This document shows, piece after piece, positions 1-64,000 of a stretch of 64,000 nt of DNA (positions are counted from its first letter, which is position 1; the number at the start of each line of letters is the position of its first letter). This stretch comes from Flavobacterium limnosediminis JC2902. Lineage in GTDB: Bacteria > Bacteroidota > Bacteroidia > Flavobacteriales > Flavobacteriaceae. Location: contig NZ_AVGG01000001.1 in NCBI RefSeq assembly GCF_000498535.1, positions 62,001 through 126,000 of the forward strand. The letters run 5' to 3'. A program made the translations under genes and the position numbers. Under the pieces are notes generated by a model that saw only the letters and a list, made by a program, of their open reading frames with translations, did not search any database and was not told the DNA's origin.

Positions 1-1565
1 CTGTAATTGATTCCTTTTTTGTCGTATACTGAAAAATGCCGGATCAGTCGGTTTTGGAAACTTTGGTATTTTGTTACGTCAGAAGTTCCCCAAACCACTT
101 CAGCTAAAGCGGCCATTCGCGGCATAATCATGTATTCCACGTGTTCGGGTGTATTCATGTATTCGGTCCACACATTGCCTTGTGCACCCATAATATACTT
201 CGCCTCTTCCGAAGTCAGGTCCTTTGGTGTCGGTTCGAAGGAATATACTTTTTCGACGGTCGTATAACCACCAATAGCTACCGGTTCGTTCTTTGGTTCG
301 CCCTGATAATGGTCGAAATAACAATGCGAACCCGGCGTCATCACGACCTTATGTTTTTGTTTGGCCGCAGCAATACCGCCTTCGGTACCGCGCCAGCTCA
401 TAACGGCCGCGTTAGGGGCCAATCCACCTTCGAGGATTTCATCCCAACCGATAATCTGACGACCTTTGGCATTCAGGAATTTTTCGATGCGTCTGATGAA
501 ATAACTTTGAAGTTCGTGCTCGTCTTTAAGTCCTTCTTTTTTTATGAGTGCCTGACAATGCGCACAGTTTTTCCAGCGGGTTTTCGGACTTTCATCACCA
601 CCGATATGAATGTATTCTGAGGGAAACAAATCGAGTACTTCGATTAAAACATTCTGCAAAAATTCGAATGTTGCTTCCTTTGAACAATACACATCATCCA
701 AAACACCCCACTGGGTAGCTACTTCAAATGGTCCGCCAGTACAGGATAATTCCGGATAGGCCGCCAAAGCCGCTTGGGAATGACCGGGCATTTCTATTTC
801 GGGAACTACGGTGATGTGGCGTGATTTGGCGTAGGCCACAATCTCTTTAATTTCTTCCTGTGTATAAAAGCCACCATACTTTTTATCGTCGAATTTCTGA
901 TCGTTATAATGCCCTACCATCGAACCTTTTCTCCAGGCACCAACTTCGGTTAGTTTCGGGTACTTTTTAATTTCGATGCGCCACCCCTGATCTTCGGTTA
1001 AATGCCAATGGAAGGTATTCATTTTGTACATCGCCAGATAATCAATGTATTTCTTGATAAACTCCTTCGGAAAGAAATGTCGGCCCACGTCTAAATGCAT
1101 GCCACGCCAAGCGTATTTCGGTTCGTCTTTAATTTCAAGACACGGAATTTTTACTTCGTTCTCTTTTTCAATCGGAAGCAATTGTTGCAGCGTCTGAAAC
1201 GCATAAAAAAGTCCGATGTTCCCTTTGGCTGAAATCAGTATTTGTGAATTGATTACTTTCAGTTCATATTCTCCCGATTGATCTTTTTTGGGATTTTCGA
1301 CCTGAATCTGAATCGTATTTAGCGGACTTTTGGAATTGTCGGTCGTCATCAGTTCAAAACCGTAACTGGTTTTCAAAAACTGATTGAACAGTTTAATTTC
1401 GTTGTCACTTTCGGAATTCCCAATGAGAATAAGCGTTCCTCGGTTTAAAGTAAAGTTGCCTTCTTTCTGAATCAGCTCTTTGGGCTGTGGAATTAACGGC
1501 AATGCGTTTTGGGCAAAACCAACATTGGTAAGTATAAGCAGAAAAAGCGCAACTATTTTAGGCAT
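1..1565 (-). CDS. beta-N-acetylhexosaminidase, GH20 family (C-terminus cut by window edge)
   Basis: Secreted or surface glycoside hydrolase that should remove terminal N-acetylglucosamine (or GalNAc) residues. I read about 521 residues from the ATG at 1565; the frame is still open at base 1, so the C-terminus is missing. The start gives a clean signal peptide (MPKIVALFLLILTNVGFAQ). Residues about 25-145 match the GH20b alpha/beta domain. The catalytic barrel follows with WRGMHLDVGRHFF, NTFHWHLTEDQGWR, VPEIEMPGH and the diagnostic HIGGDE, whose Asp324-Glu325 pair is the catalytic couple of GH20. Downstream GWDEIL and MSWRG are also typical. GH20 enzymes use substrate-assisted catalysis through the N-acetyl group. 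It lies head-to-tail after the pyrophosphatase gene but behind that gene's hairpin terminator, so it is probably its own unit. The exact substrate (chitin oligomers, host glycans or peptidoglycan) cannot be told from sequence. Confidence 0.93.
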   Translation of the reverse strand, partial: MPKIVALFLLILTNVGFAQNALPLIPQPKELIQKEGNFTLNRGTLILIGNSESDNEIKLFNQFLKTSYGFELMTTDNSKSPLNTIQIQVENPKKDQSGEYELKVINSQILISAKGNIGLFYAFQTLQQLLPIEKENEVKIPCLEIKDEPKYAWRGMHLDVGRHFFPKEFIKKYIDYLAMYKMNTFHWHLTEDQGWRIEIKKYPKLTEVGAWRKGSMVGHYNDQKFDDKKYGGFYTQEEIKEIVAYAKSRHITVVPEIEMPGHSQAALAAYPELSCTGGPFEVATQWGVLDDVYCSKEATFEFLQNVLIEVLDLFPSEYIHIGGDESPKTRWKNCAHCQALIKKEGLKDEHELQSYFIRRIEKFLNAKGRQIIGWDEILEGGLAPNAAVMSWRGTEGGIAAAKQKHKVVMTPGSHCYFDHYQGEPKNEPVAIGGYTTVEKVYSFEPTPKDLTSEEAKYIMGAQGNVWTEYMNTPEHVEYMIMPRMAALAEVVWGTSDVTKYQSFQNRLIRHFSVYDKKGINY

Positions 1566-1603
1566 TGTAAATCGTGTTGTTGTTTTGGTAAATTTAGTAA
1601 AAT

Positions 1604-1648
1604 AAAAAAGTCTCCTATCGCTTTTAATGATTACAGGAGACTTTTTTT
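1604..1648 (-). terminator. bidirectional intrinsic terminator below the membrane pyrophosphatase gene
   Basis: A perfect 13-bp inverted repeat (AAAAAAGTCTCCT at 1604-1616 with AGGAGACTTTTTT at 1635-1647) and an 18-nt loop. Runs of A and T on either side give a U-tract on both strands. It lies just past the stop of the minus-strand gene ending at 1663. Confidence 0.85.
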
Positions 1649-1662
1649 ACAATTTTAAATAC

Positions 1663-4248
1663 TTATTTCTTTTTAAACGCTTCAATTTTAGCATTGACTT
1701 CCGCTTCTGTACCTTCAAAAGTTTCAACTTTTTCCGTTTCTTTTCCGTTTTCCACAGTCGTCGTTTTAATGGTCGCTTTTGTTTTACCATTGTTGGTTTC
1801 CTTCTCTATGGAAACGCGTTTCATCACTTCTTTTTTCATACCCCCTTTTCCGGAACAGCATTCCATTTTGCAATCACCACCTTTGAATTTTCCGTTTTCG
1901 TCGTAATGAGACAGACACAATGCTGTATCTGAAGGAGAACATCCCATTTCATCACACATTTTTTCGCATTCTTCCTTGGACATTTTAGCCATTTTGTCCA
2001 TGTCGCATTTCATTTTGTGTCCGGCATGCATTTCTGATTTGGCACAACAGGCTTCTTTTCCTGAATTCGATGAATGTCCATTACCTAAAATTGGTGCCAT
2101 CACCAATCCGATCAGACACGTTAATTTGATTAGAATATTCATGGATGGACCCGAAGTATCTTTGAAAGGATCTCCGACAGTATCTCCGGTGACAGCGGCT
2201 TTGTGCGCATCAGAACCTTTGTATGTCATTTCACCGTTAATCATTACGCCGGCTTCGAACGATTTTTTAGCATTGTCCCAAGCACCCCCGGCATTGTTTT
2301 GGAAAATAGCCCAAAGCACACCCGAAACGGTAACTCCAGCCATATAACCGCCTAACATTTCCGCTACCAATTGGTTATTATCAGAATAAACCAATTTACC
2401 TAACAATACGATTGCGATTGGGAAACCGATGGTTAAAATTCCCGGCAACATCATTTCGCGTAAAGCCGCCTTCGTAGAAATCTCCACACATTTTCCGTAT
2501 TCCGGTTTTCCGGTACCTTCCATGATACCCGGAATTTCCTTGAACTGACGACGTACTTCGTAGACCATGTCCATCGCGGCTTTTCCAACCGAATTCATAG
2601 CCAAAGCAGAGAATACTACAGGAATCATTCCGCCCACGAACAACATCGCTAAAACCGGTGCTTTGAAAATATTGATTCCGTCAATTCCGGTAAAGGTTAC
2701 ATACGCTGCAAATAAAGCCAACGACGTTAATGCCGCCGAAGCAATTGCAAACCCTTTTCCGGTTGCTGCCGTTGTATTTCCAACGGAATCCAAAATATCA
2801 GTTCTGGTGCGCACTTCTTTCGGTAATTCGCTCATTTCGGCTATTCCTCCCGCGTTATCTGAAATCGGTCCGAAGGCATCAATCGCCAATTGCATGGCCG
2901 TAGTCGCCATCATTGCAGAAGCAGCCAAAGCCACTCCGTAGAATCCTGCCAGAGCATAAGAAATCCAAATTGCTGCTGCAAACAATAATACTGTCGGGAA
3001 CGTGGAAATCATTCCGGTTGCCAAACCTGCTATTACGTTTGTTCCTGCTCCTGTAGAAGATTTTTGTACGATAGCCAGAACCGGTTTCGTTCCTAAGCCT
3101 GTGTAATATTCCGTTACCGAAGAGATGACACCTCCGACTGTTAATCCGACAATCGTAGCATAGAAAACTCTCATGGACGAAATCTCTTTTAAGCCTTCTC
3201 CGTAGAATTCCATTTTCATGGTGGCCGGTAACATATATTGTACTAAGAAGAAACAGGCGATTAATGTCAATCCGATAGCAACCCAGTTTCCAACGTTTAG
3301 GGCACCTTGGACTTGCTTTTCTTTGGCATCATTGCTTGATATTTTCACCAAAGTGGTTCCGATAATCGAGAACAGGATTCCGAAACCGGCGATAGCCATG
3401 GGTAATAAAATTGGTCCGATTCCTCCGAACGCATCCTGAAGGTTGCCCCCCATATCTTTTATTACATAATTTCCGAGTACCATGGCCGCTAAAACCGTTG
3501 CTACGTACGAACCGAACAAGTCGGCACCCATTCCGGCAACGTCTCCAACGTTATCACCAACATTATCCGCGATAGTAGCAGGATTACGCGGATCGTCTTC
3601 CGGGATACCGGCTTCCACTTTTCCGACCAGGTCGGCACCCACATCGGCGGCTTTGGTATAAATTCCGCCACCCACACGGGCGAACAAGGCGATTGATTCG
3701 GCTCCAAGAGAGAAACCCGCTAACGTTTCAAGAACAATGGTCATATCTTCGGTGGAAGTCCACACCCCATCCATAAAGAAATTAAAGAAGAAAATAAAAA
3801 ATGATGTTAATCCCAAAACGGCTAACCCGGCTACGCCAAGTCCCATTACGGTTCCGCCTCCAAAGGAAACTTTCAATGCCTGCGGTAAACTGGTACGCGC
3901 TGCCTGTGTGGTTCTGACATTTGTTTTGGTTGCGATTTTCATTCCCATATTTCCGGCCAAAGCGGAAAAAAAGGCTCCGAAAACAAACGCCACCACGATT
4001 AATATATGTGTAGTAGGCACTATGAAAGAAATACTTGCCAAAGCGATACTCGCTCCAACAACGAAAAGTGCCAATAATTTGTATTCAGCTTTAAGGAAGG
4101 CCAATGCCCCTTCGTAGATGTGATCTGAAATCTCTTTCATTTTCCCATCGCCCGCATCCTGCTTTAAAACCCAACTCCTTTTGACCCACATGAAGGCGAG
4201 CCCCAACAATGCCATAATAACCGGCACGTAAATCATCATTGATTCCAT
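1663..4248 (-). CDS. hppA: membrane-bound ion-translocating pyrophosphatase with a Cys/His/Met-rich C-terminal tail
   Basis: Integral inner-membrane enzyme that couples hydrolysis of pyrophosphate to pumping of H+ or Na+. The 861-residue product contains the M-PPase hallmarks: [20 protein letters not shown] followed by the Asp-rich [16 protein letters not shown], and later [10 protein letters not shown]. Ala at position 494 in [10 protein letters not shown] (where K+-independent enzymes have Lys) points to the K+-dependent subfamily; many of those pump Na+, but pumped ion is inference. The family is usually near 700 residues with 16 membrane helices. Here helix 16 ends near residue 722 and about 139 extra residues follow, containing ten cysteines, a Met/His-rich stretch ([17 protein letters not shown]) and a charged Thr/Lys/Glu-rich end. 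In known M-PPase structures both termini face outside, so the tail should be periplasmic. The soluble pyrophosphatase gene is immediately upstream, separated by a terminator. Confidence 0.97.
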
Positions 4249-4305
4249 AAATTTGTTTTTGGTATCTGGTTAATATTCGTAAATATATAGAAACAAAAAC
4301 AAATA

Positions 4306-4339
4306 AAAAAGCAATACTCTTTGCAGAATATTGCTTTTT
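4306..4339 (-). terminator. intrinsic terminator below the soluble pyrophosphatase gene
   Basis: Perfect 11-bp inverted repeat AAAAAGCAATA (4306-4316) with TATTGCTTTTT (4329-4339), loop of 12 nt. It sits between the stop at 4363 and the next minus-strand start at 4248, so the two pyrophosphatase genes are probably separate transcripts. Confidence 0.8.
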
Positions 4340-4362
4340 CTATAAAATTTTAGGAAATTTTA

Positions 4363-4893
4363 TTATTTAATACTGAATAATCCAGCCGGCTTGTTTTCGA
4401 TAGCGTTGAAACGATCCACACATTCCTTAAGAATACGTTTTGCATCGTTAACATCTCCCCAACCTTCAACATCAACTTTTTTGTGTTCCAAATCTTTATA
4501 TACCTGGAAGAAGTGCTCGATTTCTTTTACCAAGTGCGGGTTCATATCAGACAAATCATCCAATTTGTTCCAGATAGGATCGGAAACCGGTACGCAGATA
4601 ATTTTCTCATCTGGTCCTTTATCATCGGCCATGTGGAAAACACCGATTGGCTTCACTTCCATTACACAACCAGGGAAAGTCGGCTCATTAACCAAAACCA
4701 AAACGTCCAACGGATCACCATCTAACGCTAATGTTTCAGGAATAAAACCGTAATCTGCAGGATACATCATGGACGAGAATAACATTCTGTCGAAACGCAT
4801 TCTTTTCAATTCGAAATCGTATTCGTATTTATTTCTGCTCCCTCTTGGGATTTCGATTAACACATCGAAAGTTTTAACTTTATCAGCTGTCAT
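4363..4893 (-). CDS. ppa: inorganic pyrophosphatase, soluble family I
   Basis: Cytoplasmic Mg2+-dependent enzyme hydrolysing pyrophosphate to two phosphates, which pulls biosynthetic reactions forward. The 176-residue length is normal for bacterial family I. The signature DGDPLDVLVL supplies the metal-binding aspartates, and the conserved E-[I]-P-R-G-S-x-x-K-Y-E-Y substrate segment is near the N-terminus (EIPRGSRNKYEY). Further conserved blocks YPADYGFIPET and GWGDVNDAKR are present. It is transcribed alone: a well-formed promoter lies upstream (4923-4953) and a terminator downstream. The neighbouring downstream gene is the ion-pumping pyrophosphatase, so this locus holds both ways of disposing of pyrophosphate, one wasting and one conserving the energy. 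Confidence 0.97.
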   Translation of the reverse strand: MTADKVKTFDVLIEIPRGSRNKYEYDFELKRMRFDRMLFSSMMYPADYGFIPETLALDGDPLDVLVLVNEPTFPGCVMEVKPIGVFHMADDKGPDEKIICVPVSDPIWNKLDDLSDMNPHLVKEIEHFFQVYKDLEHKKVDVEGWGDVNDAKRILKECVDRFNAIENKPAGLFSIK

Positions 4894-4922
4894 TTTATTA
4901 ACTTTTACGTATTTTGAGGGTG

Positions 4923-4953
4923 CAAAAGTAGAACAAAATGAACTCTTTTACAA
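4923..4953 (-). promoter_or_regulatory. Bacteroidota-type promoter of ppa
   Basis: On the minus strand TTG (4953-4951) is followed after 20 nt by TACTTTTG (4930-4923), matching the -33 / -7 TAnnTTTG consensus of the group. The -7 box ends 29 nt before the ATG at 4893. It is one of the few promoters here where both elements can be seen. Confidence 0.65.
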
Positions 4954-5001
4954 GAAATTAAAACATTTATGGGACAGATTTAGCAATATCGTAACGAAGT
5001 T

Positions 5002-5604
5002 TTAATACGGTTGCTTCCGGCCCCGCTTTTTCAGATAATAATGCCATAGGAAAAAAGTGGCTGCCGAACGATAGGGTTTCCAGTTTTCGGCATAGATGGC
5101 CATTGCCTCTTTTTCATGAATATCGAACAATTCTTTTATGGTATTGACAACGGCAATATCTCCAAGCGGAATGATATCGGGCGACTGAAGGCAGAACATC
5201 AGATACACATCGATAGTCCAATGACCGATTCCTTTAATTTTTATCAGTTCTTCCCTGATTATGTCCGGTTCTTTCAGCGACAGACTTTCTATATCTAAGA
5301 TTTTATCTGAAACAGCTTGAGAAAGTGCTTTCAGATAGGTTGTTTTCTGACGGCTTACGCCGCAAGCACGGAAATCCTCATCGGAAAAAACCAATACCGT
5401 TTCGGGTGAAAAATCGGGAAGCGCTGTTTTTATTTTATTAAAAGTCGTTTTCGCGGAATCAATCGAAACCTGTTGTTCTAATATAAGCAAACAAAGCGTT
5501 TCGAAACCCGGTGGGCGTTGGACAAAAGTCGGCTCACCATATAAATCAACGATACTTTGAAATTTTTCTTCACATTTAAGAAGATGAGCGATGGCATTTT
5601 TCAT
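5002..5604 (-). CDS. AlkA-like DNA-3-methyladenine glycosylase (HhH-GPD superfamily)
   Basis: Base-excision repair enzyme that should excise alkylated bases. The 200-residue protein is a compact HhH-GPD fold: a helix-hairpin-helix LIKIKGIGHWTIDVY is followed by the catalytic aspartate in IPLGDIAVV (Asp149). The block CLLILEQQVS near residue 45 is also typical of AlkA-type proteins. There is no FeS cluster cysteine motif of the Nth/MutY type, which favours AlkA over endonuclease III. The ATG overlaps the stop codon of the upstream DUF5686 gene (TAATG), so the two are almost certainly on one mRNA, although a functional link is not obvious. Substrate range cannot be determined from sequence. Confidence 0.88.
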   Translation of the reverse strand: MKNAIAHLLKCEEKFQSIVDLYGEPTFVQRPPGFETLCLLILEQQVSIDSAKTTFNKIKTALPDFSPETVLVFSDEDFRACGVSRQKTTYLKALSQAVSDKILDIESLSLKEPDIIREELIKIKGIGHWTIDVYLMFCLQSPDIIPLGDIAVVNTIKELFDIHEKEAMAIYAENWKPYRSAATFFLWHYYLKKRGRKQPY

Positions 5605-8084
5605 TAGAAATAAAATCCAAATGAGCCCTTAACGGCAAATGTGTTTGCATCGGGAACATCGAGGTAATTTCCTCTCCAGCAGAAATCCAGTCGGAAACAC
5701 TTAAAAATATTCCCAATCCCGGCATGGTATTCCCAATAGCCATTATCCGGAGCACGGTATTCCAATCCGGAAGCGTTAATGGCAACATTCTCATCCGACA
5801 CCGTACCCATTATCCCTTTGATACCGACTATCTCTCTCCAGTTTAATTTTCGCAAAAGAGGTACCCTGGAAAAAAGTCTTCCGTTAAAATGATGCTCCAA
5901 GTGAACCGAAGCATACCGATCTACCAGAAATTCATAGTATTGCAAGTTACTGAACGTATTCTCTATCTGGAACCATGATTGGTTACCGGGAACTACACCC
6001 ATCAGTCCCAAAGGAACTTCCCCAAATATTTTTCCGAGCTCCATCGTAGTAAACAATCGACCAAATCCTCCAATAAGAACAGGCTGTCTGTAATAAAACT
6101 GAAGTTTTCTGTAATTGAAATCGCTATCCAGAATCCCTTCAAAACCATGACTGTAATTCCCAAAAACCCTTGCGTAATTGTAATCCACTTCCAGCCTTTC
6201 CACGCCATGTCCGATAGTTTTGCGGCCGGGAGTGTAGTCAACTCTGAGTTCAACTTCGCTCTGTTTTACTTCACTCTGAATATTCCCTTCCGTGTCATAA
6301 TAATCCAAACTGAACTGATCCGAAGCGGATTTTAATGTTCTGTAAGTAAGCCCAGTCTCAATGGTTAAATTCTTAACCACTTCCATCTGCGCAGACAGCA
6401 TTGATAAATTAATGGAGGTCAGCTTATTGTTAGTACCTGTGGAAAACAGTGAACTTGATGCGAAACTACGCCCTAACACATCATTGGTTGTGGTTAAACT
6501 TACCCCTATCTGCTCCACATCTCTTCGGTGTCCTACCGATAGTATCAATCTGTTTTTTTTATTTACAAGCCATTTCCCTGAAATACCATATTTAAACTGG
6601 TCATCCTTTAAACCATAAGCCACAAATCCCTGTAAACGCCACATATCGTTGGGGCCGAAATAGGTTCTTCCGCCAGCTCTTAATCGTAAACCCTCCACAT
6701 CATTATATCCGAAAGTGGAAAATATGGGACCGTAGTCAAACTTGTATTTAGGCACCTCAATATAACCACTGGCCAGGACGGTTGCGAGACTATAGATCCT
6801 TTTGAATTTCGGAATCGTGTTTAAGGTATCTAAAAGTCCGTAGACTCCCTTCTCATTTTTATTAAGGTTTTCAAAGCGGTTTTCCTCCCAGAATTCGTCG
6901 GATTTATTATACACTTCATTATCAAAAGCATCCACTTCCTCTTTGTAGAATTTATCTTCTTTCGGGAGGTTGAATTTATGATTTTTAACCAAAGTCGTTC
7001 GTTTCCCGTAAACTCCCTTTGATTTTTCCTTTTTGGAGAAACTGAAATCTGACATCATGTGATCCCGCTTCAACAGAAAAACCGAGTCGTTGAGCACTTC
7101 AAATTCCTGCTCGATATAAATCTCTTTCACCCAGTTGATGTTAGCACTTTTACTGGCCTCCATGTTGATTTTCTTGATGGCAAATGTGGTGTCATTCACC
7201 CAAAAATCACCTTTAAACGTAAGCTCGTTCTTTCTTCTCGGATAATAAATAATGTTGTAGCACCATTTATTGTCGATGAAAGCACTGTCGGACAGCACGT
7301 AATTATATACATTGATTCCGGTGCGGGATAGTGGACTCACGAAATCCTTATCGAAAAATTTGAGGTAATTATTATAGATATCGTATTCGGCGTACAAATC
7401 CTTAATGAAAGTACTCACCCCGTCGCCGGTTCCCAAACCTGAGTTTTTATTGGCTTTGATAATTTCTTTCTTTTTCCCATTTGTATTATCGGCATAGACT
7501 TCACTCAATGTTTCATTTATGAATATCGGAAGAAAAGCTTTTCCGGTAACCTTGGAAGTATCGATTCTGTCCCAGATAAATTCCATTCCCTTAAAAATCT
7601 TATTGGCTTTGAAAGCGCTGTCGATGGAATTCAGATCGAATTCGACTTTTTCGTATTTTTCATACTGATACTGGTCGAACATGTTCAGTCCGTTTTTCCT
7701 TTTGCGTTCCCAGATCTTCCTAAGAATATCGATGGCAGGATTGTTCTTTTTTGATGTTTTTCCGGTATAAATTTTAACTTCCTGCAATTGATTGTCCGGT
7801 TTGATGGTGATTTTCATATCCAGATCGACCGATTTTGTAAGCGTAATTTCCACGGATTTATAGCCCACAAAAGAAGCTACAAGAATCTTGTATGTTTTAT
7901 CGGATTGAAGATAAAACCGTCCGTTCTCATCCGAAACGATTCCTTCGGTTGAGCCTTTGAAATAGACATTGGCATAACCCATCGGCTGGTTATTTTCATC
8001 ATAAACCACACCGCCGACCTTAGTTTGCGCCTCCAGGTTGATCCAAAAAATAAAAAAAAATAAAACCGGAAAAAACTTCTTCAT
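5604..8084 (-). CDS. outer-membrane protein with CarboxypepD_reg-like and DUF5686 domains
   Basis: The 826-residue protein begins with a signal peptide (MKKFFPVLFFFIFWINLEAQ). Residues about 22-105 form a carboxypeptidase-regulatory-like beta-sandwich (KVGGVVYDENNQPMGYANV, GIVSDENGRFYL), the same N-terminal extension found on many TonB-dependent receptors. The remainder matches DUF5686, whose C-terminal part has alternating hydrophobic/aromatic strands and ends in Phe (GSFGFYF), as expected for an outer-membrane beta-barrel. Function of DUF5686 proteins is not established. I see no TonB box or plug domain, so it is probably not a classic SusC receptor. It follows the pdhB terminator and overlaps the glycosylase gene by one base, so those two are co-transcribed. 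Confidence 0.88.
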   Translation of the reverse strand: MKKFFPVLFFFIFWINLEAQTKVGGVVYDENNQPMGYANVYFKGSTEGIVSDENGRFYLQSDKTYKILVASFVGYKSVEITLTKSVDLDMKITIKPDNQLQEVKIYTGKTSKKNNPAIDILRKIWERKRKNGLNMFDQYQYEKYEKVEFDLNSIDSAFKANKIFKGMEFIWDRIDTSKVTGKAFLPIFINETLSEVYADNTNGKKKEIIKANKNSGLGTGDGVSTFIKDLYAEYDIYNNYLKFFDKDFVSPLSRTGINVYNYVLSDSAFIDNKWCYNIIYYPRRKNELTFKGDFWVNDTTFAIKKINMEASKSANINWVKEIYIEQEFEVLNDSVFLLKRDHMMSDFSFSKKEKSKGVYGKRTTLVKNHKFNLPKEDKFYKEEVDAFDNEVYNKSDEFWEENRFENLNKNEKGVYGLLDTLNTIPKFKRIYSLATVLASGYIEVPKYKFDYGPIFSTFGYNDVEGLRLRAGGRTYFGPNDMWRLQGFVAYGLKDDQFKYGISGKWLVNKKNRLILSVGHRRDVEQIGVSLTTTNDVLGRSFASSSLFSTGTNNKLTSINLSMLSAQMEVVKNLTIETGLTYRTLKSASDQFSLDYYDTEGNIQSEVKQSEVELRVDYTPGRKTIGHGVERLEVDYNYARVFGNYSHGFEGILDSDFNYRKLQFYYRQPVLIGGFGRLFTTMELGKIFGEVPLGLMGVVPGNQSWFQIENTFSNLQYYEFLVDRYASVHLEHHFNGRLFSRVPLLRKLNWREIVGIKGIMGTVSDENVAINASGLEYRAPDNGYWEYHAGIGNIFKCFRLDFCWRGNYLDVPDANTFAVKGSFGFYF

Positions 8085-8093
8085 ATACCATTT

Positions 8094-8131
8094 TAAAAAA
8101 AAACTTCACCAGCGAATTACTGATGAAGTTT
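8094..8131 (-). terminator. intrinsic terminator below pdhB
   Basis: Read on the minus strand, a 12-bp stem (8131-8120 with 8112-8101, one G-U pair, 7-nt loop) is followed directly by a run of T (8100-8094). It separates pdhB from the DUF5686 gene. Confidence 0.85.
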
Positions 8132-8236
8132 CAAATATAGCAATTAGATCTTTAGATTTTTAGATTTTCGCACAATTTAGAGACATATAACTCCAAAAAG
8201 TCTGACAATCTGATTGTGTCTAAGAATTCTGAAAAT

Positions 8237-9214
8237 TTATTTATACATTACTTTTTTAACTGCCTTAATCACGTCATTTGCGTTAGGCAACCACTCTTTT
8301 AACAAGGTTGGCGAATACGGCGCCGGAGTATCGGCTGTTGTGATACGCTGTACCGGAGCATCCAAATAATCGAAGGCTCTTTCTTGCACCATGTAGGTAA
8401 TTTCAGAAGCTACAGACGCGAATGGCCATGCTTCCTCTAAAACCACTAATCGGTTTGTTTTCTTAACCGAATTAATAATTGTATCGTAATCCATCGGACG
8501 AACCGTTCTCAAATCGACAATCTCACAAGAAATACCTTCTTTTGCCAATTCTTCGGCAGCAGCCAAAGCTTCCTTGATGATTTTTCCGAAAGACACAATC
8601 GTTACATCCGTACCTTCACGTTTGATATCGGCAACTCCTAACGGAATCGTGTAATCACCTTCAGGCACTTCACCTTTATCACCGTACATCTGTTCTGATT
8701 CCATGAAGATAACCGGATCGTTGTCACGGATAGCTGCTTTCAATAATCCTTTAGCATCATATACCGTAGAAGGCACCACCACTTTTAATCCCGGCGTGTT
8801 CGCAAACCAATTTTCAAAAGCCTGTGAGTGTGTTGCTCCCAACTGACCTGCCGAAGCTGTCGGTCCTCGGAACACCATTGGCATTGGGAATTGTCCGGCC
8901 GACATCTGACGCATTTTTGCAGCGTTATTGATGATCTGATCGATTCCTACTAACGAGAAGTTAAACGTCATGAATTCGACAATCGGGCGACAGCCGTTCA
9001 TCGCTGAACCTACTGCGATTCCGGCGAAACCTAATTCGGCAATCGGTGTATCGATAACTCTTTTTGGTCCGAATTCATCCAGCATTCCTTTCGAAGCTTT
9101 GTACGCTCCGTTATATTCTGCGACTTCTTCTCCCATTAAATATACCGATTCGTCGCGACGCATTTCTTCGCTCATCGCCTCACAAACCGCTTCTCTAAAT
9201 TGTATCGTTCTCAT
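8237..9214 (-). CDS. pdhB: pyruvate dehydrogenase complex E1 component, beta subunit
   Basis: Beta subunit of the thiamine-diphosphate-dependent E1 enzyme that decarboxylates pyruvate and passes the acetyl group to lipoyl E2. The 325-residue protein carries the transketolase pyrimidine-binding domain (MGEEVAEYNGAYKASKGML, FAGIAVGSA, GATHSQAFENWFANTPGL) and the C-terminal transketolase domain (DLRTVRPMDYDTI, LVVLEEAWPFASV, ITTADTPAPYSP). These motifs fit the pyruvate rather than the 2-oxoisovalerate branch, though the branches are close. No alpha subunit or E2 lies nearby, so E1-beta is encoded apart from its partners. A -7 box lies just upstream and a strong terminator downstream, indicating a single-gene unit. 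Confidence 0.94.
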   Translation of the reverse strand: MRTIQFREAVCEAMSEEMRRDESVYLMGEEVAEYNGAYKASKGMLDEFGPKRVIDTPIAELGFAGIAVGSAMNGCRPIVEFMTFNFSLVGIDQIINNAAKMRQMSAGQFPMPMVFRGPTASAGQLGATHSQAFENWFANTPGLKVVVPSTVYDAKGLLKAAIRDNDPVIFMESEQMYGDKGEVPEGDYTIPLGVADIKREGTDVTIVSFGKIIKEALAAAEELAKEGISCEIVDLRTVRPMDYDTIINSVKKTNRLVVLEEAWPFASVASEITYMVQERAFDYLDAPVQRITTADTPAPYSPTLLKEWLPNANDVIKAVKKVMYK

Positions 9215-9245
9215 AATATATATGTATCTCTGTAAAATTGAACAG

Positions 9246-9253
9246 CAAAAATA
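9246..9253 (-). promoter_or_regulatory. -7 promoter box of pdhB
   Basis: TATTTTTG on the minus strand (9253-9246) fits TAnnTTTG and lies 31 nt upstream of the ATG at 9214. No clear TTG -33 element is visible. Confidence 0.5.
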
Positions 9254-9363
9254 AAAATTTTATATTAGTTATACTGTAAATTATATTTAAAGTTGTCTAA
9301 TGACCTATTCGAAACGCTTAATTTCTAGCATTTCAAAATCATTACAATCATTTGTAAATAAAT

Positions 9364-9391
9364 AAAAGCAACCTTTTAGAGTTGCTTTTTT
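9364..9391 (-). terminator. terminator below the FISUMP lipoprotein gene
   Basis: Nine-bp inverted repeat AAAAGCAAC (9364-9372) with GTTGCTTTT (9381-9389), 8-nt loop. A and T runs on both sides make it usable in both directions; the minus-strand gene ends at 9441. Confidence 0.7.
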
Positions 9392-9440
9392 GTGTTTTAA
9401 TTATTTTTGATTACCATGACTTAAACAAGTGAAAAACCAT

Positions 9441-11342
9441 TTAATCCTTCATACATCTAACAGAATATCCGCTGTTAGATGGAGTTGTCACACTATTACT
9501 ATTACTTGGCTTACATTTTGAATTCTCATCATCCAATACCCAATATCTATCTGTGTACCCTTCCACCGGGGAAGGAGATGAACTCCACATTAAAGTTATC
9601 TCATTTATAGAAAGAAATCCATAACCATTTGTAAAACCACATCCTAGTCCAGTAAAACCACTACTATTTGTCGCATTTGCATTCAAACTTGTCCAATGAG
9701 TGCTTCCTACTTCTTTCATCTTATCACCAGCTACATTAATTCCTCCCAAATTATTTACTAAAGTTAGCCAATCATCATCACTAGGGATATGCCATCCCAC
9801 AGGAGCTAAACCTCTTGAGTCATTTACAGCGTATCTATTATATAATTTACCGTATACCGGACCATTTGCAGAATTATTTTCATAATAACACCACGCCCCA
9901 GTAGTTAAATTACGCCACTGAGTCGGATCTTGCACCTGAGGTATGATATCACCATTACGATAAGTACTTACATTCAAGTTTTTTAACATCCATGTTTGAG
10001 TTCCGATAACTACTTCTTGTATGAGCTCTTCATTACCAACTTTAATCGGCAACGTCCCAGAAAACGAACTAAACTCATCGCTATAGCTGTAATTTAAAAA
10101 GGATTCTACCGGCAATGAAGATGGAGTTCCGATAATTTTAATCTTCATATTTAGCTGTCCGTTACTTTGCAAGGATTTGGAAACTATCTCAAGATTCGGA
10201 TGATTAACACTCAGTTCAAGTTTTTGAAAAATTTCCTGGGTCATTACTTCTTGTTCCGCCTGACTCGTTACAGGAATTTGTCTGGTAACAAGATTTGGAA
10301 TGTCATCGAATGGATTATAATTATTGATGTAATCAATTGCATTATTAATTGTATTTAACGTATCATTATAAATAGCATATGAACCAAAAAACAATGTCAT
10401 TAAAGTATTATCGCTTTCAGCATCGCTCATATCTACACTTCTTCTGTAAGTATTGATAGGAGCAACCAAACTTACATCATTTTGAAAACTAACAAAAGAA
10501 CTTCTGTCGTTAGTACCAAAAAGCGAAGAGAAACTTAATTTTACAGCATTAGATTTCGCAACAAGAAAATCACGCAGACGTTCAGCACACAAACCTAAAG
10601 CTACACCAGCTAAAACTGCCCCTACAATCTTAATAGCTGTAAATAGCGGAGGATTGCTAATAAACCAATTTGAAACACCTATTACAGCTGCCCCTATCAC
10701 TACTCCTTCAACACACGCCCTAAACAAATCCAAAGAAACTGTCGCGAAGTCTGTCGGGGTAAATCTACCCGTTATACCATTAATTCCTGACATCATAATA
10801 TAATCAAAAGAGGCTTTATTTGCTTTGTATAATTTAGCCATCACTTCTTTTTGCTCTGCATCCGCATCGGTATAAAAAGAATTAAAAGCAGAAATAAGCC
10901 CTAAAGATGTTTGATATTCCGGAAATGTTGAAACACCAACCTCATTAGTATAATTATCTAGACTTCCTAAAAAAGGAGACAAAGTATTTTCAGGAGTATC
11001 AGTGAGCGCTGTATCCTTCACATCATAGTGAATCGTAGCACTGTTTAAGGAACTGATAACTAAATCCGTTTTTCCTAACGGCGCATTAGGTGAAACCGCA
11101 AAAATCAAAGTATTAACTCCGCTTTTTTTCAATATTACCTGTTCGCCTGCAAATGTAGCTTCATACTCATTTTGAGACAAATCGACTCCGTTTAGATTAA
11201 TTGTTACCGCCTGATAGCGAAAAACCTCACCTCCATTTTGATCGATCTGTTCGTTTTCCTTTGCATCGTCTTTTGAACAAGACACCATTACTGCCATTGC
11301 AGCGATAAACAGGACTAAGCTTTTAAGTAGATATTTTCTCAC
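9441..11342 (-). CDS. FISUMP-domain lipoprotein of unknown function
   Basis: I choose the GTG at 11342, giving 633 residues, because it opens directly on a lipoprotein signal ending AMAVMVSC (lipidated Cys22, then SKDD) and because a -7 box lies at 11373-11366; the ATG 24 codons further up (11414) would lie upstream of that promoter. The C-terminal half from about residue 440 is a FISUMP domain (Fibrobacter succinogenes major paralogous domain): GTQTWMLKNLNV, WCYYEN, YGKLYNRYAV, LAPVGWHIPSDDDW and the final GYSVRCMKD. The first 400 residues resemble nothing I know; they include a hydrophobic glycine/alanine-rich stretch (GVVIGAAVIGVSNWF, IKIVGAVLAGVALGLC) that could insert in or pack against membrane. 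It is probably surface or periplasmic, anchored by lipid. Function unknown. Confidence 0.85.
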   Translation of the reverse strand: MRKYLLKSLVLFIAAMAVMVSCSKDDAKENEQIDQNGGEVFRYQAVTINLNGVDLSQNEYEATFAGEQVILKKSGVNTLIFAVSPNAPLGKTDLVISSLNSATIHYDVKDTALTDTPENTLSPFLGSLDNYTNEVGVSTFPEYQTSLGLISAFNSFYTDADAEQKEVMAKLYKANKASFDYIMMSGINGITGRFTPTDFATVSLDLFRACVEGVVIGAAVIGVSNWFISNPPLFTAIKIVGAVLAGVALGLCAERLRDFLVAKSNAVKLSFSSLFGTNDRSSFVSFQNDVSLVAPINTYRRSVDMSDAESDNTLMTLFFGSYAIYNDTLNTINNAIDYINNYNPFDDIPNLVTRQIPVTSQAEQEVMTQEIFQKLELSVNHPNLEIVSKSLQSNGQLNMKIKIIGTPSSLPVESFLNYSYSDEFSSFSGTLPIKVGNEELIQEVVIGTQTWMLKNLNVSTYRNGDIIPQVQDPTQWRNLTTGAWCYYENNSANGPVYGKLYNRYAVNDSRGLAPVGWHIPSDDDWLTLVNNLGGINVAGDKMKEVGSTHWTSLNANATNSSGFTGLGCGFTNGYGFLSINEITLMWSSSPSPVEGYTDRYWVLDDENSKCKPSNSNSVTTPSNSGYSVRCMKD

Positions 11343-11365
11343 ACTATCAATTGTTAAATTTTTAA

Positions 11366-11373
11366 CAAAGATA
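11366..11373 (-). promoter_or_regulatory. -7 promoter box of the FISUMP lipoprotein gene
   Basis: TATCTTTG on the minus strand (11373-11366), 23 nt before the proposed GTG start at 11342. A TTG lies 22 nt further up. Its position supports the shorter reading frame. Confidence 0.5.
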
Positions 11374-11853
11374 ACCCTTTTGTTTCTCCGCGCCCCAATT
11401 AAAATAAAAAACACAAATAAAACTGATTACAAACAACTTACATGCAAATTTAAAAAAATTGTTATGGATCTAAAATTGCAAAAAATATCTCGAATTAAAA
11501 AACAATAACAGACATCATTCCTCTGAAAAACCTAACTAAACTTTAAAAAAAATCGTAAAATTTCTGATTCTGACAGCACATTTAATCTCTCTTCATTCAT
11601 TACCTGAACTTTCTTCTTGTTTATCATACTTTAATCACTAAAAAAATACTCTTTACTTTAGCCTCAGAACCCATAGAAAAAAAACGATAAAAAACCTCTT
11701 TAAACGCCAAAAAACACCCCGCATGAAAACAAACCGAATTTCACAGCATTTTATCGATAAAATAAAATACAATGTACTGATTATTAAAATTTTATAATTT
11801 AATTATTAAAAAAATTCCTTGTTTTTTAAAGCACTTTTTAGATAGTAATTTTA
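11374..11853. other. AT-rich intergenic region between two divergent genes
   Basis: About 480 bases with no credible reading frame or RNA gene. It is A/T-rich with many A- and T-tracts. The only structured element I see is the 14-bp palindrome at 11749-11762. It must contain the upstream control regions of both the FISUMP lipoprotein gene (left) and the LRR gene (right). Confidence 0.6.
11749..11762. repeat. palindrome TTTTATCGATAAAA
   Basis: Perfect 14-bp palindrome in the intergenic region, about 150 bp upstream of the LRR gene. Its 12-bp core recurs at 53180-53191 upstream of the giant hybrid kinase. It could be a transcription-factor site; this is inference. Confidence 0.4.
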
Positions 11854-11861
11854 TAACTTTG
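11854..11861 (+). promoter_or_regulatory. -7 promoter box of the LRR gene
   Basis: TAACTTTG matches TAnnTTTG, 50 nt upstream of the ATG at 11912. No well-spaced TTG is visible. Confidence 0.45.
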
Positions 11862-11911
11862 TGATAGTAAAAAATACCACGACATGAAATGTATAATCAA
11901 ACTTATTTTTT

Positions 11912-13099
11912 ATGAAAAATTTTTTACTTCTCCTGTTTATTGCCCCACAGTTCCTTATTGCTCAGACAGCTCTCATTCCAGATGCTAATTTTGAGCAAAA
12001 GTTAGTCACTTTAGGTTTGGACAATGCCGTTGACGGTTCCGTACTTACAGCCAATGTAAGTTCTGTTACCGACCTGGATATTTCCCTGTCCAACATCTCC
12101 AACCTAACAGGCATTGAAGCTTTCACGTCGCTGACATACTTAAATTGTTCCGAAAATAATTTAACGAGTCTCAACGTAACACCCATTCTCACCTTAGAGG
12201 AACTGGAATGTAACGGAAATGCGTTAACCAGCCTTAACATAACACCCAACACCAACCTCAGCTACCTCGAGGCCTATGGCAATCAGCTGACAGCAATTGA
12301 CGTCACACAAAACCCCTTATTACTGTATCTGGGCCTTGACGACAATAACCTCACCGCACTTAATGTAACTTTAAACACGAGTCTAAAAGAACTGCATTGC
12401 GGAGGCAACTCACTGTCCACAATAAACGTTTCTCTGAATACAGGCTTGGAAATCCTTGACCTCTACAGCAACAGTTTAAGCAGCATTAATGTGTCTTCAA
12501 ATACCGCATTAAAATATTTAGGCTTAACTCTTAATCAATTAACAAGTATTGATTTATCACAGAACGTAAACCTGGAGCAATTAAAAATCAGCTCTAATTT
12601 ACTGACTACGCTATCCATTGCAACCTGTCCGCTGCTTACCCAAATTAATTGCAGCAACAACCTGCTTACATCACTGGATTTACGAAACGGAAACAATGCT
12701 AATTTCATTTTGCTCAACAACGGAGCTCTCAACAATCCTGATCTGGAATGCATAAATGTTGACAATCCGACTTATTCAGCTGCAAACTGGGGTGTTTTGT
12801 TTCACGAAACTGCAACCTACTCCACGAATTGTCTGCTTGGCACCGACGCCCATTTGCTGCAATCCTTGTCAATCTACCCTAATCCTTCCAACGGAAAAGT
12901 GTATATCAGTTCACCCGAATTGGTTTCAATAAATCAGATAACAATTCTGGACATTAACGGAAGAACCATCAAATCAGTTACTCCGGAAACCATACAAGAC
13001 CGTTACGAAGTGGATTTGTCCGGAATAAATCAGGGTATCTATTTCGCAGCAATCAACTCTTCCGAAGGCACATTGACCAAAAAAATTATTTTACGATAA
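11912..13099 (+). CDS. leucine-rich-repeat protein with T9SS type A sorting domain
   Basis: Secreted 395-residue protein. It starts with a signal peptide (MKNFLLLLFIAPQFLIAQ). Residues about 45-270 are leucine-rich repeats of roughly 21 residues with the recurring pattern L-x-x-L-x-C/L-x-x-N-x-L-T-x-L-N-V-T, of the type seen in internalin-like Bacteroidota proteins. Residues about 315-395 are a type IX secretion sorting domain: SLSIYPNPSNGKVYI, ITILDINGRTI, the YEVDLSGINQGIYFAAI strand and the final KKIILR. The protein should cross the outer membrane by the T9SS and be released or attached to the cell surface; the window also encodes the T9SS protein PorT. LRR arrays bind proteins or glycans, but the ligand cannot be inferred. 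It is a single-gene unit with its own -7 box and a terminator. Confidence 0.9.
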   Translation: MKNFLLLLFIAPQFLIAQTALIPDANFEQKLVTLGLDNAVDGSVLTANVSSVTDLDISLSNISNLTGIEAFTSLTYLNCSENNLTSLNVTPILTLEELECNGNALTSLNITPNTNLSYLEAYGNQLTAIDVTQNPLLLYLGLDDNNLTALNVTLNTSLKELHCGGNSLSTINVSLNTGLEILDLYSNSLSSINVSSNTALKYLGLTLNQLTSIDLSQNVNLEQLKISSNLLTTLSIATCPLLTQINCSNNLLTSLDLRNGNNANFILLNNGALNNPDLECINVDNPTYSAANWGVLFHETATYSTNCLLGTDAHLLQSLSIYPNPSNGKVYISSPELVSINQITILDINGRTIKSVTPETIQDRYEVDLSGINQGIYFAAINSSEGTLTKKIILR

Positions 13100-13123
13100 A
13101 TAGTATAATCTTATAATCTTTAA

Positions 13124-13160
13124 ATGGCCGGCCCGACTAATTCAGCCGGTCATTTTTTTT
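13124..13160 (+). terminator. intrinsic terminator of the LRR gene
   Basis: Nine-bp GC-rich stem ATGGCCGGC (13124-13132) with GCCGGTCAT (13145-13153, one G-U pair), followed by a run of T to 13160. It lies 25 nt after the stop. Confidence 0.88.
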
Positions 13161-13444
13161 ATCCATACTCACGCTTACTGCCCTTTTTTACCAAAATAAA
13201 GCTCGCAAACCCCATAACATCATTAGTATCAAGTATAACACAAACGGACACCAATAGATCACACATCAAATCCAAATAAAAAATACGCAATCAAAAAGCT
13301 CTTCGAATCTCGGTTTTTACATTTTATCAGAATATTTTTTCGTTTTACTGACAATTTCGCATTTATTATGCTTGCATACTATTTTATTTGAAATATTTGC
13401 TTAAATTCGTCGCTCGAAATAATCAACTTTATACCTTTATAAAA
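13161..13444. other. intergenic region upstream of etfB
   Basis: About 284 bases between the LRR terminator and the etfB ATG, without a credible gene. I see no textbook promoter; the closest -7-like box, TACCTTTA at 13432-13439, is too near the start codon to be convincing. Confidence 0.5.
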
Positions 13445-14191
13445 ATGAAAATATTAGTTTGCATCAGCCATGTACCTGATACTACTTCAAAGATTAACTT
13501 CATTAACGGTGATACAGAATTCGACACAAACGGAGTTCAATACGTAATCAACCCTAATGACGAGTTTGGTTTAACCAGAGCAATCTGGTTCAAAGAACAA
13601 CAAGGCGCTAACGTAACCGTAGTGAACGTTGGAGGTGCTGATGCAGAAGCTACTTTAAGAAAAGCCTTGGCTATCGGCGCGGATGAAGCTATCCGTGTAA
13701 ACGCTAATCCAACAGACGGCTTCTTCGTAGCTAAACAATTGGCAGAAGTGGTAAAAAACGGTGGTTATGATTTAGTTATAGCGGGTAAAGAATCATTGGA
13801 TTATAACGGTGGAATGGTTCCGGGAATGCTTGCCGCATTAACCGGGAATGATTTCGTAAACTCTTGTATCGGTTTAGAAATCAACGGAACTTCTGCGAAA
13901 GCGGTAAGGGAAATTGACGGAGGTAAAGAAACGATTTCTGCGAACTTACCATTGGTTATCGGTGGTCAGAAAGGTTTAGTGGAAGAAAAAGACTTACGCA
14001 TCCCGAACATGAGAGGCATCATGACAGCGAGAACAAAAGCCTTGACTATTCTTGAGCCGGTAGGTGCTGAAAACACTACGAAAGCAGTAAAATTCGAAAA
14101 ACCGGCAGCTAAATCGGCAGTGAAATTAGTGAGCCCGGACAACTTGGACGAATTAATCAACTTATTACATAACGAAGCGAAAGTAATTTAG
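13445..14191 (+). CDS. etfB: electron transfer flavoprotein, beta subunit
   Basis: Beta (AMP-binding) subunit of the heterodimeric ETF that collects electrons from acyl-CoA and other dehydrogenases and passes them to the quinone pool. The family opening MKILVCISHVPDTTSKI sets the start at 13445 (248 residues); an in-frame ATG 19 codons earlier adds sequence not found in the family. Recognisable blocks are YVINPNDEFGLTRAIWFKE, GADEAIRVN, VIAGKESLDYNGGMVPGMLA and LPLVIGGQKGLVEEKDLRIP. etfA follows after 82 bases in the same direction; together they form an operon ending at the hairpin at 15262. Confidence 0.96.
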   Translation: MKILVCISHVPDTTSKINFINGDTEFDTNGVQYVINPNDEFGLTRAIWFKEQQGANVTVVNVGGADAEATLRKALAIGADEAIRVNANPTDGFFVAKQLAEVVKNGGYDLVIAGKESLDYNGGMVPGMLAALTGNDFVNSCIGLEINGTSAKAVREIDGGKETISANLPLVIGGQKGLVEEKDLRIPNMRGIMTARTKALTILEPVGAENTTKAVKFEKPAAKSAVKLVSPDNLDELINLLHNEAKVI

Positions 14192-14273
14192 TATTCAGTT
14201 AGCAGTAGCAGCTGGCAGTTTCGCCCCGCTTAAAATAACCGAATTATCAAATAACCGAATAAAATTAAAGATC
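14192..14273 (+). repeat. degenerate short-word repeats in the etfB-etfA spacer
   Basis: The spacer is built of short repeated words: GCAGT/GGCAGT variants (CAGTTAGCAGTAGCAGCTGG) followed by two exact copies of ATAACCGAAT (14235-14244 and 14251-14260). It resembles the spacers before thyA and accD and ends in an A-rich leader before the ATG. Confidence 0.5.
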
Positions 14274-15242
14274 ATGTCAATTTTAATATACGCTGAATCA
14301 GCAGAAGGAAAATTTAAAAAAGTAGCTTTCGAGTTGGCTTCTTATGCTAAGAAAGTTGCAGAAATGATGGGAACAACCGTTACTGCGGTAACTGTAAACG
14401 CGGGTGACGTTTCCGAATTATCAAAATACGGAGTGGATAAAGTATTAAAAGTAACTAACGACAAATTAGCAGCTTTCAACGCTAAGGCTTACGCCGACGT
14501 TATCAAACAAGCCGCTCAGAAAGAAGGAACGAAAGTAGTAGTTTTATCTTCCACAACAGACTCTTTATACTTAGCGCCACTTGTAGCCGTTGGACTGAAT
14601 GCAGGGTATGCTTCTAACGTAGTGGCTTTACCGGAAAGTACGTCGCCTTTTACAGTAAAAAGAAACGCATTCTCCAACAAGGCTTTTAACATTACGGAAA
14701 TCACTACCGATGTAAAAGTATTGGGAATTTCTAAAAACTCATACGGAATCAAAGAAAACACTTCCTCATTGACTGAAGAAGATTTCGCACCATCATTAAA
14801 CGACGCTGATTTCTCTGTAAAAATCGAATCCGTGGAAAAAGTAACCGGAAAAGTTACCATTGCCGATGCTGAAATCGTAGTTTCTGCTGGTCGTGGAATG
14901 AAAGGCCCTGAGAACTGGGGAATGATTGAAGAATTGGCAGCAGTTCTTGGAGCAGCAACCGCTTGTTCAAAACCGGTATCCGATTTAGGTTGGAGATCCC
15001 ACAGCGAGCACGTTGGTCAGACCGGAAAACCAGTGGCAGCAAACTTATACATTGCTATCGGAATTTCAGGGGCAATCCAACACATTGCAGGAATCAACTC
15101 TTCTAAAGTAAAAGTTGCCATCAACACTGATCCGGAAGCTCCTTTCTTTAAAGTGGCTGATTACGGAGTGGTAGGAGATGCTTTCCAGGTAGTTCCTCAA
15201 TTAATCGAAAAATTAAAAGCTTTTAAGGCAGCACAGCATTAA
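14274..15242 (+). CDS. etfA: electron transfer flavoprotein, alpha subunit
   Basis: Alpha, FAD-binding subunit of ETF; 322 residues, normal length. The N-terminal ETF domain spans about residues 1-185 (MSILIYAESAEGKFKK, VVLSSTTDSLYLAPLVAVGL). The C-terminal FAD domain has SAGRGMKGPENWGMIEELA, GAATACSKPVSDLGWRSHSE, the flavin-contacting HVGQTGKPVAANLYIAIGIS and GAIQHIAGINSSKVKVAINT. With etfB it makes the electron carrier that links fatty-acid and amino-acid oxidation to the respiratory chain. A strong hairpin terminator follows 20 nt after the stop. Confidence 0.97.
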   Translation: MSILIYAESAEGKFKKVAFELASYAKKVAEMMGTTVTAVTVNAGDVSELSKYGVDKVLKVTNDKLAAFNAKAYADVIKQAAQKEGTKVVVLSSTTDSLYLAPLVAVGLNAGYASNVVALPESTSPFTVKRNAFSNKAFNITEITTDVKVLGISKNSYGIKENTSSLTEEDFAPSLNDADFSVKIESVEKVTGKVTIADAEIVVSAGRGMKGPENWGMIEELAAVLGAATACSKPVSDLGWRSHSEHVGQTGKPVAANLYIAIGISGAIQHIAGINSSKVKVAINTDPEAPFFKVADYGVVGDAFQVVPQLIEKLKAFKAAQH

Positions 15243-15261
15243 AATTCAGCTTACCTTCTAA

Positions 15262-15296
15262 AAAAAACCATCTTATTTTTTTAAGGTGGTTTTTTT
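15262..15296 (+). terminator. intrinsic terminator of the etfBA operon
   Basis: Fourteen-bp stem AAAAAACCATCTTA (15262-15275) with TAAGGTGGTTTTTT (15282-15295, one G-U pair) and a 6-nt loop, ending in a T-run. Confidence 0.88.
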
Positions 15297-15479
15297 ATTT
15301 TTTGGAGCGAAAGTTTTTCGTTTCTTTGCAATAGCCTTTCTTGCTTTGACGCTTATTTCTTACTTCCAACGTAGATATACCGATTCAATCAGGAGATCAA
15401 CGCAATTGTATTCTAATTTTATAATTTTTCAATATAATTGACGTAAATTAGTACTATTCATAGCAATCAACTAACAAAA

Positions 15480-15513
15480 AACTTTGCGCCTTCGTGCCTT
15501 AGTGGCTAAAAAT
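15480..15513 (+). repeat. leader with internal GCC-TT-GTGCC word repeats
   Basis: The bases before the ATG at 15514 contain a tandem-like run of related words (CTTTGCGCC, TTCGTGCC, TTAGTGGC). It could also be read as coding from a TTG at 15484, adding ten residues, but the family starts at the later ATG. It looks like a dispersed leader element rather than coding DNA; that is inference. Confidence 0.3.
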
Positions 15514-16143
15514 ATGAGCTTAGTAAAACTAACTATAAAGGGAATTTCATACAGCCAGACTCAAAATGGCGCCTACGCACTGATATTAAACGAAGTCGAC
15601 GGCGAACGAAAACTGCCTATCGTCATCGGTGCTTTCGAGGCGCAGTCCATTGCTATTGCCCTTGAAAAAGAAATCCGTCCGCCGAGACCCTTAACACACG
15701 ACTTATTCAAAAATTTTGCCGACCGATTTGACATCGTGGTAAAACAGGTAATCATTCACAAGTTGGTTGACGGCGTTTTCTTCTCCAGTATTATCTGTGA
15801 AAGAGACCGGATTGAAGAAATAATCGATGCCAGAACTTCAGATGCCATTGCATTGGCACTCCGCTTTAATGCGCCGATTTTTACCTATAAAAACATCCTG
15901 GACAAAGCCGGAATTTATCTGAAAATAAACCCGCCCGAAGAAGGCAAGACTCCGGAGGAAAGTGACGATCCTTTGACCAATCCGGAAAGTTTCGGATTAG
16001 TTGGCGAGGAAAACGTGACCGGTGAATCGTACACCCAATATTCTCTGGCCGAGCTCTATGAACTTCTGGAAGGAGCCGTTCAGAATGAAGATTATGAAAA
16101 AGCCGCCAAGATCCGCGACGAAATTTCAAAAAGAGAGTCGTAG
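15514..16143 (+). CDS. bifunctional nuclease family protein (DUF151) with UvrB/UvrC motif
   Basis: The 209-residue protein (from the ATG at 15514, MSLVKLTIKGISYSQTQNGA) has a DUF151 domain in residues about 1-135: ALILNEVDGERKLPIVIGAF, SIAIALEKEI, RPLTHDLF and ARTSDAIALALRFNAPI. Members are called bifunctional nucleases after plant and archaeal examples with DNase and RNase activity. The C-terminal 40 residues carry a UvrB/UvrC motif (LAELYELLEGAVQNEDYEKA, AAKIRDEISKRES), a protein-protein contact helix pair also found in ClpC and UvrB/C. Bacterial members are poorly characterised, so nuclease activity is only inferred. thyA follows after an 80-base repeat-like spacer in the same direction. 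Confidence 0.88.
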   Translation: MSLVKLTIKGISYSQTQNGAYALILNEVDGERKLPIVIGAFEAQSIAIALEKEIRPPRPLTHDLFKNFADRFDIVVKQVIIHKLVDGVFFSSIICERDRIEEIIDARTSDAIALALRFNAPIFTYKNILDKAGIYLKINPPEEGKTPEESDDPLTNPESFGLVGEENVTGESYTQYSLAELYELLEGAVQNEDYEKAAKIRDEISKRES

Positions 16144-16223
16144 CCAGTTGGCAATGTTCAGACAGCAGTAAGCCGTTATAACAATCCAAACAACCAAATA
16201 ATCGCATCAACGATCAAACAATA
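16144..16223 (+). repeat. degenerate short-word repeats in the spacer before thyA
   Basis: The 80-base spacer holds CAGTTGGCA and CAGACAGCAGT words followed by repeated AACAATCCAAAC / AACCAAAT / AACGATCAAAC words leading straight into the ATG. It is of the same style as the spacers before etfA and accD. Confidence 0.45.
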
Positions 16224-17048
16224 ATGAAGCAGTATTTAGATTTAGTAAAGCACGTTTTAGAAAACGGAAATCAAAAAGGAGACAGAACGGGAACGGGAAC
16301 AAAAAGTGTTTTCGGATATCAGATGCGTTTTGATCTGAACGAAGGTTTCCCAATGGTTACCACCAAAAAGCTGCATTTAAAATCTATCATTTACGAATTG
16401 CTTTGGTTTTTGAAGGGCGACACTAATATTGCTTATCTGAAAGAAAACGGCGTAAAAATCTGGGACGAGTGGGCGGATGAAAACGGCGATTTGGGTCCGG
16501 TTTACGGTCATCAGTGGCGCAACTGGAACAGCGAAGAAATCGATCAGATACAGGAACTTATCGAAACCCTGAAAAGAAATCCGAACAGCCGACGTATGCT
16601 GGTTTCAGCCTGGAACCCTTCGGTTTTACCGGACGACAAAAAAACGTTTTCCGAAAATGTTGCCGACGGAAAAGCAGCCCTACCGCCTTGTCATGCTTTT
16701 TTCCAATTTTATGTGGCCGACGGAAAATTATCGTGCCAGCTGTACCAAAGAAGTGCGGATATTTTCTTAGGAGTTCCTTTCAACATTGCTTCCTACGCCT
16801 TGTTTACCATGATGGTGGCTCAGGTTTGCGATTTGCAGCCGGGTGAATTCATCCACACTTTTGGAGACGCACACATCTACAATAATCATATGGAACAATT
16901 GGAATTACAGCTTACGCGTGAACCGAAACCGCTTCCGAAAATGATACTGAATCCGAACGTAAAAAACATCTTCGATTTCCAGTTTGACGATTTTACCTTA
17001 ACGGATTATGACCCGCATCCACACATCAAAGGACAGGTCGCCGTTTAA
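16224..17048 (+). CDS. thyA: thymidylate synthase
   Basis: Converts dUMP and 5,10-methylene-tetrahydrofolate to dTMP and dihydrofolate. The 274-residue protein is a canonical Thy[21 protein letters not shown] near the N-terminus, [15 protein letters not shown], the active-site segment [13 protein letters not shown] with the nucleophile Cys156, [20 protein letters not shown] for substrate binding, [13 protein letters not shown], and the invariant ending IKGQVAV. The dihydrofolate produced is recycled by the folA product encoded about 2 kb downstream on the same strand. No sign of the alternative ThyX here. Confidence 0.98.
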
Positions 17049-17078
17049 TCAACAAACACACACAAATACTTCATTACA

Positions 17079-18038
17079 ATGAAACAATTTTTATTGTCGG
17101 TTTCCCTATGTCTTTTTTCAACGGTTTTTTATGCCCAGAACGATAAAATCATTTATTTGGATTCCATAGGGGACGAAACGCAATACACAAATCACATTAC
17201 ATCCATCATAATTAAAGACTTTAAGTCGGAAAGAAATCAATACAATGTTTATGAGTATTACAAATCGGGTAAATTAAAATCCGAAGGCGTATGCTCCAAC
17301 AAATGGGCACTAACCAAAGAAGGTATTTTTTCTACCTATTATGAAAGCGGAAACACGGAGTCCCGAACGATGTATGACAAGGGACTTCCTTACGGAGATT
17401 TCACTTCCTGGCATGAAAACGGGAACAAAAAAACAGAAGGTGAGTATCTGATCTTTGAAAATCCCCAGGGAATGAAAACATCCGAATTAAAAATTAAGAA
17501 CTATTGGGACGAAAACAACATACAAAGGGTTTTCAACGGAAACGGAATTTACACCGTAACTGACAAATCGGAATCAGCATCCGGAGAGGTAAATAACGGT
17601 GTCAAACAAGGTTTATGGGAAGCCAAATCCACATCCCCTGAAACAAATAACAGGAAAACATATTCCGAAACATATAAAAAAGGGAAACTGATTTCAGGAA
17701 CATCTTTCGACGAAAACTCCAATCCGTACAATTACACAGAACTTAACACTCAGGCTGGTCCAAAAAAAGGGATGGAGCACTTTTACAGATTTGTTTCCGG
17801 TAAAATAGACGTGCCATCAAAAAAACCCCATCAAGATCAAATGAAACTGCTGGCTTCATTTATAATAAACAAAGACGGTAAAATTTCTGAAGTAAAAATT
17901 TTAAGGGGAGATTCCAAAATTAACAAATCATTGGAAAGTGCTTTGCTAAAATATCCGAATTGGAATCCGGCTCTTCAAAGAGGAAGACCTGTCAGATCTA
18001 AATTTACACTTCCAATAACCATTAATACCGGTATCTAA
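17079..18038 (+). CDS. secreted MORN-like repeat protein with TonB-C-like domain
   Basis: The 319-residue protein has a signal peptide (MKQFLLSVSLCLFSTVFYAQ). Residues about 60-130 hold YwqK/MORN_2-type repeats (YYKSGKLKSEGVC, TYYESGNTESRTMYDKGLP, SWHENGNKKTEGEY) and a further copy occurs near residue 165 (GEVNNGVKQGLWEA). The C-terminal 75 residues (MKLLASFIINKDGKISEVKI, LLKYPNWNPALQRGRPVRSK) match the TonB C-terminal domain as found in stand-alone periplasmic proteins of Bacteroidota. There is no N-terminal TonB membrane anchor or Pro-rich linker, so it is not a full TonB. Some databases label YwqK-type proteins as antitoxins, which I would not carry over. It starts 30 bases after thyA and may be co-transcribed. 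Function unknown. Confidence 0.78.
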   Translation: MKQFLLSVSLCLFSTVFYAQNDKIIYLDSIGDETQYTNHITSIIIKDFKSERNQYNVYEYYKSGKLKSEGVCSNKWALTKEGIFSTYYESGNTESRTMYDKGLPYGDFTSWHENGNKKTEGEYLIFENPQGMKTSELKIKNYWDENNIQRVFNGNGIYTVTDKSESASGEVNNGVKQGLWEAKSTSPETNNRKTYSETYKKGKLISGTSFDENSNPYNYTELNTQAGPKKGMEHFYRFVSGKIDVPSKKPHQDQMKLLASFIINKDGKISEVKILRGDSKINKSLESALLKYPNWNPALQRGRPVRSKFTLPITINTGI

Positions 18039-18074
18039 TCACCATAAGCGATTTCCTTTTCAAAAATAAAAACG

Positions 18075-18082
18075 TATCTTTA
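18075..18082 (+). promoter_or_regulatory. -7-like box before the disrupted membrane gene
   Basis: TATCTTTA, one base off TAnnTTTG, 42 nt upstream of the ATG at 18125. The same variant occurs before the 2TM gene at 18805. Confidence 0.3.
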
Positions 18083-18124
18083 GACTACCATCAGGAAAGC
18101 CACCCTGTTAAAACAAAACCGTCT

Positions 18125-18727
18125 ATGAAGATACTCAGCCAGAAAAAAAACTTTGTGCTACGGGAAATAAAAATCACCGATACAAAACTTTTCTGCAGCG
18201 TAACCAAATTCGGAAATACTAACGAAATTGACATCCCCTTTGAAAACGTAGATGGAGAAAAAAATTCCTACAAAACAACCAACACCTACTTCCTTTTAAT
18301 CGCTTTCGTTCTTTGCTTATCAGCAGTGGTTACTTTAGTCTCAACGTTTAAGGAAACTAAAATACAGACAGTAGCCACAGTGATTTGTTTTAGCCTGGCA
18401 CTGCTGTTCTTCATTCTTTATTGGTTTTCACGTGCCGACTTCTGACAAATCAAACTGAGTGATGGCAACAGCATCCTGATCCATAAAATAATCCCGAATG
18501 AAGAGACCGTTACTGCTTTCATTGAGGAAATTATCAAAACACGCAGCACCTATTTAAGGGAAAATTATGCCACAATAGATGAAAATCTGGATTATGAGAG
18601 TCAACTAAACAATTTTAAATGGCTGAAGTCCATCAAGGCAATATCAAAAAAAGAATATGATAAAAAATATTCCGAATTAAAAAAAATCATCGGTCCGTCC
18701 GACTCCAGCATAGGCTTTACCAAATGA
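18125..18727 (+). pseudogene. two-helix membrane protein gene interrupted by one in-frame TGA
   Basis: The frame from the ATG at 18125 runs 106 codons to a TGA at 18443-18445, then continues in the same frame with no further stop for 93 codons to TGA at 18725. The downstream part has normal protein-like composition: beta-type SDGNSILIHKIIPNEETV, a helix TAFIEEIIKTRSTYL, and a terminal SHOCT-like segment (FKWLKSIKAISKKEYDKKY). Upstream are a short beta-rich start and two membrane helices (FLLIAFVLCLSAVVTLV and VATVICFSLALLFFILYW). The intact product would be about 200 residues, perhaps a PH-like fold split by a membrane hairpin. One base change (CGA or TGG to TGA) explains the break. It may be a real nonsense mutation or a sequencing error; a truncated 106-residue product is also possible. 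I do not recognise the family. Confidence 0.7.
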
Positions 18728-18804
18728 TTCAGAATCAAAAACAAATTGCTTTATTCTTGTTTTCTTACATTTTTTTCTATCTTTAATTCCGTAAAAATCA
18801 ACTT

Positions 18805-19143
18805 ATGGAAATCAATCAGCACGAATTGTATGAATATGCGAGGCAGCGTTTGAAACAAAAAAAACGTTTGTATTTTCATTTCGTTTTGTTCTTTGTTGGC
18901 AGTATTTTTATGATTGTTGCCAATAAATTACTCAACATTAAACCTGAAACCGACTGGTATCAATGGGGCATTACCATTTGGGGCTTTCTTTTCATACTTC
19001 ATTTTATCCGTGTTTTCATCACCGACAGTTTCATGAACAAAAAATGGGAACGCGCCCAAATCGACAAATTAGTCATGAAACAGGAACGAAAATTAGAACA
19101 AATCGAAAAAGAATTCAACCAAAAAAACAACATTTCACAATAA
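18805..19143 (+). CDS. small 2TM-domain membrane protein
   Basis: A 112-residue protein of the 2TM domain family (PF13239 type): an amphipathic start (MEINQHELYEYARQRLKQKK), two membrane helices (FHFVLFFVGSIFMIVANKLL and WGITIWGFLFILHFIRVFI), then a basic, charged helical tail (KWERAQIDKLVMKQERKL). In other proteins of the phylum this domain is attached to histidine kinases or LytTR regulators; here it stands alone. Its role is unknown. The stop codon overlaps the ATG of folA (TAATG), so the two are translationally coupled. Confidence 0.85.
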   Translation: MEINQHELYEYARQRLKQKKRLYFHFVLFFVGSIFMIVANKLLNIKPETDWYQWGITIWGFLFILHFIRVFITDSFMNKKWERAQIDKLVMKQERKLEQIEKEFNQKNNISQ

Positions 19144-19631
19144 TGATTACCTTAATAGCCGCAGCTGCAGAAAACAATGCTCTAGGAAAAGACAACAACT
19201 TACTCTGGCATCTTCCGGATGACTTCAAAAGGTTTAAGCAAATCACCACGGGACATCACATTATCATGGGAAGAAAAACTTTCGAAAGTTTCCCTAAACC
19301 ATTGCCCAACAGAACCCACGTGATTATTACCCGACAGGAAAACTACGATGTCCCTGAAGGCTGTCTTGTCGTAAATTCATTGGAAAAAGCAATTGCTGTT
19401 TGCCCGAAGGAAGAAGAAGAAATTTTCATCATTGGTGGCGGTGAAATCTACACGCAATCCATGAAAATTGCCGATAAAATCGAACTCACCCGGGTTTTTA
19501 CTGCTCCGGAAGCCGACACTTTTTTTCCGGAAATCAATTTAGAAGAATGGAAATTAACATTTGAAGAATTTCATACCAAGGACGAAAAACACGCTTTTGA
19601 TTTTTCATTCCTGACTTACGTCCGCCTATAA
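19143..19631 (+). CDS. folA: dihydrofolate reductase
   Basis: NADPH-dependent reduction of dihydrofolate to tetrahydrofolate, the target of trimethoprim. The start at 19143 (overlapping the 2TM gene's stop by one base) gives 162 residues beginning MITLIAAAAENNALGKDNNL, the normal DHFR opening; the open frame continues upstream but only as antisense-like overlap. Motifs: LLWHLPDDFKRFKQIT with the catalytic acidic residue, HHIIMGRKTFESFPKPLPNR for NADPH binding, and IFIIGGGEIYTQSM with the conserved Gly-Gly. Works with thyA on the same strand upstream. Confidence 0.97.
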   Translation: MITLIAAAAENNALGKDNNLLWHLPDDFKRFKQITTGHHIIMGRKTFESFPKPLPNRTHVIITRQENYDVPEGCLVVNSLEKAIAVCPKEEEEIFIIGGGEIYTQSMKIADKIELTRVFTAPEADTFFPEINLEEWKLTFEEFHTKDEKHAFDFSFLTYVRL

Positions 19632-19664
19632 AAAAGACATCCCGATAAAAAATTATCGGGATGT
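19631..19664 (-). terminator. hairpin between folA and the convergent membrane gene
   Basis: Perfect 12-bp stem ACATCCCGATAA (19637-19648) with TTATCGGGATGT (19653-19664) and a 4-nt loop. The T-tract is on the minus strand side, so it best serves the minus-strand gene ending at 19707, though it also stops folA read-through. Confidence 0.8.
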
Positions 19665-19706
19665 TCAAACTAACAAACTAAAATGTATCTAACCTAACGT
19701 TTCGGA

Positions 19707-20069
19707 TTATCCAAGCGAAAACACCTGATAACATAAAATAAAAATCACCGCCGTCAATAATAAACCTGTTATGAATAATATAACATTGGCGAATTTCTGA
19801 GAATACTTCTCAAAGAAGCCTTTAATACCAAATACCACAAAAGTACTAAAGACAAAAAAAACTAAAATTTCCAAAAACAAATTTAACCCAAAGAACGTTT
19901 GCGGCACCCCTGTACCAGCTGTACCTAAAAAAATACTGCTGTTGATGCTTTCCACAAGAACAAATGAGATTACAAGTGCCAGTAATACCCATTTAATTTC
20001 CGATGACAAAAGCTTAGACAACATATCAGATTGTTTGTATGATGACTGTAAAGTTGCAACGAATTGCAA
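19707..20069 (-). CDS. hypothetical three-helix membrane protein
   Basis: A 120-residue (or 105 from the ATG at 20024) protein I do not recognise. Three likely membrane helices are visible: WVLLALVISFVLVES, NLFLEILVFFVFSTFVVFGI and ANVILFITGLLLTAVIFILC, with a glycine/threonine loop between the first two and a basic loop between the last two. No catalytic motif or lipobox. It is flanked by its own terminator and lies between two plus-strand genes, convergent with folA and divergent from menG. Composition is typical of a real membrane protein, but there is no functional clue. Confidence 0.6.
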   Translation of the reverse strand: MQFVATLQSSYKQSDMLSKLLSSEIKWVLLALVISFVLVESINSSIFLGTAGTGVPQTFFGLNLFLEILVFFVFSTFVVFGIKGFFEKYSQKFANVILFITGLLLTAVIFILCYQVFSLG

Positions 20070-20101
20070 TACAAAACAATCACTGAAATAGTGTATTTTG
20101 C

Positions 20102-20121
20102 CATCACCGAAATTGGTGATG
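20102..20121. repeat. 7-bp inverted repeat in a divergent promoter region
   Basis: CATCACC (20102-20108) and GGTGATG (20115-20121) around a 6-nt loop, with no T-tract. It lies between the divergent starts at 20069 and 20243, so it could be an operator; too short to be sure. Confidence 0.3.
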
Positions 20122-20216
20122 CTCTTAGCTTGTTTGCTTCATAATGAATGAGAACGTTTGTCTTAACGATTTAAAATTACAATTATTTCATTAGATGTAT
20201 ATGATAAAGATTGTAT

Positions 20217-20224
20217 TATCTTTG
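20217..20224 (+). promoter_or_regulatory. -7 promoter box of the menG-porT unit
   Basis: TATCTTTG, 18 nt upstream of the ATG at 20243, matching TAnnTTTG. Confidence 0.5.
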
Positions 20225-20242
20225 TACAAATTAATTTAATCG

Positions 20243-20974
20243 ATGAACGACAACATCACTCCTTACAAAGCTTCCAATCTGGGTAAAAAAGAACAGGTTA
20301 CCAAAATGTTTGATACCATATCCGGTAATTATGACAACCTTAACAGGGTAATTTCTTTTGGGATTGATGTAAAGTGGAGAAAAAATGTTTTAAAACTCAT
20401 CGCTGAAAAAAATCCTGCAACCATTCTTGATATCGCCACAGGAACAGGCGATCTGGCCATCCTGATGACCAACACCAATGCCGAAAAAATCATCGGATTG
20501 GATATTTCCGAAGGAATGCTGGAGGTCGGAAAACAAAAGGTAGCCCAGAAACAATTAAGCGATAAAATCGAAATGGTTTTGGGGGACTCCGAAAAAATTC
20601 CTTTTGAAGACAATCATTTTGATGCCATAACGGTAGCGTTCGGTGTTCGTAATTTTGAGAATCTGGAATTGGGTCTCTCTGAAATCCTTCGTGTCCTGAA
20701 ACCAAATGGACGTTTTGTAATTCTTGAAACCTCCGTACCCACCAAATTCCCGTTCAAACAGGGCTATCATTTCTACACCAAAAACATCCTTCCGCTTATC
20801 GGCAAACTGTTCTCAAAAGACAAAGTAGCTTATTCATATCTGTCGGAATCAGCCTCACATTTTCCTTACGGAGAAGCCTTAAACAATATTTTGCGAAAAG
20901 TTGGGTTTATAGATGTTAAAGACATGCCGCAAACCTTTGGAGTGGCAACCATTTATTCGGCTTCAAAAAAATAA
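20243..20974 (+). CDS. menG: demethylmenaquinone methyltransferase (UbiE/MenG)
   Basis: SAM-dependent methylation of demethylmenaquinone to menaquinone, the last step of quinone synthesis. The 243-residue protein has the family opening with [20 protein letters not shown], the SAM-binding glycine motif [50 protein letters not shown] and the C-terminal [15 protein letters not shown]. The enzyme can act in both menaquinone and ubiquinone synthesis; Bacteroidota make menaquinone, so menG is the better name here. The T9SS gene porT begins one base after its stop, so the two are co-transcribed. Confidence 0.95.
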
Positions 20975-20975
20975 T

Positions 20976-21680
20976 ATGAAAAAGTTTTTTGTTTTACTAA
21001 GTTTAATCACCTGTATAAACGGTTTTTCCCAGCCAGGAATTGGCATGTTTGGTAAAAATCCGATTATCAATCTTGAGAATTTCGACAAACAACGGGTTCA
21101 CTGGGGGTATTATTTAGGATTCAATTCATACGATTTCAAATTTGATTACATCGAACCCGATAAAGACATTGAAGTACAATCCACAACCGGATTTAATGTG
21201 GGACTTATCGGAAACCTCCGTATCATGGAATATCTGGATTTGCGTTTCGAACCCGGATTGTATTACGCACAGCGTAATTTAGTCTATCCGAACATTGAAG
21301 ATCCGTTTGACAGACTACGCGAAGTCAAATCAACTTATATCAATTTCCCTTTACTTTTGAAGTTCTCCTCGAAAAGAATCGGCAACATCCGACCTTATAT
21401 CGTGGGAGGTATTTCAGAATCAATGAATTTAGGAAGTAATTACAAAGCCAAAGACGACAATTACAACGAACGCTTCCGTATGCAAAAAATGACCACCAAC
21501 TATGAAGTGGGATTCGGTATTGACCTCTATTTTGAATATTTCAAATTTTCGCCTTCCATAAGAGGAATCTTCGGCCTTAACGATGAACTTATCCGTGACA
21601 ATACGCCAGACAGCCCTTGGACAGGAAATGTAGATTCAATGAAAACCAGAGGTGTTTTTATCAATTTTGCATTCCACTAA
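20976..21680 (+). CDS. porT: PorT-family type IX secretion system protein
   Basis: Outer-membrane beta-barrel protein required for T9SS function, called PorT in Porphyromonas gingivalis and SprT in Flavobacterium. The start at 20976 gives a signal peptide (MKKFFVLLSLITCINGFSQ) and a 234-residue protein; a longer frame into menG is not needed. It shows amphipathic strands typical of 8-stranded barrels: VHWGYYLGFNSYDFKFDY, GFNVGLIGNLRIMEYLDLRF, EPGLYYAQRNLVY, TYINFPLLLKFSSKRIGN, and it ends in an aromatic-terminated strand (GVFINFAFH). The position directly after menG agrees with the gene order I recall for flavobacteria. It gives context to the T9SS sorting tail on the LRR protein encoded at 11912. 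Confidence 0.88.
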   Translation: MKKFFVLLSLITCINGFSQPGIGMFGKNPIINLENFDKQRVHWGYYLGFNSYDFKFDYIEPDKDIEVQSTTGFNVGLIGNLRIMEYLDLRFEPGLYYAQRNLVYPNIEDPFDRLREVKSTYINFPLLLKFSSKRIGNIRPYIVGGISESMNLGSNYKAKDDNYNERFRMQKMTTNYEVGFGIDLYFEYFKFSPSIRGIFGLNDELIRDNTPDSPWTGNVDSMKTRGVFINFAFH

Positions 21681-21703
21681 GAACACAATTTCATATTTCC
21701 GGT

Positions 21704-22432
21704 TTACCCGAGCCGTTTGAATTCACTCAGAATAATAGCTGTAGCTGTGGCTACGTTTAAACTTTCCGTTTGCTGCAGATCTCCAAAACGGGGTATAGAA
21801 AGCCTGTTTGGCGTTAACTTTTCAATCTCCGCAGAAATTCCGTTCGCTTCATTACCCATAACAAGAATCCCTTCTTTCGGCAACTGTGTTTTGTAAATAG
21901 AAGCCCCATCCATATAGGTCCCGAAAACAGGAAGTTTCGTTTCTCCCAAAAATTTTGCAATATCATCATAGGCAACTGCCACACGCGTTATCGACCCCAT
22001 AGTGGCCTGAACCACTTTCGGATTATAGACATCCACGGTTTCCATCGAACACACGAGCTGTGTCACACCAAACCAATCACACAAACGCACTATGGTTCCC
22101 AAATTCCCGGGATCCCGAATATCGTCAAGCGCCACGATAAGCCCTTTTTCCACAACTGAACGTTCGGCAGGAATTTTAAACAATGCCAGACAGGTATTCG
22201 GAGTGGTTAAGGCCGATACTTTTTTCAGTTCGGCTTCCGATATAAAAGAAATTTTATTTTTGAGAACATTCTGAAAATCATCCGCCGTCGTAAAAATATG
22301 CTCCAGCTCAAAATTGGAATTCAGCAATTCCTGTATTACCTTTACCCCTTCGGCAAAAAACAACTGATGTTGTTTTCGGTACTTTTTTTGCTGTAAACTT
22401 GTAATTAGTTTTATTTGGTTTTTACTAAGCAT
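21704..22432 (-). CDS. TrmH/SpoU-family RNA 2'-O-methyltransferase
   Basis: SAM-dependent methyltransferase of the SPOUT class acting on rRNA or tRNA. The start at 22432 (MLSKNQIKLITSLQQKKYRK) gives 242 residues; an earlier ATG at 22627 would run back through the divergent gene. The N-terminal substrate-binding domain (about residues 1-100) is of the SpoU_sub_bind type (HQLFFAEGVKVIQELL). The knotted catalytic domain has all three motifs: DDIRDPGNLGTIVRLCDWFG, VMGNEANGIS and the terminal ESLNVATATAIILSEF. The exact nucleotide modified cannot be deduced. It is divergent from tamL with only 37 bp between start codons, so its promoter must overlap the tamL coding sequence. Confidence 0.9.
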   Translation of the reverse strand: MLSKNQIKLITSLQQKKYRKQHQLFFAEGVKVIQELLNSNFELEHIFTTADDFQNVLKNKISFISEAELKKVSALTTPNTCLALFKIPAERSVVEKGLIVALDDIRDPGNLGTIVRLCDWFGVTQLVCSMETVDVYNPKVVQATMGSITRVAVAYDDIAKFLGETKLPVFGTYMDGASIYKTQLPKEGILVMGNEANGISAEIEKLTPNRLSIPRFGDLQQTESLNVATATAIILSEFKRLG

Positions 22433-22441
22433 AAAAAAACG

Positions 22442-22449
22442 TATTTTTG
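22442..22449 (+). promoter_or_regulatory. -7 promoter box of tamL
   Basis: TATTTTTG in the 37-bp divergent gap, 20 nt before the TTG start at 22470. It supports a very short leader. Confidence 0.4.
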
Positions 22450-22469
22450 ACCGACCTTTTGTTATCGAT

Positions 22470-25031
22470 TTGAAAAAGAATTCACCAAAAATAGCACTAT
22501 TATTTTTATTGAGTGCAATTATATACTCCTGTTCCCTTGTAAAAAGAGTTCCGGAAGGCAAGCTCCTGTTAACTAAAAGCAACATTTTGGTTAATGACAA
22601 GAAAACAAAAGAAGAAATCGTTGTCAACCAACAGTATCAAAAACCCAACAGTGCTTTATTGTTAGGATTTCCACTCCGGCTTCATATGTACAATCTGGCC
22701 AAAAAAAATCCGGATTCTTCCTATCATGTATGGCTGGAAAGAAAACCCAACCGTCATAAAAATTTAGCCGCCTTTCTTTCCGAGAGACAGGTTGAACGCC
22801 TCGGAAAATCGTTTGTGGTTACAGGAATAAGCAATTTTCTGAAGAAAAACGGTGAGCCTCCCGTTATCGTCGACGAAAAAAAGGCAGAAAAAACCAAAAA
22901 CCGCTTTTTAGCTTATTACTTCAATAAAGGGTATTTCAAAACCAAAGTCGGTTATAAAATCGATACCTTAAAAAACAAACGCGGACATATCCAATATTCC
23001 ATCGAAACCGGGAAACCATATATTGTTGACACCATCACGGCCGATGTGGAAACACCGCAACTCGATTCATTGTACCATAAAATCAGTAAAAGGTCATTAA
23101 TAAAAACCGGGAAACAATACGATTCCAAAGACTTCATAGACGAACGAAAACGTATTTCAACGTATTTCAGGGATAATGGAGCTTACAAATTTCAGGAAAC
23201 GAATATTTCTTATAATGTCGACACCATCAAAACAGACCACAAAGCCAATGTCGAAGTACTGATTGAAAACCAGACCATCAAAACGGGCGACTCTCTGATA
23301 AAAACACCTTTCAAATTATACAAAATAAGTGAAGTCAACATATTCACAGACAGCAATGCGGGCAAAAACAAATTAAAAATCGCCGACAGCATTACCCATA
23401 AAAACATGAACCTTTACAGTTCGGACAAACTGGCGTATCGTCCTAAAGCCATCACAGATGCAATTTTCATCACAAAAGGAAGCACCTTCAGCGATACCAA
23501 ACGAACGTTAACATCCCGCGCATTAAACAACCTGCGCATTTTCAACTACCCTTCCATTGAATATGTGGAAGACGAAAGGGATTCAACCGGAACTTCCCTG
23601 ATAACCAACATCGTCCTGAGCCCTCGAAAAAGATACAGTTGGATTCCGGCTGTGGATTTCATGCACTCGAACATTCAGGATTTCGGAATCGCAGGAAACA
23701 TGACATTTACCTGGCGAAACGTTTTCAGAGGAGCAGAAATTTTGGATATTTCAACAAGAGGAAACATTGGTTCTTCAAAAGACATGGCCAATCCAAAAGG
23801 GGTATTTTTTAATATTTCCGAATATGGAGCTGATATGAAACTGACGATACCAAGAATTTTATTTCCGATAAAAACCGAAGGAATAATTCCGAAAACAATG
23901 TTCCCCTCCACCATTGCAAGCGTAGGTTTTTCACGACAACGGAATATCGGTTTGGATAAAGAAAATTTTTCCGGAATATTCAATTACAACTGGATTCCGA
24001 AAAAAAACAATTCCGCCCGATTCGACTTGTTCAACATCCAGTACGTAAGAAACCTGAATCCGCAAAACTACTTTAATGTTTATGAATCGTCCTATGACAC
24101 TTTGAACGATTATGCACAGGTTTACAACACCAATCCGGGCAACGTAGACGAGAACGGTAACCTTACCATTGAAGATGGAGGTGCTGACAATTTCATCAAT
24201 GACGTACTGACAGGACAAACTACGCTTACTCCGGAGGACGAAGTATACAAAGACATCCGAAGCATTGATGAAAGACAAAACCGTCTTACGGAAAACAACC
24301 TGATATTCGCCACCAATTTCACCTATACGAAGTCAAGCAAAACCGATATTCTGGACAATTCCTTCAGCATTTTCAAAACAAAAATAGAATCTGCCGGAGC
24401 ATTTTTGGATCTGATGTCCAACCTTGGCAATCCATCCCTTAGCGAAAACGGCAAAAAGACTTTCTTAAATGTGGAATATTCCCAATATGTGAAAACCGAA
24501 TTCGATTTTATCAAATATTGGGATTTGGGAAGAAGAAAAGTGTACGCTATGAGAGGTTTCTTCGGAATTGCCATCCCTTACGGAAATGCCGACAATATCC
24601 CGTTTTCGCGAAGTTATTACGGAGGGGGTTCCAACGACAACAGAGCTTGGGAATCGTACGGTTTGGGTCCGGGTACCAGCGGTGGTGTCAACGATTTTAA
24701 TGAGGCGAACATGAAAATTGCCTTCAGTGCCGAATACCGTTTTAATCTCTTCGGAAAATGGAATGCCGCCTTATTTGCCGATGCAGGAAACATCTGGAAC
24801 ATTTGGGATAATGTTGAAGACGAACGCTACACTTTCAACGGATGGAAATCCCTAAAGGACATAGCCTTAGGCACCGGACTGGGGATTCGCTATGATTTCG
24901 GTTTTTTTGTTGGTCGATTGGATTTAGGGTTTAAGACCTATAACCCGGCCAAACCTCAGAGCGAACGTTGGCTTAAAGACGTGCGCTTTGACAAGTCAGT
25001 TATAAATATTGGAATTAATTATCCGTTCTAA
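22470..25031 (+). CDS. tamL: TamL-type Omp85 outer-membrane assembly lipoprotein
   Basis: BamA/TamA-superfamily protein of 853 residues. The frame opens at a TTG (22470); no ATG lies upstream in the gap. The N-terminus is a lipoprotein signal with Cys21 (LLFLLSAIIYSC), the mark of TamL, the Bacteroidota lipid-anchored relative of TamA. Residues about 30-400 contain POTRA-like modules (repeated segments such as AYYFNKGYFKTKVGYKIDTL and RISTYFRDNGAYKFQETNIS). The C-terminal half is the Omp85 barrel: SRSYYGGGSNDNRAWESYGL is the conserved (V/I)RG(Y/F)-loop region and the protein ends in an aromatic strand (INIGINYPF). It should help insert outer-membrane proteins, working with TamB. Gene symbol is assigned from architecture rather than from a comparison. 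Confidence 0.85.
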   Translation: MKKNSPKIALLFLLSAIIYSCSLVKRVPEGKLLLTKSNILVNDKKTKEEIVVNQQYQKPNSALLLGFPLRLHMYNLAKKNPDSSYHVWLERKPNRHKNLAAFLSERQVERLGKSFVVTGISNFLKKNGEPPVIVDEKKAEKTKNRFLAYYFNKGYFKTKVGYKIDTLKNKRGHIQYSIETGKPYIVDTITADVETPQLDSLYHKISKRSLIKTGKQYDSKDFIDERKRISTYFRDNGAYKFQETNISYNVDTIKTDHKANVEVLIENQTIKTGDSLIKTPFKLYKISEVNIFTDSNAGKNKLKIADSITHKNMNLYSSDKLAYRPKAITDAIFITKGSTFSDTKRTLTSRALNNLRIFNYPSIEYVEDERDSTGTSLITNIVLSPRKRYSWIPAVDFMHSNIQDFGIAGNMTFTWRNVFRGAEILDISTRGNIGSSKDMANPKGVFFNISEYGADMKLTIPRILFPIKTEGIIPKTMFPSTIASVGFSRQRNIGLDKENFSGIFNYNWIPKKNNSARFDLFNIQYVRNLNPQNYFNVYESSYDTLNDYAQVYNTNPGNVDENGNLTIEDGGADNFINDVLTGQTTLTPEDEVYKDIRSIDERQNRLTENNLIFATNFTYTKSSKTDILDNSFSIFKTKIESAGAFLDLMSNLGNPSLSENGKKTFLNVEYSQYVKTEFDFIKYWDLGRRKVYAMRGFFGIAIPYGNADNIPFSRSYYGGGSNDNRAWESYGLGPGTSGGVNDFNEANMKIAFSAEYRFNLFGKWNAALFADAGNIWNIWDNVEDERYTFNGWKSLKDIALGTGLGIRYDFGFFVGRLDLGFKTYNPAKPQSERWLKDVRFDKSVINIGINYPF

Positions 25032-25044
25032 GTATAGAAATTAT

Positions 25045-25052
25045 TATTTTTG
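25045..25052 (+). promoter_or_regulatory. -7 promoter box of fbaA
   Basis: TATTTTTG, 25 nt upstream of the ATG at 25078. Confidence 0.5.
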
Positions 25053-25077
25053 TCACCTAAAATAAAATTACAACACA

Positions 25078-26145
25078 ATGGCTCACAATATCAAACCCGG
25101 AGTTGCTACCGGAGATCAGGTTCAGGAAATCTTTAACTACGCAAAAGAAAAAGGCTTTGCCTTACCCGCTATAAACGTTACAGGATCAAGTACTGTAAAC
25201 GGTGTTATGGAAACTGCTGCAAAATTAAATGCACCTGTAATTATACAGTTTTCAAATGGTGGATGTCTTTACAATGCTGGAAAAGGCCTATCAAACGAAA
25301 ATGAAAGAGCAGCTATTTTAGGCGGTATTGCCGGAGCAAAACACATTCACACTTTAGCCGAAGCGTATGGTGCAACCGTAATTCTTCACACAGACCATTG
25401 CGCTAAAAAATTATTACCTTGGATTGACGGTTTATTGGAAGCCAGCGAAAAGCACTTTGCCGAAACAGGAAAACCATTGTACAGTTCTCACATGATTGAT
25501 TTGTCTGAAGAACCGATTACAGAAAATATCGAACTTTGCAAAGAATACCTGAAACGCATGAGCAAAATAGGTATGACCTTAGAAATCGAATTGGGAATTA
25601 CCGGCGGTGAAGAAGACGGAGTGGACAATTCTGATGTAGACAGTTCAAAACTATACACACAACCGGAAGAAGTAGCTTATGCTTATGAAGAACTGATGAA
25701 AATCAGTCATCGTTTCACTATTGCTGCAGCCTTTGGAAATGTACACGGTGTTTACAAACCGGGTAACGTAAAACTGACTCCGAAAATCTTAAAAAATTCT
25801 CAGGAGTACGTACAACAAAAATTCAACACAGGAAACAATCCGGTTGATTTCGTTTTCCACGGAGGTTCGGGTTCCACATTAGAGGAAATCAGAGAAGCGA
25901 TTTCATACGGAGTAATCAAAATGAATATTGATACCGATTTACAGTTTGCATTCACAGAAGGTGTTCGTGATTATATCACAGACAAAATCGACTACTTGAA
26001 AACACAAATCGGAAATCCGGAAGGAGACGATGTTCCGAATAAAAAACATTACGATCCGAGAAAATGGATGCGTGAAGGAGAATTAACATTCAACAAACGA
26101 TTAGAGCAGGCTTTCGCCGATTTAAATAACGTTAATACACTTTAA
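25078..26145 (+). CDS. fbaA: fructose-bisphosphate aldolase, class II
   Basis: Zinc-dependent aldolase of glycolysis and gluconeogenesis, cleaving fructose 1,6-bisphosphate to DHAP and glyceraldehyde 3-phosphate. At 355 residues it is of the long type A, like E. coli FbaA. Zinc and substrate motifs: HTDHCAKKLLPWIDGLL, LEIELGITGGEEDGVDNSD, IAAAFGNVHGVYKPGNVKL, FVFHGGSGSTLEEIREAISY and KMNIDTDLQFAFTEGVRDY. The conserved ending RKWMREGE is present. It has its own -7 box and is followed by a repeat-filled 130-bp spacer before accD. Confidence 0.97.
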   Translation: MAHNIKPGVATGDQVQEIFNYAKEKGFALPAINVTGSSTVNGVMETAAKLNAPVIIQFSNGGCLYNAGKGLSNENERAAILGGIAGAKHIHTLAEAYGATVILHTDHCAKKLLPWIDGLLEASEKHFAETGKPLYSSHMIDLSEEPITENIELCKEYLKRMSKIGMTLEIELGITGGEEDGVDNSDVDSSKLYTQPEEVAYAYEELMKISHRFTIAAAFGNVHGVYKPGNVKLTPKILKNSQEYVQQKFNTGNNPVDFVFHGGSGSTLEEIREAISYGVIKMNIDTDLQFAFTEGVRDYITDKIDYLKTQIGNPEGDDVPNKKHYDPRKWMREGELTFNKRLEQAFADLNNVNTL

Positions 26146-26275
26146 TTAGAAGTTAGAAATCAGAATTTAGAAATCAGAAGTTTGAAGTTTGAAATTAGAA
26201 GTTCTCTAAATTCTTGCTCCTTAATTCACAATTCTAAATTCACAATTCTAAATTCATAATTCTAAATTTAAAATT
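26146..26275 (+). repeat. period-14 repeats of opposite polarity in the accD leader
   Basis: The whole fbaA-accD spacer is simple repeat. The left part has TTAGAAATCAGAA at 26153-26165 and again at 26167-26179. The right part has three tandem copies of a 14-mer, ATTCACAATTCTAA, at 26224-26265 (third copy with one change). TTAGAA on the left is the reverse complement of TTCTAA on the right, so the two halves can fold into one long imperfect hairpin in the accD 5' leader. Confidence 0.75.
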
Positions 26276-27130
26276 ATGGCTTGGTTTAAAAGAACAGAAA
26301 AAGGGATACAAACCGCAACCGAAGACAAAAAAGATGTTCCAAAAGGACTTTGGTACAAATCACCAACAGGAAAAATTGTTGATGCAGATGAGTTGGCAAA
26401 AAATCTTTGGGTAAGCCCGGAAGACGGATTTCACGTTCGTATCGGAAGTAAAGAATATTTCGAAATCTTATTTGACGACAACGAGTTTACGGAATTAGAC
26501 GCCAATATTACATCAAAAGATACTTTAGGTTTCATAGACACCAAAAAATACAGCGACCGTTTAAAGGACGCTATGGACAAAACCAAATTAAAAGATGCGG
26601 TTCGCACAGCCGTTGGTAAATCCAAAGGAAAAGACCTTGTGGTTTGCTGCATGGATTTCGCCTTTATTGGTGGTTCCATGGGAGCTGTTGTGGGAGAGAA
26701 AATCGCCCGTGGTATCGATTATTCCATCAAAAATAAAATCCCGTTCCTTATGATTTCTAAATCAGGAGGAGCACGTATGATGGAAGCCGCTTACTCTTTA
26801 ATGCAATTAGCCAAAACATCTGCCAAATTAGCGCAGTTAGCCGATGCAAAAATCCCTTACATTTCATTGTGTACAGATCCTACAACAGGAGGAACTACAG
26901 CATCTTATGCCATGTTAGGTGATATCAATATCGCAGAACCGGGAGCTTTAATTGGATTTGCAGGACCACGCGTGGTAAAAGACACGACCGGAAAGGATTT
27001 ACCAGAAGGTTTCCAAACTTCTGAGTTCGTATTGGAACATGGTTTCCTTGATTTCATTACGCCACGAAAAGAACTGAAAGACAAGTTGAATTTATACATC
27101 GATTTGATACAGAATCAACCGATCCGATAA
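26276..27130 (+). CDS. accD: acetyl-CoA carboxylase carboxyltransferase beta subunit without zinc-ribbon cysteines
   Basis: Beta subunit of the carboxyltransferase that moves CO2 from biotin to acetyl-CoA in the first step of fatty-acid synthesis. The 284-residue protein matches AccD throughout, e.g. [80 protein letters not shown]. The usual N-terminal four-cysteine zinc ribbon is present in outline but its cysteines are gone: residues 29-32 read SPTG and 47-50 read SPED where CPKC-type motifs are expected, within [10 protein letters not shown] and [14 protein letters not shown]. In E. coli the zinc ribbon contributes to nucleic-acid binding and is needed for function, so this version must work without zinc. 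accA is not in this window. Two terminators follow. Confidence 0.96.
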
Positions 27131-27133
27131 AAC

Positions 27134-27163
27134 AAAAATCCCGAGTACTGCTCGGGATTTTTT
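27134..27163 (+). terminator. first intrinsic terminator of accD
   Basis: Perfect 12-bp stem AAAAATCCCGAG (27134-27145) with CTCGGGATTTTT (27151-27162), 5-nt loop, T-run. It begins 3 nt after the stop. Confidence 0.9.
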
Positions 27164-27172
27164 ATTTTAATA

Positions 27173-27210
27173 TCCGAAAACGTCCAGCTTTTGAAGGCTG
27201 GACGTTTTTT
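27173..27210 (+). terminator. second hairpin terminator after accD, one copy of a repeated element
   Basis: Stem AAAACGTCCAGC (27177-27188) with GCTGGACGTTTT (27197-27208), 8-nt loop, then T-run. A related, partly decayed copy sits at 28117-28154, on the other side of the DUF4239 gene. Confidence 0.8.
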
Positions 27211-27292
27211 AAATTCGCAAACCACTGAATTACAGCGCTTTTTCTTTATAAAAATCTGAATATTTCTTACATTTACATAAAAGTATTCAGCC

Positions 27293-28084
27293 ATGGAATT
27301 CACGCTTCTTTACAAAACCCCCACTCACATAATCATTATTCTGCTTTTTTTCCTAAGCTTATTGTTTCATTGGATCGGCTACAAAATCAAACAGAAAAGA
27401 ATTGTGGAAAACAGGCAGACCAAAAATGAAAACCTTGGCCCTGTAGAAGGATCGCTTTTGGGATTATTAGCCTTGTTACTCGCTTTCACCTTCAACATGG
27501 CGTCCACGAGATACGATCAAAGAAGACAGGTTATCGTTGAAGAAGCCAATCATATCGGCACTGCTGTTTTAAGAGCCGACCTTTATCCCGACAGCATACG
27601 AATACCTCTGCGATCCGATTTCAAGAAATATGTCGAATCCCGAATTACCTATTATAACGCCGGAATAGACGATGAAAAATTAAACGATGCACTACAGCAG
27701 TCCGAACAGATTTCCGCAAGAATATGGAAACGCGTTGCGGAAGCTGCTCAAGATCCTAAAAATTTGGTACGTTCAGCACAGATGATTCCCGCCATGAACA
27801 ATATGATTGACGTTGTCACAACCCGAGACACGACAAAAAATGCCACCGTTCCGGAATCCATACTTTGGCTGCTATTAATATTGGTTCTGTCCTCAAGCTT
27901 TATAATCGGCTATGACAACGAGAAAAAAATAAACAAAGTGCTTATCACCGGTTTTGCCACTATGATTTCCCTCACGGTATTTGTTATCCTGGATCTGGAC
28001 AAACCAAGAAGAGGCTTTATAAACAACAACAGAGCCGAACAAAAAATTGAAGCCCTGAGGAGCATGTTTGTAGAGAACAAATAG
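27293..28084 (+). CDS. DUF4239 / bestrophin-like membrane protein
   Basis: The 263-residue protein has two N-terminal membrane helices (HIIIILLFFLSLLFHWIGY and GSLLGLLALLLAFTFNMA) followed directly by the conserved STRYDQRRQVIVEEANHIGT block that defines DUF4239 (bestrophin-like domain). A long cytoplasmic or periplasmic helical region follows, then two more helices (ILWLLLILVLSSSFIIGY and VLITGFATMISLTVFVIL) and the conserved LDLDKPRRGFI segment. The name refers to distant similarity to bestrophin anion channels; transport function is unproven. It stands alone, with two terminators upstream and a convergent gene downstream, and is bracketed by two related ~39-bp elements. Confidence 0.82.
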   Translation: MEFTLLYKTPTHIIIILLFFLSLLFHWIGYKIKQKRIVENRQTKNENLGPVEGSLLGLLALLLAFTFNMASTRYDQRRQVIVEEANHIGTAVLRADLYPDSIRIPLRSDFKKYVESRITYYNAGIDDEKLNDALQQSEQISARIWKRVAEAAQDPKNLVRSAQMIPAMNNMIDVVTTRDTTKNATVPESILWLLLILVLSSSFIIGYDNEKKINKVLITGFATMISLTVFVILDLDKPRRGFINNNRAEQKIEALRSMFVENK

Positions 28085-28116
28085 AGTAATTCGCAACAGA
28101 ACAAGTTTCCTGACAT

Positions 28117-28154
28117 TCCGAAAACCTCCAGCCTTTTGAAAACCTGAAGTTTTT
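28117..28154. repeat. decayed second copy of the 27173 hairpin element
   Basis: TCCGAAAACCTCCAGCC followed by TTTTGAA and an AGTTTTT end aligns with 27173-27210 with few differences in the left arm. The right arm no longer pairs well. It lies between convergent genes, so it may still act as a weak terminator. Confidence 0.5.
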
Positions 28155-28159
28155 GTATC

Positions 28160-29425
28160 TTACATCCCACTACGGATCGCTTCCACCGGATCTAATTTGG
28201 AAGCTGAAATAGCAGGCACGATTCCGGAAATCAGTCCGATAAAAGCCGCCAGGGAAGTTCCGATAAGAATGTTCCAGAAACCGAGTACGAATTCGAAATC
28301 CAAGGCTTTAGACAAGCCCAGAGCAATTCCCCAAACCAGTAACATTCCGACAACACCACCGATTACCGAAAGAATAATGGCCTCAAACAAAAACTGAAAC
28401 AGTATGAATCGGTTTTTTGCTCCTAATGCTTTTTGAATCCCGATAAGATTAGTACGTTCTTTGACCGAAACAAACATGATATTCGCGATTCCGAAGCCAC
28501 CTACCAACAATGAAAATCCGCTGATAATCCAGCCGACCATGTTCATCTGGCCTACGATATTATCGATCATTTCAGTAAATCCGGAAAGAACATTAATAAA
28601 GAAATTATCCGGCTCACTGGTTTTCAAACCTCTGAAATTGCGCAGCTTATACGTTAGCTCCCCTTTAAATTCATCGATATCGGTTCCTTTTTCGGGTTTC
28701 AGTTCGATCACCGGGGTTAAGGCGTCGTTATTATCGCCAAAAATTCTTCTGAAGTTGTTGCTCGGAATATACGCTCTGGTATCATTACTTCCGAAAATGG
28801 ATTCTCCTTGTTTTTTTAGAATCCCGACCACATCATACCGTTGACCGTACAAACGAACGGATTTACCGATTGGGTTCATGTCACCAAAAAGTGTTGTGGC
28901 CACTTCGCTTCCCAAAACGATTACACCCATACCCCCATTCGATTCGGCCTCCGAGAAAAAACGCCCTTCCCCTACCTTTACGTCGTCTATAATTTCAATT
29001 TCATTGGTTGAAGGTACAATTTCGATATCGCTGGCAGTCTGTTTTTCGAATTTTATATTTTCCCTTTTGGTGAAATAAGCAAAACAACTCTTGTCCAGAT
29101 TGGTTAGCGAACGTCTTAAATACAAATATTCGTCGTAGGTAACATTGGGAAACTGTCCCACTTTCCAATCGGGAATATCAGTGGGGCCAAATGAGTATTT
29201 GAAAAGGTAAATCGTGTTTTTATCCAGTCCGCTCAGGTCGCTTTTTATTTTCCGGTCCATGGAATCCACTGCAGTCAACACCGCAATAATGGAAAAAATC
29301 CCGATGGTCACGCCCAACAAAGAAAGCAGGGTACGCAGTTTATTGTTTCGCAGCGCATTAAGTGCAAAGCTCAAACTCTCCTTTAAAAGTCTGACATAAA
29401 GAATGGTATTGTTATGAAGGCTCAT
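28160..29425 (-). CDS. MacB-type ABC transporter permease (FtsX domain)
   Basis: Inner-membrane permease of the MacB/LolCE-like class. From the ATG at 29425 the product is 421 residues, the family's usual size; an in-frame ATG 27 codons earlier gives an unlikely extra hydrophobic segment. Helix 1 follows the conserved ALNALRNNKLRTLLSLLGVT. A MacB periplasmic core domain spans about residues 60-270 (e.g. VIVLGSEVATTLFGDMNPIG). The FtsX domain has three helices, with MVGWIISGFSLLVGGFGIAN, the conserved MFVSVKERTNLIGIQKALGA and the ending PAISASKLDPVEAIRSGM. Its ATPase partner is not adjacent, so the substrate is unknown; these transporters are mechanotransmission pumps rather than channels. Confidence 0.9.
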   Translation of the reverse strand: MSLHNNTILYVRLLKESLSFALNALRNNKLRTLLSLLGVTIGIFSIIAVLTAVDSMDRKIKSDLSGLDKNTIYLFKYSFGPTDIPDWKVGQFPNVTYDEYLYLRRSLTNLDKSCFAYFTKRENIKFEKQTASDIEIVPSTNEIEIIDDVKVGEGRFFSEAESNGGMGVIVLGSEVATTLFGDMNPIGKSVRLYGQRYDVVGILKKQGESIFGSNDTRAYIPSNNFRRIFGDNNDALTPVIELKPEKGTDIDEFKGELTYKLRNFRGLKTSEPDNFFINVLSGFTEMIDNIVGQMNMVGWIISGFSLLVGGFGIANIMFVSVKERTNLIGIQKALGAKNRFILFQFLFEAIILSVIGGVVGMLLVWGIALGLSKALDFEFVLGFWNILIGTSLAAFIGLISGIVPAISASKLDPVEAIRSGM

Positions 29426-29536
29426 GAATTCCGGATTTTGTAACTGTTTAAAAGCGATGCTGATTTGTATGAAAAACAATAAAAATGTTACAGAAATACA
29501 AGACAAATCCTCCCTAGCCCTGATGAGAGTGGCATC

Positions 29537-29577
29537 TTTTATGGCTAACAGGTGCTAAAAACCTGTTAGCCATAAAA
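29537..29577. repeat. perfect 17-bp inverted repeat without a T-tract
   Basis: Left arm 29537-29553 (TTTTATGGCTAACAGGT) and right arm 29561-29577 pair without mismatch around a 7-nt loop. It lies in the divergent region between the permease gene and purH. Neither strand has a poly-T after the stem, so it is not a standard terminator. Confidence 0.8.
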
Positions 29578-29684
29578 ATAGAACGGACAGCAGGAATATG
29601 GTTTCCAAAAAAGCACCATGCCATTCGCTTCAAAAAAATACAAAAAACTATGTTATAATGTTTTAATGTTAACGTTACAATACC

Positions 29685-29692
29685 TACTTTTG
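29685..29692 (+). promoter_or_regulatory. -7 promoter box of purH
   Basis: TACTTTTG, 22 nt upstream of the ATG at 29715. Confidence 0.5.
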
Positions 29693-29714
29693 CACCTTTA
29701 AAAACAACAACACA

Positions 29715-31241
29715 ATGAACACTGCAAAAACTATCCAATCAGCGTTAATTTCAGTCTTTGACAAAGAAGGTTTAGAGCCAATCGTGAAAAAATTACACGA
29801 AAACAACGTAACGATTTATTCTACCGGCGGAACGGAAGAATTCATTAAAAGTTTCGGTATTCCTGTAGTGGCGGTGGAAGACGTAACTTCCTACCCATCA
29901 ATCCTTGGCGGACGCGTAAAAACATTGCACCCAAAAATTTTTGGGGGAATTTTGAACCGTCAGGATCACGAAGGCGATATCGCTCAGATGGAAGAATTTC
30001 AGATTCCACAGATTGATTTAGTGATTGTAGATTTATACCCGTTTGAAAAAACGGTAGCGTCCGGCGCAAGCGAAGCGGATATCATCGAAAAAATTGATAT
30101 CGGCGGAATCTCATTAATCCGCGCGGCTGCTAAAAACTTTAAAGATACCGTTATCGTGGCATCGGTGAACGAATATGCTTTATTCCTTGACATGATTACC
30201 AACGGAAACGGCGCAACGACTTTAGCAGAAAGAAAACTATTGGCTACCAAGGCTTTCCATGTTTCTTCTCACTATGACGGAGCGATTTTTAACTACTTCA
30301 ACACCGACGAAACGGTTTATAAAGCAAGTATTGCTGACGGACAGGTTTTACGTTACGGAGAGAACCCGCACCAAAAAGGATTTTTCTTTGGAGAATTTGA
30401 CAAAATGTTCAACAAAGTTCACGGAAAAGAACTATCTTACAACAACTTACTGGATGTTGACGCTTCAGTAAATTTAATGAGCGAATTCAAAAATGACAAA
30501 CCGACGTTTGCTATTTTAAAACATAACAACGCTTGTGGTTTGGCTACGAGAAACACAATGAAAGAAGCATATATGGACGCTCTAGCGGGTGACCCGACTT
30601 CGGCTTTCGGAGGTGTTTTGATTGCGAACGGAAACATCGATTTGGCTACAGCCAATGAAATTAATCAATTGTTCTGCGAAGTGGTGATTGCCCCAAGTTA
30701 TGATGCGGATGCGATTGCGGTTTTAGAAGAAAAGAAAAACAGAATCATCCTGATTCAGAACGATGTGGAATTACCTACAAAGCAAGTAAGAACTTGTCTT
30801 AACGGTTTGTTAATTCAGGATAAAGACAATATTACAGACAATAAAGAGCTCTTAAAAACCGTTACAGTAACAGCACCTTCTGAGCAGGAAGTTAACGATT
30901 TGCTGTTTGCTTCTAAAATCTGTAAACATACCAAATCCAATACTATCGTTTTTGCTAAAAACGGTCAGTTACTGGCTTCGGGAACCGGACAAACATCAAG
31001 AGTAGATGCGTTGCGTCACGCTGTTGAAAAAGCAAACTCATTCGGATTTGACCTGAATGGTGCCGTAATGGCAAGTGATGCATTCTTCCCTTTCCCTGAT
31101 TGTGTGGAGTTGGCAAAAAATGCAGGAATCACAGCGGTTATCCAACCGGGTGGTTCAATAAAAGACGAATTGAGTATCAACTATTGCAACGAAAATAAAG
31201 TTTCAATGGTATTTACGGGAACTCGCCATTTTAAACATTAA
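29715..31241 (+). CDS. purH: bifunctional AICAR formyltransferase / IMP cyclohydrolase
   Basis: Catalyses the last two steps of purine synthesis to IMP. 508 residues. The N-terminal MGS-like IMP cyclohydrolase domain (about 1-145) has SALISVFDKEGLEPIVKKLH, YSTGGTEEF, SYPSILGGRVKTLHPKIFGG and IDLVIVDLYPFEKTV. The AICAR transformylase domain follows, with LRYGENPHQKGFF, the catalytic Lys-His pair in FAILKHNNACGLA, AFGGVLIANG, SNTIVFAKNGQLLASGTGQT and the terminal ASDAFFPFPDCVELA and MVFTGTRHFKH. It has its own -7 box; mreB begins 55 bases downstream with a separate -7 box. Confidence 0.97.
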   Translation: MNTAKTIQSALISVFDKEGLEPIVKKLHENNVTIYSTGGTEEFIKSFGIPVVAVEDVTSYPSILGGRVKTLHPKIFGGILNRQDHEGDIAQMEEFQIPQIDLVIVDLYPFEKTVASGASEADIIEKIDIGGISLIRAAAKNFKDTVIVASVNEYALFLDMITNGNGATTLAERKLLATKAFHVSSHYDGAIFNYFNTDETVYKASIADGQVLRYGENPHQKGFFFGEFDKMFNKVHGKELSYNNLLDVDASVNLMSEFKNDKPTFAILKHNNACGLATRNTMKEAYMDALAGDPTSAFGGVLIANGNIDLATANEINQLFCEVVIAPSYDADAIAVLEEKKNRIILIQNDVELPTKQVRTCLNGLLIQDKDNITDNKELLKTVTVTAPSEQEVNDLLFASKICKHTKSNTIVFAKNGQLLASGTGQTSRVDALRHAVEKANSFGFDLNGAVMASDAFFPFPDCVELAKNAGITAVIQPGGSIKDELSINYCNENKVSMVFTGTRHFKH

Positions 31242-31247
31242 TTTTAT

Positions 31248-31255
31248 TATTTTTG
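31248..31255 (+). promoter_or_regulatory. -7 promoter box of the mreB operon
   Basis: TATTTTTG, 41 nt upstream of the ATG at 31297, right after the purH stop. Confidence 0.5.
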
Positions 31256-31296
31256 TAGGCTAATTATTTATAAATAAATTAAACCCTCTTTTGAGT

Positions 31297-32325
31297 ATGG
31301 GATTTTTTGATTTCATGACCGAGGACATCGCAATTGACCTTGGAACAGCAAATACCTTAATCATCCACAACGACAAGGTTGTTATTGACAGTCCGTCTAT
31401 TGTTGCCCGCGATCGCATCACGGGTAAGATTATTGCTGTTGGTAAAGAAGCGAACATGATGCAGGGTAAAACCCACGAGAATATCAAAACCATACGTCCG
31501 TTAAAAGACGGGGTTATTGCCGACTTCGATGCGTCGGAGAAAATGATCAGCATGTTCATTAAAAGCATTCCGGCCTTAAAGAAAAGAATGTTTACACCGG
31601 CACTTCGTATGGTGGTTTGTATCCCATCCGGAATTACCGAAGTGGAGATGCGAGCGGTAAAAGAATCATGTGAACGTGTAAACGGAAAAGAAGTATACTT
31701 AATCCACGAACCGATGGCTGCGGCTATCGGTATCGGGGTTGACATCATGCAGCCGAAAGGAAACATGATTGTCGATATAGGTGGAGGAACCACAGAAATT
31801 GCAGTTATCGCTTTAGGAGGTATCGTGTGTGACAAATCGGTTAAAATTGCCGGTGACGTTTTCACCAACGACATTATCTACTATATGAGAACCCAGCACA
31901 ACCTTTTTGTTGGAGAAACTACTGCTGAAAAAATCAAAATTGCTATCGGAGCCGCGACCGAAGATTTGGACACGCCGCCGGATGACATGGAAGTACAGGG
32001 ACGTGACCTTTTAACGGGTAAACCAAAACAGGTAAACGTTTCCTACCGTGAGATTGCCAAAGCGCTTGACAAATCCATTCAGCGTATTGAAGATGCGGTT
32101 ATGGAAACCCTGTCCCAAACGCCACCGGAATTAGCAGCCGACATCTACAACACCGGTATTTATCTTGCGGGTGGAGGTTCGATGCTAAGAGGACTGGACA
32201 AGCGAATTTCACAAAAAACAGACCTACCGGTTTACATTGCTGAAGACCCTTTAAGAGCAGTTGTACGAGGCACCGGAATGGCACTTAAAAACCTACAAAA
32301 ATTCAGAAGTATTCTTATCAAATAA
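31297..32325 (+). CDS. mreB: rod shape-determining protein MreB
   Basis: Bacterial actin that organises lateral wall synthesis. I take the ATG at 31297 (MGFFDFMTEDIAIDLGTANT, 342 residues) over a TTG two codons earlier. Actin-fold motifs: phosphate-1 DIAIDLGTANTLI, phosphate-2 MIVDIGGGTTEIAVI, connect-2 and adenosine region IYLAGGGSMLRGLDKRI. The conserved EPMAAAIGIGVDI is present. It heads the five-gene elongasome cluster mreB-mreC-mreD-mrdA-rodA in which neighbouring ends overlap or nearly touch, so expression is surely coordinated. Presence of MreB implies a rod-shaped cell. Confidence 0.98.
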   Translation: MGFFDFMTEDIAIDLGTANTLIIHNDKVVIDSPSIVARDRITGKIIAVGKEANMMQGKTHENIKTIRPLKDGVIADFDASEKMISMFIKSIPALKKRMFTPALRMVVCIPSGITEVEMRAVKESCERVNGKEVYLIHEPMAAAIGIGVDIMQPKGNMIVDIGGGTTEIAVIALGGIVCDKSVKIAGDVFTNDIIYYMRTQHNLFVGETTAEKIKIAIGAATEDLDTPPDDMEVQGRDLLTGKPKQVNVSYREIAKALDKSIQRIEDAVMETLSQTPPELAADIYNTGIYLAGGGSMLRGLDKRISQKTDLPVYIAEDPLRAVVRGTGMALKNLQKFRSILIK

Positions 32326-32336
32326 CGAAATAATAC

Positions 32337-33164
32337 ATGCAGCAAATAATTAATTTTATATTTAAAAACAGCATCCGATTGCTGTTTTTGCTGCTTTTGA
32401 TAACCTCGTTAACACTTACCATCCAGTCGCATTCTTATCACAGAAGCCAATTTGTAAGTTCCGCTAACGATGTGACCGGAGGAGTTTATCAGCGTATTAA
32501 TAACGTGAAGGAATATTTCCATTTGCGCACGCAAAATAACGACCTTGCCAAGGAAAATGCTTATCTGAAACAATTACTGTATAACAAACCCGACACGGTT
32601 ATCGCTTCTACCGAATTGATTCCGAGAGGCTATGAGGATATTAAGGTAATCCAGTCGAAGGTGATCAATAACTCATTCAATGTACCGGAGAATTACATCA
32701 CCATTAACAGTGGATATAAAAAAGGTATTAAACCCGACATGGGTGTAGTAAACAGTTTGGGCATTGTCGGCATTGTTGAAAAAACAAGTGAGAATTTTTC
32801 AACTGTACAAAGTATTCTAAACCTGAAATCGCAGATCAATGCGAAGATAAAGAAATCGAATCACTTTGGTTCTTTAGTATGGAATGCTAAAAATGTAGGT
32901 TATGCCCAGTTAATTGATGTCCCACGACTGGCAACCGTTCGAAAAGGCGACACTATTGTAACAGGGGGCCGTTCGGTAATCTTCCCTGAGAACATTCCGA
33001 TTGGTAAAATTGACAAAATATTCATCGATAAAACTACAAATTACTATACCATTAATATCCGATTGTTCAACGACATGACGAATTTAGGCCACGTTTATGT
33101 GATAGAAAATGTAAAACGCAAGGAAATCATTAAATTAGAAGAAGAAACAAAACCCGATGAATAG
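32337..33164 (+). CDS. mreC: rod shape-determining protein MreC
   Basis: Periplasmic scaffold of the elongasome that activates PBP2. 275 residues: a single N-terminal membrane helix (SIRLLFLLLLITSLTLTI), a coiled-coil stretch around residues 55-75 (EYFHLRTQNNDLAKENAYLK) and two beta-barrel lobes (YITINSGYKKGIKPDMGVVN, GIVGIVEKTSENFSTVQSIL, and RLATVRKGDTIVTGGRSVIF, a conserved MreC segment). It starts 11 bases after mreB and overlaps mreD by 8 bases. Confidence 0.95.
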   Translation: MQQIINFIFKNSIRLLFLLLLITSLTLTIQSHSYHRSQFVSSANDVTGGVYQRINNVKEYFHLRTQNNDLAKENAYLKQLLYNKPDTVIASTELIPRGYEDIKVIQSKVINNSFNVPENYITINSGYKKGIKPDMGVVNSLGIVGIVEKTSENFSTVQSILNLKSQINAKIKKSNHFGSLVWNAKNVGYAQLIDVPRLATVRKGDTIVTGGRSVIFPENIPIGKIDKIFIDKTTNYYTINIRLFNDMTNLGHVYVIENVKRKEIIKLEEETKPDE

Positions 33165-33663
33165 TACCTTTCTCCTAAATATTTTCCGGTTTGTGGTATT
33201 GCTTGCCCTGCAGATAGTGCTGTTTAACAACATCAACTTCCTGGGGTATGTAAATCCGTTTCCTTACATTTTATTTATCATGTTATATCCGGTGAACGGA
33301 AACAGGGCCGGTCTATTGCTTGCCAGTTTTTTACTCGGCCTGACCATGGATATGTTTTGCAATTCGGGAGGTGTGCACGCTACTGCCTGTCTTGTTTTGG
33401 CTTATTTCAGACCCTCTATATTCAAATTTGCTTTTGGTATCAGTTATGAATACCAGACCGTTAAAATAGCCGACAAACTTTCTCCCGAACGCTTTTCGTT
33501 TATTCTGATTGCGGTATTGCTACACCATTTGGTTTTATATCTGTTAGAAATCTTCCGATTTAATTTCTTTTGGGAAATTTTATGGCGAACTTTGTTATCA
33601 ACAGTATTCACACTACTACTTTGCGTGATAATTATATACTTAATTAAGCCAAGCAAACGATGA
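33157..33663 (+). CDS. mreD: rod shape-determining protein MreD
   Basis: Integral membrane elongasome subunit, 168 residues with about five membrane helices (e.g. LLNIFRFVVLLALQIVLFNN, YILFIMLYPVNGNRAGLL, ASFLLGLTMDMFCNSGG). The segment LLASFLLGLTMDMFCNSGGV resembles the conserved GFFxGLxxDx...G motif of MreD. Sequence conservation in this family is low, and the assignment rests also on position: it overlaps mreC by 8 bases and mrdA by 4 (ATGA). Confidence 0.92.
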   Translation: MNSTFLLNIFRFVVLLALQIVLFNNINFLGYVNPFPYILFIMLYPVNGNRAGLLLASFLLGLTMDMFCNSGGVHATACLVLAYFRPSIFKFAFGISYEYQTVKIADKLSPERFSFILIAVLLHHLVLYLLEIFRFNFFWEILWRTLLSTVFTLLLCVIIIYLIKPSKR

Positions 33664-35666
33664 GAAAGTTATTTTTACCCGGTTTGATTGTTGTTACAGC
33701 GGTGCTGCTAATAGCAAGGCTTTTCTATTTACAGATACTCGACGATTCGTTCAAAATCAAGTCAGATAATAACGCTATTAAAATTGTTTACGATTATCCT
33801 GAACGTGGCTATATCTATGACCGTAACGGAGAACTTTTAGTAGCCAATCAGCCTTCTTACGACATCATGGTCATCCCCAAAGAGATGAAAGACCTTGATA
33901 CTTTGGAGTTTTGCACGATATTGAACATCACCAAGGAAGAATTCATCAAAAAAATCCAGAAAGCAATCGTTTACAGTCCGAGATTACCTTCTGTATTTCT
34001 TCCGCAACTAAACAAAAACGAATATGCCGCTTTTCAGGAAAAAATAAGAAAATACGAAGGTTTTTATATTCAGAAACGATCGTTACGTGATTATCAGGTG
34101 GAAGTCGGCGCCAATGTTTTCGGGTACATCACCCAGGTAAATGACGCCATCATTGCAAAACACCCTTACTACAAGAGCGGCGACTTAATCGGTATGCAGG
34201 GTGTAGAACAAACTTACGAGGAAGTTTTACGCGGCGTAAAAGGGGTAAAATACCGTCAACGCGACCGTTTCAATAAAGATATCGGCCCATACAAAGAAGG
34301 CATTTATGACACCATTGCCGTACAGGGAAAAGACATCACATTAAGTCTTGACATTGAACTTCAAAAATATGGAGAAGCCTTGATGAAAAACAAACGTGGC
34401 GGAATTGTGGCCATCGAACCAAGTACAGGAGAAATCTTAGCATTGGTTACGGCTCCTTCGTACGATCCTGCTCTTTTAGTAGGAAGAGAACGTTCTAAAA
34501 ACTACACCGCCTTATACAACGATTCCATTGCCATGCCTTTATTTGACAGGGGCTTGTTGGCAGAATACCCTCCCGGCTCCCCTTTTAAAATCTTAACCGC
34601 TTTGGTCGGACTTCAGGAAGGAGTTATCGACGAGAAAACACAATTTGGCTGTAGTCACGGTTTTTCTTATGGCAGGGGTTCATTCATGAAATGCCACTGT
34701 GGAGGAGGTATGCGCGATTTGAATGTCGGTATTTACAAATCATGCAATGCTTATTTCGGAAATGTTTACAAACTGACTATTGATAAATACCAAAAACCGC
34801 GCTATGGTATGAATGCATGGAGCGGGCACATGAAAAGTTTCGGATTGGGGCATTTCATGGGCTATGACTTACCTCCGGGCAGAAAAGGACACATTCCTAC
34901 TTCCAAATATTATGATCGCTGGTATCCTAATGGCGGCTGGAGAAGCACCACCACCATTTCCAACTCCATCGGACAGGGAGAAGTGTTAATGACACCGATG
35001 CAATTAGCCAACATGATGGCAACGGTTGCCAACGAGGGCTATTATTACACCCCTCACATCATTAAGAAAATCAAAGGTCAGCAAATCGACAAAAAATTCC
35101 GGACCAAACACGTCACCACCATTGACAAACAGTATTTTAAACCCGTTATCAATGGTTTATTTGATGTTTACAACTTTGGTACAGCGGATGGCTTGCGCGT
35201 GGAAGGAATTGAAATTTGCGGTAAAACCGGAACCGCGGAAAACTTCACAAAGATTAACGGAAAACGCGTTCAGTTAAAAGACCACTCTGTTTTCGTTGCC
35301 TTTGCGCCGAGGATAAACCCTAAAATTGCCATTGCAGTTTTGGTGGAAAACGGGTATTGGGGGTCCCGCTGGGCAGGTCCGATTTCGAGTTTAATGATTG
35401 AAAAGTACATTAAAAAAGACACCATTACCAGACCGGATCTTGAAAGACGTATGCTCGAAGGAAGCCTTAAGGACGAATATGATAAAGTCATTAATGGTTT
35501 TTATTTCGAACCAAAAGATAAAAAAATAGAGGTTAAGGAAAATAATAAAGGCAATGAAACTTCGGATACTCCAAAGGAGGATGAAAAAGAAAAATCGCAA
35601 AAAAACAATGCCAACATAAAGACCACAACAACTACAGACAAAAAAAAGAAGGCTGAAACAAGATGA
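33660..35666 (+). CDS. mrdA: penicillin-binding protein 2 (transpeptidase of the elongasome)
   Basis: Cross-links new peptidoglycan during cell elongation. 668 residues: one N-terminal membrane helix (LPGLIVVTAVLLIARLFYLQ), a dimerisation domain with RGYIYDRNGELLVANQPSYD, then the transpeptidase. Catalytic motifs are SxxK at Ser307 (PPGSPFK), SxN at Ser361-Asn363 (YKSCNAYFG) and KTG at 522-524 (ICGKTGTAEN). The C-terminal 60 residues are a low-complexity Lys/Glu/Asn/Thr tail not needed for the fold. It overlaps mreD and rodA by 4 bases each. Confidence 0.97.
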   Translation: MRKLFLPGLIVVTAVLLIARLFYLQILDDSFKIKSDNNAIKIVYDYPERGYIYDRNGELLVANQPSYDIMVIPKEMKDLDTLEFCTILNITKEEFIKKIQKAIVYSPRLPSVFLPQLNKNEYAAFQEKIRKYEGFYIQKRSLRDYQVEVGANVFGYITQVNDAIIAKHPYYKSGDLIGMQGVEQTYEEVLRGVKGVKYRQRDRFNKDIGPYKEGIYDTIAVQGKDITLSLDIELQKYGEALMKNKRGGIVAIEPSTGEILALVTAPSYDPALLVGRERSKNYTALYNDSIAMPLFDRGLLAEYPPGSPFKILTALVGLQEGVIDEKTQFGCSHGFSYGRGSFMKCHCGGGMRDLNVGIYKSCNAYFGNVYKLTIDKYQKPRYGMNAWSGHMKSFGLGHFMGYDLPPGRKGHIPTSKYYDRWYPNGGWRSTTTISNSIGQGEVLMTPMQLANMMATVANEGYYYTPHIIKKIKGQQIDKKFRTKHVTTIDKQYFKPVINGLFDVYNFGTADGLRVEGIEICGKTGTAENFTKINGKRVQLKDHSVFVAFAPRINPKIAIAVLVENGYWGSRWAGPISSLMIEKYIKKDTITRPDLERRMLEGSLKDEYDKVINGFYFEPKDKKIEVKENNKGNETSDTPKEDEKEKSQKNNANIKTTTTTDKKKKAETR

Positions 35667-36919
35667 AAAATCAAAGCGTTGTAAACAACATCGACTGGAT
35701 CACCGTTTTAATTTACACCATCCTGGTTATTCTGGGCTGGATGAATATCTATTCCGCATCGTTACCTATTGAAGAAACTTCGATTTTTGATTTGAGCCAG
35801 ATATACGGAAGACAAATGCTTTTCATTTTCCTTACCATTCCGCTGATTTTAATTGTTCTTTCGATGGACGCCAAGATATTTGAAAAATATTCCACCGTTT
35901 TTTACATTCTGGGTATCTTTTCATTGTTAGGACTCTTTGCTTTCGGTAAAACCATTAAAGGTCAAACCAACTGGTATCAGTTTGGTGGTTTTGGTTTTCA
36001 GCCTTCCGAATTCGTAAAAACAGCTACAGCACTGGTATTGGCAAAGTTGGTCAGTGATACCCAAATCAATTTAAAAATATTTAAGCACCAGGTATTTGCC
36101 TTGGCCGTTTTTGGTTTTCCGGTATTTCTGATTCTATTACAACCCGATGCCGGTAGTGCCATGATTTTTCTGTCATTAGTCTTCGTACTGTACCGTGAAG
36201 GCTTACCGAGTTGGTACCTGTGGACCGGTTTTATAGGCATAGCGCTGTTCATACTTGCTTTGGTCATAAAACCTGTAATCCTGATCGGGTTCGTTTTTGT
36301 TGTGATGATTATCCATTTCGTTCTCAATGCGCGAATAACCCGAAATCCCATCGTTTATGCCCTCTTATTTGTCGTAATCACGGCAACGGTTCTTTCTGTG
36401 GATTATGTTTATGAAACCGTCCTGGAACCGCACCAGAAAGACCGTATTAATGTTTTAATCGGGGAAGATGTAAACATGCAGAAAGAAGGGTACAACCTAA
36501 ATCAATCGATGATTGCCATCGGTTCCGGAAGTTGGTTCGGAAAAGGGTATCTAGAGGGTACACAAACAAAAGGTGGCTTCGTTCCCGAACAGCACACCGA
36601 TTATATTTTCACCACCGTTGGTGAAGAATGGGGCTTTGTAGGCGCTGCCGTGGTAATCTTTTTATTTGTCTGCCTCTTTTTACGCATTATTTATCTTGCA
36701 GAGCGGCAAAAAACGAAATTCAGTAGGATTTATGGGTATTGTGTGGCGACTTATTTGTTCACCCACTTTTTTGTGAATATTTCCATGCTTATCAAACTGT
36801 TTCCAACCATTGGCGTTCCGCTTCCTTTCTTTTCGTACGGAGGTTCCAGTTTATGGGCGTTTACCATTATGCTTTATATTTTCATCAAAATGGATGCGAA
36901 TAAAGTAAACGAATGGTAA
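35663..36919 (+). CDS. rodA: peptidoglycan glycosyltransferase RodA (SEDS family)
   Basis: SEDS glycan polymerase that works with PBP2. 418 residues and about ten membrane helices. Recognisable parts: INIYSAS-like start MNIYSASLP, INGQTNWY-type motif GQTNWYQFGGFGFQPSEF, LLQPDAGSAMIFLSLVFVLY, the large extracellular loop with GWFGKGYLEGTQ-like GSWFGKGYLEGTQTKGGFVP, EQHTDYIFTTVGEEWGFVGA and the C-terminal PTIGVPLPFFSYGGSSLW. It ends 4 bases short of a convergent nuclease gene, leaving no room for a terminator hairpin. Confidence 0.96.
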   Translation: MKNQSVVNNIDWITVLIYTILVILGWMNIYSASLPIEETSIFDLSQIYGRQMLFIFLTIPLILIVLSMDAKIFEKYSTVFYILGIFSLLGLFAFGKTIKGQTNWYQFGGFGFQPSEFVKTATALVLAKLVSDTQINLKIFKHQVFALAVFGFPVFLILLQPDAGSAMIFLSLVFVLYREGLPSWYLWTGFIGIALFILALVIKPVILIGFVFVVMIIHFVLNARITRNPIVYALLFVVITATVLSVDYVYETVLEPHQKDRINVLIGEDVNMQKEGYNLNQSMIAIGSGSWFGKGYLEGTQTKGGFVPEQHTDYIFTTVGEEWGFVGAAVVIFLFVCLFLRIIYLAERQKTKFSRIYGYCVATYLFTHFFVNISMLIKLFPTIGVPLPFFSYGGSSLWAFTIMLYIFIKMDANKVNEW

Positions 36920-36923
36920 TCAT

Positions 36924-37733
36924 TTAAAAACTCCATTTTTTATAATCTTTCGACTTCTCCATCCTGTTTTCCGAAGCATCCGGCAGTTTCAGAAAGAAAT
37001 CGATTCCGGTTCTTTTTTCGATGTCATCAACCGATACCACAAATTCATATAAAGGCTGGTTTGAGACTTTATGCGGAACCAAAAAACCAATCATCTTCTT
37101 AGCATCTTTGCTCATCAGTATTTTATAGAAATAATCCGGAACGGCAACCTTTTCCTGACCGATCGTTTTCAACTTCCCTTTTAACACACCGCCGGTTACC
37201 ACATAAAGTCCATTGTATTTTTTGGACCAATAACGCGTCTTTTGCTCCAGACGATTCCAGACACCATCGTTAAAATCGTGAAGTTGCGGAGAAATATTCG
37301 ATGTGAAAAATGTTTCCTCAAAGGCTTTATAGGAACTTTTCCTGTCCCCTGCCGGACATAAATGCCCCTTGTCGTAACCCGATTTTTTATAATTTCTCCA
37401 ATCGGCGGATTGCGTTTTTACTTTGGGATCCTGTGTAAAGAAAGGACGTTTGAAATTACGATTTGAAAAATCGGAAGCCGACAATTGGTATGCCACCCAT
37501 TCGGCCTGTTCAAATTGTTCCGAATATGAAAAGGAATAGCCTTCACGATGAATTACAGTACCCAATGAAGAAGTCGGATAAAAATCAAACAAAGAAGTTG
37601 ACAAAAAAGCCCCAATCTCCCCAGGACGGATAGCTTCTTCATCCGATGAACCAAATTTACACATTATCGATCCCGTTTCATTTTGCCTGAACGAAAATAA
37701 GGACAACAGTAAAAACAAACTGAAAAATTTCAT
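36924..37733 (-). CDS. secreted DNA/RNA non-specific endonuclease (NUC1 type)
   Basis: Metal-dependent nuclease of the beta-beta-alpha-metal class. The ATG at 37733 gives a signal peptide (MKFFSLFLLLSLFSFRQ) and 269 residues; an earlier ATG 16 codons upstream weakens it. The signature DRGH is present as DKGHLCPAGDR with catalytic His124, and the metal-binding Asn motif follows as TFFTSNISPQLHDFNDGVWN. Later GLYVVTGGVLKGKL and VPDYFYKILM are also typical. It is probably exported to degrade external nucleic acids for nutrition or defence. It converges with rodA. Confidence 0.92.
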   Translation of the reverse strand: MKFFSLFLLLSLFSFRQNETGSIMCKFGSSDEEAIRPGEIGAFLSTSLFDFYPTSSLGTVIHREGYSFSYSEQFEQAEWVAYQLSASDFSNRNFKRPFFTQDPKVKTQSADWRNYKKSGYDKGHLCPAGDRKSSYKAFEETFFTSNISPQLHDFNDGVWNRLEQKTRYWSKKYNGLYVVTGGVLKGKLKTIGQEKVAVPDYFYKILMSKDAKKMIGFLVPHKVSNQPLYEFVVSVDDIEKRTGIDFFLKLPDASENRMEKSKDYKKWSF

Positions 37734-37788
37734 AACATCACTTATATAAGATTTATCGCAAATTGTAAATTTTTGGTACAATAATTAA

Positions 37789-37796
37789 TAAATTTG
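37789..37796 (+). promoter_or_regulatory. -7 promoter box of the coiled-coil gene
   Basis: TAAATTTG, 28 nt upstream of the ATG at 37825. Confidence 0.45.
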
Positions 37797-37824
37797 TAAA
37801 GGTATTAATTCAAAATAAGTCACT

Positions 37825-38262
37825 ATGAAAATGAAACCAAATTTAATTGTAATAATGGCTATATTAGGATTCCAACTGGGATTCTCACAGGAGCCCGTAA
37901 AACCAGTCGAAAATAAAATCCCTGTTGGCGAAAAACCAGCAATTGATGTAGAAAAAGAAAAAGAACTGGCCGAAAAAGAAAAGGCTCAAATGGAGAAAGA
38001 GCTTAGAAAAACGGAAAAAGAAAAAGAAAAGCTCGATGACGCAAAAAAAGATGTTGAAAAAGCCAAGGACAGACTGAAAGACTGCAAAGAAGAACTGGAA
38101 GACGAGCAGAAGAAATTTGACCGAAAAATGGAAAAAGGCAAATTAGACAAGGATGAAGAGCTGAAAGCCAGAAAAAAACTTTTGAAACTGGCCGAGAAAC
38201 AGCAAAAATATCAACACCAACTGGAAAAAGAACAAAAGGCATTAGACAAATTAATGAGATAA
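37825..38262 (+). CDS. secreted Lys/Glu-rich coiled-coil protein
   Basis: The 145-residue protein has a signal peptide (MKMKPNLIVIMAILGFQLGF, cut near SQ) and then a short Pro-rich stretch followed by about 105 residues that are almost entirely charged and helical (e.g. EKEKELAEKEKAQMEKELRK, DDAKKDVEKAKDRLKDCKEE). Heptad spacing of Leu/Ala/Met suggests a long coiled coil; a single Cys near residue 93 could form an intermolecular disulfide. I do not recognise a named family. It is a stand-alone gene with a -7 box and strong terminator. A periplasmic structural or chaperone-like role is possible but unproven. Confidence 0.75.
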   Translation: MKMKPNLIVIMAILGFQLGFSQEPVKPVENKIPVGEKPAIDVEKEKELAEKEKAQMEKELRKTEKEKEKLDDAKKDVEKAKDRLKDCKEELEDEQKKFDRKMEKGKLDKDEELKARKKLLKLAEKQQKYQHQLEKEQKALDKLMR

Positions 38263-38298
38263 AAAAAAGCCATTCACGCTTGTGAATGGCTTTTTTTT
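38261..38298 (+). terminator. bidirectional terminator between convergent genes
   Basis: Perfect 17-bp stem: A-run plus GCCATTCAC (38261-38277) with GTGAATGGC plus T-run (38282-38298), 4-nt loop. Serves the coiled-coil gene and the convergent protease gene ending at 38314. Confidence 0.93.
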
Positions 38299-38313
38299 AT
38301 ACGTCAGAGATAC

Positions 38314-40485
38314 TTATTTTGCCTCTACCAATTTAAGTTTCTTATCTTTTAAATTAATGGTTCCTTTAGCCACGGTGGTTGACTTCATGTCCGAAAGAAT
38401 ACGGACAGCTTCCTCAACATAAACATCGTTTGCCAGACTTTCGTGCCATCTTTCTCTTTTGTTGGCCAAAACACTGTCTTTTTTGAAAATCTCTTCCTCG
38501 TATGGTAAGGATGTAAATTTCAAATTGCTCTTATAATCAACAATTCCTTTGAATTTTTTAGCGGTAGCTTCAACAGCATTTTCCTCATCTCTGAATTTTT
38601 TAAAATTCAGACTGTAGGTATTAATGTCTTTACGTTCGTTAATCCATTTAGCATTTTCGTCAATAAGTCTGAATTGCTCACTGCTTGCCATTCTGGATTT
38701 ACTTTTTTCAATTACATCGCTGAAACTAGCCGATTTACTAACTTTATAAGAAGCTTCATCAATTTTATCCCAAGGCATTGCATTTTCAATATCACGTTCG
38801 CCCATTTCGATATACGAATATCGGTCCGGCATAACGATATCGCTCAAAACCCCTTCTCTTTGGGTTGAACCACCGTTTATTCTGTAGAACTTCTGTGTCG
38901 TTGTTTTCAAAGCGCCCAAATCACCGAAAGAACTGCTTCTCACAAACTGATTCAGGTCGATTACATTCTGAACAGTTCCCTTTCCGTAAGTGTGTTTACT
39001 TCCGATAACGATTCCTCGCTTGTAATCCTGTATTGCAGCTGCAAAGATTTCCGAAGCCGAAGCCGAAAAATTATTCACCATAACCACCAAAGGGCCGTCC
39101 CATTGCACACGGGAATCCTTATCGTACAAAACATCTTTCTTTTTACCTGAGGATTTCACCTGAACCACCGGTCCGTCTTCGATAAACAATCCGACCATAT
39201 CCACAACGGTTTGAAGCGAACCTCCTCCGTTGTCTCTTAAATCCATTACGATACCTTCAACTCCTTGCGCTTTCAGTCTTTCAATTTCCTGAGCCACATC
39301 TTTGAAAGCATCTCTCTTGTCTTTGTTTTCAAAGTCGATATAGAATTTTGGCAGGTAGATCACACCATAGGTTTTATTACCGTCTTTGACCACACTTGAT
39401 TTGGCATAGGTTTCTTCCAGTTCCACCACTTCACGGATTATGGAAATAACCTTTATCGTACCGTCAACTTTTTTCACGGTTAAGCGCACTTCGGTACCTT
39501 TTTTACCTTTAATTTTCTTTACCACGTCGTCAATACGCATTCCCACAACATCAACCGGTTCACCGTTACCCTGAGCCACTTTCAGAATTAAATCCCCTTG
39601 CTCCAGTTCTTTTCCTCTCCAAGCCGGTCCGCCCGGAATCAGTTCAGACACTTCGGTAATGTCGTTTTTCTTAACCAAACGGGCTCCGATACCTTCCAGC
39701 GTTCCGCTCATACTGATGTCAAACTTGTCTTTTTCTTCAGGAGCGAAATAGAAAGTGTGCGGATCGAAACGCTCCACGATAGCATTCAGATAAACTGAAA
39801 ACCAGTCGTTTCTTTCCAGTTCGCCAACAAACTCAAAATACTCATTAAGGGATTTCAACGTGGTTTCACGGGAATCCTTCTCCAATTCCGCGAATGTCTT
39901 CTCGGTGTAATTCGGATCTTTTTTCTTTTTATCCTCCTCCAGCTTCAGTTTATCGGTGATTGAAGACAAAACCGAAAGCTTCAGTTGTTTTTCCCAACGC
40001 AGTTTTAATTCCGATTTGTTTTTGGCAAACGGCATTTTTTCATAATCCGTATTGATATTATCCTCTTTGTTGAAATCGAACGGTTTTTCTAAAACTTCTT
40101 TATAGATTTTTTCCGACTCCTCCATTCTTTCAATAAGACGGGTGTATGTCAATTCAAAAAATCTCAAATCTTTGTTTTTGATCATATCGTCAATCTGAGC
40201 TTCATATTTAACGAACTCGTCCATATCCGACTGTACGAAGAAACGTCTGGATGGGTCTATAGCATTGATATACTCTTTATAAACACTTTTTGAAAACGTA
40301 TCGTCCATCGCTATCGGGTCGTAATGTCCCTTTTCCAAAACAAAAGCAAGCAACTCCAGCAAAAGTTTGTCTTTTTCGGGGTCTTCTTTTTTATTAGGCA
40401 CAAAACTCCACAGTATTGCAGATAAAGCCATTATCAACAATACAATCTTATAATTTCTCTTCATAAACTGCCAAAAAGTATTCAT
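38314..40485 (-). CDS. prc: carboxy-terminal processing peptidase (Prc/tail-specific protease type)
   Basis: Periplasmic or membrane-anchored S41 protease that trims C-termini of exported proteins. 723 residues: N-terminal membrane anchor (YKIVLLIMALSAILWSFV), TSP N-terminal helical domain (about 40-230), PDZ domain (GIGARLVKKNDITEVSELIP, GKELEQGDLILKVAQGNGEP), and the S41 catalytic core with GIVMDLRDNGGGSLQTVVDM, the Ser in NFSASASEIFAAAIQDY and the Lys in SKHTYGKGTVQ forming the Ser-Lys dyad. A DUF3340-type C-terminal domain follows. Size and order match E. coli Prc. Substrates here are unknown. Confidence 0.95.
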   Translation of the reverse strand: MNTFWQFMKRNYKIVLLIMALSAILWSFVPNKKEDPEKDKLLLELLAFVLEKGHYDPIAMDDTFSKSVYKEYINAIDPSRRFFVQSDMDEFVKYEAQIDDMIKNKDLRFFELTYTRLIERMEESEKIYKEVLEKPFDFNKEDNINTDYEKMPFAKNKSELKLRWEKQLKLSVLSSITDKLKLEEDKKKKDPNYTEKTFAELEKDSRETTLKSLNEYFEFVGELERNDWFSVYLNAIVERFDPHTFYFAPEEKDKFDISMSGTLEGIGARLVKKNDITEVSELIPGGPAWRGKELEQGDLILKVAQGNGEPVDVVGMRIDDVVKKIKGKKGTEVRLTVKKVDGTIKVISIIREVVELEETYAKSSVVKDGNKTYGVIYLPKFYIDFENKDKRDAFKDVAQEIERLKAQGVEGIVMDLRDNGGGSLQTVVDMVGLFIEDGPVVQVKSSGKKKDVLYDKDSRVQWDGPLVVMVNNFSASASEIFAAAIQDYKRGIVIGSKHTYGKGTVQNVIDLNQFVRSSSFGDLGALKTTTQKFYRINGGSTQREGVLSDIVMPDRYSYIEMGERDIENAMPWDKIDEASYKVSKSASFSDVIEKSKSRMASSEQFRLIDENAKWINERKDINTYSLNFKKFRDEENAVEATAKKFKGIVDYKSNLKFTSLPYEEEIFKKDSVLANKRERWHESLANDVYVEEAVRILSDMKSTTVAKGTINLKDKKLKLVEAK

Positions 40486-40649
40486 TACTATTTTTCACTA
40501 AATTACATAAAAAAGAAAGCCTCTTTCTTAATGTTCCAATAATTTTTTGTTAAAGGTTTCTTTTTACCGTTAAACTTCAAAATCAAAAATTGTACCAACA
40601 CACGTTTAGAAATTGCTTACTTTAGCGAAAGTAAAAAAATAATGCCGGA

Positions 40650-41414
40650 ATGACACAAAAACCCTTAATATTAGTAACCAATGATGACGGTATTACGGCA
40701 CCGGGAATCCGCGCACTGATTGAAGTAATGAAAGAAATCGGTGAAGTCATCGTGGTGGCGCCCGACAGTCCGCAATCAGCCATGGGACACGCCATTACCA
40801 TCAACAATACCCTTCATCTTGAAAAAGTCATCATCGATAAGGAGCTGAAAAACGAATACAGTTGTTCCGGAACACCGGTAGACTGCGTTAAAATCGCGGT
40901 ACATGAAATCCTGAAACGCAAACCCGATTTGTGTGTATCCGGAATCAACCACGGATCCAATTCGTCCATCAATGTCATTTATTCCGGAACCATGTCTGCC
41001 GCCGTGGAAGCAGGCATCGAAGGAATTCCCGCTATCGGATTTTCCCTTTTGGATTTCAGTTGGAGCGCCGATTTCGAACCGGTGAAACCTTATGTTAAGA
41101 AAATAGTCCAGGAAGTTTTGGAAAAAGGCCTGCCCGAAGGCGTGGTGCTGAACGTCAATCTTCCCAAGAAACCCATCAAAGGAATCAAAGTCTGCCGACA
41201 GGCCAAAGCAGTATGGGAAGAACGCTTTGACAAACGTGTCAATCCTCAGGGAAAAGAGTACTACTGGCTCACAGGGGAATTCGTAAATTTAGACAAGGGC
41301 GAAGACACCGACGAGTGGGCTCTGAAACATAATTATATTTCTGTAGTGCCCGTTCAGTTTGATTTAACAGCACATCACGCCATTCAGCAACTAAACAGTT
41401 GGGATTTGAAATAA
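40650..41414 (+). CDS. surE: 5'/3'-nucleotidase SurE
   Basis: Divalent-metal-dependent nucleoside monophosphate phosphatase linked to stationary-phase survival. 254 residues. The metal site NDDG is at the N-terminus (PLILVTNDDGITAPGIRAL), followed by VVAPDSPQSAMGHAIT, CSGTPVDCVKIAV, CVSGINHGSNSSINVIYSGT and MSAAVEAGIEGIPAIGFSLL, all typical of SurE. It is the first of three close plus-strand genes with a small membrane protein and lpxB. Confidence 0.96.
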   Translation: MTQKPLILVTNDDGITAPGIRALIEVMKEIGEVIVVAPDSPQSAMGHAITINNTLHLEKVIIDKELKNEYSCSGTPVDCVKIAVHEILKRKPDLCVSGINHGSNSSINVIYSGTMSAAVEAGIEGIPAIGFSLLDFSWSADFEPVKPYVKKIVQEVLEKGLPEGVVLNVNLPKKPIKGIKVCRQAKAVWEERFDKRVNPQGKEYYWLTGEFVNLDKGEDTDEWALKHNYISVVPVQFDLTAHHAIQQLNSWDLK

Positions 41415-41436
41415 ATACGAATAAGAAATTACAAAA

Positions 41437-41709
41437 ATGAATAAGAAGGATTTGTTTATCGGAGTACTAATCGGATTAATAGCGGCAACTTTAGGCTGCA
41501 TGTTGTTTTTATATTTTTTCACCGAAGCCCGTTCTGTCGAAGATTTAAAAACGGTTCGCGCACAAGGACTCATGGGAAAGTTAATTGCCCTTGGCGCCAT
41601 ATTTAACCTAATCGCTTTCTTTATTTTACTGAAACTGGAAAAAGAACTGATGGCAAGAGGCGTAATTTTGGCAACCATACTCTTAGCAATTTTAACAGTA
41701 ATCATTTAA
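41437..41709 (+). CDS. small membrane protein between surE and lpxB
   Basis: A 90-residue protein with three hydrophobic helices (LFIGVLIGLIAATLGCMLFL, GKLIALGAIFNLIAFFILL and GVILATILLAILTVII) and a short charged loop (FFTEARSVEDLKTVRAQ). It ends one base before the lpxB start and follows surE by 22 bases, so it is part of their transcript. I do not recognise a named family; a role at the membrane near lipid A synthesis is only suggested by position. Confidence 0.75.
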   Translation: MNKKDLFIGVLIGLIAATLGCMLFLYFFTEARSVEDLKTVRAQGLMGKLIALGAIFNLIAFFILLKLEKELMARGVILATILLAILTVII

Positions 41710-41710
41710 G

Positions 41711-42823
41711 ATGAAATATTATATCATAGCAGGTGAAGCTTCCGGCGATTTGCACGGATCCAATCTGATGAAGAACATTTTTAAACAGGATCCCGAGGCG
41801 GAAATCCGTTTTTGGGGTGGTGATCTGATGCAGCAAACCGGCGGAACCTTGGTAAAACACTATCGCGATTTGGCCTTCATGGGCTTTGCCGAAGTGCTGA
41901 TGAATCTGAAAACCATCCTCAACAATATCAAAATCTGCAAAGCCGATATCCTTTCGTTTCAGCCTGACGTGATTATCTATATCGATTATCCGGGTTTCAA
42001 TATGCGCATCGCCGAGTGGGCAAAGAAACTTGGGATCAGAAACCATTATTATATTTCACCACAAATCTGGGCTTGGAAAGAAAATCGCATCAAAGCCATC
42101 AAACGTGATGTCGATAAGATGTACGTGATTCTTCCGTTTGAAAAAGACTTTTACGAAAAGAAACACCATTTTCCGGTGGAATTTGTGGGCCATCCGCTTA
42201 TTGATGCCATTCACAACCGACCAAAAACCGATGCAGCTCAATTCAAAAAAGAAAACGGATTGGACGAAAGACCTATAATTGCCCTCTTACCAGGCAGCCG
42301 GAAACAGGAAATTTCTAAAATGCTCTCGGAGATGTTGGCCGTAATGACCTATTTCCCTAACTACCAATTTGTAATTGCGGGAGCTCCCAGTCAGGAATTT
42401 TCATTTTACCAGCAGTTTTTAACTAACGACCAGGTGCATTTCATTTCCAATAAAACCTATGATTTGCTAAGTGTGGCACACGCCGCTTTAGTTACTTCGG
42501 GTACGGCTACATTGGAAACGGCACTCTTTAAAGTTCCGGAAGTTGTTTTATACAAAGGAAATTGGATTTCATATCAAATTGCCAAACGCGTTATTACGTT
42601 GAAATACATATCGTTGGTTAATCTGATCATGGACAAGGAAGTGGTGACCGAATTAATACAGGACGATTGCAATCCGAAAAGAATAAAAACCGAATTGGAA
42701 AAACTTTTGGATCCCGAATACCGCTCTGCAGTTTTAAACAATTACGATTTGCTCGAAGAGAAATTGGGAGGCGAAGGTGCCAGCGAAAAAACAGCACGTT
42801 TAATTTATACGGCTGTAAAATAA
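41711..42823 (+). CDS. lpxB: lipid-A-disaccharide synthase
   Basis: GT19 glycosyltransferase joining UDP-2,3-diacylglucosamine and lipid X to lipid A disaccharide on the inner face of the membrane. 370 residues, normal length. Motifs: YYIIAGEASGDLHGSNLM at the start, FWGGDLMQQTGGTLV, the DIIIYIDYPGFN-like DVIIYIDYPGFNMRIAEWAK, YYISPQIWAWKENRIKAIK, ALLPGSRKQEI and VTSGTATLETALFKVPEVVL, which bind donor and acceptor. It confirms an LPS-type outer membrane. Confidence 0.97.
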   Translation: MKYYIIAGEASGDLHGSNLMKNIFKQDPEAEIRFWGGDLMQQTGGTLVKHYRDLAFMGFAEVLMNLKTILNNIKICKADILSFQPDVIIYIDYPGFNMRIAEWAKKLGIRNHYYISPQIWAWKENRIKAIKRDVDKMYVILPFEKDFYEKKHHFPVEFVGHPLIDAIHNRPKTDAAQFKKENGLDERPIIALLPGSRKQEISKMLSEMLAVMTYFPNYQFVIAGAPSQEFSFYQQFLTNDQVHFISNKTYDLLSVAHAALVTSGTATLETALFKVPEVVLYKGNWISYQIAKRVITLKYISLVNLIMDKEVVTELIQDDCNPKRIKTELEKLLDPEYRSAVLNNYDLLEEKLGGEGASEKTARLIYTAVK

Positions 42824-42835
42824 TGTAGGGCAAAT

Positions 42836-42871
42836 AAATTCTTTTTTTAAAAAAGTAAGAATTTTCTTTTT
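42836..42871 (+). terminator. weak AT-rich terminator after lpxB
   Basis: AAATTCTT (42836-42843) pairs with AAGAATTT (42857-42864), extended by T/A pairs inside and followed by a T-rich stretch. AT-only stem, so low confidence. Confidence 0.35.
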
Positions 42872-42902
42872 TATTTTATTTCTTTCTGTTATCTTCGATA
42901 TC

Positions 42903-44924
42903 ATGAAAGTAATAAGATTTCCTACAATTACAATAACCCTGTTTTTTGCTCTGGGCATACTTGTCAATTTTCATTGGCGGGTTGACATCCTTTGGCTAGC
43001 ATTCGGAAACCTGACCGTGGCAGTTGTTTTCGGAGTACTATACCGTCTTTCAAATAAGCATTTTTTCCAGAAAAAACACTTTGCCCTTTCAACCTTAGTG
43101 CTTTCGTTTTCCATCGGGATGCTGACACAATCTCTTCACCATCATCCCGGATATAAAAACCATTACAGTCATTATACGTCCGAATCCGATATGCTTACGG
43201 GGACAATCTCCGAAAGGCTGAAACCCAATGCTTACGCCGAAAAATACTATTTCAAAATCGATGCCCTGAACGGAAAGAACGCGTTTGGAAAAATCCTGTT
43301 GACGGTTTCCAAAAAAGAACAGTCAAAACAATTTCATTCCGGAGACAGACTGCTGATTAAAGGCGAATTGACACCTGTTGTAAAATCATCTAATCCCTAT
43401 CAGTTTGATTATGCTTCTTATCTAGAAAAGCAAAACGTGTACCATCAGTTGTATCTGAAACCGGAGAATTACCGTAAAACCGGATCGGAACACAATCTTG
43501 ATTATTATGTGGAGGTGTATCGGAATACATTACTCCACAGTTTCAAAATCCATCAATTTTCGAAGGATATAAACAACATCATTTATGCTCTGTTACTCGG
43601 ACAACGGCAGGATATGGATCTACAAACAACCACAAATTACACTGAGGCAGGCGTTATCCATATTCTGGCCATTTCAGGTTTGCATATTGCCATTTTATAT
43701 GCAATGCTGTTATTTTTCATAAAACCTTTAAACCGAATAAAAAATGGGAAATTGTTACAATTTCTGATTGTAGTAGGCTTTTTATGGGTATTTGCGCTGT
43801 TATCCGGCTTATCCGCCTCCGTGGTGCGGTCAGTAGTAATGTTCAGTATTATCAGTTTTGGTTTGTATCTGAATAAATCGGGAAACATTTACAACATACT
43901 GGCCGTTTCCATGCTGGTTATCCTGCTGTTCAACCCGAATTTACTTTTTGATGTGGGGTTTCAACTGAGTTACATCGCGGTGTTTTCGATAGTTTGGCTA
44001 CAGCCTTTTTACAAGTCATTAAAACTTTCAAGATACAAAGTGGTCAATTATTTTGTCGATGTACTCACAATTTCTTTCGTGGCACAAATTGGGGTTTTAC
44101 CGTTGAGTCTGTATTACTTTCATCAGGTTCCTTTGTTGTTTTTCCTTGCCAATCTAGTGGTGATTCCGCTTTCGAGTTTTGTTTTGATTTTGGGGATTGT
44201 CGTGCTAGCGTTAAATTTCATTGTACCGAATATTGCGATAGTCTTTGGAAAGTTGCTCGGATTTACTATCGAACTGATGAATGAGTACATTGCATGGATT
44301 GCTTCCTTTAAAACGTTTGTAATTAAAGACATTCCGTTTTCATTTTCACTATTGGTGCTTTTTTATCTCATGCTCATCACTTTGGTACTTTGGCTTTACG
44401 AAAAAGAATTTCGGAAACTGATTTTATTCTTAAGCAGCTCCTTTACCTTACAAATTTTGATTTTAAGCACACTCTGGCAAACAAAACAAGGTAGTGAATT
44501 CATCGTTTTCAACAACAAAAAAAGTACGTTATTGACGGAGAAACGGAACAACCTAATACGGGTTTATACCAACGACACGCTGCCACAGAAAAATCAGAAT
44601 CTCAAATCCTACAACCGCGGGAACTTCAACCTGGACATTGAAATCCGCCCGCTTCAAAATGTGGTTTTATTTGAAGAACAAAAAATATTGGTGATTGACA
44701 GTCTCGGAATCTATACCCTTAAACAGAAACCCGACATTCTTCTGTTAACGCAATCGCCAAAAATCAATCTCAACAGATTAATTGAAGTCATTCAGCCGAA
44801 AGTAATCATTGCCGATGCCACAAATTATAAAAGTTATATAAGCAGATGGAAAGCCACTTGCGGAACAAAAAAAATCCCCTTTCATGCCACTGCCGAAAAG
44901 GGATTCTATAAAATTGAAAACTAA
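42903..44924 (+). CDS. comEC: ComEC/Rec2-family DNA-uptake channel protein
   Basis: Inner-membrane channel for single-stranded DNA in natural transformation. 673 residues: two N-terminal helices, a DUF4131/OB-like periplasmic region (about 90-190; MLTGTISERLKPNAYAEKYY, GDRLLIKGELTPV), then the competence domain with ALLLGQRQDM, AGVIHILAISGLHIAILYAM and many helices to about residue 520. The last 150 residues are hydrophilic and have no HxHxDH metallo-beta-lactamase motif, so the nuclease-like domain found in ComEC of many Gram-positives is absent; this short form is common in Bacteroidota. Its stop is immediately followed by the stop of the convergent thioredoxin gene (44924/44925). Confidence 0.9.
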   Translation: MKVIRFPTITITLFFALGILVNFHWRVDILWLAFGNLTVAVVFGVLYRLSNKHFFQKKHFALSTLVLSFSIGMLTQSLHHHPGYKNHYSHYTSESDMLTGTISERLKPNAYAEKYYFKIDALNGKNAFGKILLTVSKKEQSKQFHSGDRLLIKGELTPVVKSSNPYQFDYASYLEKQNVYHQLYLKPENYRKTGSEHNLDYYVEVYRNTLLHSFKIHQFSKDINNIIYALLLGQRQDMDLQTTTNYTEAGVIHILAISGLHIAILYAMLLFFIKPLNRIKNGKLLQFLIVVGFLWVFALLSGLSASVVRSVVMFSIISFGLYLNKSGNIYNILAVSMLVILLFNPNLLFDVGFQLSYIAVFSIVWLQPFYKSLKLSRYKVVNYFVDVLTISFVAQIGVLPLSLYYFHQVPLLFFLANLVVIPLSSFVLILGIVVLALNFIVPNIAIVFGKLLGFTIELMNEYIAWIASFKTFVIKDIPFSFSLLVLFYLMLITLVLWLYEKEFRKLILFLSSSFTLQILILSTLWQTKQGSEFIVFNNKKSTLLTEKRNNLIRVYTNDTLPQKNQNLKSYNRGNFNLDIEIRPLQNVVLFEEQKILVIDSLGIYTLKQKPDILLLTQSPKINLNRLIEVIQPKVIIADATNYKSYISRWKATCGTKKIPFHATAEKGFYKIEN

Positions 44925-45401
44925 TTAAATTTTCTTTAGTTCTTCGATAACCTGATCGGCGGTTCTGTAACCAACGATCGGCGCTTTCACTTCGCCTGAT
45001 TTATCAAAAACGTACATCGAAGGATAACCCTGAACCTGCAGGAAACTAGTGAATTCGTGAGCCGAATTTCTTCCTTTGCGGTTGGCATCATAACCCGGGT
45101 TGGCGTATTTTTTTCCTTTGTAAGTCACTTCGAAGTTTCCTTCTCCGTTAAATTTCACGGGGTAATAATTCGCATTGATGAATTCCACAAATTTCGGATC
45201 ATGAAACGTATTCTTATCCAACATTTTACACGGTCCGCACCAATCAGTGTACACATCCATGAAAATTGGTTTTGCCTTTTTAGGGCTTTTTTTCTGTAAC
45301 GCAAGTGCTTCATCCAGCGACATCCACTTCACTTCGGCTTCCTGAGCCTGTACCGCCAAACTTCCCAAAACGAAAAGTACGGCAAACAACATTTTTCTCA
45401 T
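44925..45401 (-). CDS. exported thioredoxin-family protein (WCGPC)
   Basis: Periplasmic thiol-disulfide protein of 158 residues. A signal peptide (MRKMLFAVLFVLGSLAVQAQ) precedes a thioredoxin fold with the active site WCGPC at residues 54-58 and the cis-proline in QGYPSMYVFD. The inserted segment after the second strand (NYYPVKFNGEGNFEVTYKGK) is like that of thioredoxin_7 / DUF255-type proteins. It begins 4 bases after the stop of the upstream paralogue, so the pair is co-transcribed from the -7 box at 45920. Substrate unknown; reduction or isomerisation of exported proteins is the likely role. Confidence 0.9.
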   Translation of the reverse strand: MRKMLFAVLFVLGSLAVQAQEAEVKWMSLDEALALQKKSPKKAKPIFMDVYTDWCGPCKMLDKNTFHDPKFVEFINANYYPVKFNGEGNFEVTYKGKKYANPGYDANRKGRNSAHEFTSFLQVQGYPSMYVFDKSGEVKAPIVGYRTADQVIEELKKI

Positions 45402-45405
45402 CTGA

Positions 45406-45882
45406 TTATCCTTTTTTATTGTTAGCTAAAATTTGATTGGCGCCGGAAATCCATGCTTCCGGACCACCGGCCACATAACCGGTTCTTCCTAATTGTGTAA
45501 AATTGGTTTTCCCTTCTTTAGTATCGGCATTCACGAACCAAACCGTTGGATATCCCTGCACCTGAAAGGCGCCTTGCAAAGAATTGTTCTGTTGCTGCAA
45601 AGTTGGCTCTAACTGTTTCTTTCTGGGAAAATCCACTTCCACAAGTACCACATTGTCTTTGGCCCACTTTACAAATTCCTTCTTATAGAAAACTTCTTTT
45701 TGCAAACGAATGCACCAGCCACACCAATCGCTTCCGGTAAAGAATAACATTAAAGGTTTGTTTTCCTTTTTTGAAATTTCCATTGCTTTATCGATGTTGG
45801 TATGCCATGTCAATTCACTCTCTTGGGCCGTCAGCACAAAAGAGTTCAAACAAATAAGTAAGCCCAAAAGTATTTTTTTCAT
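45406..45882 (-). CDS. exported thioredoxin-family protein (WCGWC)
   Basis: Paralogue of the next gene, also 158 residues. Signal peptide MKKILLGLLICLNSFVLTAQ, then a thioredoxin fold with the altered active site WCGWC (residues 53-57) and cis-proline in QGYPTVWFVN. The Trp between Gly and the second Cys is found in thioredoxin_7-type periplasmic proteins and should shift the redox potential relative to WCGPC. The pair differ in the active-site dipeptide, suggesting different partners or one oxidising and one reducing role; that is inference. Confidence 0.9.
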   Translation of the reverse strand: MKKILLGLLICLNSFVLTAQESELTWHTNIDKAMEISKKENKPLMLFFTGSDWCGWCIRLQKEVFYKKEFVKWAKDNVVLVEVDFPRKKQLEPTLQQQNNSLQGAFQVQGYPTVWFVNADTKEGKTNFTQLGRTGYVAGGPEAWISGANQILANNKKG

Positions 45883-45912
45883 CGTATTTCTTATTTAACG
45901 GCTACTAAATAA

Positions 45913-45920
45913 CAAAAATA
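45913..45920 (-). promoter_or_regulatory. -7 promoter box of the thioredoxin pair
   Basis: TATTTTTG on the minus strand (45920-45913), 30 nt upstream of the ATG at 45882. Confidence 0.5.
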
Positions 45921-45930
45921 ATGCCGATTA

Positions 45931-47433
45931 TTATTTAACCCCCTGCATTAATTTTTTCACGAAAGGCGAAATGGCGATTAACACTATTCCGGCTATCAAG
46001 GCATAAATGGCTAATTGTTGGTAGCCGTCGGCATAGACGGTTAGTTTTTCAAGATTGGACGCATTTTCAGATGCTTCCGCTATATTGGCACCTAATAATC
46101 CTGCGAAATACTGTCCGTAGGCACTCGCCAGGAACCACATTCCCATAATTACCGCCTGTGTTTTCTGAGGAGATAATTTAGTCATCGCGCTCATTCCGAT
46201 TGGCGACAGGCACAACTCACCAAAGGTAATCACAAACCAACCAAAGGTGAACAAATCCAAGGAAGTTCTCCCCGAGGCATCGGCAAAGAACTTCGTGTAA
46301 TAAAACACATAGAAACCACCGGCTAAAAAGATAAATGCCAATCCGAATTTCACTACCGTATTGGGTTCGATTTTTCTTTTGTTCATCCAAAGCCACACCA
46401 TTCCGATTAATGCTGCAAACGCAATAACGAATAAGGAATTCGCGGAATTGTTGACCCCATTGGGATCCACTTTGAATCCAACCAACGTGTTTTCAAGATT
46501 GTTTGCCGCAAATAAACTCAATGATCCGCCACTTTGTTCGAAAAACGCCCAAAAGAAAATGGAAAATATAATGAATACTAAAGCTGCGAAAAGTTTTTTA
46601 TTTTCCGCCAAAGTAAAATTGCGCATTTCATAAAACAGATACAGCAATGATGCCGGTCCGATAACGAACATGAAATAGTCGGTATATTCCGTTTTGGCTA
46701 CCATCGTCATGATAATCGGAATGATTACCAAAGAACCGATATAGGTAGCAATTTCGAGCATTCTTTTCTTTGAAGGTTCCAAATGATTTAGCGGCGAAAG
46801 ACCAATTTCGCCCAAACTTTTCTGGGTTTGTGTAAACGTCAGCAAACTTATTATCATCACAATGGCAGCAAATCCGAACGCTACATTCCAACGCAAATGT
46901 TCCGGTATGTAGGAGGCGAACATATTCCCGTTCGCAACAGCGATACAGATATACCCTCCGATTAAAGCACCTAAGTTCACCCCTGCATAAAACAGTGAAA
47001 ACCCGGCATCTCTCCTGTGGTCATCGTCTTTGTATAATTTACCTACCATGGTGGAAATATTCGGCTTGAAAAATCCGGTTCCGATAATGGTAAAACTGAT
47101 ACCGAAGAAAAAGAATTGTTTCGGATCCAATGCCAGAATAATACTTCCGGCTATCATCAGTAATCCACCCCAAAACAAGGATTTTCTATAACCTAAAATC
47201 TTGTCGGCAAACAATCCGCCTATAAACGTGAATGCATATACGAACGCTTGAGTCGCTCCATATTGCAGATTCGCTGTTTTTTCATCCATCATCAATTGGC
47301 TAACCATAAAGATGACCAACATCCCGCGCATTCCGTAGAAACTGAAACGTTCCCACATCTCGCTGAAAAATAAATACCAAAGTTGTTTTGGGTATTTCCC
47401 TTTAAAATTCTGAATTTCTGATGTTGTACTCAT
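45931..47433 (-). CDS. POT/PTR-family proton-coupled peptide transporter
   Basis: Imports di- and tripeptides with protons. 500 residues and about 12-14 membrane helices. The proton-coupling motif ExxERFxYY appears as EMWERFSFYGMRG, with Phe at the first Tyr position, and the second POT signature as GTGFFKPNISTMVGKLY. GELCLSPIGMSAMTKLSPQK near the C-terminal end is also characteristic. It lies 1 base after the stop of the next transporter gene, so both are on one mRNA. Three tandem POT genes together with a dipeptidyl peptidase show strong investment in peptide uptake; individual substrate preference cannot be read from sequence. Confidence 0.95.
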   Translation of the reverse strand: MSTTSEIQNFKGKYPKQLWYLFFSEMWERFSFYGMRGMLVIFMVSQLMMDEKTANLQYGATQAFVYAFTFIGGLFADKILGYRKSLFWGGLLMIAGSIILALDPKQFFFFGISFTIIGTGFFKPNISTMVGKLYKDDDHRRDAGFSLFYAGVNLGALIGGYICIAVANGNMFASYIPEHLRWNVAFGFAAIVMIISLLTFTQTQKSLGEIGLSPLNHLEPSKKRMLEIATYIGSLVIIPIIMTMVAKTEYTDYFMFVIGPASLLYLFYEMRNFTLAENKKLFAALVFIIFSIFFWAFFEQSGGSLSLFAANNLENTLVGFKVDPNGVNNSANSLFVIAFAALIGMVWLWMNKRKIEPNTVVKFGLAFIFLAGGFYVFYYTKFFADASGRTSLDLFTFGWFVITFGELCLSPIGMSAMTKLSPQKTQAVIMGMWFLASAYGQYFAGLLGANIAEASENASNLEKLTVYADGYQQLAIYALIAGIVLIAISPFVKKLMQGVK

Positions 47434-47434
47434 G

Positions 47435-49087
47435 TTAGCTAATTCCTTTTTCTTTCATTACGGCATTCAAACGTTTCAGGATAGACAATCCTAACAAGGT
47501 GGCAAACAATAGCAGTAAGCAATTCACCAAAAAGAAATTGGCTTTGTTTTCATAGTCATACCACATACTGGCCAATACGCCCGATAATTTATTTCCGATG
47601 GAAATCGACAGGAAGAATCCTCCCATCATTAAGGCAGTTAAACGTGGCGGACTCAATTTAGAAACAATTGATAATCCCATCGGAGACAGACACAGTTCAC
47701 CAATCGTAATCACACCGTACGTTCCCACTAACCAAAGCGGAGATACTTTAACAGCGCCGTTACTTCCGATATAAACCGCTGCCACCATGAACAGACATGA
47801 TAAAGCTGATATGAATAATCCCAATACAATTTTTGAAGGTGTGGATGGTTCCTTGCCTCTTTTGCGCAAAAACATAAAGAATCCTACCACTAGAGGTGTG
47901 AGCAGAATAATCCAGCCCGGATTTACAGACTGAAACAATTCGGTATTGATTAAGGAAACCTTTTGTTCCGGATTTTTTTCTAATTCGGCGCGTTGCTCCT
48001 CAGAGATATTGGTGAAATACACATCTTTTCCTTGGACTTTGACAGGTTCTCCCGCTTCGTTTTTTTCAGCCTGGAACTGACTGTCGTATTTCTGAACTTC
48101 TTTCGTTTGGAAATCCTTCTGATCTACGAGATAAATTCCGGTCAGTGCTTTTTCTGTAGTTCCGGTTACCTGTCTGTCGGTATAATAATTAGCCCAACGG
48201 GTTAAGGCCGTACCGTTTTGTTTAAAGACCGCCCAGAACAACATCCCGACCGCGAAAATGGCCAACAAAGCACCCAAGGGACGTTTGTCTTCATGGTTTG
48301 CTTTAAGATACAGGCGAACATAAAAAACGATAATCGGAATACAGGCGAAAATAAAAGCATCTGTAGAATCACTCTTGAAAATATTATCCGGAATCATCCA
48401 TCCTATGGCTCCGCAGATAATCGCCGGTAAAAACACCGCGCCAAGAATTCTCCCCAAACTGATATCGCCTTCCTGAACCGGTTTCATCACATTGGCACTT
48501 TCCAGATGTTTTCTTCCCAAGGTAAAAATAATCAGACCGATAAACATTCCGACTCCGGCGGTGATGAAAGCAGCACTCCAACCGTACTGGTTGCGCATGA
48601 AAGCGGCAATGATGTTACAGATGAAGGCTCCGATATTGATTCCCATATAGAAAATATTGTACCCTGCGTCTTTATTGGCTTTGTACTCTTCGGTAGAATA
48701 TAAATTCCCTACTAAAGTTGAAATACTTGGTTTAAAGAATCCGTTACCTACTATAATCAGGGCCATCGACACATAAAAGGCAGTAATATTATGAAAACCT
48801 AATCCGATGTAGCCCAATCCCATCAGGAATCCTCCGAGATAAATGGCTTTGAAGTACCCCAACACACGGTCGGCCAAATACCCTCCCAAAAATGGAGTCA
48901 AGTAAGTTAAGGCGATGTAGGTTCCGAAGATATCATCGGCATATTTATCGGAAAAAGCCAAACCACCTGTAGCGGCAGGGTCAATCATGTATAAAACAAA
49001 AATTCCGATGATTAAATAATATCCGAAACGTTCCCACATTTCGGTAAAAAACAAAAACAATAATCCTCTTGGATGTTTATTCCTCAT
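47435..49087 (-). CDS. POT/PTR-family peptide transporter with long central loop
   Basis: Second POT transporter, 550 residues. It keeps the full ExxERFxYY motif (EMWERFGYYLIIG) and VGNGFFKPSISTLVGNLY. It differs from its neighbours by a hydrophilic insertion of about 80 residues in the middle (about residues 290-375, e.g. DQKDFQTKEVQKYDSQFQAE and EEQRAELEKNPEQKVSLI) between helices. GELCLSPMGLSIVSKLSPPR is near the end. The loop may be periplasmic and could affect substrate capture. A terminator lies between its start and the third transporter gene upstream. Confidence 0.94.
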   Translation of the reverse strand: MRNKHPRGLLFLFFTEMWERFGYYLIIGIFVLYMIDPAATGGLAFSDKYADDIFGTYIALTYLTPFLGGYLADRVLGYFKAIYLGGFLMGLGYIGLGFHNITAFYVSMALIIVGNGFFKPSISTLVGNLYSTEEYKANKDAGYNIFYMGINIGAFICNIIAAFMRNQYGWSAAFITAGVGMFIGLIIFTLGRKHLESANVMKPVQEGDISLGRILGAVFLPAIICGAIGWMIPDNIFKSDSTDAFIFACIPIIVFYVRLYLKANHEDKRPLGALLAIFAVGMLFWAVFKQNGTALTRWANYYTDRQVTGTTEKALTGIYLVDQKDFQTKEVQKYDSQFQAEKNEAGEPVKVQGKDVYFTNISEEQRAELEKNPEQKVSLINTELFQSVNPGWIILLTPLVVGFFMFLRKRGKEPSTPSKIVLGLFISALSCLFMVAAVYIGSNGAVKVSPLWLVGTYGVITIGELCLSPMGLSIVSKLSPPRLTALMMGGFFLSISIGNKLSGVLASMWYDYENKANFFLVNCLLLLFATLLGLSILKRLNAVMKEKGIS

Positions 49088-49099
49088 AGTGCTAATATT

Positions 49100-49129
49100 A
49101 AAAAAGCCCGTAGTGGTTCCTACGGGCTT
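49100..49129 (-). terminator. intrinsic terminator between the second and third peptide-transporter genes
   Basis: Perfect 10-bp stem AAGCCCGTAG (49104-49113) with CTACGGGCTT (49120-49129), 6-nt loop. The T-run lies on the minus-strand side (49103 down), so it ends the transcript of the gene stopping at 49159. Confidence 0.85.
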
Positions 49130-49158
49130 GAAAGATATAAAAATATTTTTTAAAATAA

Positions 49159-50850
49159 TTATTTTACACCGTGCATCATTTTCTTAAGAATCGGAGTGAT
49201 TAAGAATAAGATAATTGATGCGATACCACACAATACCACGAATACCATGAAGAATTCGTATAAATTGTGAATCTCGAATCCGGCAAATACAGGATTCTCA
49301 GCACTGATCTGGTTATCAGACAATAATTTAAGTTGCGCTTCTGTAGGCACCACTTTTTTGTCCAACACATCCTGAAGATTGATTCCTAATTCTTTTGCCT
49401 TATTGAACTTATCCCCTGTTGCAGGTAAAATAGACCCTAAGGTTCCCGATAAAGCATATCCGGCAGCATTCGAAATAAAGAATACCCCGTAAGCCAACGA
49501 AGCAAAACGTTTTGGAGCCAATTTACCAACCAATGATAATCCGATCGGAGATAAACACAATTCACCAAATGTTTGAATTAAGTATAATAAGATTAACCAA
49601 TAAATAGCCAACAAACCACTGTTTCCTAAATCCTTAACATTATGAGCGATGATGAAATAACTGATTGCAATCAACATTAATCCCATTGCTTGTTTGAACG
49701 GAGATGTTGGTTCCTTACCTGCATTTCTTAATTTATCCCAAAGAACACTGAAAGGCACTGCAAACATAACCACAAATAAACCGTTGAAGATTTGCACCAT
49801 GGAAGGCGGCATGTTCCAACCGAAGAAGTTTCTGTCTGTCTGATTATCCGCAATGAAGGTTAAAGATGATCCCGCCTGTTCAAACGCAGCCCAGAAGAAG
49901 ATTACGAAAAACGATACGATATAAATTACCCAAATTCTTTGCGTCTCAACTTTTGTTAAAGTCTTATCGGATAAAATCAAACCTGCCAATGTTAAACCAC
50001 TCGCATAAATAATCGGATAGATAATTGTTTTAACCACGTTGTCCCCTTCCGTTAAGAAATGGAACGCAGCAAATAGACCAAGGAATGCAACAACTGCCAT
50101 TACCAAAGACATAGTCGTAAAGTGCGCTTTCTGAGATTCTCCCTCTTCATAATCAGCTGTTTCATGACCTGAAGGCATACCACCGATTGGCTTCCCTTCC
50201 GGAGTAACCACATATTTGTTTTTAAGGAAATAGAATACTGCAGTTCCTATTAACATCGCTAAAGCTGCAGCCAAAAACCCCCATTTGAACGCGTGAACGT
50301 CTCTGATTCCGCCAGAATCCTTAACATCCCCTACAAACGGACAGATAAACTGACCCAAGAAAGCCCCGATATTGATTCCCATATAGAAAATCGTGAAAGC
50401 AGTATCTAATTTTGTTTTTTCCTGTTTCGGATACAAACTTCCCACCATACTGGAAATATTCGGCTTGAAGAATCCATTACCGAAGATGATAATCCCCAAT
50501 GCGCTCCACATTAATGTTGTCGCTAAGGATAAATTTGTTGAGAACACGCTGGCACTGGCAAAAAGCAACAATTGCCCTACTGCCATCATCATACCTCCCA
50601 GCATGATACAGTTTCTGTTTCCGAAGAAACGATCGGCAATAAAACCTCCTAAAAGTGGTGTCAAGTAACAAAGACCTAAAAATCCACCATAAATAAGGGA
50701 AGCATCTGCCTCTTTCATTAATAATGAATTTACCAGGAATAAGGTTAATAGTGCGCGCATTCCGTAGAAGTTGAAACGCTCCCACATCTCGGTTCCGAAT
50801 AATACCCAAAGTCCTTTTGGATGTCCTTGTTTAACTGCTGTTTCGCTCAT
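49159..50850 (-). CDS. POT/PTR-family peptide transporter
   Basis: Third POT transporter, 563 residues. Motifs: EMWERFNFYGMRALLTLFLV, FGNGFFKPNISSMVGSLYPK, AAFEQAGSSLTFIADNQTDR and GELCLSPIGLSLVGKLAPKR. A hydrophilic loop after helix 6 (EGKPIGGMPSGHETADYEEG) and another near the C-terminus (about residues 480-520) are longer than in the first transporter. It follows the DPP-IV-like peptidase gene by 33 bases in the same direction and is probably co-transcribed with it, coupling dipeptide release to import. Confidence 0.95.
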   Translation of the reverse strand: MSETAVKQGHPKGLWVLFGTEMWERFNFYGMRALLTLFLVNSLLMKEADASLIYGGFLGLCYLTPLLGGFIADRFFGNRNCIMLGGMMMAVGQLLLFASASVFSTNLSLATTLMWSALGIIIFGNGFFKPNISSMVGSLYPKQEKTKLDTAFTIFYMGINIGAFLGQFICPFVGDVKDSGGIRDVHAFKWGFLAAALAMLIGTAVFYFLKNKYVVTPEGKPIGGMPSGHETADYEEGESQKAHFTTMSLVMAVVAFLGLFAAFHFLTEGDNVVKTIIYPIIYASGLTLAGLILSDKTLTKVETQRIWVIYIVSFFVIFFWAAFEQAGSSLTFIADNQTDRNFFGWNMPPSMVQIFNGLFVVMFAVPFSVLWDKLRNAGKEPTSPFKQAMGLMLIAISYFIIAHNVKDLGNSGLLAIYWLILLYLIQTFGELCLSPIGLSLVGKLAPKRFASLAYGVFFISNAAGYALSGTLGSILPATGDKFNKAKELGINLQDVLDKKVVPTEAQLKLLSDNQISAENPVFAGFEIHNLYEFFMVFVVLCGIASIILFLITPILKKMMHGVK

Positions 50851-50883
50851 TGTATTTTTTTTGGTATTTGTTATGGTTAGTTA

Positions 50884-53055
50884 TTATAATTTCTCTTTAA
50901 TGAAATTGGTCATTTTAGTGTACAACTGCAAACGAGTATTTCCTCCGTAAATTCCGTGATTTTTGTCAGGATAAAGCATCATGTCAAACTGTTTGTTCGC
51001 CTGCACCAAAGCTTCAACCATTTTCATTGTATTCTGAACATGAACATTATCATCCCCTGTTCCGTGAACCAAAAGTAAATTTCCTTTTAATTTACTTACA
51101 TGATTGATTGGTGAATTATTATCATAACCACTCGCATTCTCTTGTGGTGTCTGCATAAATCTTTCCGTGTAAACAGTATCGTAGTTTCTCCAGTTGGTTA
51201 CCGGAGCTACTGCAATAGCCGTCTTGAACACATCAGCCCCTTGGAAAATACAGTTTGAAGCCATGAAACCACCATAAGACCAGCCGAAAATACCGATTCT
51301 GGATTTGTCAACATAAGCATACGAACCAAAAACCTTAGCCGCATCAATCTGATCCTCCACCTCGAATTTCCCTAATTCTTTTTGGGTACACTTTTTGAAA
51401 TCGGCACCTTTAAATCCAGTTCCGCGACCGTCCACACAAGCCACGATATAACCTTGTTGTGCCAACATCTTGAACCAATAATCATCCGAATTATTCCAGT
51501 CGTTATTCACCTGTTGCGAACCCGGGCCAGAATATTGGTACATGAATACCGGATATTTTTTAGTAGCATCAAAATCTTTAGGCTTGATCATCCAGGCATT
51601 TAACTTATGCCCTTTTTCGGTGGTTAATTCGAAGAATTCTTTTGAAGGCAAATCGTATTTCGCCAATTTTGTTTCCAAAGCTTCATTTGAAACAATGGTT
51701 TTGATTACTTTCCCGGTTTTTGTTTCGCATAATGTATGCTTCGGAGCATTTTTTGCGCTGGAATATGAATTGATGAAATATTGGAAATTCGGGCTGAATG
51801 TAGCGCCGTTAGTTCCCGTTTCTTTTGTTAAACGTGTTTTGGAACTTCCGTTTAATTTAATACTGTACACATCACGGTTGATGGAACCGTTTTCTGTAGA
51901 CTGGAAGAAAATCATTCCGCTTTTTTCATCAAAACCGTAATACGAAGTCACTTCCCAACTTCCTTTGGTAATCTGTTTTTTCAGCTTCCCGTTTTTATCG
52001 TAGTGATAAATGTGGTTGAAACCGTCTTTTTCCGATGTCCATATGAAACTGTTGTCTTTCAGGAAAGTCAGATTATCGGTTACATCCACATAGGCTTTGT
52101 CCTTTTCATTCAGAACTACCTTTGTTGCACCGGAATTCCCGTCCACAAACAACAAATCCAAATTATTCTGATGACGGTTCAAAACCTGTGCGCTCAAAGT
52201 GTTCGCTTCATTCGCCCACTCGATTCTTGCAATATAGAAGTCGTTGTATTTATCCAGATTGATTTTTTTTGTCGCTCCTGATTTCACATCATAAACGTGT
52301 AAAGAAACAACAGCGTTTTTCTCTCCCGCTTTCGGATATTTGAAAACATTTTGCGTAGGATACAATCCCTTATTATACATATCCATGGAAAATTCAGGAA
52401 CGTTGGTTTCATCAAAACGGATGAATGCTACCTTATCGCTTGCCGCATTCCAGTCGAAAGCACGTACAAAGGCGAATTCCTCTTCGTAAACCCAGTCGGT
52501 AACACCATTAATTACAGAATTTTTCTTTCCGTCGGTTGTAATTTGCGTATGTTTCTTAGCTGCGATGTCATATACATACAGATTGTTTTGATACACATAA
52601 CCGATTTTTGTTCCGTCAGGAGAAAAAGTAGGCTCCTGCACTTTGTAATCGGCTAATTTTGTCAGTTCCTTTGACGCTATGTCGTAGATAAAATAATTGG
52701 CTACAAAAGAATGACGGAAAATCTGATCCGTATGGTTCGCAATTAAAACCTTCTTTTCGTCCTTACTGAACGTGTATGCGTCGATTCCTTCCAATTCCTT
52801 GAAATTTTTGGAGTCGATTAAAGTCGATACCTTATTTAAGGTTGCGAAATCATACAAATCAATTTGAGAAGACCTTGAAGAACGATCATAATTGAGTACA
52901 GTGTACTGATTGGTATTTTTCATGGCTTCCAAAGCAGTCATTCCCTGCGTTCTGAATGCGGCTCCCCAGATTTCTTCAAGGGTAATTTTTTGCTGTGCAA
53001 CCGTCGAAAATGAGGTTAAAACCAACAAAAACAAACATTTAAGAGTATTTTTCAT
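50884..53055 (-). CDS. DPP-IV-like prolyl oligopeptidase (S9 family)
   Basis: Exported serine peptidase that should remove dipeptides from peptide N-termini. I use the ATG at 53055 (MKNTLKCLFLLVLTSFSTVA, signal peptide, 723 residues); an in-frame ATG 19 codons earlier hides the signal. Residues about 100-480 are the DPPIV_N beta-propeller (e.g. PTFSPDGTKIGYVYQNNLYV, GVTDWVYEEEFAFVRAFDWN, where the EE pair typical of DPP-IV binds the substrate N-terminus). The C-terminal alpha/beta hydrolase domain has nucleophile Ser593 in GWSYGGFMAS, the Asp region GTGDDNVHVQNTMKM and the His in PDKNHGIYGGNT. The EE motif supports dipeptidyl-peptidase rather than endopeptidase activity. The downstream POT transporters fit this. 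Confidence 0.95.
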   Translation of the reverse strand: MKNTLKCLFLLVLTSFSTVAQQKITLEEIWGAAFRTQGMTALEAMKNTNQYTVLNYDRSSRSSQIDLYDFATLNKVSTLIDSKNFKELEGIDAYTFSKDEKKVLIANHTDQIFRHSFVANYFIYDIASKELTKLADYKVQEPTFSPDGTKIGYVYQNNLYVYDIAAKKHTQITTDGKKNSVINGVTDWVYEEEFAFVRAFDWNAASDKVAFIRFDETNVPEFSMDMYNKGLYPTQNVFKYPKAGEKNAVVSLHVYDVKSGATKKINLDKYNDFYIARIEWANEANTLSAQVLNRHQNNLDLLFVDGNSGATKVVLNEKDKAYVDVTDNLTFLKDNSFIWTSEKDGFNHIYHYDKNGKLKKQITKGSWEVTSYYGFDEKSGMIFFQSTENGSINRDVYSIKLNGSSKTRLTKETGTNGATFSPNFQYFINSYSSAKNAPKHTLCETKTGKVIKTIVSNEALETKLAKYDLPSKEFFELTTEKGHKLNAWMIKPKDFDATKKYPVFMYQYSGPGSQQVNNDWNNSDDYWFKMLAQQGYIVACVDGRGTGFKGADFKKCTQKELGKFEVEDQIDAAKVFGSYAYVDKSRIGIFGWSYGGFMASNCIFQGADVFKTAIAVAPVTNWRNYDTVYTERFMQTPQENASGYDNNSPINHVSKLKGNLLLVHGTGDDNVHVQNTMKMVEALVQANKQFDMMLYPDKNHGIYGGNTRLQLYTKMTNFIKEKL

Positions 53056-53179
53056 ATAATATGGTGCTAAAAAAACTCCCAATTTTAGTGAAAATTTATC
53101 AATTGAAGGCAATTTAATTTGTTAAAAGGAAAAAATATCACATTAAAGTTCAAATCTGATAGACGATTCTTTTTTACAC

Positions 53180-53191
53180 TTTATCGATAAA
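53180..53191. repeat. palindrome TTTATCGATAAA
   Basis: Perfect 12-bp palindrome, in the divergent region between the DPP-IV gene and the hybrid kinase gene. It is identical to the core of the 14-bp palindrome at 11749-11762. Confidence 0.4.
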
Positions 53192-53301
53192 AAATTATAA
53201 TTTCGTAAATAAAAATGGCTATTTATCATAAATTAATTAATTTATTACTACATTAAACCTTCAAAAATCAAACCTTCAAACGAAAGAAATTCAGCGGAAC
53301 C

Positions 53302-56300
53302 ATGATTAAAAAAGCAGCGTTTTGTATTTCCCTTTTGTTTTTCCTCCAAAGCGCTATTGGACAGGTTTTTGATTACGAAATACTTAACCAGAAAAACGGA
53401 CTCCCATCGTCTACAATTTTTTCGGTAATACAGGACAGCCGCCACCTGATATGGATAGGTACAGATGGTGCAGGATTGGTTCGTTATGACGGAAAAAAAT
53501 TCAGCATCATCAACAAATCCAAAAAATCAGAAGGTTTTTTTGTCACCGATTTAGTGGAAGATCCCAACAATAATATCGTTGTAGCCACCAAATACACCGG
53601 CTTACTGGTATATAACGGAAAAGAATTTTTCAAGGATTTTGACCAAAGCAATTCCCTCATAAAAGGCGATTATGTGCAACGGCTTTTTTCGGCACCGAAC
53701 GGAGTATATTGTTTTACGGACAAAGAAGTTTTTTTACTCAAAAAGGATTATTCCATTCAACTGATTGCTAAATTCAATCAAAAAACGACAGCCATCAATT
53801 CTGTATTTCAAGACAGTCGTTCCAACTTTTACATTGGAACAGATGAAGGTATGCTGAAAATTGAAAAAGGCACTGTCACACCCTTCTACCCATCACTACT
53901 CACAGGATATTCAACTATAGTAACCGTAAAAAAAGACGAAGCGGTTATTGGAAATCATAAAGGAGAAGTGTTCCGCTTTGTGTGTAAAACACCAGCCATC
54001 AATGATATCCGGATGGAAGACAAAATAGTGCTTTCCAATGGGGAACCGTTTTTTATCAAAAAAATGCTGTTGGGAAAAAGTGGTTTCATCTGGATGGCCG
54101 GAGACAAGAAGCAAGGATTGACCATGTACATGAAAAACAACATCAGTTTTATAAACAGCAACAATGGTTTTACGGGAGAGAACGTACTGTGTATGTTTCA
54201 GGATAAAAGCGGACAACTTTACTTCGGAACATACGGCACCGGATTATACCGAACACGTTCACAGATTTTCTACAACTACGGCAATGTTCCCGAACTGAAT
54301 ACCCCTTATATTTTTTCGATACTGTCAACCGAAAAGGGAATTTATACCGGAACCGTTAATGAAGGAATCTTCTATTTTGAACCCGACAAAGAAGGCAATC
54401 TTAAACTCATAAACAAATATCCGAGCCTGGAACGTGTGACGGCCCTGCATGAAAATCATAAGAAAGAAATTCTTGCGGGTTCACGCAACGGATTGTTTGA
54501 AATTAAGCAGGGTAAAACCATCCCTTTTACCATAAACGCAAAACTCCCGGCAGAAAAATCCATCCGATTCATCAGGCAGGATCGAAAAAACCGTTATTTT
54601 ATAGGTTTTTCACAGGGATTATGGCTCTTGGATGAAAACCGGAACCTCATTAAAAAAATTTCAGATTTTCAATCCCAAAATGTAACTTCTTTAGAGGAAC
54701 TGAATGAAAAACAATGGTATATCGGAACAAATTCCGGATTATACCTTCTCTCAGAAATCGGCACCAATGACTTTTCCGCTGTAAACATAATTGCCAAAAC
54801 CATTAACACTTCCTGCAAAGACAGCTATGGTAATTTCTGGTTTGCCGGATCAAACGAACTGTATTTCGTAAACCAAAAAACCTTTAAAAAGTACACCAGA
54901 GAAGATGACCTTACATCGACGTTTATCTTCTCCCTTTCTGCAGATAATAATGGCGCTATCTTTCTTGGCCATAACATCGGAATCTCTAAGATTACGGTGG
55001 ACAAAAAAGGGGAATTCAAAAACATCCTGAACTATAATTCCGATAACGGTTTCAGCGGACTAGAAACCAACGCGAGAACACAGGCCAAAGACAAAGACGG
55101 TAATTTATTTTTCGGAACAGCAAAAGGGCTTTATATCTATTTAACGAACTACAGCCGTAAACCAAAATCCAAACCGATATTGAAAATAACCAACATCGAC
55201 GTTTTCAAAAAATCCAAAAACTGGAATGAAACCGATGCAACTGACAATTATTGGTTTAACATTCCTAAACAGGGATATGTATTTGATCCTGAGGAAAACC
55301 AGCTTACTTTCACATTTGGCGTACTCAACTATATGGAAGAAGGGGAAACGATGTATTCTTACAATCTGAAAGGGACGGATAAAAACTGGTCGACGCCATC
55401 CGAATCCAATGAAGTAACCTATTCCAATCTGAAATACGGTGATTATGCTTTTCAGGTGCGACTGGTCGATAAACTCGGGAATATCAAAAGTCCTCCGGTA
55501 GCATACACTTTTAAAATCGACACGCCTTACTATTTTAAATGGTGGTTCCTTTTGCCCGTTTTCTGTTTCATAGGATTGTTCCTAAAATTAATATTTGACA
55601 GGGCCTCGACCTACAACAAGGATTTCATAAAGAATTTTTCGGAAACCGGAGAGAACAACCGGGAAATACAGACCTTCTTTTTCTTCCTGGGAATTATTTT
55701 TCCAATAACCGAAGTGATAAACCTGTATTTTATAAAAAGAGCCGAATCAGAATTACTGATAAACCTCATTATCGGAATCACTTTTATTACATTGTACATC
55801 ATCTCCAAAAGATCTGACCGTCTTGACCGTTACCTCAGATCCATATTCGTAGTGATCCTGATCAGTTACTCTGCCTACGTTATCTCGAAAATCGCGACAC
55901 AGTCTTTCAATTTAATTACCTATACAGAATTTTTACTGATTTTATTTTTCTCCTACAGCGCTTTTAAAAATGTAAAGCAGTACGTCGCTTTTGTGGTTAT
56001 ACTGCTGGCTTCACTGCTGTTTTTACTTTTGACCATCCCTTCCGAAACCGAACAGATAATAACCTTAATCAACACCTCTTTTATTGTTTTGATTATTAAT
56101 TATGCCCGACGCATCTCGATACTGAACAACAACGATAAAGTGCTGTTTTCGAACAGTATTATCAACAACTCTAACTCGTTGACCATTGCATCCGACAGAA
56201 AGGGAAGGTTAACGTTTTGCGGAAAATCCATCGAAAAAATACTAGGGTACACTCCGGAAGAAGTGATGGGAGAAAATTTCTGGAAATTAACAATGGAGGA

Positions 56301-59300
56301 AGAGTTTAAGGACATTGATTACAATGACATCTATGTCCCGGATTCCATTTATACCCGAAAACTGAAATGCAAAAACGGGGAATACAAATACATTCAGTGG
56401 ACAGACCAGAAATACAGCAACAACCTATTCGTATCCAACGGGCAGGACATCACCGGTAAAATTATGGTGGAAGAACAATACCGCAATTTGGTGCAGTTCG
56501 CTTCCGATATCATTTTTGAAGTGGATAAAAAAGGATTTTTCACTTTCGTAAACCAGTTTGCCGAAAAGTCATTGGGTTATCCTTTGGATTTTTTTATCGG
56601 AAAGCATTTTTCATGCCTTATAAAACCCGAACATGCAAAAACCATTGAAGAATTCTATATAAAACAAAACGAAAGCCAATCCGATTTTGACATCATCGAA
56701 TTTCCTATTTTAAAAAGCGACGGCGAGGAAATGTGGGTATCGCAGAAAGTTACGGTCAAAAAAGACGAAAACGGAAAAATAACCGGCTATTCCGCTATCG
56801 TAAGGGACATCACTAAATTTAAAAAAATAGAATTGGAAGAGAGTCTGCGTCAGAAAAAAAATCATTTGCTGAACAAAACGCTAAACCAGCTCTCCACCCT
56901 GAATTTCTTAACCTACAAGAACCAGGAAAAACTGATTGGACACATCATTAAGGAAGCGGCTATAGCGCTGGACATCAGCAGAGCCGGTTTATGGAACAAA
57001 ACAGAAGAAGGAATCGAATTGTTTTGCCTGTATGAAAAAGACTTTGACCGTTTTACAAACAATTCCACCCTACGTAAAACCGATTTTCCTATTTATTTTA
57101 ACGCGATAGAGACGCTGCCGTTTATTGTGGCTTCCGATGTTCAGAATAATCCCCAGACTTTCGAATTCAGGGATCTTTACTTTAAAACACACGACATCAG
57201 GTCCTTACTGGACTTCCCCATTTATGTTTCAGGTAAATTAAAAGGAGTCACCTGTTATGAGAACACCGGCGAAATAAGAAACTGGTCAACCGATGAAATT
57301 AATTTTGCCCGAACCGTATCAGACATCATTGCCTTGGCTATTGAAACCCTGAAAAGAAAAAGTGCAGAAGAACTGATCGTTTACAAAAGTGAGATTTTGT
57401 CTTCAATCACCAAAACCACTGAAAAAATGCTGAAAAGCAACAGTCTCAATGAGATTTTTCAGGAATCAATGGGCTATATTGGGGAAGCCACCAAAGTTGA
57501 CCGTCTTTACTATTTCGAAAACGACATCGCAACAAATCTTTTAAGCCAACGTCTGGAATGGACCAGCAAGGAAATCCTCAAAGAAATCGACAATCCTGAT
57601 TTGCAGAATATCCCTCACGATCTGTACCCGGAATTCATGAAAGTGCTCCTGCAAAAAAGACCATACCAATCAATTGTAAAGGACATTCACGAAAGTTCCT
57701 TTAAAGAGATATTACAGGAACAGAAAATCTTATCCATCTTAATCTTACCGATATTCATCAAAGAAGTCTTTCATGGTTTTATCGGCTTTGACGACTGCAG
57801 TTCGGAAAGAGTCTGGGGTCCTGACGAGATAAACATTCTTCAGACCTTCACTAACAACATTGCCTCCACCATTGAACGCATCAACAGCGAGAAAACCATA
57901 AAAGAAAGCGAGGAGAAATTCCGTCTGCTGGCCAACAATATCCCGGCAACAGTATACCTTGTAAAATACAATACCGAACGAACGAAACTATTCCTTAATG
58001 ACGAAATCGAAAAACTCACAGGATACACCAAAGAAGATTTCTTTGAGGGCAGAATTTCCCTCTTCGATTTGTATCATCCGGACGAAAAAGACCAGATACG
58101 CAGCGAAATAGAAAAATCCATCGCTAATGGTAAGCCTTTCCACGTTTCCTGTCGCCTGGTCAGGAAAGACGGAGACATCGTCTGGATAGAAGAATACGGG
58201 GAAGCGATTATTGTTGAAAACAAGATTTCTTACATTGAAGGAGTTGTGATCGAAACGACAGAACGTCGCAAAATGCAGGAAGCGATTAAAGAAAAAGAAA
58301 TTGCACAGGCCGCCAACAAAGCCAAAACACAGTTTTTGGCCAATATGAGTCACGAGATCCGAACTCCGTTAAACGGAATTATCGGTTTCAGTAATCTGTT
58401 GCTGAAATCCAACTTAACTTCCGTTCAGCAACAATACATGATTACGGTAAATCAGTCGGCCGACGCACTGTTGGAAATTGTTAATGACATCCTGGATCTT
58501 TCTAAAATTGAAGCCGGAAAACTGGAATTAGACATCACCAAAACCAATTTACACGATATTATTAATCAGATTATTGACATGGTTAAATATTCGGCCCATG
58601 AGAAAAAACTGGATCTGATCATCAATATTGATGAAAACATGCCTTGTCTTATCTGGATAGATGAAATAAGACTGAAACAAATTCTAATCAACCTGCTTTC
58701 AAATGCCATAAAATTCACTCAGGAAGGCGAAATTGAACTGGAAATCCAGTATAAACCTTTGGCTCATGATCATTGCAAAATGAAATTCATGGTAAAAGAT
58801 ACCGGTATAGGGATTCGGCCAGAAAACAAGAAAAAAATATTTGAGGCTTTTTCACAGGAAGACAACTCAACCACAAGGAAATACGGCGGAACCGGACTGG
58901 GCATCCCAATCTCCGAAAGCCTATTACGGTTAATGAAAAGCAAACTTGAAATAGAAGACCGTGTCGGTGGCGGGACTATATTTTTCTTTGAACTAAAGGT
59001 AAAAGCCAAACCATGTGGCACATTGCATGAACTCGACAACAATAAGATAAACCAAGTTCTATTGATCGATGACAATGACAGTAACACATTGGTCATTAAA
59101 AGAATGCTGAACCATTATAACATTACAACCCTTACCAACAAAAATTATCAGAACGCGTACAAGTATAATACGGAAGTGGATTTACTTTTCGCCGATTACG
59201 AACTGATCGGAAAGGAAGGACTTAACGAACTTTCAAAATTCAAAAAACCAATTATTCTGATGCAAAACTCCAATGCCACGGAAATTACCATTCCGGAAAA

Positions 59301-59811
59301 TTGCATGATCAAACCAATTGTCAAACCGGTAAAAATTCAAATCCTGCAGCACATCCTGAACGAAATAAACAATACGGAAAGTACCGAAGAGCACATCCAC
59401 CCGAAAAAAGAACCGAAAGAAATCACCATAAATAACCCTTATAGAATACTTATTGTTGAGGATAATAAAATCAACATGCTCCTTTCCAAAACTTTAGTAC
59501 AGAAAATTGTTCCTCATGCCATAATTTCAGAAGCCGTAAACGGTGTGGAAGCGCTGGAACAGTTCGAACAGCACCATCCGGAAATCATACTGATGGATAT
59601 TCAGATGCCTTTAATGAACGGGTATGAGGCTACGGAAGAAATCAGGAAAAAGGACAAAGACTGCATCATAATTGCCTTAACCGCAGGGATCATTGAAGAA
59701 GAACAGGAAAAATGCAAATCCATGGGAATGAATGACTACATAACAAAACCTATTGAAAAAAAGGTATTGGAAAAAGCGCTTAGAAAATGGACTAAAAAAC
59801 CGAAAAGCTAA
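53302..59811 (+). CDS. giant hybrid sensor histidine kinase with propeller, membrane, PAS, GAF and two receiver domains
   Basis: A single 2169-residue protein. After a signal peptide (MIKKAAFCISLLFFLQSAIG), residues about 25-640 are two-component-regulator propeller repeats (FSVIQDSRHLIWIGTDGAGL, MFQDKSGQLYFGTYGTGLYR). About 663-740 is a Y_Y_Y domain (YSYNLKGTDKNWSTPSESNE). A membrane helix (WWFLLPVFCFIGLFLKLIF) and roughly six or seven more helices (790-935) follow. Then come PAS (955-1060), PAS (1065-1175), GAF (1195-1350), GAF (1370-1525), PAS (1535-1650), HisKA with His1684 in FLANMSHEIRTPLNG, the HATPase (LKQILINLLSNAIKFT, KDTGIGIRP, GGTGLGIPIS), a divergent receiver with Asp1965, and a canonical receiver with Asp2099 (LMDIQMPLMNGYEA). 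No DNA-binding domain or Hpt is present. The extra membrane bundle between propeller and PAS domains is unusual. It likely phosphorylates a separate regulator or Hpt protein. Confidence 0.93.
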   Translation: MIKKAAFCISLLFFLQSAIGQVFDYEILNQKNGLPSSTIFSVIQDSRHLIWIGTDGAGLVRYDGKKFSIINKSKKSEGFFVTDLVEDPNNNIVVATKYTGLLVYNGKEFFKDFDQSNSLIKGDYVQRLFSAPNGVYCFTDKEVFLLKKDYSIQLIAKFNQKTTAINSVFQDSRSNFYIGTDEGMLKIEKGTVTPFYPSLLTGYSTIVTVKKDEAVIGNHKGEVFRFVCKTPAINDIRMEDKIVLSNGEPFFIKKMLLGKSGFIWMAGDKKQGLTMYMKNNISFINSNNGFTGENVLCMFQDKSGQLYFGTYGTGLYRTRSQIFYNYGNVPELNTPYIFSILSTEKGIYTGTVNEGIFYFEPDKEGNLKLINKYPSLERVTALHENHKKEILAGSRNGLFEIKQGKTIPFTINAKLPAEKSIRFIRQDRKNRYFIGFSQGLWLLDENRNLIKKISDFQSQNVTSLEELNEKQWYIGTNSGLYLLSEIGTNDFSAVNIIAKTINTSCKDSYGNFWFAGSNELYFVNQKTFKKYTREDDLTSTFIFSLSADNNGAIFLGHNIGISKITVDKKGEFKNILNYNSDNGFSGLETNARTQAKDKDGNLFFGTAKGLYIYLTNYSRKPKSKPILKITNIDVFKKSKNWNETDATDNYWFNIPKQGYVFDPEENQLTFTFGVLNYMEEGETMYSYNLKGTDKNWSTPSESNEVTYSNLKYGDYAFQVRLVDKLGNIKSPPVAYTFKIDTPYYFKWWFLLPVFCFIGLFLKLIFDRASTYNKDFIKNFSETGENNREIQTFFFFLGIIFPITEVINLYFIKRAESELLINLIIGITFITLYIISKRSDRLDRYLRSIFVVILISYSAYVISKIATQSFNLITYTEFLLILFFSYSAFKNVKQYVAFVVILLASLLFLLLTIPSETEQIITLINTSFIVLIINYARRISILNNNDKVLFSNSIINNSNSLTIASDRKGRLTFCGKSIEKILGYTPEEVMGENFWKLTMEEEFKDIDYNDIYVPDSIYTRKLKCKNGEYKYIQWTDQKYSNNLFVSNGQDITGKIMVEEQYRNLVQFASDIIFEVDKKGFFTFVNQFAEKSLGYPLDFFIGKHFSCLIKPEHAKTIEEFYIKQNESQSDFDIIEFPILKSDGEEMWVSQKVTVKKDENGKITGYSAIVRDITKFKKIELEESLRQKKNHLLNKTLNQLSTLNFLTYKNQEKLIGHIIKEAAIALDISRAGLWNKTEEGIELFCLYEKDFDRFTNNSTLRKTDFPIYFNAIETLPFIVASDVQNNPQTFEFRDLYFKTHDIRSLLDFPIYVSGKLKGVTCYENTGEIRNWSTDEINFARTVSDIIALAIETLKRKSAEELIVYKSEILSSITKTTEKMLKSNSLNEIFQESMGYIGEATKVDRLYYFENDIATNLLSQRLEWTSKEILKEIDNPDLQNIPHDLYPEFMKVLLQKRPYQSIVKDIHESSFKEILQEQKILSILILPIFIKEVFHGFIGFDDCSSERVWGPDEINILQTFTNNIASTIERINSEKTIKESEEKFRLLANNIPATVYLVKYNTERTKLFLNDEIEKLTGYTKEDFFEGRISLFDLYHPDEKDQIRSEIEKSIANGKPFHVSCRLVRKDGDIVWIEEYGEAIIVENKISYIEGVVIETTERRKMQEAIKEKEIAQAANKAKTQFLANMSHEIRTPLNGIIGFSNLLLKSNLTSVQQQYMITVNQSADALLEIVNDILDLSKIEAGKLELDITKTNLHDIINQIIDMVKYSAHEKKLDLIINIDENMPCLIWIDEIRLKQILINLLSNAIKFTQEGEIELEIQYKPLAHDHCKMKFMVKDTGIGIRPENKKKIFEAFSQEDNSTTRKYGGTGLGIPISESLLRLMKSKLEIEDRVGGGTIFFFELKVKAKPCGTLHELDNNKINQVLLIDDNDSNTLVIKRMLNHYNITTLTNKNYQNAYKYNTEVDLLFADYELIGKEGLNELSKFKKPIILMQNSNATEITIPENCMIKPIVKPVKIQILQHILNEINNTESTEEHIHPKKEPKEITINNPYRILIVEDNKINMLLSKTLVQKIVPHAIISEAVNGVEALEQFEQHHPEIILMDIQMPLMNGYEATEEIRKKDKDCIIIALTAGIIEEEQEKCKSMGMNDYITKPIEKKVLEKALRKWTKKPKS

Positions 59812-59830
59812 ATTTTAATTTCCGAAAATG

Positions 59831-59838
59831 TATCTTTG
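59831..59838 (+). promoter_or_regulatory. -7 promoter box of the mevalonate gene pair
   Basis: TATCTTTG, 27 nt upstream of the ATG at 59866. Since the box would lie in the coding region of any frame opened at 59836, it confirms the later start. Confidence 0.5.
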
Positions 59839-59865
59839 CAGCCAAATGTATTCAAGAAAAATAAA

Positions 59866-61182
59866 ATGACGAAAGCGGTTAGCGGATTTTCGAAATTATC
59901 GAAAGAAGAAAAAATAAACTGGATTGCAAACTCACATTTTTTAAATCCGGAAGAAGCTACAACTATATTACGGAAATATTGGAACTCGGATGCCGATTTA
60001 CAAAAACTGCATGACGAGTTCATCGAGAATACGATTTCCAACTTTTATCTGCCGCTGGGTGTGGCGCCCAATTTTCTGATTAACGGAAAAAATTACACCA
60101 TCCCGATGGCGATAGAGGAAAGTTCTGTGGTGGCCGCCGCCTCAAAAGCTGCCAAATTTTGGTCCAACCGTGGTGGGTTTAAAGCCACTGTTATCAACTC
60201 GGAAAAAATCGGACAGGTTCACTTTATCTATGCCGGAAATAAAGAAAAACTACAGCAGTTTATAAACGAAATCAAACCTAAATTCTTCAGCGAAACCGAT
60301 AGCATAACCAAAAACATGCAAAAACGCGGTGGCGGAATTCTGGACATTGAACTCAGGGACAAAACCGCTGCTCTGGAAAATTATTACCAGCTTCATGCTA
60401 CCTTTGAGACCAAAGACAGTATGGGGGCAAATTTCATTAATTCCTGTCTGGAACAATTTGCCAAAACCCTAAAAGAAGAAGCCCAAAAGAGTACTATATT
60501 ATCTGAAGAAGAAAGAGATATTCAGATTGTAATGAGTATTTTATCAAACTACGTCCCTAACTGTATTGTAAGAGCCGAAGTTTCATGCCTTGTTTCCGAT
60601 TTGAAGGAGGACAAACACATCTCACAGGAAGAATTTGTGGAAAAATTCATCCGCGCCGTACAGATTGCAGAAGTGGAACCTTTCAGAGCCGTAACACATA
60701 ACAAAGGCATCATGAACGGAATTGATGCCGTGGTTTTGGCTACCGGAAATGATTTCAGAGCGGTGGAAGCGGGTATACACGCCTATGCTGCAAGAAACGG
60801 AAACTACAGCAGTCTTTCCCATGCAAAAGTGGAAAACGGTGTCTTTACTTTCTGGATGGAAATTCCGCTGGCTTTAGGAACCGTTGGCGGGCTGACCAAT
60901 TTACATCCGCTGGTAAAAATGTCCATGGAAATGTTGGGCAATCCTTCTGCTCATGAATTAATGCAGATTGTGGCCGTTGCGGGTCTGGCACAAAATTTTG
61001 CCGCCCTTCGCTCGTTAACCACAACCGGAATTCAGCAGGGTCACATGAAAATGCACCTGATGAACATTTTAAATCAATTCAATGCTTCCGAAACCGAACG
61101 AAAACTGGTAGTGAAACATTTTGAAAAACATACGGTTTCCCATTCGGCAGTGGTGGCCTATCTGGAAGAAATCAGAAAATAA
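59866..61182 (+). CDS. mvaA: hydroxymethylglutaryl-CoA reductase, class II
   Basis: Interconverts HMG-CoA and mevalonate, the committed step of the mevalonate route to isoprenoids. 438 residues from the ATG at 59866 (MTKAVSGFSKLSKEEKINWI), set by the -7 box at 59831. Catalytic residues: Glu at 84/85 in MAIEESSVVAAASKAAKFW, Lys in AVTHNKGIMNGIDAVV, Asp in VLATGNDFRAVEAG and His393 in IQQGHMKMHL. The layout fits class II (bacterial) HMGR; many are called degradative, but here the downstream GHMP kinase and the lack of MEP-pathway genes point to biosynthesis. The kinase gene starts 7 bases downstream. Confidence 0.95.
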   Translation: MTKAVSGFSKLSKEEKINWIANSHFLNPEEATTILRKYWNSDADLQKLHDEFIENTISNFYLPLGVAPNFLINGKNYTIPMAIEESSVVAAASKAAKFWSNRGGFKATVINSEKIGQVHFIYAGNKEKLQQFINEIKPKFFSETDSITKNMQKRGGGILDIELRDKTAALENYYQLHATFETKDSMGANFINSCLEQFAKTLKEEAQKSTILSEEERDIQIVMSILSNYVPNCIVRAEVSCLVSDLKEDKHISQEEFVEKFIRAVQIAEVEPFRAVTHNKGIMNGIDAVVLATGNDFRAVEAGIHAYAARNGNYSSLSHAKVENGVFTFWMEIPLALGTVGGLTNLHPLVKMSMEMLGNPSAHELMQIVAVAGLAQNFAALRSLTTTGIQQGHMKMHLMNILNQFNASETERKLVVKHFEKHTVSHSAVVAYLEEIRK

Positions 61183-61189
61183 AAAAACT

Positions 61190-62104
61190 GTGGAACAAAC
61201 ATTTTACAGCAACGGTAAACTATTACTGACTGGAGAATACGTAGTACTTGATGGCGCAAAAGCACTGGCCATACCCACGAAATTTGGGCAGTACCTTCGT
61301 GTTTACCCGGGAAAAAACAATACGATTTCATGGACCAGTTATGATCAGGACGGTTCTGTTTGGTTCGACGATGAAATTCTGTTCAGCGACATTAAAAACA
61401 AAAAACAGTTTGATTCGTCGCTTATCATAAAAAACACACTGATTGAAATCTTACATCAGGCATACCGGCAAAGCTCATATTTCCTTGATAATTCTGAAGG
61501 TTACGTCATCACAACGCATTTAACCTTTCCAAGATTTTGGGGATTGGGAACATCTTCCACCCTAATAAACAACATTGGCCAGTGGTTAAAAATTGACGCT
61601 TTTGAATTGCTTCGAAAAAGTTTTGGAGGAAGCGGTTATGACATAGCCTGTGCACAGTATGACACTCCGATTCTATACCATTTGGAAAACGAAAAACCAT
61701 GTATTGAATCCATTTCCTTTGCCCCGGCATTTGCAGAAAATCTCTATTTTGTATACCTGAACCAAAAGCAAAGCAGCAAGGCGGCAATTGCAGCTTATTA
61801 CCACAAGCAGCCACAGATTTCGAAAACGATTGAGAAAATCAATGCCATTACAGCCAATATCTTAAAGACAGAAGACAGCACCCTATTTTCAGAATTACTC
61901 GAACATCATGAAATAATAATGTCGCATGTACTGGAAATGCAGACTGTAAAGGAAGCTTTTTTTCCTGACTTCGAAGGCACCATAAAAAGTCTCGGAGCCT
62001 GGGGAGGTGATTTTGTACTGGTAGTTTCAGATGAAGACCCAACACCCTATTTTGAAAAAAGAGGCTATTCTATTATTGTACGATTCAACGATATGATAAA
62101 ATAA
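61190..62104 (+). CDS. GYDIA-family GHMP kinase (mevalonate-pathway type)
   Basis: Small-molecule kinase of the GHMP superfamily. I use the GTG at 61190 (translated VEQTFYSNGKLLLTGEYVVL, 304 residues); an earlier ATG at 61121 lies inside mvaA and adds non-family sequence. The GHMP ATP-binding loop is present as FPRFWGLGTSSTLINN, and the later FGGSGYDIACAQYDTP gives the family its name. C-terminal GHMP motif: LGAWGGDFVLVVSD. Because it directly follows HMG-CoA reductase it probably phosphorylates mevalonate or a mevalonate phosphate, but the exact acceptor of this subfamily is not established to my knowledge. Confidence 0.85.
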   Translation: MEQTFYSNGKLLLTGEYVVLDGAKALAIPTKFGQYLRVYPGKNNTISWTSYDQDGSVWFDDEILFSDIKNKKQFDSSLIIKNTLIEILHQAYRQSSYFLDNSEGYVITTHLTFPRFWGLGTSSTLINNIGQWLKIDAFELLRKSFGGSGYDIACAQYDTPILYHLENEKPCIESISFAPAFAENLYFVYLNQKQSSKAAIAAYYHKQPQISKTIEKINAITANILKTEDSTLFSELLEHHEIIMSHVLEMQTVKEAFFPDFEGTIKSLGAWGGDFVLVVSDEDPTPYFEKRGYSIIVRFNDMIK

Positions 62105-62131
62105 AAAACGCTCCTATTTGGAGCGTTTTTT
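62103..62131 (+). terminator. bidirectional terminator after the mevalonate genes
   Basis: Perfect 12-bp stem AAAAAACGCTCC (62103-62114) with GGAGCGTTTTTT (62120-62131), 5-nt loop, overlapping the stop codon of the kinase gene. It also lies 25 nt past the stop of the convergent PpiD gene. Confidence 0.92.
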
Positions 62132-62155
62132 ATTATAATTCATCAGAATTAATTC

Positions 62156-64000
62156 CTATTGAAATTCAACTCTGTTATCTTCGATTTCAGCTCCACTCTT
62201 AAGTGCAGTAACAATTCTGCCTGAAGCTGAACCTTGGTTTTGTGCCTTAACTTTCGTTACATACATACCATAATCCGGTAAAGCAGGAGCTTTTACCATA
62301 GTTTTTGTTCTCACCATGTAAACACCCATTTCACCATCAATTAATTTTGATGTTTTACCTGCAGCTAAACCAAATGCCTTACCTACAACTTTAGGCTCGT
62401 AACCTACATTTGGAACTGAAGGATTGGAAAGTGTTACAGCAGTAGCATTCATAACACTTGCTCCTGATTTTTGAGCAACTGCTTCCAAAGTGGCACCAGC
62501 CATTTTAGCTCTGATTAATTCTGCTTTCTTTTTATTTCTTAAGATAGGCTCCACAGCTGATCTACCTTGCTCCAAAGACATTAAACCCGTTTCATTTTTA
62601 GCTTTTACCCTTGCAACGATATGTCCCTGTAAATTGTCGAATTTCTTAACATCACCTTCTTTAGTGTCTTTATTAAATGCCCACGAAACAACCGCTCTTT
62701 GGCTTCCCACTACAGGCAGATACTCATCAGTACCTTTTACGCTTGCAGGGTTGATCGTTAACTTAGCCTCTTTTGCTACAGTTGCAAAATCTTTCTCGTT
62801 AGCATCCGCTTCAAATTTGGTAGCTTTTGTATAGATCTGATCTGCTGTAGTTTCAGACGGCTCAATTTTTCTGGCAACAGTAGCCAAACGAACTGCATCG
62901 TATTTAGCGTCTACCTTCATCACGTGGTACCCGAATTCCGTTTCAACAACTCCCATAGTTCCCACCGGGCTATTGAATACGAAATCGTTAAACGGTTTCA
63001 CCATTTGGCCTTTTGTAATATTATCATAAACACCACCGTTTTGTTTAGACCCGGTATCATCCGTGTTCATCATTGCTAACATTGGGAAACTTCCCGGATT
63101 AGCCTTAACCTGTGCCAACAATTCGTCAGCTTTTGCTTTAGCTTCCTCTTTAGTACGTTTCACTGCGGCAGGAGCTTTACTTCCTTCATAAGAAAGTAAA
63201 ATATGACTTGCTTTTGCAGTTCCCCCTGATTGTCTTCCCATCATTTTAGACAAACAGTAGTAACCATTGTAAATGTATGGTCCGAAAACTTCACCTTGAG
63301 GCAAATTGAATAACTGCTCCTGATTTTCTAATGGTAAATCTTTTTTAGCAACATACGAAGAATCGTATTTGATGTCTGAATTTGAATTCACAAACTCTTC
63401 CGCATTAATTGCAGCCTTAAATCCAGGCAATGTATCATTTTTACCCGTTTTTTCATTGTAAACCACTCTTCCGGACAACAATCCGTTGATAGTAGTTTTC
63501 ATTTCTGTTTCATCTGCCGCAGATGGTTTGTTCTCAATAAAAACAAACTCGATATCTCTTGAATTTTCAGATTTGTATTTCTTCTCGTTCTTTTTCATGT
63601 AATCCATGATTTCAGAATCGGAAACTTTAACCTGATCGTCTTTGATTGTGGAATAAGCAACAGTCACATAATCAAAATCAACTTTATCATTTTCGACAGC
63701 ATAAGCCGCTTTCGCTTCAATTTTTGTAGCCACCAATCCAGATTTGATCATGGTAGTGTACATTTGCTCGGTAGCCATCTGCTCAACCTGTTTTTCAAAA
63801 TCCAACCAAGCTTTCCATTGCTCCGGCTGGGAACTTTTGATGGTTGCCAAATATTCATTGAATTTATTTACATCGAAAATACCGGCAGTATTTAAAAACT
63901 GAGGATTTTGTGCAAAATTTGGATTTTGCTTCATTACGTCCAACAATTGGTCTTTCCCAATTTTCAAACCTAATTTCTCATATTCTCCCTCTAAAAGGAT
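62156..64000 (-). CDS. PpiD-like periplasmic peptidyl-prolyl isomerase (N-terminus beyond window edge)
   Basis: Membrane-anchored chaperone / proline isomerase for exported proteins. The frame is open through base 64000 and about 615 residues are visible; the N-terminal anchor and start lie outside. The visible part starts in the SurA_N-type chaperone domain (LLDVMKQNPNFAQNPQFLNT, FDVNKFNEYLATIK). The parvulin domain is at about 62840-63230: KASHILLSYEGS, then GGVYDNITKGQMVKPFNDFV and GTMGVVETEFGYHVMKVD. A second, diverged PPIase-like region and a C-terminal chaperone segment (GEMGVYMVRTKTMVKAPALP) follow, as in PpiD. Ends with a shared terminator. Confidence 0.9.
   Translation of the reverse strand: MLLEGEYEKLGLKIGKDQLLDVMKQNPNFAQNPQFLNTAGIFDVNKFNEYLATIKSSQPEQWKAWLDFEKQVEQMATEQMYTTMIKSGLVATKIEAKAAYAVENDKVDFDYVTVAYSTIKDDQVKVSDSEIMDYMKKNEKKYKSENSRDIEFVFIENKPSAADETEMKTTINGLLSGRVVYNEKTGKNDTLPGFKAAINAEEFVNSNSDIKYDSSYVAKKDLPLENQEQLFNLPQGEVFGPYIYNGYYCLSKMMGRQSGGTAKASHILLSYEGSKAPAAVKRTKEEAKAKADELLAQVKANPGSFPMLAMMNTDDTGSKQNGGVYDNITKGQMVKPFNDFVFNSPVGTMGVVETEFGYHVMKVDAKYDAVRLATVARKIEPSETTADQIYTKATKFEADANEKDFATVAKEAKLTINPASVKGTDEYLPVVGSQRAVVSWAFNKDTKEGDVKKFDNLQGHIVARVKAKNETGLMSLEQGRSAVEPILRNKKKAELIRAKMAGATLEAVAQKSGASVMNATAVTLSNPSVPNVGYEPKVVGKAFGLAAGKTSKLIDGEMGVYMVRTKTMVKAPALPDYGMYVTKVKAQNQGSASGRIVTALKSGAEIEDNRVEFQ

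Follow-up and report, generated by a model that had tools for sequence, protein, structure and literature searches.

Probable old fusion of an HTCS-type propeller sensor to a 1+6-helix membrane kinase in Flavobacterium and probable repeated loss of the propeller

Introduction

Hybrid two-component systems (HTCS) of Bacteroidota are usually built from a propeller, a Y_Y_Y domain, one helix, a kinase, a receiver and an AraC-type DNA-binding domain. The window analyzed here, a stretch of 64,000 nucleotides from Flavobacterium limnosediminis JC2902 (contig NZ_AVGG01000001.1), encodes a hybrid histidine kinase (53302..59811, + strand) which was originally predicted to depart from this plan and to represent a fusion of a propeller sensor with a PAS/GAF hybrid kinase. 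This raises the question of how the two parts came together and which of them is the constant part of the receptor. The sensing domain of a multi-input sensor kinase is usually hard to identify. At this locus, related genes with and without the outer sensor are found at one chromosomal place, with kinase and receiver residues kept in each, and such matched forms make a direct test possible of what the membrane core still senses.

Results

Gene and Domain Architecture

The gene starts with ATG and forms a single open frame for 2169 amino acids, as predicted, which is not a product of chance. Full-length relatives are present in F. enshiense DK69 and Flavobacterium sp. H122 (77 and 51% identity in the best segment), and four close relatives (L031, L054, L055, and L056) encode 2168–2174 residues, have the same neighbours as the window gene and are 61–85% identical to it in the membrane-PAS and 561–770 search stretches. 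A domain-by-domain Pfam search and an AlphaFold2 model agree with the domain list of the original prediction, the order being signal peptide, propeller, Y_Y_Y, one helix, six-helix bundle, three PAS, two GAF, HisKA/HATPase, a degenerate receiver and an intact receiver. All kinase features given below lie on the + strand.

The N-terminus is signal peptide-like (residues 1–20, 53302..53361), consisting of the hydrophobic stretch MIKKAAFCISLLFFLQSAIG followed by Q, with the presumed cleavage site between the two. It is followed by a periplasmic double beta-propeller of Reg_prop repeats (residues about 24–613, 53371..55140), which was recognized by Pfam (Reg_prop, E 6.7e-21), by phmmer matches to 3v9f and 4a2l, by Foldseek matches to 4a2l/4a2m (BT4663, best E 4.7e-41) and by the strands of the model. 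For the sensor half, the Foldseek alignments with BT4663 and BT3049 extend to about 780 columns, at an rmsd of 7–8. The Y_Y_Y domain covers residues about 626–739 (55177..55518; Pfam match to 679–739, 6.8e-12) and is likewise seen in the model strands.

The first membrane helix, TM0 (residues 747–768, 55540..55605), is found both by hydropathy and in the AlphaFold2 model. The predicted extra membrane bundle was recovered in the models as six further helices (786–810, 818–837, 839–866, 871–887, 891–911, and 913–956), with the bundle itself spanning residues 786–937 (55657..56112) and the last helix continuing to 956 and into PAS1 as a link. The main model was built from 57 sequences (mean pLDDT 82), and a second one from 20 sequences agrees with this helix plan and also yields the strands of propeller and Y_Y_Y. 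Hydropathy at the chosen threshold finds the first helix and only four of the six bundle helices, and the count of six therefore rests on the models. The kinase thus has a signal peptide-like start and seven predicted helices, and its outside/inside topology is likewise a predicted one.

No Pfam family exceeded the cut-off for the bundle, and searches with the bundle of the window and of five relatives gave no 7TMR-DISM family up to E 5, an absent profile match being compatible with a shared fold. Among the 50 Foldseek matches listed, most were PAS structures. Of solved structures, ImcA (8wcn) resembles the six-helix part most closely (Z 12.4, rmsd 4.0, 184 residues, 10% identity). As unrelated helical bundles can score up to about Z 13, this value falls within the chance range, and ImcA was rejected as a family for the bundle and kept as a lead only. 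Position 804, which lies in the first helix of the bundle, is acidic in all 36 propeller-less rows and in 11 of 20 propeller rows. In two relatives (L035 and L036) the bundle was not matched by BLAST, yet it aligns in the alignment.

PAS-type Pfam families match in up to three stretches and GAF in two. PAS 1 (residues about 959–1052, 56176..56457) is based on the model and PAS matches, and PAS 2 (about 1058–1172, 56473..56817) and GAF 1 (1211–1347, 56932..57342) are based on Pfam. GAF 2 (about 1361–1525, 57382..57876) is the second Pfam GAF stretch, its limits being those of the query cuts, which are matched in homologues. PAS 3 (1563–1648, 57988..58245) is a PAS_3 match at 6.8e-32.

The HisKA domain (58321..58518; Pfam 1674–1739, 4.5e-21) contains the phospho-acceptor His1684, assigned by alignment, and is followed by HATPase_c (residues 1787–1901, 58660..59004; 1.4e-25). 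The kinase motifs are present in 56 of 57 aligned rows, the single miss being truncated at a contig end. The first receiver, REC1 (1919–2015, 59056..59346), is divergent as predicted: it was detected only when residues 1919–2015 were scanned by themselves, with 22.5 bits (E 1.3e-4) below the curated Response_reg cut-off of 30.2. By reading, its Asp is usually kept and its Lys is kept, with the conserved Thr/Ser replaced, and this receiver is confined to the group of genes sharing the synteny of the window. REC2 (2049–2160, 59446..59781) scores above the cut-off (2.9e-28), and in the 55 rows that have it D2054, D2099, and K2149 are present throughout, position 2127 being Thr in 54 rows and Ser in one. 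Both the His and the receiver Asp required for a phosphorelay are therefore intact. The chain stops nine residues past the REC2 match, and no DNA-binding or HTH family was found in the kinase by a Pfam scan up to E 0.01, in line with the predicted lack of such a domain. A search for a partner Hpt protein (PF01627) gave no match in the own genome at E 0.001; a control gave matches in eight of 14 genomes.

Genomic Neighbourhood

The kinase gene is preceded by a divergent DPP-IV (S9) peptidase gene (50884..53112, – strand) and three POT (PTR2) transporter genes (45931..50850, – strand), and followed by a co-directional HMG-CoA reductase gene (59836..61182, + strand), all assigned by Pfam. A small gene beyond the latter (61121..62104, + strand) is conserved in position and has no Pfam match; we take it to be probably a GYDIA-type GHMP kinase gene. 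Propeller and propeller-less forms share this site, which is bordered on one side by the DPP-IV/POT cluster and on the other by the HMG-CoA reductase operon, with DPP-IV divergent at a distance of 31–893 bp in 25 of 25 measured loci and HMG-CoA reductase 24 bp downstream in the window and 5–84 bp downstream in 25 of 26 loci. The peptidase and transporter genes might suggest that the kinase senses peptides. This idea was not adopted, since DPP-IV and HMG-CoA reductase genes also adjoin without the kinase: among 34 tested genomes in which no kinase was found at the site, 22 have the two genes in divergent orientation with no more than 240 bp between them, according to distances worked out by hand from match tables. 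The distance is 0.5–1.9 kb in nine further genomes, 5.7 kb in one and about 40 kb in one, and one genome had no DPP-IV match. The neighbourhood is therefore weak evidence for a peptide ligand.

Distribution of Propeller and Propeller-Less Forms

A membrane-PAS homologue is present in 262 of 398 Flavobacterium genomes, and the propeller form was found in 22 of 398 (more than 100 bits with the search stretch 561–770, the next match reaching 73 bits). Outside the genus, four genomes of a 397-genome family sample match, in the PAS part only. The architecture is thus not a common one, and no description of it or of its losses was found in the open-licence literature. The DPP-IV/HMG-CoA reductase site holds 17 propeller genes, nine propeller-less genes and one broken gene (L093), and a second gene group located elsewhere in the genomes also comprises both forms, with the propeller in three of 30 rows. 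The 57 rows studied were picked among the best-scoring matches and not at random; the propeller-less kinases among them have 1327–1630 amino acids.

L093 was rejected as a propeller-less gene, because its propeller half ends another contig of the same genome. Its alignment to L067 breaks off at residue 816 where the first contig stops matching and resumes from 816 on the second, which may reflect a misassembly or a rearrangement. It is included in the 57-row tree, the first clade test, the junction profile, the reading of residue 804 and REC1, and the motif and gap counts, and left out of the change count, the loss count and the AU test given below. Other broken relatives are L057, with its receivers after a stop, G163, with frameshifts, and G329, whose gene is divided between two contigs. 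The frameshifts of G163 were not taken as a sign of a decaying propeller, as the adjoining GHMP gene is broken in like manner, suggesting a poor assembly. A search for a free-standing propeller gene in 13 propeller-less genomes gave matches of at most 57 bits, except for a second, long gene in G219 and the split gene of G329.

The Junction Motif

At the junction of Y_Y_Y and TM0 lies the motif TPYYFKWWF (residues 741–749, 55522..55548), identified by its conservation in propeller forms: P742, Y744, W747, W748, and F749 are invariant in 20 of them, and the motif was found by pattern in 19 and by reading in the last (L060). A related motif was read between Y_Y_Y and the helix in nine of 10 ordinary HTCS-length genes. 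A junction profile exceeded 10 bits in 16 of 37 propeller-less N-termini (L093 included), compared to none of 740 shuffles and none of 57 other membrane stretches; the other 21 N-termini scored below 10 bits, and some of these may be new N-termini. Ordinary HTCS score low as well, with two of 10 above 10 bits, and the HTCS origin of the junction is hence based on a short motif recognized by reading. A tblastn search of the propeller-less loci with 20 propeller halves revealed no remnants of blades, the sole match being the 32-residue junction in L059.

Phylogeny of Kinase Core and Propeller

In the 57-row tree, the syntenic and the other gene group are split at a support of 100, with both forms present in each. 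A single clade of propeller forms was rejected (AU p 1.4e-5), and with it a single recent fusion, although the test alone gives no direction. The original prediction therefore stands insofar as a propeller-Y_Y_Y part has been joined to a membrane-PAS/GAF kinase, but not as one late fusion. Seven changes of form are required on the tree, a total which by itself does not indicate a direction either. One gain at the base followed by seven losses, or by six or five when weak nodes are collapsed, needs no more steps than this minimum, and the pattern thus fits loss. The core trees are quick searches. A tree of the propellers recovers the division into these two groups with a support of 96/97 and has 11 of 17 splits in common with the core tree; L058 takes a different position in each tree, both of them supported, and some recombination is therefore likely. 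In the second group, where three of 30 rows carry a propeller, a few gains would be possible by count alone.

Discussion

The reading we favour, with a probability of roughly 0.6, is that an HTCS sensor was joined to a 1+6-helix receptor kinase in an old fusion, and that this outer sensor is dispensable and has repeatedly been lost. The fusion would predate the split of the two gene groups, and the propeller would then have disappeared about five to seven times, with membrane helices and kinase being retained. Such a history would make the bundle and the PAS/GAF part the constant core of the receptor and the propeller a dispensable input, and it is probable that this core senses something itself. 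In propeller forms, a ligand outside the cell would rearrange the propeller/Y_Y_Y dimer, and TM0 and the six-helix bundle would relay the change via one long helix into PAS1, at which stage the PAS/GAF inputs would join. The kinase would then phosphorylate His1684 and the phosphate would pass to REC2 and on to a further partner, with REC1 possibly serving as a largely inactive spacer receiver. The originally suggested integration of an external glycan or peptide signal with internal ligands is a conjecture.

The direction of change, which we infer, could also be the opposite one, with a propeller-less ancestral kinase that acquired propeller and Y_Y_Y in several separate fusions, or with recombination carrying them from copy to copy. 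The propeller-less forms are by far the commoner ones (262 genomes with the core against 22 with the propeller), long rows are scarce in the second group, L058 is placed differently in the propeller and core trees, and a clear junction relic is absent from 21 of 37 propeller-less N-termini. We nevertheless regard repeated gain as rather unlikely, though the most serious of the alternatives: the propellers of the two groups split across one branch, as the kinases do, the stretch 561–770 scores more than 100 bits in all of them compared to at most 73 for ordinary Flavobacterium HTCS, the junction is carried by some of the propeller-less genes, and each fusion would have had to strike one joint ahead of one and the same helix. 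Still less probable is that the protein is an ordinary HTCS in function, with the propeller as its only real sensor, for a glycan or a peptide, and bundle, PAS and GAF domains as passive spacers. This would suit the alignment of the sensor half to BT4663 and BT3049 and the adjoining DPP-IV and POT genes, but 27 second-group and nine first-group genes without a propeller keep bundle, PAS/GAF, kinase and REC2, and the acidic residue 804 is held in every propeller-less row. That the gene is decaying, chimeric or an assembly artefact, as the few broken relatives might hint, is hardly credible and is refuted for the window gene by its one open frame with catalytic motifs and by four full-length relatives with like neighbours.

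Along with the preferred history of fusion and loss, a bolder proposal may be put forward as an improbable one. The 1+6-helix bundle might be an undescribed membrane-sensing receptor domain, confined to Flavobacterium in the samples searched, which responds to a signal carried in the membrane, such as a quinone or an isoprenoid lipid perhaps produced with the aid of the mevalonate operon headed by the kinase gene, with the propeller as an optional and several times removed addition. If true, the genes would form a natural series of beheaded receptors.

Compared to known systems, the kinase shares with the HTCS BT4663 and BT3049 of Bacteroides thetaiotaomicron the double propeller, Y_Y_Y, the pre-helix motif, HisKA, HATPase and a receiver. 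It differs by six additional helices (1+6 predicted instead of a single membrane helix), three PAS and two GAF domains, an additional, degenerate receiver and the lack of a C-terminal AraC-type DNA-binding domain, and in that most relatives of its core have no propeller. An HTCS-type sensor is thus not bound to a design with a single helix and DNA-binding output. Propeller-less PAS/GAF hybrid kinases of Flavobacterium have the bundle, PAS/GAF order, kinase and REC2 of the window kinase, but no propeller/Y_Y_Y and, in the second group, no REC1 either. Its predicted plan of an outer N-terminal domain, seven helices and inner signaling domains resembles that of 7TMR-DISM receptors and of other seven-helix receptor kinases such as BtsS; here the outer domain is a propeller, the predicted helices are arranged as 1+6 with a linker, and no 7TMR-DISM Pfam family matched. 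ImcA of Pseudomonas aeruginosa, to which the six-helix part was likened, is a diguanylate cyclase with GGDEF output, and its six-helix domain is described as important for activity (PMC10904736).

Domain architecture of the kinase

The window gene (53302-59811, + strand) is a single intact frame of 6510 bp. Its product, a hybrid kinase of 2169 residues, has a signal peptide-like start followed by propeller repeats, a Y_Y_Y domain (residues 679-739, Pfam), a first membrane helix (residues 747-768) and, according to structure models, six further helices (residues 786-937, the last one extending to 956). This bundle is followed by PAS, PAS, GAF, GAF and PAS domains in that order and then by HisKA, HATPase, a weak receiver (REC1), a good receiver (REC2) and the stop codon. 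Pfam and the models thus bear out the domain list of the original prediction, as does the Pfam scan for the DNA-binding domain said to be missing, which found none up to E 0.01. The "six or seven" membrane helices are predicted to be one plus six; the count of six comes from the models, hydropathy alone having picked up four bundle helices besides the first helix. The models are of fair mean pLDDT (80-82), but since the pTM is only 0.57-0.59 the relative domain positions in them are not trustworthy. Charges in the bundle loops (KRSDRLDR between bundle helices 2 and 3, NYARR where the last helix ends) fit the inner side of the membrane; the bundle is therefore likely to start and finish inside, with an even helix count.

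Distribution in genus and family

Searches with residues 717-1059 yielded matches in at least 262 of 398 Flavobacterium genomes, a lower bound as at most five candidates were scored per genome. Open frames among the matches listed mostly comprised about 1235-1500 codons, which leaves no room for a propeller. A second query, residues 561-770 (at most seven candidates scored per genome), gave matches above 100 bits in 22 of the 398 genomes, two of them with the gene broken in the assembly (G163 and G329); the next best match, at 73 bits, was an ordinary 1430-codon frame of the length of a classical hybrid two-component system (HTCS). The same order is found in other genomes, and the architecture is real, unusual and uncommon in the genus. 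In a family sample (397 genomes, 237 genera), four genomes outside the genus matched, in the PAS part only (query positions 212-341 of 343), and the sole match outside the genus among 40 relatives was likewise to the PAS part. Relatives carrying homologs include F. enshiense DK69 and Flavobacterium sp. H122; two matches from Clostridia (L029, L030) were left out.

Genomic neighborhood and conserved residues

Altogether, 57 loci were fetched (17 + 20 + 20), from matches among the 40 relatives and mostly the best of the genus-wide 717-1059 matches; together with the window gene, and with the distant L047 left out, they gave 57 kinase rows. Of these, 27 lie between divergent DPP-IV and HMG-CoA reductase genes or at a remnant of that arrangement (at L058 the contig runs out, and L093 is split). 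In all 25 loci measured, DPP-IV and kinase genes are divergent; 5-84 bp separate kinase and reductase in 25 of 26 measured loci, the exception being L057. Of 34 genomes in which no kinase was found at this syntenic place, 22 have divergent reductase and DPP-IV genes no more than 240 bp apart. The kinase gene therefore heads the reductase operon, inside what other species have as a short divergent promoter region, and the spacing suggests that both genes are co-transcribed. The remaining 30 rows lie in another neighborhood, itself conserved, with a gene of about 284 aa downstream (23/30), which we take to be a zinc metallopeptidase, and one resembling aldehyde dehydrogenase upstream (20/30). 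In the window, three consecutive POT transporter genes (45931-50850, - strand) adjoin DPP-IV; their number and likeness vary among relatives. Ten other large frames (1663-40485) were mostly core-type genes, among them H+ pyrophosphatase, DUF5686, Fib_succ_major, Omp85, MacB/FtsX, a purine bienzyme, MreB, PBP transpeptidase, RodA/FtsW and a tail-specific protease.

Forms without a propeller look intact in their kinase and receiver residues. The three kinase motifs were present in 56/57 rows, the missing one being cut by a contig end, and Y894 of the bundle was likewise kept in 56/57. In REC2, Asp2054, Asp2099 and Lys2149 were kept in 55/55 rows, with Thr (54) or Ser (1) at position 2127. REC1, in which the usual Thr/Ser was by reading found to be replaced, occurs in the syntenic group only; in the other group 27-39 residues separate kinase and REC2. 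At position 804, in the first bundle helix, Glu/Asp stands in 36/36 propeller-less vs. 11/20 propeller rows; this comparison is post hoc and uncorrected for kinship but points to the bundle doing work of its own.

Loss or gain of the propeller

The original prediction had read the gene as a fusion of a propeller sensor with a PAS/GAF hybrid kinase. Its first half holds insofar as the sensor half matches solved outer domains of Bacteroides HTCS by sequence (3v9f, 6.6e-31; 4a2l, 4.2e-26), and its predicted structure matches that of BT4663 (4a2l/4a2m; best E 4.7e-41, rmsd 7-8, TM-score on target about 0.64). A new fusion is less apt, however. Seventeen genes at the syntenic place have a propeller and nine do not, the half-gene L093 having been rejected as a tenth; in the second group, three have one and 27 do not. 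The two groups separate at support 100 in the core tree and each contains both forms. Placing all 20 propeller forms in one clade was rejected (log-likelihood 724 lower, AU p 1.4e-5, L093 left out; 1337 lower, AU p 8.9e-76, with L093 counted as short). Without L093, the core tree needs seven changes, and a single basal gain followed by seven losses (six with nodes <80 collapsed, five with nodes <95 collapsed) costs no more than this minimum. The core trees come from quick searches, have SH-aLRT as their sole support measure and contain long branches (L090, L044, L040, L091).

Loss of the propeller rather than gain is favored by sequence comparisons. In the propeller tree, a branch with support 96/97 divides the two groups, just as their kinases are divided. 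Furthermore, some propeller-less proteins retain the stretch that adjoined the propeller: a 50-column profile of the propeller-membrane junction scored above 10 bits in 16 of 37 propeller-less N-termini, L093 included (for example FQIETPFYFNWWF in L076), and in 0/740 shuffled and 0/57 control stretches; the strict motif occurred in 6/37 vs. 11/7400 shuffles. This type of motif belongs to HTCS, judging by ten ordinary HTCS-length genes of the genus, nine of which by reading carry one ahead of the helix, for example PPWYKTIWF and PFWATWWF (strict pattern in 3/10, profile above 10 bits in 2/10). On the other hand, propeller and core trees have only 11 of 17 splits in common, with L058 moving, 21 of the 37 short N-termini have no clear junction relic, and propeller-blade relics were not found at propeller-less loci. 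On balance, the window gene is best seen as a member of an old sensor kinase family that has kept its propeller, in preference to a new fusion.

Possible output and divergent relatives

By analogy to known HTCS and hybrid kinases, a signal would pass from the outer sensor via first helix, bundle, long helix and PAS/GAF domains to the kinase and REC2. The search for a partner, suggested earlier, gave no Hpt domain in the organism's genome by profile, and no Y_Y_Y match other than the window kinase exceeded the cut-off in that genome. Phosphate may go to a divergent Hpt or straight to a regulator, or REC2 may act as a phosphate sink. What the membrane core does can be tested with the natural pairs that differ in having the propeller.

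Several relatives deviate from the common layout. L057 (G206; 6962-11896, on the contig of L028, Flavobacterium sp. H122) is a propeller form without PAS2 and GAF1 match, whose frame stops after the kinase with both receivers in the DNA downstream; a frameshift or sequencing error may account for this break. L093 and L104 (G329, contigs C54 and C23) are one long kinase gene split at residue 816 (L067 numbering), one half adjoining a gene resembling adenosylhomocysteinase, by either rearrangement or misassembly. Between GAF2 and PAS3, L062 has about 190 additional residues (811-1004), possibly another sensor domain. In one propeller clade (L064, L065, L067, L069) the GAF1 match is absent, and the PAS/GAF number therefore varies within the family. 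Finally, in G219 the syntenic place is occupied by a propeller-less kinase (L059), and a propeller form (L060) lies elsewhere, the reverse of G206.
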